This document shows, one piece after another, positions 1 through 36,537 of a DNA stretch of 36,537 nucleotides. The number at the start of each line of letters is the position of its first letter. Within the stretch, counting starts at the first letter, position 1. The notes below the pieces were generated by a model. That model did not search any database. It was not told the DNA's origin and saw nothing but the letters and a program-made list of their open reading frames with translations. The position numbers and the translations under genes are program-made. Source of the DNA: an uncultured Bacteroidota bacterium (GTDB taxonomy: Bacteria; Bacteroidota; Bacteroidia; Bacteroidales; GWA2-32-17); assembly GCA_903872185.1 (NCBI GenBank), contig CAIQJL010000004.1, positions 1 through 36,537 of the forward strand, written 5' to 3'.

Positions 1-1
1 A

Positions 2-493
2 AACTATAAAAATATAGATTTAAGATCTACAGAAAAAGATTCCATATTCAGAACACAAGTTGATGCCGAAGATGAATTTAGTTTAAACATTGCCAATAAA
101 GACGAGAAGAGCAGCCTATTTAATCTTTTACATTTTTACTTCCCTGTAAAGGGAATGATTACAGACAAATTTCAATTAAAAACAAAGCACTTTGGAATTG
201 ATATAGTAACTAAGCCAGACGAGATGGTTCTTGCAACTCTTGATGGAACAGTAACTTTTTCGGGTTGGACTTTAGAAACCGGATACATGATTGAGATTCA
301 GCACCCAAATGAACTTATTTCGGCATATAAACATTTATCGCATGTTTTTAAAACTGCAGGAGCAAAAGTAAAAGCTGGTGAAGTTATTGGGATTGTTGGA
401 AATACCGGAGAATTAACAACTGGTGCACATCTACATTTTGAGTTATGGTATAAAGGAAATCCAATAAACCCTGAAGATTTTATTGTATTTTAA
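2..493 (+). CDS. M23 (LytM-type) peptidase, 3' part only
   Basis: This is the C-terminal part of a murein endopeptidase-like protein. The reading frame is open from base 2, so the true start lies outside the window; the first ATG at 155 is internal. About 163 codons are visible. The LytM fold motifs are present: an H-F-G-I-D segment shortly after residue 60 (first zinc ligands His and Asp), then A-Y-K-H-L-S, V-K-A-G-E-V-I-G and N-T-G, and finally the H-L-H-F-E motif near the C-terminus (catalytic and zinc-binding His). Family members cut peptide cross-links of peptidoglycan or act as inactive regulators; here all expected ligands appear present. The visible upstream residues are charged and may be linker. 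It is transcribed towards the mercury cassette, but about 200 bp of palindromic repeats and a promoter separate them, so co-regulation is unlikely. Confidence 0.88.
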   Translation, partial: NYKNIDLRSTEKDSIFRTQVDAEDEFSLNIANKDEKSSLFNLLHFYFPVKGMITDKFQLKTKHFGIDIVTKPDEMVLATLDGTVTFSGWTLETGYMIEIQHPNELISAYKHLSHVFKTAGAKVKAGEVIGIVGNTGELTTGAHLHFELWYKGNPINPEDFIVF

Positions 494-499
494 AAAGTT

Positions 500-690
500 T
501 AGTGATTATATTATCTGTGTGTCACAGATGTCTTTGTGGTCTGTGTGGTACATATCAAGGGAATGGGAGGCAAAATTTGTGGTCTGTGGGTCAGAGACTA
601 CGGAGGCAAGTTATGTTTTAAATGTGGTCTGTGAGCCACAGACCATGGAGATTAGTTACAAGCTTACGCTTGCGCCAAATTGTATTTTGA
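500..690. repeat. Cluster of short palindromic repeats (GTCTGTG family)
   Basis: Several short inverted repeats are packed between the peptidase stop and the arsR promoter. ATCTGTG (513-519) pairs with CACAGAT (523-529) around TGT. TGGTCTGTG (625-633) pairs perfectly with CACAGACCA (637-645) around AGC. An imperfect copy lies at about 582-598 and a half copy at about 537-547. CAAGC (659-663) pairs with GCTTG (668-672). The same unit recurs at 7816-7838. A 71-codon frame runs through the stretch but looks like chance. They may be terminator-like or REP-like elements; the function is unknown. Confidence 0.7.
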
Positions 691-728
691 ATATTTAAAA
701 TTATGTCGTATGTTTGCGACATAATTTT
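687..728 (+). promoter_or_regulatory. Promoter of the mercury cassette with overlapping palindromic operator
   Basis: TTG at 687-689, 19 nt, then TATGTTTG at 709-716 matches the Bacteroidota promoter pattern (TTG, about 19-20 nt, TAnnTTTG). A perfect 12-bp inverted repeat, AAAATTATGTCG (697-708) and CGACATAATTTT (717-728), flanks the -7 box so that its 8-nt loop is exactly TATGTTTG. A repressor dimer on these arms would cover the promoter. The arsR ATG follows at 735, so the leader would be only about a dozen bases. Binding by the encoded ArsR protein is inferred from position. Confidence 0.75.
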
Positions 729-734
729 ATTTAA

Positions 735-1073
735 ATGACCTATTCGAAAAATCATGCTTTTAGTTCTGAATTGCAAGAAATTGCAACAATTTGCAAAGCA
801 TTATCTCATCCTGCAAGAATAGCCATACTTAAGCATCTTTCAACTTGTTCGAGTTGCATTTCTGGAGATATAACAAAAGAAATACCTTTAAGCCGATCAA
901 CAGTTTCTCAGCATTTACAGGAATTAAAAAAGGCAAATTTGATAGAAGGAGAAATAGACGGAGTAAAAATATGCTATTGTCTAAATTCCAAAATTATTAA
1001 AAAGCATTTCGGGTTATTAAATAAAATACTAATCGAAATATCTACAGAAAATAAATTCACTAAATGTTGTTAA
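735..1073 (+). CDS. ArsR/SmtB-family metal(loid)-responsive repressor
   Basis: A 112-residue winged-helix repressor of usual ArsR length. The recognition region runs from about residue 42 to 70 (I-S-G-D-I ... S-R-S-T-V-S-Q-H-L-Q-E-L-K-K-A-N-L-I). Six cysteines are placed as expected for a thiol sensor: Cys38 and Cys41 just before the HTH (the position of the classical ArsR metal site), Cys80 and Cys82 in the wing strand, and a terminal Cys111-Cys112 pair. ArsR proteins leave DNA when As(III), Sb(III) or another soft metal binds. It is the first gene of the cassette, 7 bp after the palindrome flanking the -7 box, and 15 bp before the next gene. ArsR-like regulators upstream of hgcAB are known from other methylators. 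Its inducer (As, Hg or another) cannot be told from sequence. Confidence 0.92.
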   Translation: MTYSKNHAFSSELQEIATICKALSHPARIAILKHLSTCSSCISGDITKEIPLSRSTVSQHLQELKKANLIEGEIDGVKICYCLNSKIIKKHFGLLNKILIEISTENKFTKCC

Positions 1074-1088
1074 ATAAATAATTAAATC

Positions 1089-1406
1089 ATGGAAGAAAAC
1101 AAAGATCAAAAGGATTGTGGTTGTGGTACAGGCGAAAATAAAGAATGCTGTCCACCAAAAAGTTCAAAAAAACGCATGTGGACAACAATTATTTTTATTG
1201 TTGTTATATTAGCAGCAGGCTTATTAATTTCTTATAAAATGTTTTGTCCTCATGCATGCAAAGGCGATGCAACATGCCCAAAAGACAGTATTGCGTCATG
1301 TTGTGCAGGAAAAACAATGACAGACACAGCGGCAGTTCCTTCTTGTTGCGCAGGAAGAGCAATAAAAGACACAACAGCTGTTCCATCTTGTTGTGCTAAA
1401 AAATAA
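1089..1406 (+). CDS. Cysteine-rich single-pass membrane protein with three SCCA repeats
   Basis: A 105-residue protein with 13 cysteines. The N-terminal segment carries Cys10, Cys12 and the pair Cys20-Cys21, followed by a Lys/Arg-rich stretch (about 24-29) and one membrane span (about 32-49). The positive charges suggest N-in, C-out topology, which puts Cys53, Cys57, Cys63 and three repeats of the form S-C-C-A-(G/K)-(K/R) (pairs 71-72, 86-87, 101-102, 15 residues apart) in the periplasm. I do not recognise a named family. Vicinal cysteines bind Hg(II), As(III) or Cu(I) well, and HgcB in the same operon also ends in Cys-Cys. A role as soft-metal capture protein or metallochaperone is inferred. 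The start is supported by the 15-bp gap to arsR and the 3-bp gap to the next gene. An alternative is a thiol redox partner of the CcdA-like protein. Confidence 0.85.
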   Translation: MEENKDQKDCGCGTGENKECCPPKSSKKRMWTTIIFIVVILAAGLLISYKMFCPHACKGDATCPKDSIASCCAGKTMTDTAAVPSCCAGRAIKDTTAVPSCCAKK

Positions 1407-1409
1407 AAA

Positions 1410-2105
1410 ATGAGCGAGTGGATTAACACTGCTTTAAGTTCAGGTGCTGGTTCTTTCTCAATGCTAACAGCAGTTTTTTTATTGGGAATAATCAGCACCT
1501 TTACATCTTGCTGTAATTATGCAATACTTGGTTCTATTACCGGGTATTCTGCAAATTATGCTGTAAATTCGAGCAAGAAAAGCCAGATCTTATTTAGTTT
1601 AGCATTTTTAATTGGCAGTGTTATCTCTCTGGCAATTATTGGAGCGCTTATGGGGTATATTGGATCAACAGTTGTAACAGCAGTAGGCATTTACTGGAAA
1701 ATAGCTGTTGCAGTTTTATTAATTCTTTTTGGACTTTTATCTTTAGGATTAGTTCCTATAACAATTCCCCAAATAAATATTAAAAGTAAGAGACAAGGAT
1801 TTATTCCAGGTATAATTCTAGGCGTTTTTACCGGTGGATTATCATTAGTTTGTAATGTGTGTTGCAATCCTATTCTACCTATTGTTTTGGGAGCATCATT
1901 TGTAAAAGCAAGTGTAGTTTGGGGAATATTAATTTTGATTGCATATGCCATAGGCTATAGCCTGCCTTTTACAGTGGCAATTGCAGGAATGCAAATGGGA
2001 TTTGGAAAACTTTCAAACAAAATGAAAAATGCAAGCAAGATCATTACAACTATTGCTGGTATCATTATGATTTTATCAGGATTTTATTTAATTTACACTT
2101 TTTAA
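1410..2105 (+). CDS. CcdA/DsbD-like membrane protein with vicinal cysteine pairs
   Basis: A 231-residue integral membrane protein with about six spans, the size and layout of CcdA, the core of DsbD. The family moves reducing equivalents from cytoplasmic thioredoxin to the periplasm through one cysteine in each of two pseudo-symmetric spans. Here the first helix has T-S-C-C-N-Y (Cys34-Cys35) and the matching helix of the second half has C-N-V-C-C-N-P (Cys148, Cys151, Cys152), followed by the family's P-I-L-P segment. The doubled cysteines are unusual and resemble metal-passing pairs as in MerT. It sits 3 bp after the Cys-rich gene and 2 bp before hgcA, so it is almost certainly co-transcribed with them. 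Likely roles, both inferred: keeping periplasmic thiols of the Cys-rich protein reduced, or passing Hg(II) across the membrane. Confidence 0.88.
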   Translation: MSEWINTALSSGAGSFSMLTAVFLLGIISTFTSCCNYAILGSITGYSANYAVNSSKKSQILFSLAFLIGSVISLAIIGALMGYIGSTVVTAVGIYWKIAVAVLLILFGLLSLGLVPITIPQINIKSKRQGFIPGIILGVFTGGLSLVCNVCCNPILPIVLGASFVKASVVWGILILIAYAIGYSLPFTVAIAGMQMGFGKLSNKMKNASKIITTIAGIIMILSGFYLIYTF

Positions 2106-2107
2106 AA

Positions 2108-3130
2108 ATGCATTTTGTTACAAGTTACATAAATCTTGAAACTAAAATTCCAGTAGTTTCAACAAAACTTGAAACAAGAGATTATTTTGGTGCAATAAAA
2201 GCCAGATGGTCAATAAACAGAAGCAATTACAAAATAACTCCTGGTTTATACGCAATAGGAAATCCTAACAAAAATTCTGAGGTTTTTGTAACATCAAATT
2301 ATAAGCTAAGCTTTGATCATTTAAGAAAAAATCTGGTTGGATTAAATGCCTGGATACTGGTTTTAAACACTAATGGCATTAATGTATGGTGTGCTGCAGG
2401 TAAAGGAACATTTGGTACAACTGAACTTGTTTCAAAAATAAATGAATTCTCGTTAAATACTATCGTAGATCACAAAAGAATAATTGTTCCCCAGCTTGGC
2501 GCAGTTGGCATTTCAGCGCATGAAGTAAAAAAGGAAACTGGTTTTAACATAAAATACGGACCAGTAAATGCATCTGATATAAAAGACTTTTTAAACAAGA
2601 ATTATAGATCTGATATTAAAATCAGAACAGTTAATTTCAGATTTAAAGACAGGCTTATTCTAACTCCAGTTGAAATTGTTGCTCATTTTAAATATTTGAC
2701 ATTACTTTTCTCTGCCTTTTTTATTTTAAGTTGTTTAAGTAGAGATGGATTTTCTGTTGATAAAGGTTGGGATTATCTTCATATTATTATATTAAATCTT
2801 GGTGGATCGTATATCTGCGGAACAGTGCTTACACCAATATTTTTACCATATATTCCATTCAGAAACTTTTCATTTAAAGGATTAATTATTGGTTTTATTT
2901 TTTCTTCAATAATTACATTTTTTAACATTAATGGCAACAATATACCTGAATTAATTTCGTGGCTATTCATAAATCTTGCTATTGCTTCTTTTACGGCAAT
3001 GAATTTTACCGGTGCATCAACATATACCTCGCTTTCGGGAGTAAAAAAAGAAATGAGAATTGCATTACCAATTCAAATTGGACTATTTGTTATAGGATTA
3101 ATTACATGGATAATTCTTAGATTTATTTAA
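2108..3130 (+). CDS. hgcA: HgcA, corrinoid-dependent mercury methyltransferase
   Basis: HgcA transfers a methyl group from its corrinoid to Hg(II), making methylmercury. The protein is 340 residues, close to the 338 of the ND132 enzyme. The N-terminal half is the CFeSP-like corrinoid domain with the diagnostic cap-helix motif N-V-W-C-A-A-G-K at 92-99; Cys95 is the expected lower cobalt ligand. Other family segments are T-P-G-L-Y-A-I-G (44-51), V-T-S-N-Y-K-L-S-F-D (61-70) and V-P-Q-L-G-A-V-G (127-134). The C-terminal half has about five membrane spans (roughly 195-212, 224-248, 256-273, 280-297, 319-338) and the conserved M-N-F-T-G-A-S-T-Y-T-S-L-S-G-V segment at 298-312. It starts 2 bp after the CcdA-like gene and ends 4 bp before hgcB. 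No corrinoid synthesis or acetyl-CoA pathway genes are in the window, so methyl supply must come from elsewhere. Confidence 0.97.
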   Translation: MHFVTSYINLETKIPVVSTKLETRDYFGAIKARWSINRSNYKITPGLYAIGNPNKNSEVFVTSNYKLSFDHLRKNLVGLNAWILVLNTNGINVWCAAGKGTFGTTELVSKINEFSLNTIVDHKRIIVPQLGAVGISAHEVKKETGFNIKYGPVNASDIKDFLNKNYRSDIKIRTVNFRFKDRLILTPVEIVAHFKYLTLLFSAFFILSCLSRDGFSVDKGWDYLHIIILNLGGSYICGTVLTPIFLPYIPFRNFSFKGLIIGFIFSSIITFFNINGNNIPELISWLFINLAIASFTAMNFTGASTYTSLSGVKKEMRIALPIQIGLFVIGLITWIILRFI

Positions 3131-3134
3131 TAAC

Positions 3135-3428
3135 ATGACATTAACTTATTTAAAAAACGTTACTACACTTGAACTTGATACAGAAATATGTACTGGTTGC
3201 TCAATGTGTTTTATAGTTTGTCCACATAATGTGTTCGAAATAAAAAACAAAAAATCGATAATTATAAATAAAGACTTTTGCATGGAGTGTGGTGCCTGCC
3301 AAAAAAACTGTCCAGATAATGCCATTAAAGTTCAAACAGGGGTTGGTTGTGCTGCAGGTATAATTATTGGTTTTATAAATGGTACTGAACCTGATTGTAG
3401 TTGTGGGGAAGGTTCGACCTGTTGCTAA
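3135..3428 (+). CDS. hgcB: HgcB, 2[4Fe-4S] ferredoxin partner of HgcA
   Basis: HgcB is thought to reduce the HgcA corrinoid to Co(I) and to hand over Hg(II) through its thiols. The protein has 97 residues. Two ferredoxin motifs are complete: Cys19, 22, 25, 29 and Cys49, 52, 55, 59, each followed by proline. After the clusters come the conserved lone cysteine (Cys72, in G-V-G-C-A-A-G) and a tail with Cys88, Cys90 and the terminal pair Cys96-Cys97. A lone Cys plus C-terminal Cys-Cys is the HgcB signature that separates it from ordinary ferredoxins; the extra C-S-C just before the terminal pair gives four tail thiols. It is the last gene of the operon. No strong terminator hairpin is visible in the 120 bp after it. 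Confidence 0.96.
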   Translation: MTLTYLKNVTTLELDTEICTGCSMCFIVCPHNVFEIKNKKSIIINKDFCMECGACQKNCPDNAIKVQTGVGCAAGIIIGFINGTEPDCSCGEGSTCC

Positions 3429-3481
3429 CCTGTAAAACTAACACATCTGAATTATTTACATATCTCTGTTTATAACTATAT

Positions 3482-3512
3482 TTTCCACAATAAACTATTT
3501 GCCTTACCTTTA
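3482..3512 (+). promoter_or_regulatory. Candidate promoter of the T9SS protein gene at 3549
   Basis: TTT at 3482-3484, 20 nt, then TACCTTTA at 3505-3512 approximates the Bacteroidota promoter pattern; the TTTA ending is shared with the site before 31057. The leader carries AAACCAAAA shortly before the ATG, like the leaders at 23014 and 34780. Confidence 0.4.
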
Positions 3513-3548
3513 CATTAATTTTTTACTTTTTAAACCAAAAAGATTATT

Positions 3549-4937
3549 ATGAAAAAATTTCTTTACTCATTTTTTGCAGTATTGATATCAATTTCTGCAT
3601 TTTCTCAAATTCCAAATCCAAGTTTTGAAAACTGGAATTCTACAACATTAACAACCCCTTCGGGTTGGCAAATTGCTGGTAAAGCGAGTCAATACACCCC
3701 TGCTGTAAATGGCAGTTATGCAGTAAAACTTGAAAGAAATATTCTAAACCCACAGGAACCTGGAGCAGTAATATATGGCCAGCCAGATAATAATACAGTT
3801 CATGGTGGAATTCCATTTGCTTCAAGAGTTGATTCTATCGTTGGCTTTTTTAACTGGGATGTGGTTTTGGGTGATTCTGCATGGATATTAGTAGTTTTTA
3901 AATATCAAGGAAGTCCAATAAGTATGGACATTTTTGCGTTAACAGGTACGAGTGCTGCGGGATATACAAGAAAGGCATTTAAAATTAACTTACCACCATT
4001 AGTAATCCCAGATTCACTTGTAATTGGCGTTACTTCAACCAACCCTAATGGAAGTTTTCAAGGAAGTTATGTGATTGCAGATAGTTTACATTTTACTGGC
4101 ACAACCCTAACTATTCCAAATGGAAATTTTGAATCATGGGTATCTATTACAGACGAGGAACCTGCTTTATGGAATTCAACCAATAACTCAATGCTTTCAA
4201 ATCCAATTTTACCTGTAACAAAAACAACCGATAGTTATTCCGGCACTTATGCTATAAGGTTAGAGAACCTCTTTTTTCAAGGACAATATACCAAAACTTA
4301 TATTATGTGTGGAAAACAAGGAAACAATGGTCCATTACCAGGTTTTCCTGTAACTATGAGAGACTCCACTTTAAATGGCTGGTATAAATATTTACCACAG
4401 AGTAATGATTCACTAACAATTGGGGTTCTAATGTATCAGTCAGGCGTTCAGGTAGGTTGGGGCTTTTTACAATCCGGAATTCAAAAAACAAATTACACAT
4501 ATTTTTCAGTTCCTATATATTATGATGGTGCTTTAGTTGGTAATCCTGACAGTGCTGTTGTTCTTGCAACTCCATTTAGCACTAACACTAACATAGCACA
4601 CGGAAATTCTATTTTGTATTTAGATAATCTTAGTTTTGATTATGTATTAAACGCTCCTGAGAGTATTTACACAAAAAACAATTTGGAATTAAACACTTAT
4701 CCTAATCCGGTTTTTGAAGCATTAAAAATCAGTTATAATTTACCCGAAGGCGGTATTGTTTCAATTAAACTATACGATGTTACAGGACGAGAAGTAATGA
4801 ATATTTATAATGGCAATCAAGCTGAAGGGAAATACTCTTTGATATACGATGCTGTTGGGTTATCAAACGGAATATATAGCTTAGTAATACAAACTAAAAA
4901 TTTCAAACAAACTTCAAAAGTTGTAGTTCAAAAATAA
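3549..4937 (+). CDS. Secreted protein with T9SS type A sorting domain
   Basis: A 462-residue exported protein with a signal peptide at 1-19 (Lys-Lys, hydrophobic core, S-A-F-S before Gln). The body holds two related units, each opening with a P-N-x-x-F-E-x-W segment (I-P-N-P-S-F-E-N-W near 21 and I-P-N-G-N-F-E-S-W near 189) and rich in beta-strand residues. This pattern is common in Bacteroidota carbohydrate-binding or jelly-roll-like surface modules. The last 80 residues form a T9SS type A sorting domain: Y-P-N-P-V near 384, a V-x-L-Y-D-V-T-G-R strand, G-I-Y-S-L-V, and a basic C-terminus ending in V-V-V-Q-K. The protein should be carried through the outer membrane by the Por machinery, cleaved and attached to the surface. 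No catalytic motif is seen. It has its own candidate promoter and a strong terminator. Confidence 0.85.
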   Translation: MKKFLYSFFAVLISISAFSQIPNPSFENWNSTTLTTPSGWQIAGKASQYTPAVNGSYAVKLERNILNPQEPGAVIYGQPDNNTVHGGIPFASRVDSIVGFFNWDVVLGDSAWILVVFKYQGSPISMDIFALTGTSAAGYTRKAFKINLPPLVIPDSLVIGVTSTNPNGSFQGSYVIADSLHFTGTTLTIPNGNFESWVSITDEEPALWNSTNNSMLSNPILPVTKTTDSYSGTYAIRLENLFFQGQYTKTYIMCGKQGNNGPLPGFPVTMRDSTLNGWYKYLPQSNDSLTIGVLMYQSGVQVGWGFLQSGIQKTNYTYFSVPIYYDGALVGNPDSAVVLATPFSTNTNIAHGNSILYLDNLSFDYVLNAPESIYTKNNLELNTYPNPVFEALKISYNLPEGGIVSIKLYDVTGREVMNIYNGNQAEGKYSLIYDAVGLSNGIYSLVIQTKNFKQTSKVVVQK

Positions 4938-4950
4938 ATTTAAAAAGCAT

Positions 4951-4984
4951 AAAAAAAGCACGAGTTTAAACTCGTGCTTTTTTT
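4951..4984. terminator. Bidirectional rho-independent terminator
   Basis: A perfect 20-bp palindrome, GCACGAGTTT (4958-4967) and AAACTCGTGC (4968-4977), flanked by A7 on the left and T7 on the right. It lies between convergent genes and should stop transcription from both sides. Confidence 0.92.
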
Positions 4985-4996
4985 ATTTATATATGT

Positions 4997-6085
4997 TTAT
5001 ACGTTAAATCGGATATTTAAAATATCGCCATCTTCAACGATATAATTTTTTCCTTCAACAAATAACTTTCCTTTTTCTTTACACGCATGCTCAGTTTTAA
5101 GAGTGGTATAATCAATATATTTCATTACTTCAGCACGAATAAAACCACGCTCTAAATCGCTATGAATTACACCAGCAGCATTAGGAGCTGTCATACCTTT
5201 ACGAATTGTCCACGCACGAATTTCTTTTACCCCTACTGTAAAAAAAGTAAGTAAATTTAATGATTCATACGCTGCACGAACTAATTTATTAACTCCAGGC
5301 TCTAATAATCCAGCATCTTCTAGAAACATTTTACGATCATCATCACTTTCCAATTCAGCAATTTCAGATTCTAATTTACCGGCAATTATTAAAACTTCAG
5401 CATTTTGTTCGGAAAGATATTCGGTCATCGCTTTTGAAAAAGCATTTCCGTTTACAGCGGAAGCAGAATCAACATTAGCAACATAAATTACTTTTTTAGC
5501 AGATAAAAGATAAACATCATCAGCCTGGCGTTTATCATGTTCGGGCAATTCAATAGTTCTTGCTGGCTTAAATGACTCTAGATGTTCTTTATAAATTTGC
5601 ATAACCTCAATTCCACGTTTTGCATCTTTATCTCCTGCTTTTAAATTTTTCTCCAGACGACCTATCTTTTTTTCTACTGATTCTAAATCGCGTGCCTGAA
5701 GCTCTAGTTCAATATTTTCAATATCCCGTACCGGATTTACAGTAATATCTGGGTGTGGAATTGTAGGATCGTCAAAACAACGAACAACGTGTAAAATAGC
5801 ATCGGTATTTCTAATTTCAGCTAATAATCTATTACCAGAACTCTCGTTATTTCCAGCACCACGAACTAAACCTGGAATATCAACAATTGCAACTGTTGCA
5901 TGTACGATTTTTTCAGAATGTTCTAATTTATCAAGCTCATATAATCTATTATCCGGAACCTGAATAACACCAACATTTGGTTTATTTGAAAAAGATTCGG
6001 TTGAAGCTTTATTATTTGAGATACAGTTAAAAATTGAAGTTTTACCTGAGCCAGTTATACCAATAATTCCACATTGTAAAGCCAT
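4997..6085 (-). CDS. Divergent YchF/OLA1-family ATPase paralogue
   Basis: A 362-residue Obg-related P-loop NTPase with the YchF layout: N-terminal G domain, helical insertion (about 125-185) and C-terminal TGS domain (about 275-362, including T-P-N-A-A-G-V-I-H and G-D-I-L-N-I-R-F). Canonical YchF has G-L-P-N-V-G-K-S-T; here residues 9-16 read G-I-T-G-S-G-K-T. The switch region keeps D-I-P-G-L-V-R-G-A (69-77), but the following G-E-G-L-G-N is N-E-S-S-G-N. The adenine-specificity motif N-V/M-x-E is N-V-D-S at 204-207, with Glu lost. The segment between P-loop and switch I is also shorter. Nucleotide preference may therefore differ, and a canonical copy may exist elsewhere in the genome. YchF proteins bind ribosomes and act in stress responses. 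It is convergent with the T9SS gene. Confidence 0.85.
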   Translation of the reverse strand: MALQCGIIGITGSGKTSIFNCISNNKASTESFSNKPNVGVIQVPDNRLYELDKLEHSEKIVHATVAIVDIPGLVRGAGNNESSGNRLLAEIRNTDAILHVVRCFDDPTIPHPDITVNPVRDIENIELELQARDLESVEKKIGRLEKNLKAGDKDAKRGIEVMQIYKEHLESFKPARTIELPEHDKRQADDVYLLSAKKVIYVANVDSASAVNGNAFSKAMTEYLSEQNAEVLIIAGKLESEIAELESDDDRKMFLEDAGLLEPGVNKLVRAAYESLNLLTFFTVGVKEIRAWTIRKGMTAPNAAGVIHSDLERGFIRAEVMKYIDYTTLKTEHACKEKGKLFVEGKNYIVEDGDILNIRFNV

Positions 6086-6108
6086 AAATACTTTTTTTAA
6101 TTTAAATG

Positions 6109-6116
6109 CAAATTTA
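6109..6116 (-). promoter_or_regulatory. Candidate -7 box for the YchF-like gene
   Basis: On the minus strand TAAATTTG matches TAnnTTTG about 24 bp before the ATG. No clear TTG is seen 19-20 nt upstream, so support is partial. Confidence 0.4.
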
Positions 6117-6196
6117 GAAAAAGAGAATGGAAAAAAGACTATTCTGAAAAATTCAATTTCAAAACTTTACATCTTTAATCTAAAATCCTAAAATAT

Positions 6197-6772
6197 TTAC
6201 TGCTGTCTACCTTCAATACTGCAAAGCAAAATACCTGCAGAAAGAATTAATCGCCTGTCAATTGACGGTTTAGTTTGTGTAATAGACAAAGTATATTTTA
6301 ATACAAAAGGATTAAACTGTTGCTGAATTTTAGCAACCTCAGTTCTATTATTATCTGTAATTATATAATTTTGAGGTACTAATTTAATAAAACGACTAAG
6401 TATAGCGCCACCCAAGCTTGTTTCTTTAAGTTTGCCTATTTCTATTCCTTCTGGCGATAAATAGAGCCACTCGTCACTTAAAATAGATTTAAATCCTTTT
6501 CGCTTTAACGAACCAACATGCTCTCCGGTTTGTGTGTCATTTACATTATATGTAGCTGAAAAATCTAGAATTTGAGGAGTTTTAATGTTTATTAATTCCT
6601 CATTTTTACTTTGATCAGAATAAATTCTAAAATCTTCTTTAAGCTTGAAAGCTTTTTGTTCAGAATAAAGCAACAAATTCATTTCTGTATCAAAAACTTT
6701 AAAAGTGCCACCAAAAAGTTTAAACACTTTTTTTCTAAAAATGTAAGTCGAATGATTAAATGCCTGATTCAT
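6197..6772 (-). CDS. LURP-one-related/scramblase-like protein
   Basis: A 191-residue protein resembling the LURP-one-related/phospholipid scramblase fold (Tubby-like beta barrel). It begins with Y-I-F-R-K-K-V-F-K-L-F-G-G-T-F-K-V-F-D, followed by alternating strands such as L-L-L-Y-S-E-Q-K-A-F-K-L-K-E-D-F-R-I-Y-S and a later G-S-L-K-R-K-G-F-K segment near 87-95. No signal peptide is present; a weakly hydrophobic stretch near the C-terminus (about 173-183) could be a membrane-associated helix, as in scramblases. The biochemical role of bacterial members is not established. It is on the same strand as the YchF-like gene and about 110 bp upstream of it, but that gene has its own -7 box, so it is probably a separate unit. 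The family call rests on pattern recognition. Confidence 0.65.
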   Translation of the reverse strand: MNQAFNHSTYIFRKKVFKLFGGTFKVFDTEMNLLLYSEQKAFKLKEDFRIYSDQSKNEELINIKTPQILDFSATYNVNDTQTGEHVGSLKRKGFKSILSDEWLYLSPEGIEIGKLKETSLGGAILSRFIKLVPQNYIITDNNRTEVAKIQQQFNPFVLKYTLSITQTKPSIDRRLILSAGILLCSIEGRQQ

Positions 6773-6859
6773 TGCTTTGAATTTAAAATTAAGAAACTAT
6801 ATAAATTCCTTTAATCTTGTAAAAATAGTTAATTAATTTAAATGACTAAAAAGATTCTT

Positions 6860-6867
6860 TATCTTTG
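6860..6867 (+). promoter_or_regulatory. Candidate -7 box for the CPBP protease gene
   Basis: TATCTTTG is an exact TAnnTTTG match, ending 20 bp before the ATG at 6888. The upstream element is weak. Confidence 0.5.
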
Positions 6868-6887
6868 ATTTTTTATAAGTTAGAATA

Positions 6888-7811
6888 ATGATTAAAGGAA
6901 TTCTATATCGTTTATCGCCAGCAGCGAAATTTGCAGTTTCGCTATTAATTATTATTACCTGCTTTTTTTTGTTATATTTTATTGGACTGGTTATTTCAAT
7001 GACTTTATTTGATTGGAACATTCTACAAAATACTAATTTATTATCAGACTTTTCAAACCCAAAAACAATTCAGATATTAAAGTTTCTTCAATTAATACAA
7101 AGCATTGGCATATTTTTACTACCCCCATTAATCATTGGATATTTGTGCTATCCTTCAATGTCAGAATTTCTTCGATTAAAACGTAAGCCATCATTTGAAA
7201 TATTTCTATTTACATTGTTAGCTGGTATATTTTTTCTTCCTTTCTCAAATTGGTTAGCTTACATTAATTCTTTTCTAGATTTACCTGCATCAATGAACTG
7301 GATAGAGCAGTGGATGCGAAATTCAGAAGAATCAGCAGGAAAACTCACAGAAGCATTTTTAAATGTTAGCGATACAACTGGGTTATTATATAATGTTTTA
7401 CTGATTGCGATTTTACCTTCTATTGGAGAAGAGCTTCTATTTAGGGGACTATTGCAAAGAATTTTTACTCAGTGGTCAAAAAGTTCACATTGGGGAATAT
7501 GGATTTCTGCATTTCTTTTTTCTGCAATCCATTTACAATTTTTTGGATTTCTACCTCGTTTCTTTCTAGGTGTATTCTTTGGCTATTTATTAGAAGTTAC
7601 CGGAAGTCTTTGGGTCCCCATTCTTGCACATTTTATAAATAATTTCACAGGTGTATTATTATCATTTTTTATTACAAATCATACAATTTCTGAGAAATCT
7701 AACGATTTTGGAATGACCTCCAGTACCTGGATTTATGGTATACTAGGAGGAGTATTTGGGTGCCTGATGCTTTGGCTAATAATGAAGAAAGAAAAGAGAA
7801 TCACAACTTAA
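6888..7811 (+). CDS. CPBP (CAAX-like) intramembrane metalloprotease
   Basis: A 307-residue polytopic membrane protein with about eight spans. The three motifs of the CPBP/Rce1-like family are present in the right order: E-E-L-L-F-R (Glu181, Glu182, Arg186), F-S-A-I-H (His215) and H-F-I-N-N (His248, Asn252). In Rce1 these residues form the glutamate/histidine active site inside the membrane. Bacterial members work in bacteriocin immunity, protein maturation or unknown processes; no bacteriocin genes are nearby, so the substrate is unknown. It follows a TATCTTTG box and ends at a palindromic repeat shared with the start of the window, convergent with lepA. Confidence 0.9.
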   Translation: MIKGILYRLSPAAKFAVSLLIIITCFFLLYFIGLVISMTLFDWNILQNTNLLSDFSNPKTIQILKFLQLIQSIGIFLLPPLIIGYLCYPSMSEFLRLKRKPSFEIFLFTLLAGIFFLPFSNWLAYINSFLDLPASMNWIEQWMRNSEESAGKLTEAFLNVSDTTGLLYNVLLIAILPSIGEELLFRGLLQRIFTQWSKSSHWGIWISAFLFSAIHLQFFGFLPRFFLGVFFGYLLEVTGSLWVPILAHFINNFTGVLLSFFITNHTISEKSNDFGMTSSTWIYGILGGVFGCLMLWLIMKKEKRITT

Positions 7812-7815
7812 TGTT

Positions 7816-7838
7816 TTGGTCTGTGTGTCACAGATCAA
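7816..7838. repeat. Palindromic repeat between convergent genes (GTCTGTG family)
   Basis: TTGGTCTGTG (7816-7825), TGT, CACAGATCAA (7829-7838) forms a 10-bp stem with one wobble pair. It is the same unit as at 513-529 and 625-645. It is followed by a half copy (about 7847-7860). It lies between the CPBP gene stop and the lepA stop, a terminator-like position, but lacks a clean T run. Confidence 0.65.
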
Positions 7839-7870
7839 GGAATTTAGTCACAAACCAAGGTATTAAGAAT

Positions 7871-9658
7871 TTAATCCAGTTTCAATACAGCTAAAAATGC
7901 TGATTGTGGAACCTCAACAGTACCAATCTGACGCATTCTCTTTTTACCTTTTTTCTGTTTTTCTAACAACTTACGCTTACGGGAAATATCACCACCATAA
8001 CATTTAGCAGTCACATCCTTTCTCATCGCACTTATTGTTTCACGAGCAATAATTTTTGATCCGATTGCAGCCTGTATGGCAACTTCGTACTGCTGCCTAG
8101 GAATTAATTCTTTTAACTTTTCGCACATACGACGACCAAAAGGATATGCATTATCAAAATGAATTAAAGTTGAAAGCGCATCTACTTGTTCGCTATTTAG
8201 AAGTATATCAAGTTTTACAAGTTTTGCCTGCTTATACACTGTTGGATGATAATCAAAAGAAGCATATCCCTTAGAAATACTTTTTAGTTTATCATAAAAA
8301 TCAAAAACTATTTCGGCAAGAGGCATTTCAAAATTAATTTCAACTCTATCAGTTGTTAAATAAGTCTGACTTTGTAATACACCACGCTTATCGATGCATA
8401 AATTCATAATTGCACCAACATATTCTGTTTTTGTAATAACCTGAGCTTTAATATATGGCTCTTCAATATAATCAATTAAAGTGGGAGCTGGTAAACCTGA
8501 TGGGTTATGAACATCTAGTTTTTCGCCTTTGGTAGTTACAACTTTATATGATACGTTAGGAACTGTTGTTATAACATCCATATCGAATTCCCTATCAAGT
8601 CGTTCCTGGATAATCTCCATATGTAATAACCCAAGAAAACCACCTCTAAAACCAAAACCTAAAGCGGCAGAAGATTCTGGAATAAATGTAAGCGAAGCAT
8701 CATTTAACTGCAGTTTTTCGAGCGAAGCACGTAATTCTTCATAATCATCAGCATCCACAGGATAAATTCCTGCAAAAACCATTGATTTTACATTCTCAAA
8801 ACCAGCAACAGCACTATCGCAAGGGTTTTCTACATGAGTAATAGTGTCTCCTACTTTTACCTCCTTTGCGCTTTTAATGCCTGAAATAATATATCCCACA
8901 TCACCAGCGCGAACAGTATCTCGTGGACTAAGTTTAAGTTTTAATACTCCTATTTCATCAGCATGATAATCATGTGTAGTATTTACAAATTTAACATGCT
9001 CCCCCTTTTTAAGGGTTCCGTTTAATATTCTATAATAAGCTATAATACCTCTGAAAGAATTAAAAACGGAATCAAAAATAAGTGCTTGTAATGGACCATC
9101 GGGATCGCCTTTTGGAGCAGGCACTCGCTCAATTATTGCATCTAAAACATCTTGAATTCCTGTTCCAGTACGGGCACTTACTTCAATTATATCTTCGCGC
9201 TTGCAACCAATTAAATCAATAATCTGATCTTTAACTTCTTCTGGCATAGCAGAAGCCATATCCATTTTATTTAAAACAGGAATTACGGTAAGATTATGAT
9301 CAATTGCTTGATACATATTTGATATTGTCTGTGCCTGTATACCTTGTGTTGCATCAACTACCAATAAAGCACCTTCGCATGATGCAATTGCCCGCGATAC
9401 CTCATAACTAAAATCAACATGACCGGGAGTATCAATCAGATTTAATATATATTTTTGGCCATTTACCTTATAATCCATTTGAATTGCGTGACTTTTTATA
9501 GTTATTCCACGTTCACGCTCAATATCCATATCATCGAGTACCTGAGCTTGTAAATCCTTACCAGTAACTGTTCCTGTTATTTCAAGCAAACGATCGGCAA
9601 GTGTGCTTTTTCCATGATCAATGTGAGCTATAATGCAAAAATTACGAATGTGTTCCAT
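7871..9658 (-). CDS. lepA: Elongation factor 4 (LepA)
   Basis: A 595-residue translational GTPase of standard LepA length. The G domain has A-H-I-D-H-G-K-S (P-loop, near 11-18), the R-E-R-G-I-T switch I, D-T-P-G-H and N-K-M-D. Downstream are the EF-G-like domains and the LepA-specific C-terminal domain, ending in [23 protein letters not shown]. LepA binds ribosomes and affects initiation and recovery of stalled elongation, especially under ionic stress. The gene stands alone, divergent from the CDF transporter and convergent with the CPBP protease. Confidence 0.97.
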
Positions 9659-9684
9659 GTAAATTTTAAATACTTTTAAGATTG

Positions 9685-9692
9685 CAAAGATA
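9685..9692 (-). promoter_or_regulatory. Candidate -7 box for lepA
   Basis: Minus-strand TATCTTTG is an exact TAnnTTTG match about 27 bp before the lepA ATG. Confidence 0.5.
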
Positions 9693-9805
9693 ATGTTTTA
9701 GAGAGAAGAAAAAACTAGAGTAAATATAAATCTGTAAATTACTTATTAGCAACACAAATAGTTTATAAATTTGTTTATATAAATATTGTGCATAATGTTT
9801 ACTGT

Positions 9806-9836
9806 TTGTTTTAAAAAAATATCTTTTGTAGGTTTG
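9806..9836 (+). promoter_or_regulatory. Promoter of the CDF transporter gene
   Basis: TTG at 9806-9808, exactly 20 nt, then TAGGTTTG at 9829-9836. This is a full match to the Bacteroidota pattern and lies just before the ATG at 9848, so the leader is very short. Confidence 0.65.
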
Positions 9837-9847
9837 AAGAAAAATTC

Positions 9848-10768
9848 ATGTCAACAGAACACGGGTCGTTAAGAGCAATATTTTTTGCACTAGGTGGAAA
9901 TTTTATTATTGCAGTTATAAAATTTATTGTTGCTTCAATAACAGCTAGTACTGCGATGTTTGCAGAAGCAATTCACTCTTTTGCCGATTGCTCAAACCAA
10001 ATATTTTTGTTAATCGGCAACAAGCGTTCCGCAAAAAAACCAACTGAGCAGCACCCTTTTGGTTTTGGAAAAGAAGAGTATTTCTGGGGTTTTATGGTTG
10101 CTATATTATTATTTTTTGTTGGAGCAATTTTTTCAGTTTACGAAGGAGTTCACAAATTATTTAATCCAACCGAAATTAATAGTGTTTACTGGTCGTTTGG
10201 AGTTTTAATTATTGCAATTATTATTGAAGCAAAATCATTTCAGGTTGCATATACCGAATTCAATAAAATATTTAAAGGAGTAAGATTTATTACAGCACTA
10301 AAAGAATCAACCGACACTAATTTATTTGTGATTTTAATGGAAGATCTTGCAGCATTATTAGGATTAATTTTTGTTTTAACCTCTACTTTGCTAGCATGGC
10401 TTGTTAATCCAATATTTGATGCTATTGGAAGTATTTTTGTTGGTTTGCTTTTAGCCACAGTTTCAGTTTTTTTAAGTAACGAACTAAGAAAATTAATTAT
10501 TGGCGAAAATATTCCACGAGAACTTAGACATAAGTTTAAAGTTAAAGTTGCAGAAAATAAAATAATAAAACATGTAAATAGCATTAATGCTATGATAATG
10601 GGAAGAGGCAAATTTCTTTTAATTGTCTCTGTTGACATTGAGGAAGAAGCTATTGGCCACGAAATTGAAGACCAATTAAATGAAATTCGAAAAGATTTAT
10701 TAGCAATAAGTTCAAATATACTTTCTGTATATATTGATGTTAGAGATTTAAACAGAAGTACACACTAG
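9848..10768 (+). CDS. Cation diffusion facilitator (CDF) family transporter
   Basis: A 306-residue inner-membrane transporter that probably exports a divalent metal (Zn, Fe, Mn or similar) against protons. Span 2 has the metal site H-S-F-A-D (His43, Asp47). The matching site in the fifth span is within T-D-T-N-L-F-V-I-L-M-E-D (about 155-166), more like SLC30A9/ZnT9-type members than the classical H-x-x-x-D of zinc exporters. The H-P-F-G-F-G-K-E-E segment (69-77) is a family hallmark between spans 2 and 3. A cytoplasmic domain of about 90 residues follows from 215. Metal specificity cannot be assigned. It has its own promoter and is convergent, with a 4-bp gap, with the GGDEF gene. Confidence 0.88.
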   Translation: MSTEHGSLRAIFFALGGNFIIAVIKFIVASITASTAMFAEAIHSFADCSNQIFLLIGNKRSAKKPTEQHPFGFGKEEYFWGFMVAILLFFVGAIFSVYEGVHKLFNPTEINSVYWSFGVLIIAIIIEAKSFQVAYTEFNKIFKGVRFITALKESTDTNLFVILMEDLAALLGLIFVLTSTLLAWLVNPIFDAIGSIFVGLLLATVSVFLSNELRKLIIGENIPRELRHKFKVKVAENKIIKHVNSINAMIMGRGKFLLIVSVDIEEEAIGHEIEDQLNEIRKDLLAISSNILSVYIDVRDLNRSTH

Positions 10769-10772
10769 TTAT

Positions 10773-11330
10773 TTAAGAATTTACTTTATTTTCTTTTAAT
10801 TCTTTTTCAGTTCTTAAAAGCAAACTATCGAGGCTATCAGTGCTTTCTTCAAAAAGTGCAGTTCCAAAAGAAAAATTAATATAAAAGGGTTGTTGATTCT
10901 CGATATTTTTAAACGTAATACTTTTACATTTTTCTTGAATTATTCTGATTTTTTCAGTCGCATTTTTCAAGTTGTCATTTACAATTATTAAAAACTCATC
11001 TCCAAATTTATATCTTGCAATAAAAGAATTAGCAGGTAATTGCTGCTTTAATAATTTTACAAATTCCATTAAAACACAATCTCCAAAAGCATAGCTTTTA
11101 AAATTATATTTTCTAAAATCATCAATATCTAAAATAGCAAGAGTAAATTCTTCCTTTCTTTTTATTTTTTTACTAATCACTTTCTTAAATCCACGGTAAT
11201 TACTTATTGCAGTCATTTCGTCAATCTGAGATAATTGTATATATTGTTTTAGTTTAAAAACCAAAATAATTATAACAAATATCAGCAGACTAATTATAAA
11301 TAAATACCAATTTAAATTAGCATTAAACAT
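10773..11330 (-). CDS. Membrane-anchored GGDEF-domain protein with altered motif
   Basis: A 185-residue protein with one N-terminal membrane span (about 7-25) directly followed by a GGDEF domain. The domain opening I-D-E-M-T-A-I-S-N-Y-R-G-F (36-48) matches the usual D-x-L-T-x-L-x-N-R-R-x-F. The metal-binding aspartate region D-I-D-D-F-R-K-Y-N (68-76) is present. The signature loop reads K-F-G-D-E-F (108-113), so the first Gly of GGDEF is Phe; the Asp and Glu are kept. Diguanylate cyclases make c-di-GMP, but this substitution may reduce or abolish activity. There is no sensor domain beyond the span. The gene lies 44 bp downstream of the histidine phosphatase gene on the same strand and could be co-transcribed with it. 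Confidence 0.8.
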   Translation of the reverse strand: MFNANLNWYLFIISLLIFVIIILVFKLKQYIQLSQIDEMTAISNYRGFKKVISKKIKRKEEFTLAILDIDDFRKYNFKSYAFGDCVLMEFVKLLKQQLPANSFIARYKFGDEFLIIVNDNLKNATEKIRIIQEKCKSITFKNIENQQPFYINFSFGTALFEESTDSLDSLLLRTEKELKENKVNS

Positions 11331-11374
11331 TTATTGTTTTTTAAGAATACACTATTAAATACAATGGTTGAGAA

Positions 11375-12808
11375 TTATTTATTTCTTTTTCTTAAAGGGT
11401 ATTCTTTCTTTTGTAAATAATCGTAACGTAAATTACGACCTTGTTGGTAACATAATGCCATAATAGAATCCTGCGATTCTTTTATTGTGCTATATTCGGC
11501 AAAATCTAAAGTTCTTATAATTGCCTCAAACACCCGAATAGCGCCAGAATGATCGGCAATAAGAATTCGTTTACCTAAATTTGCGTTTAATAAATCTACA
11601 AAAGTATAAGCTATTCTCCAATCTGCTTCAATTAAAGTTTCGCCTTCTGGATAATGATAAAAACGATTCTTAAACATTTTTGAAACTTTAGCCTTTACAT
11701 CGGGAGTAACTTCTTTTCCACCACTATAAATTTTAAGAGCTTCTTCCATTATTTCATTTTTATAACGGAAAGTAAGTGCTCCATATTTTTGAGAATTTAA
11801 TCCAAAAATTGCATTAAATGACATATTAGTATAACCTGCTTCCTGTAAAAAATAACGTGCAGTTTGTTCTGTGTTTTCTGATTCACTGCCATAAACTTGT
11901 ACTGGTGAATCTTTTGACCATAACCATAGTGGATATCCACTTTTATCGAGAACATCAACAGCTACTTTAAAATCTTTTCCTAATTCTCTGGCTGTAACAA
12001 TACCCTCTTCTTTTAGGAAATTACTTTTTGATCCAGATATTCTACGATTTTTATCCCATGTATCCCATAATCCTGAACCAACAAATTCAGGATTTTCACC
12101 ACCCGACTCATGAATAGATTTTCCGTGACGAATCAACACAACGTGAGTCTGATTCATTGGCACATATGCCTGAGGAAACATAGGTAATGCTTTGTCGTTT
12201 GGCAACCAAACAATGCCTTCTTTCATGCTTAATCCACTTCCGTCAACCAGCATTCTTCCGGTTAAACGTCGTGATCCATCAGGATTCATAGCCATATCAT
12301 CAGCCAAAATTGCCTTTGAACGATAACGAGTAAGAGTTGATCCAATTGGAGCAATATTTTGTGGACATAACACATCACTAAACTTACTAATGCTAAAAGT
12401 CTGTAATAACAACCTTCTAAAACTATCATTTTTAATTAACCCATTCCATGCCAGATAAAAAAGATTTTGGTCTGCATTAGGAATTTTATATTTAATAAAC
12501 TCATGCTTGCTTTTAATGTAATTCTGAGGAGATAAATATTTCTCGGATGTATCTATGAAAAAGTAAATATCTTTACTTATTACCTTTAATTTATTGATAA
12601 AATCTTTGGTAATATCCGACTCATTTAATTTAAACTTCTCGCCATATACCAATCGTAAAAATGCGATATCTTGTCTTACACTTTCTTCAGTATGACAATT
12701 GTGAAATTCTGAATGTTCGCGAAGATGTCCTCTTTTATGGGATTTAGTTGATAAGTCAACCTCAATATTTTCATTTGTTAAATCTTCAATTTTTGTATTT
12801 TCTTTCAT
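11375..12808 (-). CDS. Histidine phosphatase (phosphoglycerate mutase-like) with long N-terminal region
   Basis: A 477-residue protein. The catalytic half begins near 222 with H-V-V-L-I-R-H-G-K-S (Arg227, His228, Gly229; His228 is the expected phospho-histidine). It continues with Y-P-E-G-E-T-L-I-E-A-D-W-R (386-398) and ends with the second histidine in I-A-D-H-S-G-A (His420). This is the 2H/phosphoglycerate mutase-like fold found in mutases and phosphatases. Residues 1-220 precede it and match no family I know; they include a basic, His-rich start (23-40) and a segment A-M-N-P-D-G-S-R-R-L-T-G-R (173-185). No signal peptide is seen, so it should be cytoplasmic. The substrate is unknown. It is transcribed divergently from the aldehyde dehydrogenase genes. 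Confidence 0.75.
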   Translation of the reverse strand: MKENTKIEDLTNENIEVDLSTKSHKRGHLREHSEFHNCHTEESVRQDIAFLRLVYGEKFKLNESDITKDFINKLKVISKDIYFFIDTSEKYLSPQNYIKSKHEFIKYKIPNADQNLFYLAWNGLIKNDSFRRLLLQTFSISKFSDVLCPQNIAPIGSTLTRYRSKAILADDMAMNPDGSRRLTGRMLVDGSGLSMKEGIVWLPNDKALPMFPQAYVPMNQTHVVLIRHGKSIHESGGENPEFVGSGLWDTWDKNRRISGSKSNFLKEEGIVTARELGKDFKVAVDVLDKSGYPLWLWSKDSPVQVYGSESENTEQTARYFLQEAGYTNMSFNAIFGLNSQKYGALTFRYKNEIMEEALKIYSGGKEVTPDVKAKVSKMFKNRFYHYPEGETLIEADWRIAYTFVDLLNANLGKRILIADHSGAIRVFEAIIRTLDFAEYSTIKESQDSIMALCYQQGRNLRYDYLQKKEYPLRKRNK

Positions 12809-12847
12809 TTTTTTATTCTTTACAAAAAATAAATTATTAAAAAGGCA

Positions 12848-12855
12848 GCAAATAT
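12848..12855 (-). promoter_or_regulatory. Candidate -7 box for the histidine phosphatase gene
   Basis: Minus-strand TATATTTG matches TAnnTTTG about 40 bp before the ATG. No TTG at the right distance was found. Confidence 0.4.
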
Positions 12856-13007
12856 AACTAAATTATTAAGTTTGAAAGATGAGCATTATTTCTATCATTT
12901 AACAAACTTATTAAATTCGACACTGTTTCATGTATATTTTGTTAATCACTATTTTGGCTTAATATTAAACACCTCAAAAATCATTTTTTTGTTAAATAAG
13001 TTCAGAT

Positions 13008-13043
13008 TATCTTTGCCATCGATATGTATATTAATTCATATCG
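13008..13043 (+). promoter_or_regulatory. Candidate promoter and inverted repeat upstream of the P5C dehydrogenase gene
   Basis: The 334-bp divergent spacer 12809-13142 has no convincing gene. It holds TATCTTTG (13008-13015), an exact -7 match, followed after 4 bp by CGATATG (13020-13026) and CATATCG (13037-13043), a perfect 7-bp inverted repeat with a 10-bp centre. The repeat would cover the start of transcription, so it may be an operator. The upstream TTG is badly spaced, and the ATG is 100 bp downstream. Confidence 0.4.
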
Positions 13044-13142
13044 CTAAATTATTAAACTTTAACTAAATTAAAAAATAAAAGACACTAAAATGCATTAATT
13101 TCGTAAAATGTTGAAAACATAAATGATACAAATAGAACGATT

Positions 13143-14771
13143 ATGAATAACGCAGTATTTAATTTCGAAGATCCAAAAAACGAGCACGTTTTAAATTATA
13201 CTAAAAACAGTTGCGAAAAAGATAATTTATTCAAAGAACTTAATAAACAAAGTAATGAGCAAATAGAAATACCTTTAATAATAGGTGGAAAAGAAGTAAG
13301 AACCGGAAAAATCGGAAAAGTTGTAATGCCACATAATCATAATCATGTACTTGCAACATATCACATGGCTACCGAAAAAGAAGTTAAGCTAGCAATAAAA
13401 GAATCGCTTAAGGCATTTAAGGAATGGTCTGATCTTTCATGGGTAGTTAGGGCATCTATTTTAATTAAAGCGGCAGACCTTATATCAATGCGACACAGGT
13501 ATAAACTAAATGCAGCAACAATGCTTGGGCAAAGTAAAAGTGTTTATCAAGCTGAAATTGATTCCTCTTGTGAGACAATAGATTTTTTAAGATATAATGC
13601 TTTTTTTGCTTCGCAGATATATTCTGAGCAACCAAAATCTACTTTTAATCAATTAAATAGAATGGAATATCGTCCTTTAGAAGGATTTGTTTTAACAGTT
13701 AGTCCATTTAATTTTACGGCTATAGCTTCAAACTTAAATATGTCACCTGTTTTAATGGGAAATACAACAGTCTGGAAACCAGCAACAACATCCATTTTAT
13801 CTAATTATTATTTAATGAAGATATATCAGGAAGCTGGCTTACCTGATGGTGTTGTTAATTTTCTTCCTGGAAGTGGCTCTTTAATTGGCAATTTGGCAAT
13901 GCAAAATAAAGAGCTTGCTGGCATTCATTTTACAGGTTCAAATGCGACATTTAATTCATTATGGAGAAAAATTAGCGAAAACCTTGAAAATTATAAATCA
14001 TACCCTCGTATTGTTGGCGAAACAGGAGGTAAAGATTTTGTTTTTGTTCATCCTTCGGCAAAACCATTGGAAGTTGCGGTAGGAATAATTAGAGGCGCAT
14101 TTGAATATCAGGGGCAAAAATGTTCTGCGGCTTCACGTGCATATATTCCAAAATCATTATGGAAAGAAATAAAGGATTTACTTATTCAAATGGCATCTGA
14201 AATTAAAGTAGGAGATGTTTGTGATGTAACAAATTTTATGAATGCAGTTATTGATGAGGCTTCTTTTGATTCCATAATGTCTTATTTAAATGAAGCAAAA
14301 AAATCAAACGTTGCAAAAATAATTACAGGAGGCAATGGTAACAAGGAACACGGTTATTTTATAGAACCAACAATAATTGTAACAACGGATCCAAATTATA
14401 GAACAATGCACGAAGAGATTTTTGGCCCTGTTATGACAATTTTTGTATATGACGATGTTGATTTGGACAAAACTCTTGATTTGTGCGATCAAACCTCGCC
14501 ATATGGATTAACGGGAGCAGTATTCTCTACAGACAGAGTTGCAGCTTCGAATATATGCGAGAAATTAAGATTTGCAGCAGGAAATTTTTATATAAACGAT
14601 AAGCCAACAGGTGCAATGGTAGGTTATCAGCCCTTTGGTGGAGCTCGAGGTTCAGGAACAAATGATAAAGCTGGAGGTTATCTAAATTTATTGAGATGGA
14701 CAAGTCCAAGAACAATTAAAGAAACTTTTGCTCCTGCTACAAATTTTAAATATCCTTTTATGGAGGAGTAA
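13143..14771 (+). CDS. pruA: Delta-1-pyrroline-5-carboxylate (glutamate semialdehyde) dehydrogenase
   Basis: A 542-residue NAD(P)-dependent aldehyde dehydrogenase of the length and type of stand-alone P5C dehydrogenases, which oxidise glutamate gamma-semialdehyde to glutamate in proline, ornithine and arginine breakdown. Family marks are P-F-N-F-T-A-I (188-194), the cofactor segment F-T-G-S (263-266), the general base in G-E-T-G-G-K-D (Glu293) and the catalytic cysteine in G-Q-K-C-S-A-A-S-R (Cys327). The C-terminal P-F-G-G-A-R-G-S-G-T-N-D-K-A-G motif is typical of P5CDH rather than other ALDHs. No proline dehydrogenase is in the window. A second ALDH follows 213 bp downstream. The candidate promoter at 13008 would give a long leader. 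Confidence 0.92.
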   Translation: MNNAVFNFEDPKNEHVLNYTKNSCEKDNLFKELNKQSNEQIEIPLIIGGKEVRTGKIGKVVMPHNHNHVLATYHMATEKEVKLAIKESLKAFKEWSDLSWVVRASILIKAADLISMRHRYKLNAATMLGQSKSVYQAEIDSSCETIDFLRYNAFFASQIYSEQPKSTFNQLNRMEYRPLEGFVLTVSPFNFTAIASNLNMSPVLMGNTTVWKPATTSILSNYYLMKIYQEAGLPDGVVNFLPGSGSLIGNLAMQNKELAGIHFTGSNATFNSLWRKISENLENYKSYPRIVGETGGKDFVFVHPSAKPLEVAVGIIRGAFEYQGQKCSAASRAYIPKSLWKEIKDLLIQMASEIKVGDVCDVTNFMNAVIDEASFDSIMSYLNEAKKSNVAKIITGGNGNKEHGYFIEPTIIVTTDPNYRTMHEEIFGPVMTIFVYDDVDLDKTLDLCDQTSPYGLTGAVFSTDRVAASNICEKLRFAAGNFYINDKPTGAMVGYQPFGGARGSGTNDKAGGYLNLLRWTSPRTIKETFAPATNFKYPFMEE

Positions 14772-14772
14772 G

Positions 14773-14867
14773 AAGTACTTAAAGCGCCTAGAGTGCCTTA
14801 AGTAATTAAAGTTAAAAAAAGAAAACAAAAGCAGTAATAGAGAGATTTAGAATTAAGGAGATTAAAA
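14773..14867 (+). repeat. Degenerate copy of the ALDH7 gene start, upstream unit
   Basis: This stretch resembles 14928-15040. The shared parts are CCTAGAGTGCCTTAA (14787-14801 and 14937-14950 region), T-A-A-rich AATTAAAGTTAAA-like sequence, and AAAGAAAACAAAAGCAGTA with GAATTAAGGAGATTAA, which correspond to codons 4-18 of the downstream gene (K-K-T-K-T-V ... G-I-K-E-I-N). The upstream copy lacks about 27 bp carrying the ATG and has acquired in-frame stops, so it is not translated as a gene. It appears to be an old local duplication of the leader and start. Confidence 0.7.
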
Positions 14868-14869
14868 TC

Positions 14870-14921
14870 GCCATTGCAAGAGTTCTCGCCTGCAATGGCT
14901 TGTTGGAGATAACTCCAACAA
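14870..14921. repeat. Two adjacent hairpins between the repeat copies
   Basis: GCCATTGCA (14870-14878) pairs perfectly with TGCAATGGC (14891-14899). Directly after it, TTGTTGGAG (14900-14908) pairs perfectly with CTCCAACAA (14913-14921) around ATAA. CAATGGCT occurs after each stem, at 14893-14900 and 14918-14925. There is no T run, so this is not a standard terminator. It may be a small mobile palindrome inserted in the duplication or an mRNA processing structure between the two ALDH genes. Confidence 0.75.
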
Positions 14922-14984
14922 TGGCTAAAAAAGTGCCTAGAGTGCCTTAATTACTTAAAGTTAAAGAAATAAAAAATAAATAAT

Positions 14985-16535
14985 ATGAACTCAAAGAAAA
15001 CAAAAACAGTATTAGATAAATTTGGAATTAAGGAAATTAATTCAGGTGTAACAACAGGCACAGTTTGGTTTGAAACAAAAGGTGATATTACAACATCTGA
15101 AACTCCCATTGACGGAAGTGTTATTGCAAAAATTCAAAATGCAACTCTTGAAGATTATGAAAAAGTAATACACACAGCCCAAGACGCCTTTAAAATCTGG
15201 AGAAGCATGCCTGCACCTAAAAGGGGCGAAATTGTTAGACAAATTGGGATGGCAATTCGCGAAGCAAAAGAGGATTTAGGATATCTTGTTTCTCTTGAGA
15301 TGGGAAAAATTCTACAAGAAGGAATGGGCGAGGTTCAGGAGATGATTGACCTTTGCGATTTTGCAGTTGGACAATCAAGGCAATTATATGGATTTACAAT
15401 GCGTTCAGAAAGAGCTGAACATCGTATGTTTGACCAATACCAACCATTAGGAATAGTTGGCCTTATTACTTCCTTTAATTTTCCCGTTGCGGTATGGGCC
15501 TGGAATGCGATGTTAGCAGCAATTGCTGGTGATGTTGTTATCTGGAAACCAAGTTCTAAAACTCCATTGAGTGCCATTGCAACTCAAAAAATTATAGAAA
15601 AAGTTTTATTCGATAACGATTTACCAGAAGGTATTTTCAACCTTGTTATAGCAAAATCGTCAGTTCTTGGAGATAATTTTGTTGCGGATAAACGAATTCC
15701 ATTATTTTCCGTAACATCGTCCACAGCTGTTGGTAAAAAAGTAGGAGAAATTGTTGGACAAAGACTTGGCCGAACTATATTAGAATTAGGAGGAAATAAT
15801 GCTGTTGTTGTTTCAGAACATGCAGATCTTGATATGGCAATTAGGTCTATTATATTTGGTGCGGTTGGCACATGCGGACAAAGATGTACTTCTACCCGAA
15901 GAATAATTGTTCAGGAAAATATTTATGAAGAAGTAAAAAACAAATTATTGTCAGCATATAAACAAATTAAAACAAAAATTGGAAGCCCCCTTGATGCAAA
16001 TACTTTAGTAGGTCCTCTTATTGATAAAACAGCAGTAAAAGCATTTATGCACGCTGTTGAGCAGGTTCAAAAAGAAGGCGGTAAGCTTTTGCATGGCGGT
16101 TATGTTTTAGAAGGAGAAAACTATAAATCTGGAAGCTATGTTATGCCAGCATTTGCAGAAGCAGAAAACCATTATAACATAGTACAGGAAGAAACATTTG
16201 CCCCTATACTTTATATGATAAAATATAAAACTATTGAAGAAGCAATTGAGTTAAATAATGGCGTACCACAAGGTTTATCTTCCTCAATTTTTACATTAAA
16301 TATGCGTGAAGCAGAAAAATTTCTTTCCGAATGCGGATCAGATTGTGGTATTGCAAATGTAAATTCAGGAACATCTGGTGCAGAAATTGGTGGTGCTTTT
16401 GGTGGCGAAAAAGAAACAGGTGGCGGTCGCGAGTCGGGTTCTGATTCATGGAAAATTTATATGAGAAGACAAACAAATACTGTTAATTATAGCAAAGAAT
16501 TGCCTTTAGCTCAAGGTATAATGTTTGCATTTTAA
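14985..16535 (+). CDS. ALDH7-type alpha-aminoadipic semialdehyde (piperideine-6-carboxylate) dehydrogenase
   Basis: A 516-residue NAD-dependent dehydrogenase of the antiquitin/ALDH7 family, which oxidises alpha-aminoadipic semialdehyde to alpha-aminoadipate in lysine breakdown. Diagnostic segments are P-A-P-K-R-G-E-I-V-R-Q-I-G (76-88), L-E-M-G-K-I-L-x-E-G (104-113), E-L-G-G-N-N-A (Glu267 general base), G-T-C-G-Q-R-C-T-S-T-R-R (Cys301 nucleophile), and the C-terminal S-G-A-E-I-G-G-A-F-G-G-E-K and L-P-L-A-Q-G-I. One oddity is that the usual F-T-G-S cofactor loop reads V-T-S-S near 243-246, with Gly replaced by Ser. Paired with the P5C dehydrogenase it points to amino-acid fermentation. The ATG at 14985 is supported by the conserved start shared with the upstream duplicate. 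Confidence 0.88.
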   Translation: MNSKKTKTVLDKFGIKEINSGVTTGTVWFETKGDITTSETPIDGSVIAKIQNATLEDYEKVIHTAQDAFKIWRSMPAPKRGEIVRQIGMAIREAKEDLGYLVSLEMGKILQEGMGEVQEMIDLCDFAVGQSRQLYGFTMRSERAEHRMFDQYQPLGIVGLITSFNFPVAVWAWNAMLAAIAGDVVIWKPSSKTPLSAIATQKIIEKVLFDNDLPEGIFNLVIAKSSVLGDNFVADKRIPLFSVTSSTAVGKKVGEIVGQRLGRTILELGGNNAVVVSEHADLDMAIRSIIFGAVGTCGQRCTSTRRIIVQENIYEEVKNKLLSAYKQIKTKIGSPLDANTLVGPLIDKTAVKAFMHAVEQVQKEGGKLLHGGYVLEGENYKSGSYVMPAFAEAENHYNIVQEETFAPILYMIKYKTIEEAIELNNGVPQGLSSSIFTLNMREAEKFLSECGSDCGIANVNSGTSGAEIGGAFGGEKETGGGRESGSDSWKIYMRRQTNTVNYSKELPLAQGIMFAF

Positions 16536-16586
16536 GTTAATTTGTTTTAATTATAATTATTATATTTACAAAAAACTAATAATTAA

Positions 16587-16925
16587 TTGAAAGTGCAAAA
16601 TCTCATTAAAATATCGTGCAAAATAATACTTTCAATGCTTTTTATTGGCTGTTTATTTAAAATGCCTTATGGATATTTTCAATTAGTTAGATTAATTGGA
16701 ATGTTTGGATTTATACTACTTGCATATTATGACAGCCAAAAGTCTAATAAGCTATTTATGATATTATGGATTTGTTCTGCAATTTTAATAAATCCATTAT
16801 TTAAAATTGCACTTGGTAGAACAATTTGGAATACAATTGATGTTATTTGGGCAATAATTTTAATTACAACAATAATCATTGAAAGGGTATATTTGAAAAA
16901 CACTAATAAAACTATAAAAGGTTAG
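16587..16925 (+). CDS. Small four-span membrane protein (DUF6804-like)
   Basis: A 112-residue hydrophobic protein with about four membrane spans. The segments M-P-Y-G-Y-F-Q-L-V-R near 25-34 and N-P-L-F-K-I-A-L-G-R near 69-78 are characteristic of a small uncharacterised family (DUF6804, by recall). The function is unknown. The start is uncertain: the longest frame opens with TTG at 16587, GTG at 16593 is possible, and an internal ATG lies at 16635 but would cut into the first span. It is followed 4 bp later by the coiled-coil gene, so the three genes 16587-18199 probably form an operon. Confidence 0.7.
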   Translation: MKVQNLIKISCKIILSMLFIGCLFKMPYGYFQLVRLIGMFGFILLAYYDSQKSNKLFMILWICSAILINPLFKIALGRTIWNTIDVIWAIILITTIIIERVYLKNTNKTIKG

Positions 16926-16929
16926 GTCT

Positions 16930-17325
16930 ATGCATAACATATTACAAATAATAAAGAAACATTGGTTACTAATCATTTTACTATTTATAATTATTGCGAT
17001 GTCTATTATAATTGTTCTACAGCAAATTGAAATAAATAAAAATTCTGCAAATCATATAATTGAGTTACAATCATTACCTTCGCTAAATAATTTAGATACT
17101 CGTTTAAATTCTCGTTTAAATAATGAGATAGAAAATAACTTAAATTACAATTCTTCAGAAAACTTGGACTTAGAAAACAAATTAAGAGATTTGGAATATG
17201 AAATCACTAATCTTAAAAACAAATTAAGAGATTCGGAATACAAAGTAAGCGATTTAGAAGATGAGGTAAGTCATTTAAAAAACGAATTAGAAGAATGCCA
17301 AGATAAATTAAGAGATTGCCAATAA
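16930..17325 (+). CDS. Membrane-anchored coiled-coil protein
   Basis: A 131-residue protein with a short basic N-terminus, one membrane span (about 12-30) and a polar remainder. From about residue 76 to the end it is a heptad-rich coiled coil. The motif N-K-L-R-D-(L/S)-E-Y recurs after 14 residues (42 bp apart, DNA starting at 17176 and 17218) and a third related D-K-L-R-D-C-Q closes the protein. The repeat equals two heptads and suggests slipped-strand growth. The function is unknown; it may form a dimeric or trimeric scaffold on the membrane. It lies between the DUF6804-like gene (4 bp) and the TPR lipoprotein gene (16 bp), in probable operon arrangement. Confidence 0.72.
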   Translation: MHNILQIIKKHWLLIILLFIIIAMSIIIVLQQIEINKNSANHIIELQSLPSLNNLDTRLNSRLNNEIENNLNYNSSENLDLENKLRDLEYEITNLKNKLRDSEYKVSDLEDEVSHLKNELEECQDKLRDCQ

Positions 17326-17341
17326 ATTAACTGACTGGATT

Positions 17342-18199
17342 ATGAAATTAAAATTAATTATATTTCTATTATTAGGCTCATTGTTATATTCTTGTAGTCC
17401 ATCTGATGAAGATTATTTTAACAATGGTTATGAAAAATATTTAAAGGAATATTATTATTCAGCAATTGAGGATTTTGATAAAGCAATTAGTCAGAATGAT
17501 AAAAATGCTACTTTTTACTTTTATCGAGGTAAATGCCATTATTTACTTGAAGATTATAAAAAATCTATAGAAGATTATTGTAAGGTGTTAGAAATTGATC
17601 CAAATTATCCAAACCTTTATATAAGTCTTGGGAATTCGAGATATTATAATGGGGAATACGAAGTAGCTTTATTTAATTACAATTCTGCTATAAATATTAA
17701 TCAAAATGATACACTTGCATACAATTTACGAGGCAATACTAAACTGGAGCTTAATGACACTATTGGTGCAATAGAAGATTACAATAAAGCTATTGAGATA
17801 AATCCAAATTTTTATACACCATACTACAATAGAGGTAAACTAAAATATAATTTAAAAAATTATTTAGGTGCCATAGAGGACATTAATATATTTATTGAAC
17901 TTAACCCTAAAAATATAATAGGCTATATTTTAAGAGGAAAAGTAAAAGATGAATTAAAAGATTATACGGGGGCAATTGCAGATTATAGTATTTCCATTGA
18001 ATTAGACTCGCTAGATATTTCGTCTTATATTCATAGGGGAATTTCAAAATATCTTTTAAATGAAAAAGGTAGAGGTATCCTAGATTTTCAAAAGGTTTAT
18101 GATATTGGATTTGAAAATGGTTATCAATCAAGAATCAATGAAGTAGAAACAGCCGAAGCAGCAGCAGCTAGCGAAAATTCAGATAACTATCCATACTAA
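17342..18199 (+). CDS. TPR-repeat lipoprotein
   Basis: A 285-residue lipoprotein. The signal peptide ends in L-L-Y-S-C, with Cys18 the lipidation site; Ser19 follows. From about 24 to 260 it is a run of six to seven 34-residue tetratricopeptide repeats, seen in the recurring G-A-I-E-D-Y-N-K-A-I-E-I-N-P pattern at about 34-residue spacing and the Y-x-x-R-G-x-x-K helices. TPR solenoids bind other proteins, so it is likely an assembly or docking factor at the outer membrane. The C-terminus is Ala/Glu-rich and low in complexity. With the upstream coiled-coil membrane protein it may form an envelope-spanning complex, an inference from operon structure only. Confidence 0.85.
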   Translation: MKLKLIIFLLLGSLLYSCSPSDEDYFNNGYEKYLKEYYYSAIEDFDKAISQNDKNATFYFYRGKCHYLLEDYKKSIEDYCKVLEIDPNYPNLYISLGNSRYYNGEYEVALFNYNSAININQNDTLAYNLRGNTKLELNDTIGAIEDYNKAIEINPNFYTPYYNRGKLKYNLKNYLGAIEDINIFIELNPKNIIGYILRGKVKDELKDYTGAIADYSISIELDSLDISSYIHRGISKYLLNEKGRGILDFQKVYDIGFENGYQSRINEVETAEAAAASENSDNYPY

Positions 18200-18247
18200 T
18201 ACAAAATTTAATATCTTTTCTTTTGTATGTTGTAATGTATGTATATT

Positions 18248-18280
18248 AAAAAAGGTTTGTGAAATTAATCACAAACCTTT
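18248..18280 (-). terminator. Terminator of the tRNA-Pro gene
   Basis: AAAGGTTTGTG (18251-18261) pairs with CACAAACCTTT (18270-18280). Read on the minus strand the stem is followed by a T run (bases 18248-18250 and the stem end), as expected downstream of the tRNA. It may also stop the TPR operon coming from the other side. Confidence 0.8.
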
Positions 18281-18288
18281 ACTACTAT

Positions 18289-18365
18289 TGGTCGGGGTGA
18301 GATGACTCGAACATCCGACCACTTGCACCCCATGCAAGTACGCTAGCCAACTGCGCTACACCCCG
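18289..18365 (-). tRNA. tRNA-Pro (anticodon GGG)
   Basis: On the minus strand this folds as a cloverleaf. The acceptor stem pairs CGGGGTG with CACCCCG, with discriminator A and an encoded CCA end. The D arm contains AGCGCAGTTGGCTAGCG. The anticodon stem is CTTGC/GCAAG with the 7-base loop ATGGGGT, giving anticodon GGG. The T arm is GGATG TTCGAGT CATCT with one wobble pair. The length is 77 nt including CCA. Confidence 0.93.
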
Positions 18366-18402
18366 ATAACTGCAAAAAAGAACTTTTATTCCTAATATTA
18401 AT

Positions 18403-18477
18403 ATAAAATAGACCCACAAATTGTCCCTCTTTTTTGAAGAGGGTAGGGAGATGAATAAAAAAATGGGGCTATTTTAT
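18403..18477. repeat. Nested inverted-repeat element
   Basis: The outer arms ATAAAATAG (18403-18411) and CTATTTTAT (18469-18477) are perfect 9-bp inverted repeats, extended by CCC/GGG after one mismatch. The inner arms CCCTCTT (18425-18431) and AAGAGGG (18437-18443) form a hairpin. The 75-bp unit lies upstream of the tRNA and before the TonB receptor gene. It may be a small palindromic mobile element (MITE/REP-like) or a structured leader. The rest of the gap 18200-18569 contains only the tRNA and its terminator. Confidence 0.6.
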
Positions 18478-18569
18478 AATTACAAATGGTATTATTAGGG
18501 ATTGCAAAAGTAAATTAACGTTTAATTAACTGCAAATTTTTGTGAAATAAAAAAAAATAGCAATTTTAC

Positions 18570-20996
18570 ATGTATATTGTATTCCACAAAATTAAAGTGA
18601 AAAAGACTAAAAATTATTGCTTAAAAAAGATAATGTTATTTGCCAGATATATATTTCTATTAGTATTTGCCATTGTTTTTTTTACCATTGAAACATCTGC
18701 ACAAAAATATACTATAAGTGGATACGTTCGCGAAAAACGAACAGGCGAAGATCTTGTTGGCGCAAATATTTATGTAAAAGAATTATCTAAAGGAACTGTT
18801 ACTAATAGTTATGGATTTTTTTCACTTACCTTACCTAAAGGGGAATATCAATTAATAGTTTCATATTTAGGTTATCGTGATTTCTCTCAAAAAATAAAAC
18901 TCGATAAGGATTTAAAAATTAATATTCAGCAGGAAGAAGCTGTAATAATAAGTAATGAAGTTGTTGTTACAGGTGAACGTACTAATAAAAACATTGAAAG
19001 TATTGAGATGTCCTCATTTAAACTTCCTATTGAAAAAATAAAATCCATTCCTGCATTTATGGGCGAAGTTGATATCTTAAAAACCATTCAACTAATGCCA
19101 GGGGTTTCTTCAGGCGGCGAAGGCAATGCAGGGTTTTATGTACGAGGTGGCGGACCAGATCAAAACTTAATTTTACTCGACGAAGCAATTGTTTACAACG
19201 CAAGTCATTTATTTGGTTTCTTTTCGGTTTTTAATGCAGATGCGGTTAAAGATGTAACATTGATTAAAGGCGGAATGCCCGCAAATTATGGAGGAAGGTT
19301 ATCTTCAGTACTTGATGTTACGATGAAAGATGGCAACAATCAAAAATTGCAGATTGATGGTGGCATTGGAGTTATTTCTTCGCGATTAACTATTCAGGGA
19401 CCCATTAAAAAAGACACCTGTTCATTTATTGTATCAGGAAGAAGAACATATGTTGATGTTTTGGTAAAACCCTTTTTAAAGAAAAATTTTCAAGGTACGG
19501 GTTATTATTTTTACGATTTAAACACAAAAATAAATTATCGTTTTTCTGATAAAGACAGACTTTTTTTAAGTGGATATTTTGGTCGTGATGTTTTTTCATA
19601 CAAAAACAAAAAAGATGGATTTACAATGAGGTTCCCATGGGGTAACGCTACTACCTCGTTTAGATGGAACCATTTGTTTAACGATAAACTTTTTTTAAAT
19701 ACTACAGCAACATTCAGCGATTATAAATTTGAGTTTCAAGGTGAAATGGACGACTTTGAATTTAAACTTTTTAGTGGTGTTAGAGACTTTAGTTTGAAAA
19801 CTGATTTTACATGGATTCCAGGAGTATTGCATAATGTTAAATTTGGAGCAAATTATATTTACCATATTTTCACTCCAAGCAGCGCAACTGCACGAATCGG
19901 AAACACTGATTTCAATACAGGTGCTACAATTAGATATTATGCAAATGATGCATCAATTTATATAACTGACGAATACGATTTAAGCGAATATATTAAACTT
20001 TCGGCAGGAGTAAGGGGAACAATGTTTCAACAGATTGGACCTTTTACACGTTACTTGCGTGATGAATTAGGCAGAAATCAGGATACTGCATATTACAAAA
20101 GAGGTGATGTTTTAGTAACATATAAACATGCAGAACCACGTGCTTCTATAAGATTTGTTGTAAATAAAACCTCATCTATTAAAGCTAGTTTTACTCAAAA
20201 TTATCAATACATTCACCTTGCAAGTATGTCTTCGGCAACTTTACCAACTGATGTTTGGATGCCAAGCACACAATTGATAAAACCACAATTTGCAACTCAA
20301 TACGCTATTGGATATTTTAAAAATTTTAAAAAAGATATGTTTGAAACCTCTGTTGAACTTTATTATAAAAAAATCGATAATCTGATTGATTATAAAGAAG
20401 GAGCAACATCTGATGATAATATGGCAAACAATCCTGATAATAATTTTACTTTTGGAAAAGGCTTATCATATGGTGCAGAATTTTTCTTTAAAAAACGTGT
20501 AGGTAAAGCTACAGGATGGGTTGGATATACACTTGCCAAAACAACAAGACAATTTGATGATGTTAATTTAGGAAAAGAATACCCTGCAAAATATGATCGC
20601 AGACATGATCTTTCGGTAACTTTTACATACGATTTAAATAAGCAATGGTCATTTGGTGCAGTATTTATATACGCCACTGGCGATGCCACAACTCTGCCCA
20701 TTGCTAGATATATGATTGAAGGAAGAATTATAAATGAATATGGCGAAAGAAATTCTTATAGAATGGCAGCATATAACCGTGCAGATATTTCGGCAACATA
20801 TAATTTCCCTAATAAAAACAAGAAATGGGAATCATCATTAAATTTTTCTGTGTATAATGTTTATAACAGAAAAAACCCATACATGATTTACTTTAATTCA
20901 GATGTTGATCTTCAAAATTATTCAATAAAAACAACAGCCAAACAAATATCACTATTTTCAATTTTACCTGCAATTACATTTAATTTTAAATTTTAA
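18570..20996 (+). CDS. TonB-dependent outer-membrane receptor
   Basis: An outer-membrane beta-barrel transporter of up to 808 residues. The first ATG gives a 21-residue basic extension before a good signal peptide that starts at Met22 and ends at about 45 (E-T-S-A-Q); the ATG at 18633 may therefore be the real start. Next comes a carboxypeptidase-regulatory-like beta domain (about 47-120), then the plug domain with M-P-G-V-S-S-G-G-E-G (near 176-185), Y-V-R-G-G-G-P-D-Q-N and L-L-D-E. The barrel runs to a terminal Phe (T-F-N-F-K-F). It lacks the S-u-s-C fingerprints I would expect of a glycan receptor. The next gene, 2 bp downstream, is a DUF4249 lipoprotein, its usual partner. The imported substrate is unknown. 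Confidence 0.9.
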   Translation: MYIVFHKIKVKKTKNYCLKKIMLFARYIFLLVFAIVFFTIETSAQKYTISGYVREKRTGEDLVGANIYVKELSKGTVTNSYGFFSLTLPKGEYQLIVSYLGYRDFSQKIKLDKDLKINIQQEEAVIISNEVVVTGERTNKNIESIEMSSFKLPIEKIKSIPAFMGEVDILKTIQLMPGVSSGGEGNAGFYVRGGGPDQNLILLDEAIVYNASHLFGFFSVFNADAVKDVTLIKGGMPANYGGRLSSVLDVTMKDGNNQKLQIDGGIGVISSRLTIQGPIKKDTCSFIVSGRRTYVDVLVKPFLKKNFQGTGYYFYDLNTKINYRFSDKDRLFLSGYFGRDVFSYKNKKDGFTMRFPWGNATTSFRWNHLFNDKLFLNTTATFSDYKFEFQGEMDDFEFKLFSGVRDFSLKTDFTWIPGVLHNVKFGANYIYHIFTPSSATARIGNTDFNTGATIRYYANDASIYITDEYDLSEYIKLSAGVRGTMFQQIGPFTRYLRDELGRNQDTAYYKRGDVLVTYKHAEPRASIRFVVNKTSSIKASFTQNYQYIHLASMSSATLPTDVWMPSTQLIKPQFATQYAIGYFKNFKKDMFETSVELYYKKIDNLIDYKEGATSDDNMANNPDNNFTFGKGLSYGAEFFFKKRVGKATGWVGYTLAKTTRQFDDVNLGKEYPAKYDRRHDLSVTFTYDLNKQWSFGAVFIYATGDATTLPIARYMIEGRIINEYGERNSYRMAAYNRADISATYNFPNKNKKWESSLNFSVYNVYNRKNPYMIYFNSDVDLQNYSIKTTAKQISLFSILPAITFNFKF

Positions 20997-20998
20997 CA

Positions 20999-21889
20999 AT
21001 GAATAAAATATTAACTATAACATTATTTATAATAACCATTACAATGATTTCGTGTGAGAAGGAAATTACTATTGACCTTCCAACACCTGAATCAAAATTG
21101 GTTATCGAGGGCGCAATTGAAGAAGGACAAGTGCCATGGGTTTTTATTACAATGAACTCGCCCTACTTTTCGCCAGTAGATTCTACCGTACTTTTTAATA
21201 TGATAATTAAAAACGCTAAAGTATCAGTAACTGATGGAATAACAACAGACTCTCTAATCCCAACTTGGGACCCATATACTTTTCCATATTATAAATATGT
21301 TGGCAGCACAATTATTGGACAAACCGGAAAAACATATTGGCTAAAAGTTGAAGTTGACGGAAAAATATATACTGCAAGCACTGGAATCTATCCAGCTGTA
21401 TGCATTGACAGTTTAAAATTTAAACTTGATAGAAATCAGGATTCACTTGGTTTTGTATGGCTTTACCTTGTCGACCCGGATACCTTAGGGAATTACTATC
21501 GTATTTTTACAAAAGTAATTGGAAGAGACAGCATTTACCTTCGCCCATACCCATCTGTATCTGACGATAAATTCTTTAACGGTCAATTTTGTGAATACAT
21601 GCTTGAGCGTGGCCGTAACCCACTTGAAGATAATCTGTATGCAAATAATGGTCTTGATTCGGCAGGTGTTTCACGTTTTTATTTCAGAAAAGGAGAAACA
21701 GTAGTTGTAAAACTTTGCACAATAGATGCGTTTCATTACGATTTCTGGTACTCGGTTGAGCAACAATTTATGACTGATGGAAATCCTTTTGCCTCTCCAA
21801 TTTCTGCAAGAACTAACATAACTGGAGGTGCTTTAGGAGTTTGGGGTGGGTATGGAATTAATTTAGATACACTTCATATCCCAAATTAA
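20999..21889 (+). CDS. DUF4249-family lipoprotein, partner of the TonB receptor
   Basis: A 296-residue lipoprotein. The signal peptide ends I-T-M-I-S-C with lipidation Cys19, followed by E-K-E-I. The I-D-L-P ... K-L-V-I-E-G-A-I segment near 25-42 and the overall beta-rich body match the DUF4249 family, which in Bacteroidota is encoded directly after TonB-dependent receptors and is thought to be a surface-exposed binding or lid protein, by analogy with SusD. The 2-bp gap to the receptor gene shows co-transcription. The substrate is unknown. Confidence 0.85.
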   Translation: MNKILTITLFIITITMISCEKEITIDLPTPESKLVIEGAIEEGQVPWVFITMNSPYFSPVDSTVLFNMIIKNAKVSVTDGITTDSLIPTWDPYTFPYYKYVGSTIIGQTGKTYWLKVEVDGKIYTASTGIYPAVCIDSLKFKLDRNQDSLGFVWLYLVDPDTLGNYYRIFTKVIGRDSIYLRPYPSVSDDKFFNGQFCEYMLERGRNPLEDNLYANNGLDSAGVSRFYFRKGETVVVKLCTIDAFHYDFWYSVEQQFMTDGNPFASPISARTNITGGALGVWGGYGINLDTLHIPN

Positions 21890-21917
21890 GTTTGGAGAGG
21901 CTAAAATTAAAATAAAT

Positions 21918-21925
21918 TATCTTTG
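21918..21925 (+). promoter_or_regulatory. Candidate -7 box for trxB
   Basis: TATCTTTG is an exact TAnnTTTG match 41 bp before the ATG. The nearest TTTG upstream (21891-21894) is about 3 nt too far. Confidence 0.45.
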
Positions 21926-21966
21926 TATTCTTTTAAAAAAGCAAACGGAAAATTACAAATATTTAT

Positions 21967-22908
21967 ATGAACGAACATTCATCTGAAAAAGTAAAATGCC
22001 TTATCATAGGAAGTGGACCTGCGGGTTATACTGCAGCAATTTACGCATCAAGAGCAAACTTAAAACCATTATTATTTGAAGGACTTCAGCCTGGAGGTCA
22101 ATTAACTACAACAACTGAAGTTGAAAATTTTCCAGGTTACCCTCAAGGAGTTACTGGTCCAGAAATGATGGAAGATTTAAAAAAACAAGCAGAAAGATTT
22201 GGTGCAGATATTAGATTTGGAATTGCAACAAAAGTTGATTTTACCGGCCCAATCCACAAAGTATGGATTGACGAAGATAAATTAATTGAAGCCGATTCTG
22301 TAATTATTGCAACCGGAGCTACAGCCAAATATCTTGGTTTAGAATCAGAAGAAAAATTTAAAGGAACTGGCGTAAGTGCTTGCGCAACTTGCGATGGCTT
22401 CTTTTATCGCGGAAAAGATGTTGTAGTTGCTGGTGGTGGAGATACTGCTTGCGAAGAAGCAGTTTATCTTGCAGGGTTATGTAAAAAAGTATATTTAGTT
22501 GTTAGAAAAGATTACTTACGAGCCTCAAAAGCAATGCAGGAAAGAGTTTTTAAAACAACAAATATTGAAGTTTTATTTCAGCACACACCTAAAGAAATAG
22601 TTGGAGATATGTCTGGAGTTACTGGCGTACTTTTAACAAATAAAAACAATGAAGAAGTTCATGTCTCTATTCATGGTTTTTTTGTAGCAATTGGTCATCA
22701 GCCAAATAGCGATATTTTTAAACCTTGGATTAAAACAGATGAAGTGGGCTACATTGAAACGACACCAGGATCTTCAAAAACTAATATTCCTGGCATATTT
22801 GCTTGTGGCGATGTTCAGGATAAACATTACCGTCAAGCAATAACTGCTGCTGGCAGTGGATGTATGGCTGCAATTGATACAGAGAGATATCTTTCTGAAA
22901 GAATCTAG
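21967..22908 (+). CDS. trxB: Thioredoxin reductase
   Basis: A 313-residue FAD/NADPH-dependent thioredoxin reductase of normal length. The FAD-binding motif I-I-G-S-G-P-A-G-Y-T-A-A lies near 13-24. The redox-active pair is in C-A-T-C-D-G (Cys139, Cys142). The NADPH fold has A-G-G-G-D-T-A-C-E-E-A near 155-165, and the second FAD segment G-I-F-A-C-G-D-V lies near 278-285. It keeps thioredoxin reduced and would supply electrons to CcdA/DsbD-type proteins in general; it is far from the mercury cassette and has no direct link to it in the sequence. It appears monocistronic with its own -7 box. Confidence 0.96.
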   Translation: MNEHSSEKVKCLIIGSGPAGYTAAIYASRANLKPLLFEGLQPGGQLTTTTEVENFPGYPQGVTGPEMMEDLKKQAERFGADIRFGIATKVDFTGPIHKVWIDEDKLIEADSVIIATGATAKYLGLESEEKFKGTGVSACATCDGFFYRGKDVVVAGGGDTACEEAVYLAGLCKKVYLVVRKDYLRASKAMQERVFKTTNIEVLFQHTPKEIVGDMSGVTGVLLTNKNNEEVHVSIHGFFVAIGHQPNSDIFKPWIKTDEVGYIETTPGSSKTNIPGIFACGDVQDKHYRQAITAAGSGCMAAIDTERYLSERI

Positions 22909-22987
22909 AAAATTTATCAATTAATTATTTTGACTAAACGTTTAGAAGTTTACACTAAATTCTAATCTATTATATCCATTTCTTCCT

Positions 22988-22995
22988 TACTTTTG
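22988..22995 (+). promoter_or_regulatory. Candidate -7 box for the 2633-residue protein gene
   Basis: TACTTTTG matches TAnnTTTG about 38 bp before the ATG. No TTG is found 19-20 nt upstream. The leader that follows contains AAACCAAAATCAAATAAAT (23014-23032), identical to the leader of the gene at 34801. Confidence 0.5.
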
Positions 22996-23033
22996 TATTT
23001 CCATTTTTAAAATAAACCAAAATCAAATAAATC

Positions 23034-26000
23034 ATGAGAAAATTATTGACTTTATTAATTGCTATTGTCTTCAGCAGTGTTACGTGGGGACAAACAATTT
23101 TTACACAGAATTTTGAAAGTGTATGGACATTACCTACAACTTTAACTCCTGCATGGAGTGGAACAACAACTCCTGCAGACAATGTATGGCATCAAAACGC
23201 ATATACTACAGGGTGGGCTTCTACTACCGGAGCATATACTCCTACTGGTGCAAACGCCACAACTGCATCTGCAAGATTTCATACTTATGATGTAGCATCT
23301 GGTGGTACTGGTGATTTTATTACACCAACAATTGATTTTTCTGCTAATGTTGGCATTAAAATAGTTGATTTTTACTATATTAACACTACGGGAACAGATG
23401 TAGTAAACGTTTATCTTTCAACTGATAATGGAGTTACATGGGGAAGTACTCTTAAAACTGTTACAACTGCTGCTGCCTGGACAAAATACTCGGTTATTTT
23501 AGGTTCATCAGCATCTACTCAATGTAAAGTTAAATTTACTGCAACAAGTGATTGGGGAACTACTGACTTAGGAATTGATGAAGTTGTAGTTAGAATTGGA
23601 ATTGCTGGTGATGCAGCACCAACTACATTTACCGCAACAGCAGTTACTCAAACTGGTATGACATTAGGCTGGACTGATAATTCAACAAATGAAACAAGCT
23701 TTAGAGCTTATAGATCAACTGATAATATTTCTTTTGTTTTAGCAGGTGCAGATGTTACTTCAACAACAACCGCAGGAATTGGAACTACATATTCTTTAGT
23801 TCAAACAGGACTTGTGCCAGGAGCAACTTATTACTATAGAATAGCATCAGTTGTTGAGTTAGAATCTGCTTACTTAACTGGAAGTCAGGCTACAAATGCT
23901 GCAGGAGTAATAACTTCAATTGCTTCAGGTAACTGGAGTGCACCAGCAACATGGTCTACTGGAATTGTTCCAACTGCAACAGATAATGTAATAATTGCTG
24001 ATGGACATACAGTAAATATAGATATCACAACACCAACATGTTTAGACTTAACAGTTGGTCAAGGTGTTTCTGGAATTTTAACTTTTACAAGTGCTACAGC
24101 ATCTACTTTAATAGTAAATGGAAGTATTACTGTAGCGGCTGGTGCTAATTTTAATGCAGGAACAACAGTAACAATTATACACAATATTTATTTAGGCGGA
24201 AATACTGCTAACTCACCATATTTTAGTAACCTTACAGTCAACGGATCATTTGATATGTGGGCTACCGCAACTACAGGTAGAGCAACTCTTACATTTTTTG
24301 GAAATCAAAACTCAGTAATTTCTGGTACTGGAACAACTTTGGATTTTAACAACACAAATATTATAAATAAAGGTACTGTTATAGCAACTTCAACAGTTAC
24401 TCCTATTTTACTAGATTTACAAAGAGCATATACCGTACAGGGTGCATCAACTTTAGGTTTTCTTACTACACATACAGCTGGAACTTTAAAAATTAGCGGA
24501 TCTTTTACACAAGCTAACCCTATTTATACCACAGCTAGTTATACCGTTCCTGCAACAGCTGGAATATGGTTAAACAATGCAAATTTTACAGTAACTGCAT
24601 TAACTGGTTCTCCAACTGTTACTGGTCTTTTCAAAGTAACTTCAGGAATTTATAACATTGGTACTGCTGCCGGTAACTCAATGGGTAGTGGTACTGGAGG
24701 TGTATTTATAATTGAAGGTGGAGCAATTAACGTTTCCGGTAGATTTAATCTTACTTCAACAGGTGTTTACTACAATCAATCTGGCGGTACTTTGTCAGTT
24801 GTAACTGTTGCTAATACAACTGTTGCGTCTGCAGGATTTGGAATTACATCAGGTACAAGTTTTTTTGTAATGAGTGGAGGAACTATTGTTTTAGTTCAAA
24901 GAAATAGCGGAATACTTGGATTAACTACTAGAGATTATTATGTAGTAGCTACACCAACTATTACTGGTGGTACTTTACAAGTTGGAAGTGCAGCTACATT
25001 AACTAATTTCAACTTCAGATTATATGGTTATGCACCAAACGTAGTTATTGACAATACAACCAATAATAAGAAAGCTGAAGTTTATCAAACAACAGGTGTA
25101 CTATACGTATTTGGAACATTAACTGTAAACACAGGAACTACTTTTGATTGTTTAGGCATGTCAGGATTCGCTTTAGGCAACGTAGTTAATAACGGAATTA
25201 TTCAAGGTCTTGTTACTGGTAGTCGTTTTGATTTTTCTGGCACTGTTCCTCAAACATATACAGGAACCGGCACATTTGGAACTGCATTAGCTCCATTTAT
25301 CGGAACCGGTGTAGGTATTGCCAACACAGCTAACGTAACACTAAGCTCACCTATTATTACTACCCGCGTAAATTTATTTGCTGGTACTTTTATTAACAGT
25401 AATCAAATTACTTTAGGTAATGGTGGTGCTTCAAGTGCTTTTGTTCAAAGAGGTGGAGGAGCTACAAATCCTGCTGGAACATTTGATGTTGCTCCAATTT
25501 TCGCCTATGGAACTGGTGGTATTGGAATTAGCTACTTTACTGCTTCTAATATGACTTCATCAGGTTTTGAAATTCCTGCTTCCCGAATTATTTCTAATGT
25601 AACAATTAATAATTCTTTTGGAGTTACTTTATTAGGTGGTGCTTTAAGTACAGCTGCAATGACAATGACACTTGGAAATATAACAACTACTGCTGCCAAT
25701 CTTTTAACTGTAACCGGAACTGCAACAACAGCAATTACATATACTGCTGGTTATGTTAATGGTCCTTTAGCACGAATTCTTCCTGCTAGTTTAATTACAG
25801 GTTCAACCTATAATATGCCAGTTGGAAAAGGAACATATAATCCATTTGCCTTAGTTAATCCAACAACTAATGCTGGTGGAACTGTAACCGTTCAGGCAGA
25901 AGTTTTTGATGCTAACTGCGGTGGTACTTCTGGAATTTTAATGGGTGCATTAAATTCAAATAGATATTGGGCTGCCTCTTTAACAAGTGGAAACGCTAAC

Positions 26001-29000
26001 TTTACAAATTCACTAATACAACTTAACGATTTACCTCTTGGTGCCGATGCAATTGCTGCTAGCGCAACAGTTGCTGGCGCATATGATATTGTTGGCGGAG
26101 TTACAATTACTGCTACTGCTTCATCCTTAACTTCTACAGCTCCAGCTGCAGCATCACTCCCAGGTTTCTTTGTAATGGGAAATAAAGCTGCTGCTACTCT
26201 AACAAATTTAGCAATTACTCCTTCTGGAAATCAGTGTACAAATGTTGCAAGAACAGTAACCGTTACAGCAACTCCTGGTGGGGGTGCAGTAACTAATGTT
26301 GTAATAAACTATAGTATTAATAGTGTTGCTCAAACAGCAATTACAATGACAAATATACCAGCAACAAATAATTGGACTGGTACAATTCCAACTGTTGTTC
26401 CTGTAAACGCAAACATTACCTGGAGCGTAACTGCTACTGATGCAAATCTTTTAACAAAAACCGCAATTGGTACACCATATACTGACGAACCAGCTTTAGG
26501 TGTAACTGCTGTAGCTACTGCTTCATTAACTTCGGTTTGTAGTGGAAGTCCTACCATATTAAATGTAGCTGTAGCTAAAACAGGTAATGTGGCTATAGGT
26601 ACTGCATTAACTCTTACTAGTGCAACTGCTCAACCAACTGCATTTTGCAACAGATGGGCATCTTATCGTATGCAAACCGTTTACACTGCAGCAGAATTAA
26701 ATGCTGCTGGTTTATTTGCTGGACCTATTTCTGCAATTGCTTACAATATAACAACTTTAGGCGATGCAGCTACCAACGCTAATTTTACTGTAAAAGTTGG
26801 AACTACAGCTTTATCAGCTTTTACTGATTTTATATCAAGTACTGGATTTACTACTGTATTTCCTGCTGCTACATATACCCATGCTGTTGGTGTAAATACA
26901 ATTACATTTACAACACCTTATAATTGGGATGGTACTTCAAATTTAGTTATCGAAGTTAGCCATGATGGTGCTGATTTAACTAATAATTCAATTACTTATT
27001 ATACTGCAACTGTTGGTAATACTGTAGCACATTCTTATAATGGCACTTTAGTAGGAACACCAAGTACAAATAGATTAAATATTGTATTTACAGGTAACAC
27101 TGCTCCATCACCTTCTGCTTATTCTTGGTCTGATGGTTCAATTGTAGTTGGAACAACAAATCCATTAACAGTAAATCCAACTGCCAATAAAACTTACACT
27201 GCTACAGCAACTATTTCAGGTTGTCCAATAGTTTCAAATAATGTTGCTGTAACTGTAAACGCATTACCTGCAACACCTACTGCAAATAATTCATCACAGT
27301 GTGGTGCTGCAGTTCCAAACTGTTCAGTAACTTCAACATCAGGAGCTGGTAGTCCTACATTTAATTGGTATACAGCACCAACCGGAGGAACTCCAATAAC
27401 AGGAAATACAGCAAATTATGGTGATGTGGCAATTACTGTTGCAACACATTTTTATGTTTCAGAATTTAATGGAACATGCGAAAGTCCACGCATTGACGTT
27501 TTTGCAAACGTTGGAGCTGCTCCTGCAATAACTATTACAGCTGACCAAACAGTTTGTAATAACTCTGTTGCATCAATGACAGTTACTTCTACATTATCTG
27601 ATTTTAACTCATACCAATGGAGTCCTGTAACAGATTTATATACTGATGCTGCTTGCACAGTTCCTTATGTTGCATTAGCAAACGCAACTACAGTTTATTC
27701 TAAATCTGCAATTGGAGGTTCAGCTGTTTACACTTGCAATTCACTAAATACAACAACATTCTGTACAAACATTGCAACATCAACAGTAACAACATTACCA
27801 GCAACTAGCCAAGCTATTGCTGTAACTGGCAATAATTTTTGCATGAATGGATCTTCTGTTTTAACAGCTAGTCCAACTATAGGTTATGGTTCAGCTACTT
27901 TCCAATGGCAAAATTCTAGTAATAACATTACTTTTGCCGATATAGCAAGTGCAACTTCTACAACCTATACTACTCCTTTATTATCAAATACTACTTATTA
28001 TAAAATACTCGTTAAAGTTGGTGCAACTACTTGTTCATCTTCAAATGTTGATTCAGTAGTAGTAAATAATCCTTTAATATTATCATCAACTCCTGCAACT
28101 CGTTGCGGAACAGGATCTGTAGCATTAGGTGTAACAGGATCAACAGGATCAACTGTAAACTGGTATGCAGCTTTAACTGGAGGTGTTAGTTTAGCTACTG
28201 GAACAAGTTTTAACACTCCTTCTATTTCAGCTACAACAACTTATTACGCTGAAGCATCAGCTGGTTCACAAACATTTAATACTGGTATTGTATCTGATAT
28301 TCCAGCAAATCTATCATCACTTAGCGGTTATGGAGTATATTTTACATCCGCATTAAATGCAGTAATTAATTCAGTAGATATTTATCCATCAACTGCAGGT
28401 ACTTTGATTATTACCATGAGAGATGGAGCAAGCGCAATTGTTGATACAAGAACATTTACAATAGCTGCTGGTGAAATCAGCAACACAGTAAAAAAGACTT
28501 TAGCATTAGGTTTTAACGTTCCAGCTGGAGCAACTGGCTGGTCTTTAAATTATGATATAGCTATTTACCGTGGAGGTGGAAGTTATGTGTATTCAACTGT
28601 TGTAAATGGTTTCTCAATTACAGGAAATACTATAAATGGAAATAACATTGTAAGTGGCACACGTTATTATTTTTATAACTGGTCATTCTCAAATCCTTGT
28701 TCTGGTTCTCGCGTACCAGTTACTGCAACTGTAAATACTCCTCCAGCAATAACAGTAAGCTCAACTCCTGCTGCAATTTGTTTAGGTCAAAGCACAACTT
28801 TAGATGTATCTAGTGCAAATACTGGATATACTTATTCATGGGCACCAACAACAGTTCCTGCTACAGGTGCTTCAGTTTCTGCTTCTCCTTTAGTATCAAC
28901 AGCATACAATATAACTGCAACTGATATTTCAGGTGGTGCAAATGATGGTTGTGTTGCCACAGCTACAGTAAATGTAACCGTAAATCCTATACCAGAAGGC

Positions 29001-30935
29001 GTAGTTGCAACATCTAGCCAAACTGCAATATGCTCAGGTTTAACAATTAATTTAACTTCTGTTCCTTCGGGTGGAAATGTAACTTTAATTGATGAAAAAT
29101 TTAATGGAGCTACTAACACATTTGTTGCAGTAAATACATCTACAGGTGGAACACCAGCTTTAGCTAACTGGACATTAGAACCAGATGCATATGTTTATGG
29201 AGGCGAAACATTCCATTCAAATGATAACACTCAATTCTATATTACAAATAGTGATGCTCAGGGTAATGGCGGAACAACTGCAACAACTCTTGAAACTCCT
29301 ACTTTTAGCACATTAGGAATGACAAGCTGCTCTTTAAATTTTTATCAATACTTTTACTCTTATACAGGAAGTACAGCTTACGTTGAGGTTTATAATGGCA
29401 CAACTTGGATAGCAGTTGGTACCTATACAACAACTCAGGGAACTTCAGCAGCATTTATAAATACTGTTATTTCTCTTGATTCATATGTTGGTTTATCAAA
29501 TGTAAAAGTTCGTTTCCGTTATGTTGGTGCATGGGCATACTACTGGGCAATTGACAACGTGTTAATAACAGGCGTTAATCCTGCTTTCACATACGCATGG
29601 ACTTCAGTTCCTGCTGGCTTTACTTCAACTAGCCAAAACCCAACTGGCTTAACTCCAACCACTTCAACCCAGTATAATTTAGTAGTTTCAACTCCTGCTG
29701 GATGTACAAATACTGCAAATACATCAGTAACTGTTACTCCTTTGCCAACTATTGCTTTAACTAGCTCAAATGCTGTTACAATTTGCCAAGGTGGAAACAC
29801 TGACATTTCTATAGCATTAACAGGAACAGGTCCATGGACATGGGTTGGAAACGATGGTTCAGGCCCAGCTTCATTTAATGAAACTTCAAGTCCTGTAACT
29901 TTAAATGTTGCTCCAACAGTAAATACAACTTATAGTATTATTTCTGTTACAGATGCAACTGGTTGTTCTAATACTTCAACTGGCGCAGTTGCTGTTACAG
30001 TTCATGATTTACCAATTATTACTGTTACAACTTCTACAAATCCAACTATTTGTGGAGCAAGTGATGGAACTGCAACTGCTAGCGCAGGAACAACATACTT
30101 ATGGAATACAACTCCAAGTCAATCTACACAACAAGCTACTGGTTTAGCTGCAGGAACTTATACAGTAACTGTTTCTGATGGAACATGTGAAAATACTGCT
30201 ACAGTTTCTTTAAACGATCCAGGTGCTCCAACTGTAGGGGTTTTAGCTGATGATAATTCAGTTTGCCCAGGTACTTTAGTAACATTTACTGCTAACGGTG
30301 CAACAGCATACGAATTCTTTGTAAATGGAACATCACAAGGAGCTCCTTCTGCTTCTAGTACTTTTACTTCTTCATCGTTATCTAATGGTGATGTTGTTAG
30401 TGTAGACGGAACTACAACAGGTTGTACCGGAAGTAGCAATTCAATTGACATAACTGTATTTACAGTTAGTACTGTAACAATTTCAGATGTTGCAGGAGTT
30501 TATACTTCAACTGCAACTACCGGAAATCAATGGTATGATGCAAATGGAATATTAGCTAGTGAAATTGGAGCTACTTATACTCCAACCGTAAACGGTGATT
30601 ATCACGTTGTTGCAACAGACGCTAATGGTTGTACTACAACTTCAAACACTTTAAGCTTTGTTCTTTCTTCATCAAATAATGGATTAAGTTCAAGTTTGAA
30701 TATTTATCCTAATCCTGCAAAAGACAAAGTATTTGTTGAAGTTTCTAACTCTAACAATTCACGTATGTCTATTGAATTAATGTCGTTAGATGGAAGAGTA
30801 CTTTATGAAAATTCTTCAGAAGTTTCTGGAAAATTAACAATCAGTATTAACCTTAACGAATACGCTTCAGGAATTTATATGATTAAAGCAGTTTCTGAAA
30901 ATAACAGTTTGGTTCAGAAATTAGTTATTCAATAA
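23034..30935 (+). CDS. Giant secreted multidomain protein with T9SS sorting domain
   Basis: A 2633-residue exported protein. It has a signal peptide (1-19, ending T-W-G). A jelly-roll/MAM-like adhesion module follows (about 22-190: F-T-Q-N-F-E ... G-I-D-E-V-V-V), then a fibronectin type III domain (about 198-285). A G-N-W-S-A-P-A-T-W-S-T-G-I-V-P segment near 298 opens a long repetitive, Thr/Gly/Asn-rich, probably beta-helical part. From about 1080 comes a series of Ig/PKD-like modules with paired cysteines, a second MAM-like module (about 2015-2180, ending W-A-I-D-N-V-L-I-T-G), and more Ig-like modules. The last 80 residues are a type A sorting domain (I-Y-P-N-P-A-K-D near 2557; G-I-Y-M-I-K-A-V; C-terminal L-V-I-Q). 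It is probably a surface adhesin or matrix protein; no catalytic residues are recognised. Confidence 0.85.
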   Translation: MRKLLTLLIAIVFSSVTWGQTIFTQNFESVWTLPTTLTPAWSGTTTPADNVWHQNAYTTGWASTTGAYTPTGANATTASARFHTYDVASGGTGDFITPTIDFSANVGIKIVDFYYINTTGTDVVNVYLSTDNGVTWGSTLKTVTTAAAWTKYSVILGSSASTQCKVKFTATSDWGTTDLGIDEVVVRIGIAGDAAPTTFTATAVTQTGMTLGWTDNSTNETSFRAYRSTDNISFVLAGADVTSTTTAGIGTTYSLVQTGLVPGATYYYRIASVVELESAYLTGSQATNAAGVITSIASGNWSAPATWSTGIVPTATDNVIIADGHTVNIDITTPTCLDLTVGQGVSGILTFTSATASTLIVNGSITVAAGANFNAGTTVTIIHNIYLGGNTANSPYFSNLTVNGSFDMWATATTGRATLTFFGNQNSVISGTGTTLDFNNTNIINKGTVIATSTVTPILLDLQRAYTVQGASTLGFLTTHTAGTLKISGSFTQANPIYTTASYTVPATAGIWLNNANFTVTALTGSPTVTGLFKVTSGIYNIGTAAGNSMGSGTGGVFIIEGGAINVSGRFNLTSTGVYYNQSGGTLSVVTVANTTVASAGFGITSGTSFFVMSGGTIVLVQRNSGILGLTTRDYYVVATPTITGGTLQVGSAATLTNFNFRLYGYAPNVVIDNTTNNKKAEVYQTTGVLYVFGTLTVNTGTTFDCLGMSGFALGNVVNNGIIQGLVTGSRFDFSGTVPQTYTGTGTFGTALAPFIGTGVGIANTANVTLSSPIITTRVNLFAGTFINSNQITLGNGGASSAFVQRGGGATNPAGTFDVAPIFAYGTGGIGISYFTASNMTSSGFEIPASRIISNVTINNSFGVTLLGGALSTAAMTMTLGNITTTAANLLTVTGTATTAITYTAGYVNGPLARILPASLITGSTYNMPVGKGTYNPFALVNPTTNAGGTVTVQAEVFDANCGGTSGILMGALNSNRYWAASLTSGNANFTNSLIQLNDLPLGADAIAASATVAGAYDIVGGVTITATASSLTSTAPAAASLPGFFVMGNKAAATLTNLAITPSGNQCTNVARTVTVTATPGGGAVTNVVINYSINSVAQTAITMTNIPATNNWTGTIPTVVPVNANITWSVTATDANLLTKTAIGTPYTDEPALGVTAVATASLTSVCSGSPTILNVAVAKTGNVAIGTALTLTSATAQPTAFCNRWASYRMQTVYTAAELNAAGLFAGPISAIAYNITTLGDAATNANFTVKVGTTALSAFTDFISSTGFTTVFPAATYTHAVGVNTITFTTPYNWDGTSNLVIEVSHDGADLTNNSITYYTATVGNTVAHSYNGTLVGTPSTNRLNIVFTGNTAPSPSAYSWSDGSIVVGTTNPLTVNPTANKTYTATATISGCPIVSNNVAVTVNALPATPTANNSSQCGAAVPNCSVTSTSGAGSPTFNWYTAPTGGTPITGNTANYGDVAITVATHFYVSEFNGTCESPRIDVFANVGAAPAITITADQTVCNNSVASMTVTSTLSDFNSYQWSPVTDLYTDAACTVPYVALANATTVYSKSAIGGSAVYTCNSLNTTTFCTNIATSTVTTLPATSQAIAVTGNNFCMNGSSVLTASPTIGYGSATFQWQNSSNNITFADIASATSTTYTTPLLSNTTYYKILVKVGATTCSSSNVDSVVVNNPLILSSTPATRCGTGSVALGVTGSTGSTVNWYAALTGGVSLATGTSFNTPSISATTTYYAEASAGSQTFNTGIVSDIPANLSSLSGYGVYFTSALNAVINSVDIYPSTAGTLIITMRDGASAIVDTRTFTIAAGEISNTVKKTLALGFNVPAGATGWSLNYDIAIYRGGGSYVYSTVVNGFSITGNTINGNNIVSGTRYYFYNWSFSNPCSGSRVPVTATVNTPPAITVSSTPAAICLGQSTTLDVSSANTGYTYSWAPTTVPATGASVSASPLVSTAYNITATDISGGANDGCVATATVNVTVNPIPEGVVATSSQTAICSGLTINLTSVPSGGNVTLIDEKFNGATNTFVAVNTSTGGTPALANWTLEPDAYVYGGETFHSNDNTQFYITNSDAQGNGGTTATTLETPTFSTLGMTSCSLNFYQYFYSYTGSTAYVEVYNGTTWIAVGTYTTTQGTSAAFINTVISLDSYVGLSNVKVRFRYVGAWAYYWAIDNVLITGVNPAFTYAWTSVPAGFTSTSQNPTGLTPTTSTQYNLVVSTPAGCTNTANTSVTVTPLPTIALTSSNAVTICQGGNTDISIALTGTGPWTWVGNDGSGPASFNETSSPVTLNVAPTVNTTYSIISVTDATGCSNTSTGAVAVTVHDLPIITVTTSTNPTICGASDGTATASAGTTYLWNTTPSQSTQQATGLAAGTYTVTVSDGTCENTATVSLNDPGAPTVGVLADDNSVCPGTLVTFTANGATAYEFFVNGTSQGAPSASSTFTSSSLSNGDVVSVDGTTTGCTGSSNSIDITVFTVSTVTISDVAGVYTSTATTGNQWYDANGILASEIGATYTPTVNGDYHVVATDANGCTTTSNTLSFVLSSSNNGLSSSLNIYPNPAKDKVFVEVSNSNNSRMSIELMSLDGRVLYENSSEVSGKLTISINLNEYASGIYMIKAVSENNSLVQKLVIQ

Positions 30936-30954
30936 TAATTTTTTCTTACTAATT

Positions 30955-30987
30955 AAAAGCCGTCTCATTTTGAGACGGCTTTTTTTA
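30955..30987 (+). terminator. Rho-independent terminator after the giant gene
   Basis: AAAAGCCGTCTCA (30955-30967), loop TTT, TGAGACGGCTTTT (30971-30983), followed by more T. A 13-bp stem, 20 bp after the stop codon. Its core GCCGTCT is shared with the terminator at 34669. Confidence 0.93.
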
Positions 30988-31003
30988 TTATTGACATTTG
31001 CTA

Positions 31004-31034
31004 TTGATGGTAAAATAAAATCGACTTAACTTTA
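31004..31034 (+). promoter_or_regulatory. Promoter of the 1197-residue protein gene
   Basis: TTG at 31004-31006, exactly 20 nt, then TAACTTTA at 31027-31034. It is nearly the same as the promoter before 34801 (TTG, 20 nt, TAACTTTG), including a CTATTGA-like start. It lies 22 bp before the ATG at 31057. Confidence 0.6.
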
Positions 31035-31056
31035 TCAAAAATTAAATTCCGAATAT

Positions 31057-34000
31057 ATGAAAAAGAACATTTTAGTTTTATTAGCTATTTTTATTGGTTT
31101 GACACATTTTATAAATGCTCAAACAAATCCAACTCCTCAGACTTTACCTTATAGTCAGGATTTTTCAACATTAGCAAGTACCGCTACTGCATACCCCGTT
31201 GGTTGGCAAGGATGGACAATTGGTGTTGTTGGGCCTGTTGCATTTACAACTACTGCACCAACAGCTGATAGAGCATTAATTGCTAATAGTACAGCAGCTA
31301 CAAATTCTGGAAATGTTCATAATTATAACGGCACAATAGGATTTTTAAATTCTACTAGTTTAGATCTATCTGTTGTATTTTCAGTAAATACAACAGGAAA
31401 CTCAAATGTAAATGTGAGTTATGATGTTATGACCATAAGGAATCCTTATGATGGAACTACTAACACTAGAATTAACGAAGTAACTTTACAATACCGAGTT
31501 GGAAATACTGGTGTATTTACAAATTTAACTGGAATAGAATATCAAAATAATACCACTACTCAAACTACAACAGGAGTTACTACTCCTCAGAATTTACAAA
31601 ATAAAACAATTGTACTTCCTACAGCATGTGATAATCAAGCAGAAGTTCAACTTAGATGGGCATCAAGACAAGTTAGTGGTGGTGGAGGAAGACCAAGTTT
31701 TGCTTTTGATAACATCTCTGTAACAAATGGCATTGCAAGTAATGCTGCAGAGATTTTAACGTTTGATATACCATCACAAGTATCAAGTACAGTTAATTCT
31801 TTAGCCGGCACAGTAAATATTGTTATGCCTTTTGGAACTGATGTTACAACTTTAGTCCCTACAATTACATTATCTGCTGGAGCTACAATAATTCCTAATA
31901 GTGGAACCACTCAGAATTTCACAAGTTCAGTAACTTTTGTTGTAACAGCTCAAGATGCAATAACTACAAAAAACTGGACAGTAAATGTAACCGTTCAACC
32001 AGGTAGTAATGCTGCTGAAATTATTTCATTTGATATTCCTACACAACTCTCAAGTACTGTTAATAGCCTTGCAGCTACAGTAAATATAATTATGCCTCTA
32101 GGCACAACTCTTAATGCGCTAATTCCAACTATTATATTGTCTACAGGCGCAACCGTTTCTCCATTAAGTGGAGTAGCACAGGATTTTACAGGTGCTGTTT
32201 CTTATACAGTGACGGCTCAGGATGGCTCAACAACAAAAATTTGGACAATTAATGTTGGAATACAAGCAAATAATCAAGCTGAAATTTTAACATTCGATAT
32301 TCCTACACAAGTTTCAAGTACAATTAATGGACTTGCAACTACAGTGAACATTGTTATGCCTTTTGGAACAAATGTTACAACATTAATTCCAACTATTACT
32401 TTATCAACTGGCGCAACTGTATCCCCACTAACGGGAGTTGCTCAGGATTTTACTAGCAATGTTGCTTATACTGTAACTGCTCAAGATGCAGTCACTACAA
32501 AAACATGGACAGTAAATGTAACGGTTCAACCTGGAAGTACTGCTGCAGAAATAATAACTTTTGACATTGCTGGCCAAACATCAAGTGTTGTAAATACAGG
32601 AACCTCAACAGTAAACATTGTTATGCCTTCTGGCACTATCGTAACAAATCTTACTCCAACAATTACAATTTCTGCAAATGCTACTATTTCACCTAATAAC
32701 GGCATAAGTCAAGATTTTACTTTACCTGTTAATTACATTGTTACAGCACAAGATGGTATAACTACAAAAAACTGGACAGTAAATGTTACTGTTGATTTAG
32801 CCACGATTGTCCTATGGAATTTTCCAAATAATCCAGATGACAGTATAGCTGATGGAGGTATTGCTGCTAATTTAAATAAGTTATTAATTACTAACTCTTC
32901 AGGTGTTGTTGCCTTTGCTTCAGCTGGAGTAACAACAAACTCTGCAAGAAATACTGGCTGGGCAAGTGGAATGGATACAAAATATTGGGAAATTGAATTT
33001 ACAACTGCTGGATTTTCAGACATTACCCTTGCGTCTATTTTAAGATCATCAAGTACAGGCCCAAAAGATTTTAAAGTTCAATATAAAATTGGGACTGGTG
33101 GAACATGGACAGACGTGCCTGCTGCAATAATAACAACTGCAGCAAATTGGACCACTGGAGTACTGCCAACAATGACACTGCCTATTGAAACTTTTAATAA
33201 AACTTCAGTATTTCTTCGTTGGATAATGACATCTGACATAGCAGTTGGAGGAGCGGCTGTTGTTGCTGCTGGTGCTTCAAATATTGATAATATTATTATT
33301 AAAGGAATACCATTATTAGTTAATAATGCTGCTGAGATTTTAACTTGTGATATTCCTACACAAGTTTCAAGTGTTGTTAATAGCACAAATGCAACTGTAA
33401 GTATTATTATGCCTTATGGAACAGTACTTACTTCATTAATTCCAACAATTACATACTCAACAGGAGCAACAATAGCCCCATTAAGTGGAATTGCTCAAGA
33501 TTTTACCTTACCTGTGAATTATCTAGTAACTGCTCAAGATGGAATAACCACAAAAAACTGGACAGTTACAGTAACATTGGCTCCTGCTCCGAGTAATGCT
33601 GCTGAAATTATTACTTTTGATATCCCAACTCAGGTTTCTTCTACTATTACAAGTGCATCATCAACTATAGATATCTTATTACCTATTGGGACAAATGTTA
33701 CCGCATTAACTCCTTCAATTACAGTATCTGCAGGTGCAACAATTTCTCCATTAACTGGAGTTGTGCAAGATTTTACAAACCCTGTTACATATATTGTTAC
33801 TGCTGAAGATGGAGTTACTTCAAAAACATGGACAGCGACAGTTTCATTAGTTATTGCACCTCTTGCAATAGTTGAATGGAATTTCCCTAACAACCCAGAT
33901 GATTCAATTGCTGATGGAGGAATTACTGCTAATTTAACAAAAGGGTTAGCGTCAAATACTGGAAATTTAGCTACTTATATTCCTAGCAGTGCAGCTGGTG

Positions 34001-34650
34001 CAACTACAAGTAGTGCAAGAGCTTCAGCATGGGATAGCGGACTAGATACAAAATATTGGGTTATAGAGTTTACTACAAATGGGTATGAACAAATTACATT
34101 GTCTTCTAGACAAAGATCATCAAGTACCGGCCCAGCTAATTTTAAAGCACAATACAAAGTTGGAACAGCTGGAACATGGACAGACATTACAAATGGGACA
34201 ATAACTGTAGCAAATGATTTTACTACTGGAATTCTTACAGATTTAAGTCTTCCTATTGAATGCAATAATCAAAGCTCTGTTTTTATTAGATGGATTATGA
34301 CTTCTGACATTGCTGTAAGCGGTGCTGCTGTTGCTATTACTGGAGCTTCTGGCATTGATGATATTATTGTAAAAGGACTCTTAATTACCAATACTAATGA
34401 AGTAGATTTAAATATTTCATTTAGCGTTTCCTTATATCCAAATCCTGCAACTGAATATGTAAACTTAATTTCAAACAATAATTCAAATTCTGATTTAAAT
34501 ATTGAATTAATTTCAATTGATGGAAAAGTTTTATTAAAAGAAAAATTACAAAATAATATCATTTCACTTAAAGGCATTTCAGATGGAATTTATTTCATTA
34601 AAGTAATTTCAGATGGAAAAGTAAATATTCAAAAGTTAGTCGTTAATTAA
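31057..34650 (+). CDS. Secreted modular repeat protein with T9SS sorting domain
   Basis: A 1197-residue exported protein with a signal peptide (1-22, ending I-N-A-Q). After an N-terminal adhesion-type module (about 25-225) come four tandem repeats of about 89 residues starting at 229, 318, 406 and 495. Each has the pattern A-E-I-(L/I)-x-F-D-I ... I-x-M-P-x-G-T ... P-x-x-G-x-x-Q-D-F-T ... Y-x-V-T-A-Q-D-x-x-T-T-K-x-W-T-V-x-V, resembling DUF5018-like beta-sandwich modules. A different module of about 170 residues opens with W-N-F-P-N-N-P-D-D-S-I-A-D-G-G at 587. Two more beta-sandwich repeats follow at 757 and 847, then a second W-N-F-P-N-N module at 941. The C-terminus is a type A sorting domain (Y-P-N-P-A-T-E near 1129; G-I-Y-F-I-K-V). 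No enzyme motif is seen; it is probably a surface or matrix protein. Confidence 0.85.
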   Translation: MKKNILVLLAIFIGLTHFINAQTNPTPQTLPYSQDFSTLASTATAYPVGWQGWTIGVVGPVAFTTTAPTADRALIANSTAATNSGNVHNYNGTIGFLNSTSLDLSVVFSVNTTGNSNVNVSYDVMTIRNPYDGTTNTRINEVTLQYRVGNTGVFTNLTGIEYQNNTTTQTTTGVTTPQNLQNKTIVLPTACDNQAEVQLRWASRQVSGGGGRPSFAFDNISVTNGIASNAAEILTFDIPSQVSSTVNSLAGTVNIVMPFGTDVTTLVPTITLSAGATIIPNSGTTQNFTSSVTFVVTAQDAITTKNWTVNVTVQPGSNAAEIISFDIPTQLSSTVNSLAATVNIIMPLGTTLNALIPTIILSTGATVSPLSGVAQDFTGAVSYTVTAQDGSTTKIWTINVGIQANNQAEILTFDIPTQVSSTINGLATTVNIVMPFGTNVTTLIPTITLSTGATVSPLTGVAQDFTSNVAYTVTAQDAVTTKTWTVNVTVQPGSTAAEIITFDIAGQTSSVVNTGTSTVNIVMPSGTIVTNLTPTITISANATISPNNGISQDFTLPVNYIVTAQDGITTKNWTVNVTVDLATIVLWNFPNNPDDSIADGGIAANLNKLLITNSSGVVAFASAGVTTNSARNTGWASGMDTKYWEIEFTTAGFSDITLASILRSSSTGPKDFKVQYKIGTGGTWTDVPAAIITTAANWTTGVLPTMTLPIETFNKTSVFLRWIMTSDIAVGGAAVVAAGASNIDNIIIKGIPLLVNNAAEILTCDIPTQVSSVVNSTNATVSIIMPYGTVLTSLIPTITYSTGATIAPLSGIAQDFTLPVNYLVTAQDGITTKNWTVTVTLAPAPSNAAEIITFDIPTQVSSTITSASSTIDILLPIGTNVTALTPSITVSAGATISPLTGVVQDFTNPVTYIVTAEDGVTSKTWTATVSLVIAPLAIVEWNFPNNPDDSIADGGITANLTKGLASNTGNLATYIPSSAAGATTSSARASAWDSGLDTKYWVIEFTTNGYEQITLSSRQRSSSTGPANFKAQYKVGTAGTWTDITNGTITVANDFTTGILTDLSLPIECNNQSSVFIRWIMTSDIAVSGAAVAITGASGIDDIIVKGLLITNTNEVDLNISFSVSLYPNPATEYVNLISNNNSNSDLNIELISIDGKVLLKEKLQNNIISLKGISDGIYFIKVISDGKVNIQKLVVN
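31741..33860 (+). repeat. Six in-frame beta-sandwich repeats in DNA
   Basis: Repeat starts are at 31741, 32008, 32272, 32539, 33325 and 33595, with periods of 264-270 bp. Several share long near-identical stretches at DNA level, for example around the M-P-F-G-T and Q-D-F-T codons. The fourth and fifth copies are separated by the first WNFPNN module. Confidence 0.85.
32815..34380 (+). repeat. Duplicated WNFPNN module (two copies)
   Basis: The copies run from about 32815 to 33307 and from about 33877 to 34380. They share W-N-F-P-N-N-P-D-D-S-I-A-D-G-G-I, then S-G-(M/L)-D-T-K-Y-W, R-S-S-S-T-G-P and F-(L/I)-R-W-I-M-T-S-D-I-A-V. Each follows a block of beta-sandwich repeats, so the block plus module seems to have been duplicated as a unit. 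Confidence 0.8.
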
Positions 34651-34668
34651 ACGCAACTATATCTTCTT

Positions 34669-34700
34669 AAAAAGCCGTCTTAATAAAGACGGCTTTTTTT
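34669..34700 (+). terminator. Rho-independent terminator after the 1197-residue gene
   Basis: AAAAAGCCGTCTT (34669-34681), loop AATA, AAGACGGCTTTTT (34686-34698), then T. A 13-bp stem, with the same GCCGTCT core as the terminator at 30955. Confidence 0.93.
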
Positions 34701-34732
34701 ATTAAATATCCATTTATGTTGATGAATTACTA

Positions 34733-34763
34733 TTGACATTCTTTCTAAATAAACTTAACTTTG
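34733..34763 (+). promoter_or_regulatory. Promoter of the truncated secreted protein gene
   Basis: TTG at 34733-34735, exactly 20 nt, then TAACTTTG at 34756-34763: a full match to the Bacteroidota pattern. The leader downstream carries AAACCAAAATCAAATAAAT (34780-34798), identical to 23014-23032. Confidence 0.7.
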
Positions 34764-34800
34764 CAAACTCAATAAATAAAAACCAAAATCAAATAAATAT

Positions 34801-36537
34801 ATGAGAAAGATTACATTTCTTTTACTGATTGCGATTAGCCTAATCGGTAATACATTTTCTTATGGGCAAACCGTTGCCGATTATGTTTTTAATCAAACAG
34901 CTGGCACTTATACTCCAATTACTGGAGGCACTTCAATATTAGCAGCAGGTAATGATGATACCGAATCTGCATTAACAAACATTGGTTTTACATTTGTTTA
35001 TCATGGGGCAAGTTTTACTCAGTTTTCTGCTAGCCCTAACGGTTACATTTGCCTTGGTGCGGTACCAACTGTTATTTCTTCTCCACTAAGTTCAACACCG
35101 AATTGTATTTCTTTTGCTTCCAGAGATGCAATCATTAATACAGATGTCACTTATCTTGTAACTGGTTCGGCTCCTAACAGAATTTTCACAATTCAATATC
35201 CAAATTGGTATATAAATTATGCTTCAACCACCGACCAGTTGAATGCTCAAATAAAATTACACGAAACAACTAATGTTATAGAGATAGTTTATGGTAGCTC
35301 CTTACATACATCTGCATATACTCCTCAAGTAGGACTTTCAGGCACTGCAGTTACAGACTTCAGTGTGCGAACTACAGCTACCAATTGGTCAGCATCTACA
35401 GCTGCAACTTCTAATACTGCTTCAATGACATGGTCAGCAACAGTATTTCCAGCAAATGGTCTTACATATACATGGACTCCTTCTACATGTCCTTCGCCTA
35501 TAACCCTTGCAGCTGCAAGTATCACCATGACTTCTGCAAGCCTTTCTTGGACATCAACAGGAACACTTTTTAATATTCAATACGGAGTTACAGGATTTAC
35601 TTTAGGAACTGGCACAATTGTAACAAGCCCTTCTTCTCCTTATGCATTATCTGGATTAACAGCCTCTACAGGATATAGCTTTTATGTACAAAATGATTGT
35701 GGCGGTGGAGTAACAAGTAATTGGTCTGGACCATTCAATTTTACAACTGCTTGTGGAGCAATAACTCAACCTTATTCGCAAAATTTTGACGGTGTTACTG
35801 TACCAGCTTTACCTCCTTGTTGGAGTAAAATTGCAGTTGGCGCTGTTGGAAGTACTCCAACAGTAATAACTGTAACAACTGCACCAAGTACAACACCTAA
35901 CTGTGCACAACTTTTTAATTCTACATCTTCAGGATCTACTACTCATGTATTATTAATTACCCCGCAATTATCTGATTTACCAACACATACTACACAAATT
36001 CGTTTTAAAGCCAAGTTTACTGGCACTGGCTCACCATTATTGCATATTGGAACTATGTCTGACCCAGCAGTTCAAACTACTTTTGTAACCTTTCAAAGTA
36101 TAACGACTTTAACAACTACCTGGCAAGAATTTATTATTCCTTTCAATGGATATGCAGGAGTAAACCAATATATCGCTTTTAAACATGGTTATGGATCTAC
36201 AAATCAATACATTTATATTGATGATGTAGTTTACGAGACTATTCCTACTTGTCCACAACCTTCTATTTTAACAGCAACTGGAATAACTGATGTTGCTGCA
36301 AACTTAAATTGGATACCAAATGGAACTGAAACTTTATGGAATTTACAGTGGGGGCTTCAAGGTTTTGCTTTAGGTACAGGCACAATGGTTAATGGACTAA
36401 CTGCACATCCTTATTCACTTACAGGATTATCTGCTACAACTAACTATAGCTTTTATGTACAAGCAAATTGTGGTGCGGGAGATTTAAGTTCCTGGAGCGG
36501 ACCATATAACTTTTCTACTCTTTGTGGGATTATTTCA
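34801..36537 (+). CDS. Large secreted fibronectin type III protein, cut by window end
   Basis: The frame is open from the ATG at 34801 to the last base (579 codons), so the 3' end is missing. The start is supported by the promoter at 34733 and by a leader and first codons like those at 23034. The signal peptide is 1-23 (ending S-Y-G-Q). Residues about 24-220 form a beta-rich N-terminal domain containing S-P-N-G-Y-I-C-L-G. Then come a fibronectin type III domain (about 225-318), a MAM-like adhesion module (about 320-480, N-F-D-G-V ... I-Y-I-D-D-V-V-Y-E) and a second Fn3 domain that is still open at the edge. The two Fn3 units share I-(Q)-x-G-x-x-G-F-x-L-G-T-G-T and Y-S-F-Y-V-Q. It presumably ends in a T9SS sorting domain outside the window. 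Likely a surface adhesin. Confidence 0.82.
   Translation, partial: MRKITFLLLIAISLIGNTFSYGQTVADYVFNQTAGTYTPITGGTSILAAGNDDTESALTNIGFTFVYHGASFTQFSASPNGYICLGAVPTVISSPLSSTPNCISFASRDAIINTDVTYLVTGSAPNRIFTIQYPNWYINYASTTDQLNAQIKLHETTNVIEIVYGSSLHTSAYTPQVGLSGTAVTDFSVRTTATNWSASTAATSNTASMTWSATVFPANGLTYTWTPSTCPSPITLAAASITMTSASLSWTSTGTLFNIQYGVTGFTLGTGTIVTSPSSPYALSGLTASTGYSFYVQNDCGGGVTSNWSGPFNFTTACGAITQPYSQNFDGVTVPALPPCWSKIAVGAVGSTPTVITVTTAPSTTPNCAQLFNSTSSGSTTHVLLITPQLSDLPTHTTQIRFKAKFTGTGSPLLHIGTMSDPAVQTTFVTFQSITTLTTTWQEFIIPFNGYAGVNQYIAFKHGYGSTNQYIYIDDVVYETIPTCPQPSILTATGITDVAANLNWIPNGTETLWNLQWGLQGFALGTGTMVNGLTAHPYSLTGLSATTNYSFYVQANCGAGDLSSWSGPYNFSTLCGIIS

Follow-up and report, generated by a model that had tools for sequence, protein, structure and literature searches.

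The window, by which we mean the whole stretch of 36,537 nucleotides analysed, carries near its start a tight operon in which an ArsR-type repressor gene precedes a predicted mercury-methylation gene pair. The five genes arsR, cysTM, ccdA, hgcA and hgcB lie on one strand with intergenic gaps of 2-15 nt, and upstream of the first of them is a perfect inverted repeat built round a promoter element. The features of the locus are:

687-689, + strand: TTG, putative -33 element, read from the sequence and from TTG enrichment over 48 ArsR-linked sites
696-729, no strand assigned: putative ArsR operator, a perfect 13-bp inverted repeat with an 8-nt loop, from its recurrence in relatives and its own-genome sites
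709-716, + strand: -7 box TATGTTTG, Bacteroidota consensus TAnnTTTG (PMC7366714, PMC9723704), conserved one way round before ArsR genes
721, + strand: predicted transcript start, placed by the -12 to -5 span of the -7 box in Flavobacterium (PMC9723704)
735-1073, + strand: ArsR/SmtB-family repressor, 112 aa, with C41, C80 and C82 (PF01022, 39.7 bits; NF033788, 66.9 bits)
1089-1406, + strand: cysTM, a Cys-rich single-pass membrane protein conserved beside hgcAB in several loci
1410-2105, + strand: CcdA/DsbD-type membrane protein (PF02683, 37.7 bits)
2108-3130, + strand: predicted HgcA, corrinoid protein of mercury methylation (NF040863, 422.3 bits; cut-off 275)
3135-3428, + strand: predicted HgcB, ferredoxin of mercury methylation (NF040864, 121.7 bits; cut-off 99)

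HgcA and HgcB are adjacent and each scores over its curated cut-off, which bears out the mercury methylation genes named in the first-pass annotation and makes its "mercury cassette" an operon for mercury methylation, as distinct from a mer operon conferring resistance. The ArsR protein exceeds the cut-offs of both of its families (22 bits for PF01022, 55 bits for NF033788) and thus has the winged helix of ArsR/SmtB repressors; its structure model has a pLDDT of 84.4, a fold search returned mostly general ArsR/SmtB matches of moderate TM, and the dyad operator over the repressor's own promoter that is typical of this family is found here in sequence and conservation. The cysTM protein (1089-1406) has no match in Pfam or NCBIfam. 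It is kept between arsR and the CcdA-like gene in many hgcAB operons, and could act as a carrier that hands metal(loid)s or thiols to HgcAB.

The arms of the inverted repeat (696-708 and 717-729) are complementary at 13/13 positions and flank TATGTTTG as the loop at 709-716; an 18-bp core, TGTCGTATGTTTGCGACA, conserved among relatives, corresponds to 704-721. The repeat had earlier been described as perfect, 12 bp long and enclosing a -7 element: it is perfect and does enclose the element between its arms, but we count 13 bp. The TTG said to lie 19 nt 5' of TATGTTTG is also there. In the published Bacteroides promoter consensus TAnnTTTG lies at -7 and TTTG near -33 (PMC7366714, PMC9723704), and here we find the elements of a Bacteroidota primary-sigma promoter, namely TAnnTTTG at -7 and, from sequence and enrichment, a T-rich stretch with TTG near -33. 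Since the -7 box of Flavobacterium spans -12 to -5 (PMC9723704), transcription would start at about 721, slightly 5' of the 722-726 first predicted, giving a leader of 14 nt; the ArsR ATG is at 735, with a gap of 5 nt after the repeat. The length of the repeat is by itself unusual but not astonishing, being borderline against dinucleotide-preserving shuffles of the window (2/60 contain a repeat with arms of at least 13 and a loop of 3-20), and further long inverted repeats start at 4949, 30955 and 34669. A chance repeat is nevertheless ruled out by recurrence before ArsR genes, so that position and recurrence, and not length, make it significant. As for the other three repeats (4949-4986, 30955-30983 and 34669-34698), they are perfect, lie at gene ends with A/T-rich flanks and are probably terminators.

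Recurrence of the operator before arsR genes

The host genome of the window comprises 4.3 Mb in 407 contigs, and TTATGTCG-N6..10-CGACATAA occurs in it at a single place. Genome-wide recurrence of the palindrome had been named in the first-pass annotation as grounds for rejecting a dedicated operator; the behaviour found is unlike that of GGTCTGTG-N3-CACAGACC, present at 21 places at up to one mismatch (0 for the reversed pattern). A search with the core pattern TGNCGTANNTTTRCGNCA gave two exact sites, 704-721 of the window (TGTCGTATGTTTGCGACA) and one on contig C205 (TGTCGTACGTTTACGACA), each an exact pattern match and each preceding an arsR gene, the first heading the hgcAB operon and the second an arsC/acr3 operon. 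A genome-wide repeat of the GTCTGTG type is ruled out by these counts of one place and two exact sites against 21 places. With two mismatches allowed, the motif is found 14 times per strand compared with 24 and 15 for controls, which is background, so further members of the regulon cannot be named from this search. The GGTCTGTG-N3-CACAGACC palindromes, seen in the window at 580-645 and 7818-7836, are intergenic, REP-like and have no relation to the operator. On contig C205 (locus L095, 2573-6430), genes for an arsenate reductase resembling ArsC and for the arsenite transporter ACR3 lie near the second ArsR and its exact operator. An FtsX-like permease, an ABC ATPase and a DUF1573-like protein, all three identified by likeness, are also encoded there.

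Across the order, the pattern TGWCGTATNTTTRCGWCA has 57 exact sites spread over 48 of 295 genomes, and its reversal in the same genomes gave 0 among the matches listed. Followed in the direction of the -7 box, 48 of the 57 sites have the start of an ArsR homolog no more than 300 bp downstream. Among the remaining nine, an ArsR lies 0.9-2.7 kb away on the downstream side in four, and the stretch examined contains none in the other five. The pattern was devised after viewing loci of the HgcA matches and of the 60 relatives examined first, and 40 of the 48 ArsR-linked sites come from genomes outside those 60, a few being HgcA genomes already viewed. Two loci (L172 on G659:C177 and L173 on G568:C190) have exact operator-like sites followed by more CGCATATTTGCGACA copies, with no ArsR near, and look like short direct repeats.

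A looser form of the core defines a wider class of sites. Of 50 ArsR homologs, 35 have CGTA-N4-TRC[GA] upstream, compared with 35 of 2617 control windows taken from these loci, and WTCGTAWNWTTGCGAW is present in 138 of 390 genomes of the phylum, where control matches were scattered; an ArsR gene lies within 300 bp at 18 of the 30 WTCGTAWNWTTGCGAW sites whose sequence was examined. The base pair flanking the TCGTA core seems tied to the type of ArsR, judged by eye and on small numbers: G/C goes with CISGD-type and EIKTGN-type, A/T with CICGD-type and T/A with C[CF]FGD-type proteins. The A/T form, ATCGTAATATTGCGAT, is the exact centre of the DNase I footprint printed for ArArsR (PMC11868830). 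These sequence comparisons place the operator in a class shared by ArsR genes throughout Bacteroidota; many such genes stand in arsenic operons. The rule that emerges, an ArsR dyad N-TCGTA-N4-TRCGA-N enclosing TAnnTTTG, could serve as a tool to find ArsR-controlled genes in Bacteroidota, and genes found by dyad and -7 box together would probably be arsenic-inducible.

The -7 box as the centre of the dyad

The pattern TGWCGTATNTTTRCGWCA itself fixes a TAnnTTT centre, so its sites were excluded as evidence for the -7 box, which was tested instead with ArsR-anchored loci matched on the arms only. Among 50 distinct ArsR homologs, from loci chosen by ArsR or HgcA, 27 have TGNCG-N8-CGNCA with at most one mismatch within 200 bp upstream, and 23 lack the operator arms. 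The centre of the copy nearest the gene reads TAnnTTTG in 16 and TAnnTTTA in 9 of the 27, that is, in the sense direction in 25, and the reverse-direction TAnnTTT[G/A] centre occurs at 0 of the 27 arm-matched sites before ArsR. In tandem copies further upstream, off the promoter, most centres break the box (TAATTATA, TAAAATTA, TATTATTA, TAATAATA), the cases of L161 and L153 being less clean. Moreover, the last box position is G in 35 of 48 sites, matching the promoter consensus, whereas the dyad alone would demand A, by symmetry with the mirrored half. The -33 element is weak: counted from the operator core, TTG peaks at offset -18 (19% of the 48 ArsR-linked sites) and offset -17 (12%), or about 15/48 (31%) for the two together. 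At nearly all other positions outside the core the figure is 0-6%, and the peak falls inside a T-rich patch; the TTG of the window is at -17. The outer variable bases of the dyad covary (Fisher p 0.006 over 48 sites, kinship of the sites ignored), as expected for two half-sites read by one dimer.

It is extremely improbable that the repeat acts instead as RNA, either as a hairpin that terminates the gene before it or as a switch in the 5' leader. The segment 691-735, if transcribed through, would fold at -17.6 kcal/mol (z -7.4), but the predicted start at 721 falls inside the right arm and leaves a leader (721-780) that is unstructured (z +0.98), and the repeat is absent from the output of a terminator scan; on these two results, leader and scan, we rule the hairpin out. 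At the same time, the outer pair in relatives is often non-complementary (T..T in 12/48, A..A in 3/48) while the TAnnTTT centre is kept, and ArsR genes in otherwise unrelated surroundings have this core in front of them, both of which speak against a conserved RNA stem.

Very probably, the repeat is where an arsenic-sensing ArsR repressor docks, and it sits exactly on the promoter. We consider it likely, with good confidence from comparative sequence evidence, that the ArsR of 735-1073 represses arsR-hgcAB through the dyad on the -7 box and is released by trivalent arsenic. The repeat would be the autoregulatory operator of ArsR, built round a -7 box belonging to the sole promoter seen for the arsR-cysTM-ccdA-hgcA-hgcB operon; with a dimer of ArsR on the dyad, both the -7 box and the start site would be covered and RNA polymerase kept off. 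C41, C80 and C82 would bind As(III), and probably also methylarsenite, upon which the dimer would leave the DNA and the operon, hgcAB included, would be transcribed. Binding, repression, inducer and start site are all inferred here from sequence comparison. The mechanism first proposed for this locus, in which ArsR blocks the promoter until a soft metal bound by its cysteines releases it, is supported, in that it agrees with all of the comparative tests applied here.

We hold it to be very unlikely that the second ArsR, that of contig C205, is the chief regulator of hgcAB, acting in trans, with only a minor part for the local one. The operators are near-identical (TGTCGTATGTTTGCGACA and TGTCGTACGTTTACGACA are both exact) and so are the helix-turn-helix stretches of the two proteins, which would make such control conceivable; on the other hand, ArsR-type regulators usually act on their own promoter, and the local ArsR is kept with its hgcAB in two congeneric species (87% and 76%).

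Sensor cysteines and the candidate inducer

The best point of comparison for the sensor is ArArsR of the Bacteroidota strain Arsenicibacter rosenii SM-1, the first gene of the ArarsRMC operon, for which mutagenesis showed that C41, C80 and C82 are required for As(III), the methylarsenite response needing just C41 and C82, and for which the DNase I footprint 5'-TTTTATCGTAATATTGCGATCACAATC-3' is printed (PMC11868830). The ArsR of the window has all three cysteines, matched to ArArsR by number and context and not by alignment, and both genes have the core TCGTA-N4-TGCGA upstream, as 704-721 of the window compares with the printed footprint. There are also differences. C43, C107 and C108, dispensable in mutants, are kept in the nearest relatives of ArArsR (PMC11868830), whereas our protein has S43 and no C43, and a terminal CC at 111-112 where those relatives have C107 and C108; the window ArsR is therefore likened to ArArsR in its working and not classed as a close relative. 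Furthermore, the flank outside the core is A/T in ArArsR but G/C in the window operator, ArArsR heads an arsenic operon whereas the window ArsR heads hgcAB, and the authors of PMC11868830 put their footprint over a "-35" element, whereas we read the centre of the dyad as the -7 box.

Among 57 operator-bearing ArsRs, C41 is present in 45, C82 in 56, a C-terminal cysteine in 56 and C80 in just 6, so the ligand set of ArArsR fails for most of the family (G491 is counted among the 14 hgcAB rows of this table, which leaves the totals of 57 unaffected). Most members may therefore employ a different residue as third ligand, the terminal cysteine being one candidate, or else sense methylarsenite. The second ArsR of the genome, on C205, lacks C41.

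In our analysis trivalent arsenic is the most likely inducer, since arsC/arsM/acr3 operons have this operator and this type of ArsR at their head and C41, C80 and C82 match those of ArArsR, and we saw nothing pointing to Hg(II) in the operator, cysteine and neighbourhood comparisons. Production of methylmercury at this locus would then probably be switched on by arsenic and not by mercury. An inducer other than arsenic (Hg(II), S-adenosylhomocysteine, or a thiol or redox signal), with operator and repressor standing as described, seems to us unlikely, although ArsR/SmtB proteins sense many ligands and the cassette encodes Cys-rich and CcdA-like proteins. The hgcAB regulator of Pseudodesulfovibrio mercurii ND132, moreover, reportedly answers both arsenic and S-adenosylhomocysteine. 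Such an inducer sits poorly with the arsC, arsM and acr3 genes headed by the same operator and ArsR clade, with the several hgcAB pairs that lie inside arsR-arsC-...-acr3 operons, and with the match of the three cysteines to ArArsR (PMC11868830); arsenic stays the preferred reading.

Linkage of hgcAB to arsenic operons

Loci that bear the operator without hgcAB carry ArsC, ArsM and ACR3 genes, these families having been verified on L079 and L095 and named by likeness at the other loci. An operator strictly dedicated to hgcAB is thus ruled out, as arsenic operons share it, including the one that the second copy in the same genome heads. Where hgcAB is present, it is often embedded in operons of this kind, as at four loci: arsR-arsC-hgcA-hgcB-acr3 (L065), arsR-x-hgcA-hgcB-acr3 (L098), arsR-arsC-...-hgcA-...-acr3 (L104, arsC and acr3 named by likeness only) and arsR-arsC-cysTM-ccdA-hgcA (L105, arsC named by likeness only). 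HgcA scored over its cut-off in 23 of the 393 genomes of the order sample, and 20 of these were assessable, the upstream sequence being too short in three. In nine of the 20, an ArsR with the G/C-type operator lies on the strand of hgcA and no more than 2.6 kb upstream of it (two of the nine, G742 and G598, show an outer mismatch in the operator); one has this pair 5.9 kb off, beyond an opposite-strand gene, three have an ArsR with the T/A-type operator 3.0-5.1 kb upstream, and one has a doubtful site. No ArsR was found upstream of hgcA in the remaining six of the 20 assessable genomes, so control of hgcAB by ArsR appears common but not universal.

hgcAB came under this operator type more than once. 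On the careful ArsR tree, hgcAB linkage takes 8 label changes, of which well-supported branches force at least 4, and grouping the hgcAB-linked proteins in one clade is rejected (p-AU 4e-8); a quick tree gave 7 changes, at least 2 of them forced. In the labelling, G006 was included and G491 was treated as not operon-linked, an opposite-strand gene lying between its ArsR operon and hgcAB. The protein has 112 residues and the tree many unsettled forks, so the number of recruitments is approximate and gains are indistinguishable from losses.

That hgcAB can stand under ArsR control and beside arsenic genes is known in principle. ArsR-type genes beside hgcAB, co-transcription and an arsenic response in ND132 are cited in passages of PMC7438021, PMC10349881 and PMC12953829, the arsenic response of its hgcAB regulator in PMC10349881. 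The likeness is that an arsenic-responsive ArsR-family gene lies upstream of hgcAB and controls it (PMC10349881, PMC12953829), but ND132 belongs to another phylum and its promoter is of another type than that of the window. Similarly, PMC7438021 describes hgcAB beside acr3, arsC and arsM, a physical association with arsenic genes that we also see; its passages on this carry no operator or promoter, whereas here a shared operator would make a regulon in Bacteroidota. Our literature search returned no account of the window operator, of an ArsR dyad that encloses a -7 box, or of an operator common to arsenic and hgcAB operons in Bacteroidota, which is not proof of absence; as far as this search goes, the operator, the position of the -7 box and the sharing between arsenic and hgcAB operons are what is new here.

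We speculate further, as a rather unlikely extension, that hgcAB of Bacteroidota could be a true member of the arsenic regulon, recruited on several occasions since HgcAB acts on arsenicals or the damage they cause, with methylmercury a by-product of the arsenic response and As(III) or methylarsenite setting its production. If true, a single operator type with the -7 box at its centre would drive both arsC/arsM/acr3 and hgcAB. Our main reading, independently of this extension, predicts that the hgcAB and arsC/acr3 operons of one genome are switched together. What triggers hgcAB and what purpose HgcAB serves bear directly on methylmercury in food webs, and for the Bacteroidota branch the present comparison offers an operator that is testable at the level of base pairs, together with a likely inducer. 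Finally, on one contig of the sample (L113, 3043-3798, the same as locus L074) hgcA is split into two frames between an operator-bearing arsR and an acr3-like gene, so that there the hgcAB pair seems to be in decay inside an arsenic operon.

Follow-up and report, generated by a model that had tools for sequence, protein, structure and literature searches.

The mercury methylation genes hgcA and hgcB of this uncultured Bacteroidota bacterium lie at the end of a five-gene cassette, which is best read as a Bacteroidota arsenic-type operon in which hgcAB takes the methyltransferase role held by arsM in sister loci. Comparison of sequences across the order establishes linkage of two middle genes, encoding a cysteine-rich, single-TM protein (CysTM) and a protein with the CcdA fold (CcdA-like), to hgcA, their co-selection with it, a putative operator in common with an arsenic operon, and an apparent exchange of methyltransferase genes between loci. 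The multi-cysteine CcdA-fold protein may well export the methylated product, with CysTM as a thiol shuttle, a proposal which we hold with some reserve.

Anatomy of the cassette

In the window, i.e. the whole stretch of 36,537 nucleotides that was analysed, positions 735 to 3428 hold five plus-strand ORFs with intergenic gaps of exactly 15, 3, 2 and 4 nt, in the order arsR, CysTM, CcdA-like, hgcA and hgcB (Table 1). These gaps and the single orientation had been given in an earlier, sequence-only reading of the same DNA, the coordinates of which were reproduced exactly. The full HgcA and HgcB signatures that it described are likewise present. HgcA scores 422 bits with NF040863 (cut-off 275) and carries the NVWCAAGK motif at residues 92-99, in keeping with the definition of HgcA that we used (corrinoid domain, N(V/I)WCAAGK cap motif, C-terminal TM domain and a score above the NF040863 cut-off), and HgcB, the gene for which adjoins hgcA, scores 121.7 bits with NF040864 (cut-off 99) and has two CX2CX2CX3CP motifs plus a terminal CC. 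The hgcA gene is single-copy in the 4.3-Mb genome, and a search of the first 6 kb of the window returned zero Rfam families. The anatomy of the cassette, with its putative operator, is firm at the level of sequence.

Table 1. Features of the hgcAB cassette and its upstream region, in window positions
Feature	Position	Strand	Description and evidence
operator palindrome	696..729	+	palindrome scan; core 703-722
predicted -7 promoter element TATGTTTG	709..716	+	sequence; inside operator
arsR	735..1073	+	ArsR/SmtB-family repressor; NF033788 above cut-off; C-terminal CC, invariant C82 (alignment)
CysTM	1089..1406	+	N-terminal CxC...CC motif, one TM helix, Cys-rich C-terminal tail
CcdA-like	1410..2105	+	PF02683; CC-N in TM1 (C34-C35), C..CCNP in TM4 (C148, C151-C152)
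hgcA	2108..3130	+	corrinoid methyltransferase HgcA; NF040863
hgcB	3135..3428	+	8Fe-8S ferredoxin HgcB, Cys-rich tail; NF040864, motifs

All five genes are under purifying selection, with dN/dS values of 0.02-0.29; in the comparison with the two same-genus loci L092 and L093 every gene lies at 0.02-0.22, so that the two middle genes are under constraint as strict as that on hgcA. CysTM (105 aa, 13 cysteines, one TM segment) matched no family in our search. In its alignment C10, C12, C20 and C21, all ahead of the TM helix, are invariant and the cysteine-rich tail is variable; the N-terminal cysteine motif is present in 26 of the 27 longer members. The N-terminal side of the helix carries more positive charge in 24 of 27 members, from which the positive-inside rule predicts a cytoplasmic CxC..CC head and a periplasmic tail.

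The CcdA-like protein belongs with the CcdA/DsbD proteins both by its score with Pfam DsbD_TM (PF02683; 37.7 bits, cut-off 27.1) and by its CcdA fold. Its best solved relative is CcdA 5vkv (profile E 6e-5), which is also the top Foldseek match (probability 1.00, E only 0.013) of an AlphaFold model that is itself weak (pLDDT 60, pTM 0.60). The list from VIA-align was topped by unrelated transporters at Z ~7-8, which is helical-bundle background, and the CcdA match alone was used. The sequence-only reading had called the middle pair two thiol-rich membrane proteins, a description that suits CysTM and fits the CcdA-like protein more loosely, the latter having five cysteines set as two intramembrane clusters. 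In an alignment of 14 CcdA-like sequences C35-N36 and C152-N153-P154 are invariant, and nearly all members have a second cysteine, at most one to two residues away in TM1 and one to four in TM4. In the alignment to 5vkv the TM1 cysteine of that protein falls opposite C35, and the TM4 cluster lies at approximately the other cysteine site of CcdA.

This correspondence of fold, sequence and cysteine positions is what would be expected if the CcdA-like protein were an electron carrier like CcdA/DsbD, which keeps CysTM and the Hg- or As-carrying thiols reduced, rather than a transporter. We consider this unlikely, since the cassette has no gene for a thioredoxin-like periplasmic partner, the PC and PCxGP surroundings of the cysteines are replaced by C-x-C-N or CC-N and by CNP, and the extra cysteine at each site is unneeded for electron transfer. 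The family is, moreover, set apart by score: its members reach at least 134 bits with the family profile, whereas the nearest other CcdA/DsbD proteins reach at most 85. The 54 weaker profile matches in the phylum (at most 85 bits) were left uncounted; in the loci read they carry PC motifs, as ordinary CcdA/DsbD proteins do.

Linkage of the middle genes to hgcA

HgcA above cut-off was found in 23 of 393 genomes of the same order, Bacteroidales, and in two of 395 in a phylum-wide sample. Larger pieces around each hgcA were read and their neighbours scored by tblastn, with 22 loci having enough upstream sequence. This scoring of hgcAB neighbours, which the sequence-only reading had proposed, places a CcdA-like gene upstream of hgcA in 14 of the 22 scorable Bacteroidales loci; in 12 of the 14 it directly adjoins hgcA, or nearly so, and L041 and L042 have an insertion of 1.2-1.7 kb between the two genes. 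The CcdA-like gene is absent from the other eight scorable loci (e.g. L034, L045, L049 and L050) and is thus not essential to hgcAB. By profile search the CcdA-like family occurs in 16 of the 393 genomes, and hgcA is present in 14 of these 16 versus nine of the 377 others (Fisher p = 5e-18). When 84,980 species genomes were scanned, 15 loci came up, all in Bacteroidota and 14 of them with hgcAB; the scan used two short patterns derived from four CcdA-like sequences, such that other phyla could be missed.

The same five genes are found at the same site, beside the same GTPase neighbour, in a genome of the same genus (G784, locus L092), with protein identities of 78-88%; a second (G782, L093) keeps the five-gene order in a different genomic place, and the order recurs in many other families. 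Genus mates G559 and G783 were found to lack hgcA; in G559, where an empty site was sought, a search for the GTPase neighbour gave no match. Locus L097 (G587) has a second, broken copy of the CysTM-CcdA pair followed by an hgcA remnant. Relatives of HgcA and of the CcdA-like protein were found in none of the viral contigs or plasmids, and phage records had no match to the locus, which gives no sign of a mobile element.

The pair is therefore not peculiar to this contig, as it recurs at many hgcAB loci, nor does it belong mostly to unrelated arsenic loci, as about nine tenths of family loci are hgcAB-linked; the sequence-only reading had named both as outcomes that would speak against it. That hgcAB belongs here to an extended system and is no isolated pair, as it proposed, is supported by the conservation of gene order across families and by co-occurrence in genomes.

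A shared operator and the exchange of hgcAB and arsM

ArsR scores above the cut-offs of NF033788 (66.9 bits, cut-off 55) and of the winged-helix domain PF01022 (39.7 bits, cut-off 22) and has a palindrome at its own promoter, as expected of an ArsR/SmtB repressor. This palindrome, the putative operator, is imperfect, TAAAATTATGTCGTA-tgtt-TGCGACATAATTTTA, and contains a conserved 20-bp core, ATGTCGTATGTTTGCGACAT, that ends 12 nt before arsR. With at most five mismatches the core occurs directly upstream of arsR in 19 loci, including L095, which has arsM and no hgcAB; it is identical in three of the 19, L037 and L038 among them, which come from different families. Two more five-mismatch matches occur in the 485 kb read, neither of them at an arsR. 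In the whole 4.3-Mb genome the operator pattern, allowing at most two mismatches, has two sites (reversed-pattern control, 0), the second lying before the arsR of a separate arsC-acr3 operon on contig C205, and the ArsR proteins of the cassette and of that operon have the recognition-helix region SRTTVSQHL in common. This common operator predicts that the cassette forms part of the cell's arsenic regulon.

The centre of the operator, TATGTTTG, corresponds to the Bacteroidota -7 promoter consensus TAnnTTTG (PMC7366714), an exact match to which is present in 17 of the 19 loci; a bound repressor would thus cover the promoter. Positions 686-689, which are 19 nt upstream of the predicted -7 element, read TTTG, and a conserved -33 TTTG, when sought across the loci, did not prove general.

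The operator in common with the arsC-acr3 operon, the presence of hgcAB in ars operons that have no CysTM-CcdA pair (L034, L036, L050 and L053) and earlier reports of hgcAB near ars genes (PMC7438021) would all suit a scenario in which hgcAB landed by horizontal transfer in an existing arsenic operon, gaining a promoter only, with the middle genes unrelated to mercury. We regard this as quite improbable. The window, L092, L093, L048 and others retain the pair beside hgcAB although arsC, acr3 and arsM are absent from the stretch read, and the CcdA-like family is tied far more tightly to hgcA (14 of 16 genomes) than to arsM (two of 16).

The link to arsM is informative. In three loci the CysTM-CcdA pair accompanies arsM while hgcAB is missing, in the orders arsR-CysTM-CcdA-arsM-acr3 (L088), arsR-arsM-CysTM-CcdA (L095) and arsR-arsC-arsM-CysTM-CcdA-acr3 (L096), and one locus from outside the order (L033, G172) has both methyltransferases, as arsR-arsM-CysTM-CcdA-hgcA-hgcB; matches to NF008823 bear out the ArsM assignment in L033, L095 and G546, the genome of L096. 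In the CcdA tree the sequences from L088, L095 and L096 are each sister, with full support, to a different hgc-linked sequence, and this nesting of the three arsM-only sequences implies that partners were switched about three times. At the hgc locus L078 a decayed arsM remnant, encoding the last 44-53 residues, lies between arsC and CysTM; it shares 68% identity with the L096 ArsM, the intact gene for which occupies the same place. Among 354 genomes of the order, 99 have arsM, i.e. none of 21 hgcA-positive versus 99 of 333 hgcA-negative genomes (p = 8e-4, kinship ignored), an exclusion that is limited to Bacteroidales, since L033, outside the order, has both genes. The genome of the cassette had no arsM in a search at E 1e-60, and the cassette is not itself an arsM operon, the CysTM-CcdA pair and the operator type alone being in common. 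Nor is the CcdA-like protein a general partner of arsM, because most arsM genomes are without the family and no more than three arsM-only loci were seen.

The sequence-only reading had taken the middle pair to be dedicated to HgcAB, which is supported only in part, given the three arsM loci without hgcAB and the operator in common with the arsC-acr3 operon; because of these loci, a role for the pair specific to Hg(II) capture for HgcB is unlikely. On a reading of this kind, the pair would import or capture Hg(II) for HgcB and HgcA, as MerT and MerP feed MerA. The tight hgcAB linkage is consistent with this, as are the vicinal TM1 cysteines of the CcdA-like protein, which we take to recall MerT. 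It nonetheless appears improbable, because metalloid import would be harmful at the arsM loci and the 16 family members have zero Pfam MerT matches at E up to 1.

Proposed export of the methylated product, and comparison with known systems

ArsM and HgcAB both yield a toxic, thiol-seeking methyl product, of a sort that Acr3 is not known to transport. Import of As(III) would be pointless for a cell that resists arsenic via ArsM and is thus ill-suited to the arsM loci; only export makes sense with both HgcAB and ArsM, and it is for this reason that we prefer it over import of Hg(II). In the proposed mechanism ArsR would repress the cassette by occupying its promoter and release the DNA when As(III) or another soft cation binds to its cysteines. 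HgcB would hand Hg(II) to HgcA for methylation, and the CxC..CC motif at the cytoplasmic end of CysTM may accept the methylated, thiophilic product, which would then cross the membrane by way of both cysteine clusters inside the CcdA-like protein, be released to the periplasmic cysteine tail of CysTM and leave the cell.

In weighing export we counted in its favour the conservation of order, co-occurrence, purifying selection, the arsM-only loci, the L078 remnant, L033, the exclusion of arsM and hgcA, the operator sites and the remote kinship to ArsG; counted against it were the known function of the CcdA fold, which is electron transfer and not export, the eight of 22 hgcA loci without the CcdA gene, the small number of arsM-only loci (three), the absence of the family from most arsM genomes, the neglect of kinship in the exclusion statistic and the weak AlphaFold model. 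A broader proposal, possible but on balance doubtful, is that a single Bacteroidota system for soft-metal(loid) methylation and export can take either HgcAB or ArsM as its methyltransferase module, with CysTM, a multi-cysteine CcdA-fold exporter of methylated products and one arsenic-responsive operator as its common part. If true, arsenic detoxification would be the native setting of HgcAB, and methylmercury would have a defined way out of the cell.

The occurrence of the pair beside hgcAB in many relatives and beside arsM in few points to a common helper module for methylated metals, and bears on the purpose of HgcAB, the route of Hg(II) to it and the exit of methylmercury from the cell. A co-selected module with defined cysteines and a two-site operator makes inducer, substrate and direction directly testable, and the arsM swap provides an independent handle, in that methylarsenite can serve as a second test substance for this module.

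That hgcAB can lie close to arsR, acr3, arsC and arsM has been published (PMC7438021; PMC10349881), so the link to arsenic is already known. Our literature search, which covered mostly papers available without subscription, found no description of the CysTM-CcdA pair, the operator or the arsM exchange, nor any paper that places genes for CcdA, DsbD or cytochrome c biogenesis next to hgcA; the CysTM-CcdA module thus appears undescribed. In Pseudodesulfovibrio mercurii ND132 an ArsR is reported to control hgcAB and to respond to arsenic (PMC10349881; PMC7438021). As in ND132 and others, the cassette has an hgcA-hgcB pair with an ArsR-family gene upstream; unlike them, it has the CysTM and CcdA-like genes between arsR and hgcA, and a palindromic operator, common to an ars operon, over a Bacteroidota promoter.

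With respect to arsM operons (arsR-arsC-arsM-acr3), the likeness lies in the pair, which three of them carry, and in the operator type (L095), whereas the methyltransferase of the cassette is corrinoid HgcA instead of SAM-dependent ArsM and arsR is its sole ars gene. The CcdA-like protein has the fold of the CcdA/DsbD TM domain (PF02683; 5vkv) and a cysteine at both membrane sites, but differs in the extra cysteine per site, in CN/CNP in place of PC/PCxGP, in having no thioredoxin partner in the operon and in forming a separate family by score. It also resembles ArsG of the ArsEFG organoarsenical efflux system, which is annotated as a CcdA-type organoarsenical efflux permease and likewise occurs in arsenic operons. 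The relationship is remote (hhalign E 3e-5), the score with NF040495 being 22.3 bits, far below the cut-off of 200, and a true ArsG is separately present near hgcAB in L050. In MerT and MerP cysteine pairs hand Hg(II) across the inner membrane, an idea that resembles the scheme proposed here for CysTM and the CcdA-like protein, which differs from MerT/MerP in the lack of a sequence match to MerT, in its arsenic-type gene context and in its direction, which is probably outward.

Flanks of the cassette and the genome's own ars operon

The gap upstream of arsR holds three imperfect copies of the repeat TGTGGTCTGTG..., one of which contains the 19-bp palindrome GGTCTGTGAGCCACAGACC. The genome has 6 sites of this kind versus 0 for the reversed control, and the repeat looks like a dispersed, REP-like element. 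Downstream of the cassette are genes for two secreted proteins with repeats, both very large, at 2633 and 1197 aa. Elsewhere in this genome, the ars operon on contig C205 (L107) has an unusual gene content: arsR is separated from arsC-acr3 by genes for a permease/ABC pair, a thioredoxin-like protein and a secreted protein of small size.

Coordinates of features at the cassette and at compared loci
Feature	Sequence	Positions
Repeat ahead of arsR	Window	535-658
Two secreted repeat proteins	Window	23034-34650
Interrupted hgcA	L053 (G560)	3214-3828
HgcA-like protein	L056 (G603)	4245-5393

Damaged hgcA copies

Two stop codons interrupt hgcA at L053, where it lies within an arsR-arsC-hgcA-acr3 operon, and hgcB was not found at this locus; the arsenic operon persists here as the mercury genes decay. 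At L054 (G401), hgcA is likewise damaged: it is split into two fragments, and hgcB is present as a weak remnant.

Variant partners of hgcA

The HgcA-like protein at L056 (382 aa, 13 Cys), near whose gene there is an HgcB-like match, is perhaps a member of the HgcAB-like fusion family NF043039. The CysTM and CcdA-like partners can part, since two loci (L036 and L094) have, upstream of hgcA, a CysTM-like gene without the CcdA-like gene. At L050 and L052 (family f79), hgcAB lies near an arsenic cluster of another kind, which encodes an ArsE-like thioredoxin together with a true ArsG (273.6 bits against NF040495 in L050), a second CcdA-type permease beside hgcAB.

Follow-up and report, generated by a model that had tools for sequence, protein, structure and literature searches.

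The hgcAB operon at the start of the analysed DNA (the window, 36,537 nucleotides of contig CAIQJL010000004.1 from an uncultured Bacteroidota bacterium) contains a two-protein membrane module that, in some other genomes, lies beside arsM instead of hgcA. The module consists of SCCA, a small Cys-rich protein with a single helix, and CcdA-CC, a six-helix protein of the CcdA/DsbD_TM fold family. The extra cysteines of CcdA-CC are conserved, SCCA is its constant partner, the methylase gene next to them is exchanged between loci, and the operator in front of the operon is common to an acr3-arsC operon. We see about an even chance that arsR, SCCA and CcdA-CC form a membrane module that moves between arsenic operons, teams with ArsM or HgcA(B) and passes trivalent arsenic or mercury from thiol to thiol.

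The five genes are packed tightly on the forward strand in the order arsR-SCCA-CcdA-CC-hgcA-hgcB, with intergenic gaps of 2-15 bases. The first, arsR (735..1073), encodes an ArsR/SmtB metalloregulator with a CxxC motif (TCSSC) and a C-terminal KCC, and matches PF01022 at 39.7 bits (cut-off 22) and NF033788 at 66.9 bits (cut-off 55). SCCA (1089..1406, 105 aa) and CcdA-CC (1410..2105, 231 aa) follow. The last two genes are hgcA (2108..3130), encoding a corrinoid protein in which the NVWCAAGK motif is present, and hgcB (3135..3428), encoding a dicluster ferredoxin with CC at its end. Both products score above the curated NCBIfam cut-offs (NF040863, 422 bits against 275; NF040864, 121.7 bits against 99).

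CcdA-CC matches DsbD_TM (PF02683, 37.7 bits, cut-off 27.1) and PF13386 (28.7 bits, cut-off 24.9), and among solved structures its sequence comes closest to CcdA 5VKV (profile E 3e-5). The first-pass annotation had stated that normal CcdA uses single cysteines where this protein has doubled ones, and the alignment with 5VKV bears this out, because C35 and C152 align with the single cysteines of SPC and TPC in helices 1 and 4, and C34 and C151 fall on the prolines. The Pro of the canonical "PC" is thus a Cys in both helices. SPC has become SCC in helix 1 (codons of C34-C35, 1509..1514, forward strand), and TPC has become VCC in helix 4, within C148-N-V-C151-C152 (1851..1865, forward strand; C148 at 1851-1853, C151-C152 at 1860-1865). 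Across the family, CcdA-CC shares with CcdA/DsbD_TM the six helices and the positions of the active-site cysteines, but has Cys or another residue in place of the preceding Pro and extra cysteines nearby; this Pro is usual in CcdA/DsbD_TM, perhaps not strictly defining, and is missing from both helices of the window protein. An AF2 model of fair quality at best (pLDDT 69) retrieves 5VKV at Z 6.7, level with many transporters; since its VIA-align comparison fails to tell CcdA apart from LeuT-type transporters, the family assignment is taken from sequence. A role in cytochrome c biogenesis was considered and set aside, as no cytochrome c genes were noticed beside members when the ORF lists were read by eye.

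Profile searches for homologues covered 393 genomes of the order, 365 of the phylum and 297 of the phylum of the Desulfomonile relative, all without a CCNP pattern, and their results were joined by 14 genome-contig loci that were obtained with a CCNP pattern and so carry its bias. A single-sequence scan of the genome contigs gave no matches, and an alignment-based scan gave the 14. Among loci up to L183, a score gap separates 30 distinct proteins, all scoring at least 183 bits, from 46 that reach no more than 77 bits, with ORFs below 150 aa (including the fragment L006/L053, 134 bits) and copies sharing identical last 150 residues left out. Multi-Cys clusters are present in both helices in 28 of the 30 CcdA-CC members and in none of the 46 other CcdA/DsbD/ArsG homologues (no cluster in 41, one cluster in 5). 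All 30 have two cysteines in helix 1; the two exceptions, L144 and L145, have a single Cys in helix 4. The spacing varies, from CC or CxC in helix 1 to CxxCC, CC or CxxxC in helix 4, and the canonical positions C35 and C152 are invariant in 22 aligned members. In a tree of hand-picked rows, CcdA-CC forms a clade of 30 rows, overlapping the 30 high-scoring proteins, with support of 100/98. The doubled cysteines are a feature of this well-supported clade, not a chance occurrence. The first-pass annotation holds up in so far as the doubling is out of the ordinary, kept within the clade and associated with metal(loid) operons; the case that it had named as refuting, the same doubling being frequent in CcdA proteins without a link to metals, did not arise (none of the 46 comparison homologues).

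The neighbouring genes were tallied locus by locus for 31 distinct CcdA-CC loci (the 30 and the fragment L006). Eighteen have only hgcA within 2.5 kb, and six have only arsM, directly adjacent (L017, L021, L022, L023, L092, L093). One locus, L147, has both methylase genes in the order arsR-arsM-SCCA-CcdA-CC-hgcA, which brings the totals to 19 for hgcA and 7 for arsM. Other ars genes only are found in two loci (arsDA in L144; arsR and a permease in L145), no such neighbour in three (L020, L090, L146), and a contig edge in one (L024). L020 and L090 have neither a methylase nor another ars gene nearby, and L146 has an ArsG-type gene on the opposite strand. The ArsM proteins of L017, L021, L022, L092, L093 and L147 score 326-369 bits with NF008823 (cut-off 263), and that of L023 was assigned by similarity only.

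Supported branches of the tree force at least six changes between hgcA and arsM as the partner. For example, the sister pairs L095/L093 and L016/L017 differ in their partner, and the first pair has support of 100/100 on the CcdA tree. The gene order of L093 is arsR, an arsC::arsM fusion, SCCA, CcdA-CC, acr3; that of L095 is arsR, arsC, SCCA, CcdA-CC, hgcA, hgcB, acr3. This exchange beside one and the same module hints at related tasks for the two enzymes. Two of the loci have further peculiarities: the L093 fusion (L093:1984-3216, reverse strand), lying upstream of SCCA and CcdA-CC, has NCBIfam matches to both its arsenate reductase and its ArsM part, and in the single ArsM, SCCA, CcdA-CC, HgcA operon of L147 (L147:5008-7892) no hgcB was seen adjoining hgcA.

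Within the 393 genomes of the order, CcdA-CC is present in 16, HgcA above its cut-off in 23, and ArsM (E <= 1e-60) in 108. Fourteen of the 16 CcdA-CC genomes have HgcA (P 5e-18) and two have ArsM, so that every one has one or the other. HgcA and ArsM occur together in 0 of the 393 (P = 4.8e-4, one-sided and uncorrected for relatedness); genera g10, g66, g138 and g139 each contain genomes with HgcA and genomes with ArsM, but never both in the same genome. A looser ArsM search of the 23 HgcA genomes found a best score of 179 bits, whereas the ArsM proteins of the 108 genomes all score at least 226 bits. When tested, two of the weaker ArsM-like proteins reach 178 and 196 bits against the ArsM cut-off of 263, and because such proteins occur there, a diverged ArsM may conceivably be present in these genomes. 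Outside the order, genome G568 has ArsM and HgcA in the one operon of L147, and the two are therefore not strict alternatives. An exclusion as a general rule is also weakened by PMC12953829, which places arsM among the arsenic genes of MAGs with hgcA in a marine blue hole.

Ars genes lie within 6 kb of HgcA in 18 of the 23 loci, and an ars gene or CcdA-CC in 21 of 23, with contig ends limiting several. Four loci of hgcA-bearing genomes (L180-L183) encode a 214-220-aa ArsM-like methyltransferase that starts with CCLSCGGAI and, in the single case scored, does not reach the ArsM cut-off; in all four, the gene lies beside an apparent radical-SAM maturase, as judged by eye. A caveat to the HgcA count is that the hgcA gene appears broken or partial, with internal stops or in pieces, at L084 and L081 in genomes G176 and G016.

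These neighbourhoods bear directly on a possibility raised by the first-pass annotation, that CcdA-CC acts in the manner of MerT, as an Hg(II) conduit dedicated to delivering Hg(II) to HgcAB. MerT has a vicinal Cys pair in its first membrane helix, as has CcdA-CC, and the 14 of 16 CcdA-CC genomes with HgcA agree with such a role. MerT is, however, unlike CcdA-CC in size and fold, and no MerT family was found among the Pfam or NCBIfam matches of the window proteins. Furthermore, CcdA-CC lies beside arsM in genomes without HgcA above the cut-off (L017, L021, L022, L023; G102, G162), and the operator is common to an arsenic operon. We consider a dedicated mercury conduit highly improbable. A link to mercury as such finds no support, since the doubled-Cys protein and an SCCA-type partner adjoin arsM in all six arsM-only loci. 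The mercury-specific reading is too narrow for this distribution. In the 14-locus set, five of the six genomes with a non-hgcA locus have no HgcA match, and the sixth, G766, has a sub-cut-off match only. What stands of the earlier interpretation is the unusual doubling, the metal(loid) operons and the pairing with SCCA; the specificity for mercury is not supported.

The pairing with SCCA is strongly supported, as a Cys-rich single-helix protein is encoded directly upstream in 29 of 29 CcdA-CC members with upstream sequence. The SCCA of the window has four cysteines on the N side of its helix and nine on the C side, forming four CC pairs and no CxxC, and has no Pfam match above cut-off and no NCBIfam match. 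Basic residues precede the helix, suggesting that the N side is probably cytoplasmic and the C side outer. Of 22 SCCA proteins measured, all have at least three cysteines before the helix and 21 at least three after it (L091 has none after), and a CxxC is found in a single one. Such a pattern, with cysteines on both sides and CxxC in 1/22, is as expected for ligand rather than redox chemistry. In L021, L022, L143 and L144, SCCA has an extra domain, which in L021 is predicted to have a thioredoxin fold without CxxC (model from four sequences, pLDDT 55).

On the favoured reading, CcdA-CC and SCCA would hand trivalent arsenic species and, by extension, mercury species, whether methylated or not, from one thiol to the next, probably outward. 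Loading would take place on the cytoplasmic side, through either the methylase or the cysteines clustered at the N terminus of SCCA. Within the membrane, the metal(loid) could then be bound as a dithiolate or trithiolate by the paired active-site cysteines of the CcdA fold in helices 1 and 4, and on the outside the CC tail of SCCA would take it up, leading to export of a methylated or inorganic product. This transfer is favoured by the loose spacing of the extra thiols, the CC pairs of SCCA on both sides and the near-absence of CxxC; by the fact that the products of a methylase must leave; and by ArsG, which shares the fold family and to which efflux of organic arsenicals has been ascribed. 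It is disfavoured by the invariance of the canonical cysteines and by the predicted thioredoxin-fold domain of the partner, which is typical of CcdA partners, as well as by the single helix 4 Cys of L144 and L145 and by L020 and L090, where a methylase or ars gene is lacking.

The main and serious rival is an electron relay, in which CcdA-CC draws electrons from cytoplasmic thioredoxin so that the CC pairs on the outer side of SCCA, and any arsenic or mercury bound there, stay reduced, with the extra cysteines tuning or protecting the relay. The CcdA fold with its invariant canonical Cys positions, the DsbD_TM match above cut-off and the extra, predicted thioredoxin-fold domain of some SCCA partners (L021 modelled) all speak for it. 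Against it, CxxC is missing from 21 of the 22 CcdA-CC partners, in which they differ from the partners of CcdA/DsbD_TM; the spacing of the extra cysteines (CC, CxC, CxxxC) is odd for a tuned redox pair; and a single Cys in each helix is enough for ordinary CcdA relays (two clusters in 0/46). We rate thiol-to-thiol metalloid transfer above a pure electron relay, which we regard as unlikely, though well worth reckoning with. A stationary thiol buffer, in which CcdA-CC and SCCA just sequester As(III) or Hg(II) at the membrane and neither transport it nor transfer electrons, would suit the Cys-rich character of SCCA on both sides, but the conserved six-helix CcdA fold and active-site positions are hard to explain for a sponge, and we think it improbable.

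If the module teams with either ArsM or HgcA(B), then HgcAB would, in these Bacteroidota, belong to the enzymes of arsenic operons and count Hg(II) among its substrates. The fuller claim is that CcdA-CC and SCCA make up a new thiol-relay exporter of trivalent arsenic and mercury, methylated or free, and that in these Bacteroidota HgcAB is a functional counterpart of ArsM with a native role in arsenic methylation or detoxification and methylmercury as a side reaction; we advance it tentatively, as rather unlikely to hold in full.

Just before arsR, positions 696..729 form a perfect palindrome with 13-base arms and an 8-base spacer, a probable ArsR operator. It encloses TATGTTTG, a match to the Bacteroidetes -7 promoter box (TAnnTTTG). 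Searching the same genome with the 18-base core at up to two mismatches recovered one other site, before the arsR of an operon ending in arsC and acr3; at up to three mismatches there are four sites against two in a reversed control, and so only the closer match counts. The core GTATGTTTGC recurs near arsR in hgc loci L003, L012, L013, L014, L019, L084, L096 and L097 and in arsM loci L092, L169, L170 and L172, overlapping or abutting the assumed arsR start in L096, L097, L169 and L170. This recurrence is partly due to the promoter box inside the core, and the exact core is absent from L016, L017, L093 and L095. The second arsenic operon of the window genome (L192, G000:C205:7500-17500; also L193, L194), with its near-identical operator, has the order arsR, a 242-aa protein, an ABC-type permease, an ATPase, a small protein, arsC, acr3; by eye, the 242-aa protein is thioredoxin-like with a Cys-containing C-terminal tail and the small protein is DUF1573-like.

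Among known systems, ArsG (NF040495) resembles CcdA-CC in its CcdA-type fold, its ars operons and its small upstream partner gene. PMC9144182, citing a 2019 paper, describes it as a transporter for the efflux of organic arsenicals. ArsG takes the place of CcdA-CC in the hgcAB operons of L082, L083 and L085 (L083 by similarity only), and the hgc operon of L018 has both. Unlike CcdA-CC, ArsG has single-Cys SPC and FCP motifs as a rule and forms a separate branch of the tree, and the window protein scores 22.3 bits with NF040495, far under its cut-off of 200. TsoB (NF045694), a rhodanese/DsbD fusion-like selenoprotein, has a DsbD-like part that weakly matches 8 of 22 CcdA-CC members (20-22 bits where printed, cut-off 805) and likewise belongs to a metalloregulated operon, with the window ArsR weakly matching TsoR. 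CcdA-CC differs in lacking the rhodanese fusion and any TGA in its ORF, and the window protein has no match to NF045694 at E<=1e-3; with weak matches only, a selenocysteine form of the TsoB type was rejected.

The proximity of hgcAB to ars genes is already known. PMC7438021 (McDaniel 2020) reports acr3, arsC, arsR and arsM near hgcAB, as in the loci described here, and PMC10349881 an hgcAB-ars association with ArsR control and an arsenic response in ND132. The CcdA-CC/SCCA module and its methylase swap were not found in the literature searched, to which subscription papers were mostly external: there, CcdA is unnamed in work naming both hgcA and hgcB, nothing combines hgcA with 'cytochrome c biogenesis', and arsM with CcdA yields only unrelated hot-spring metagenome work. 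A module that takes hgcAB or arsM, the mutual avoidance of the enzymes in 393 genomes and an operator common to an acr3-arsC operon make an arsenic role testable as the native function of HgcAB, from which methylmercury stems. They raise the question of whether hgcAB operons of this type are arsenic-responsive, arsenic-methylating or arsenic-protective, and whether CcdA-CC is the exporter of the product. As a minor observation, HgcA at L143:4500-7016 (reverse strand) carries bacterial Ig-like domains as an in-frame fusion, unless this is a frame artefact.
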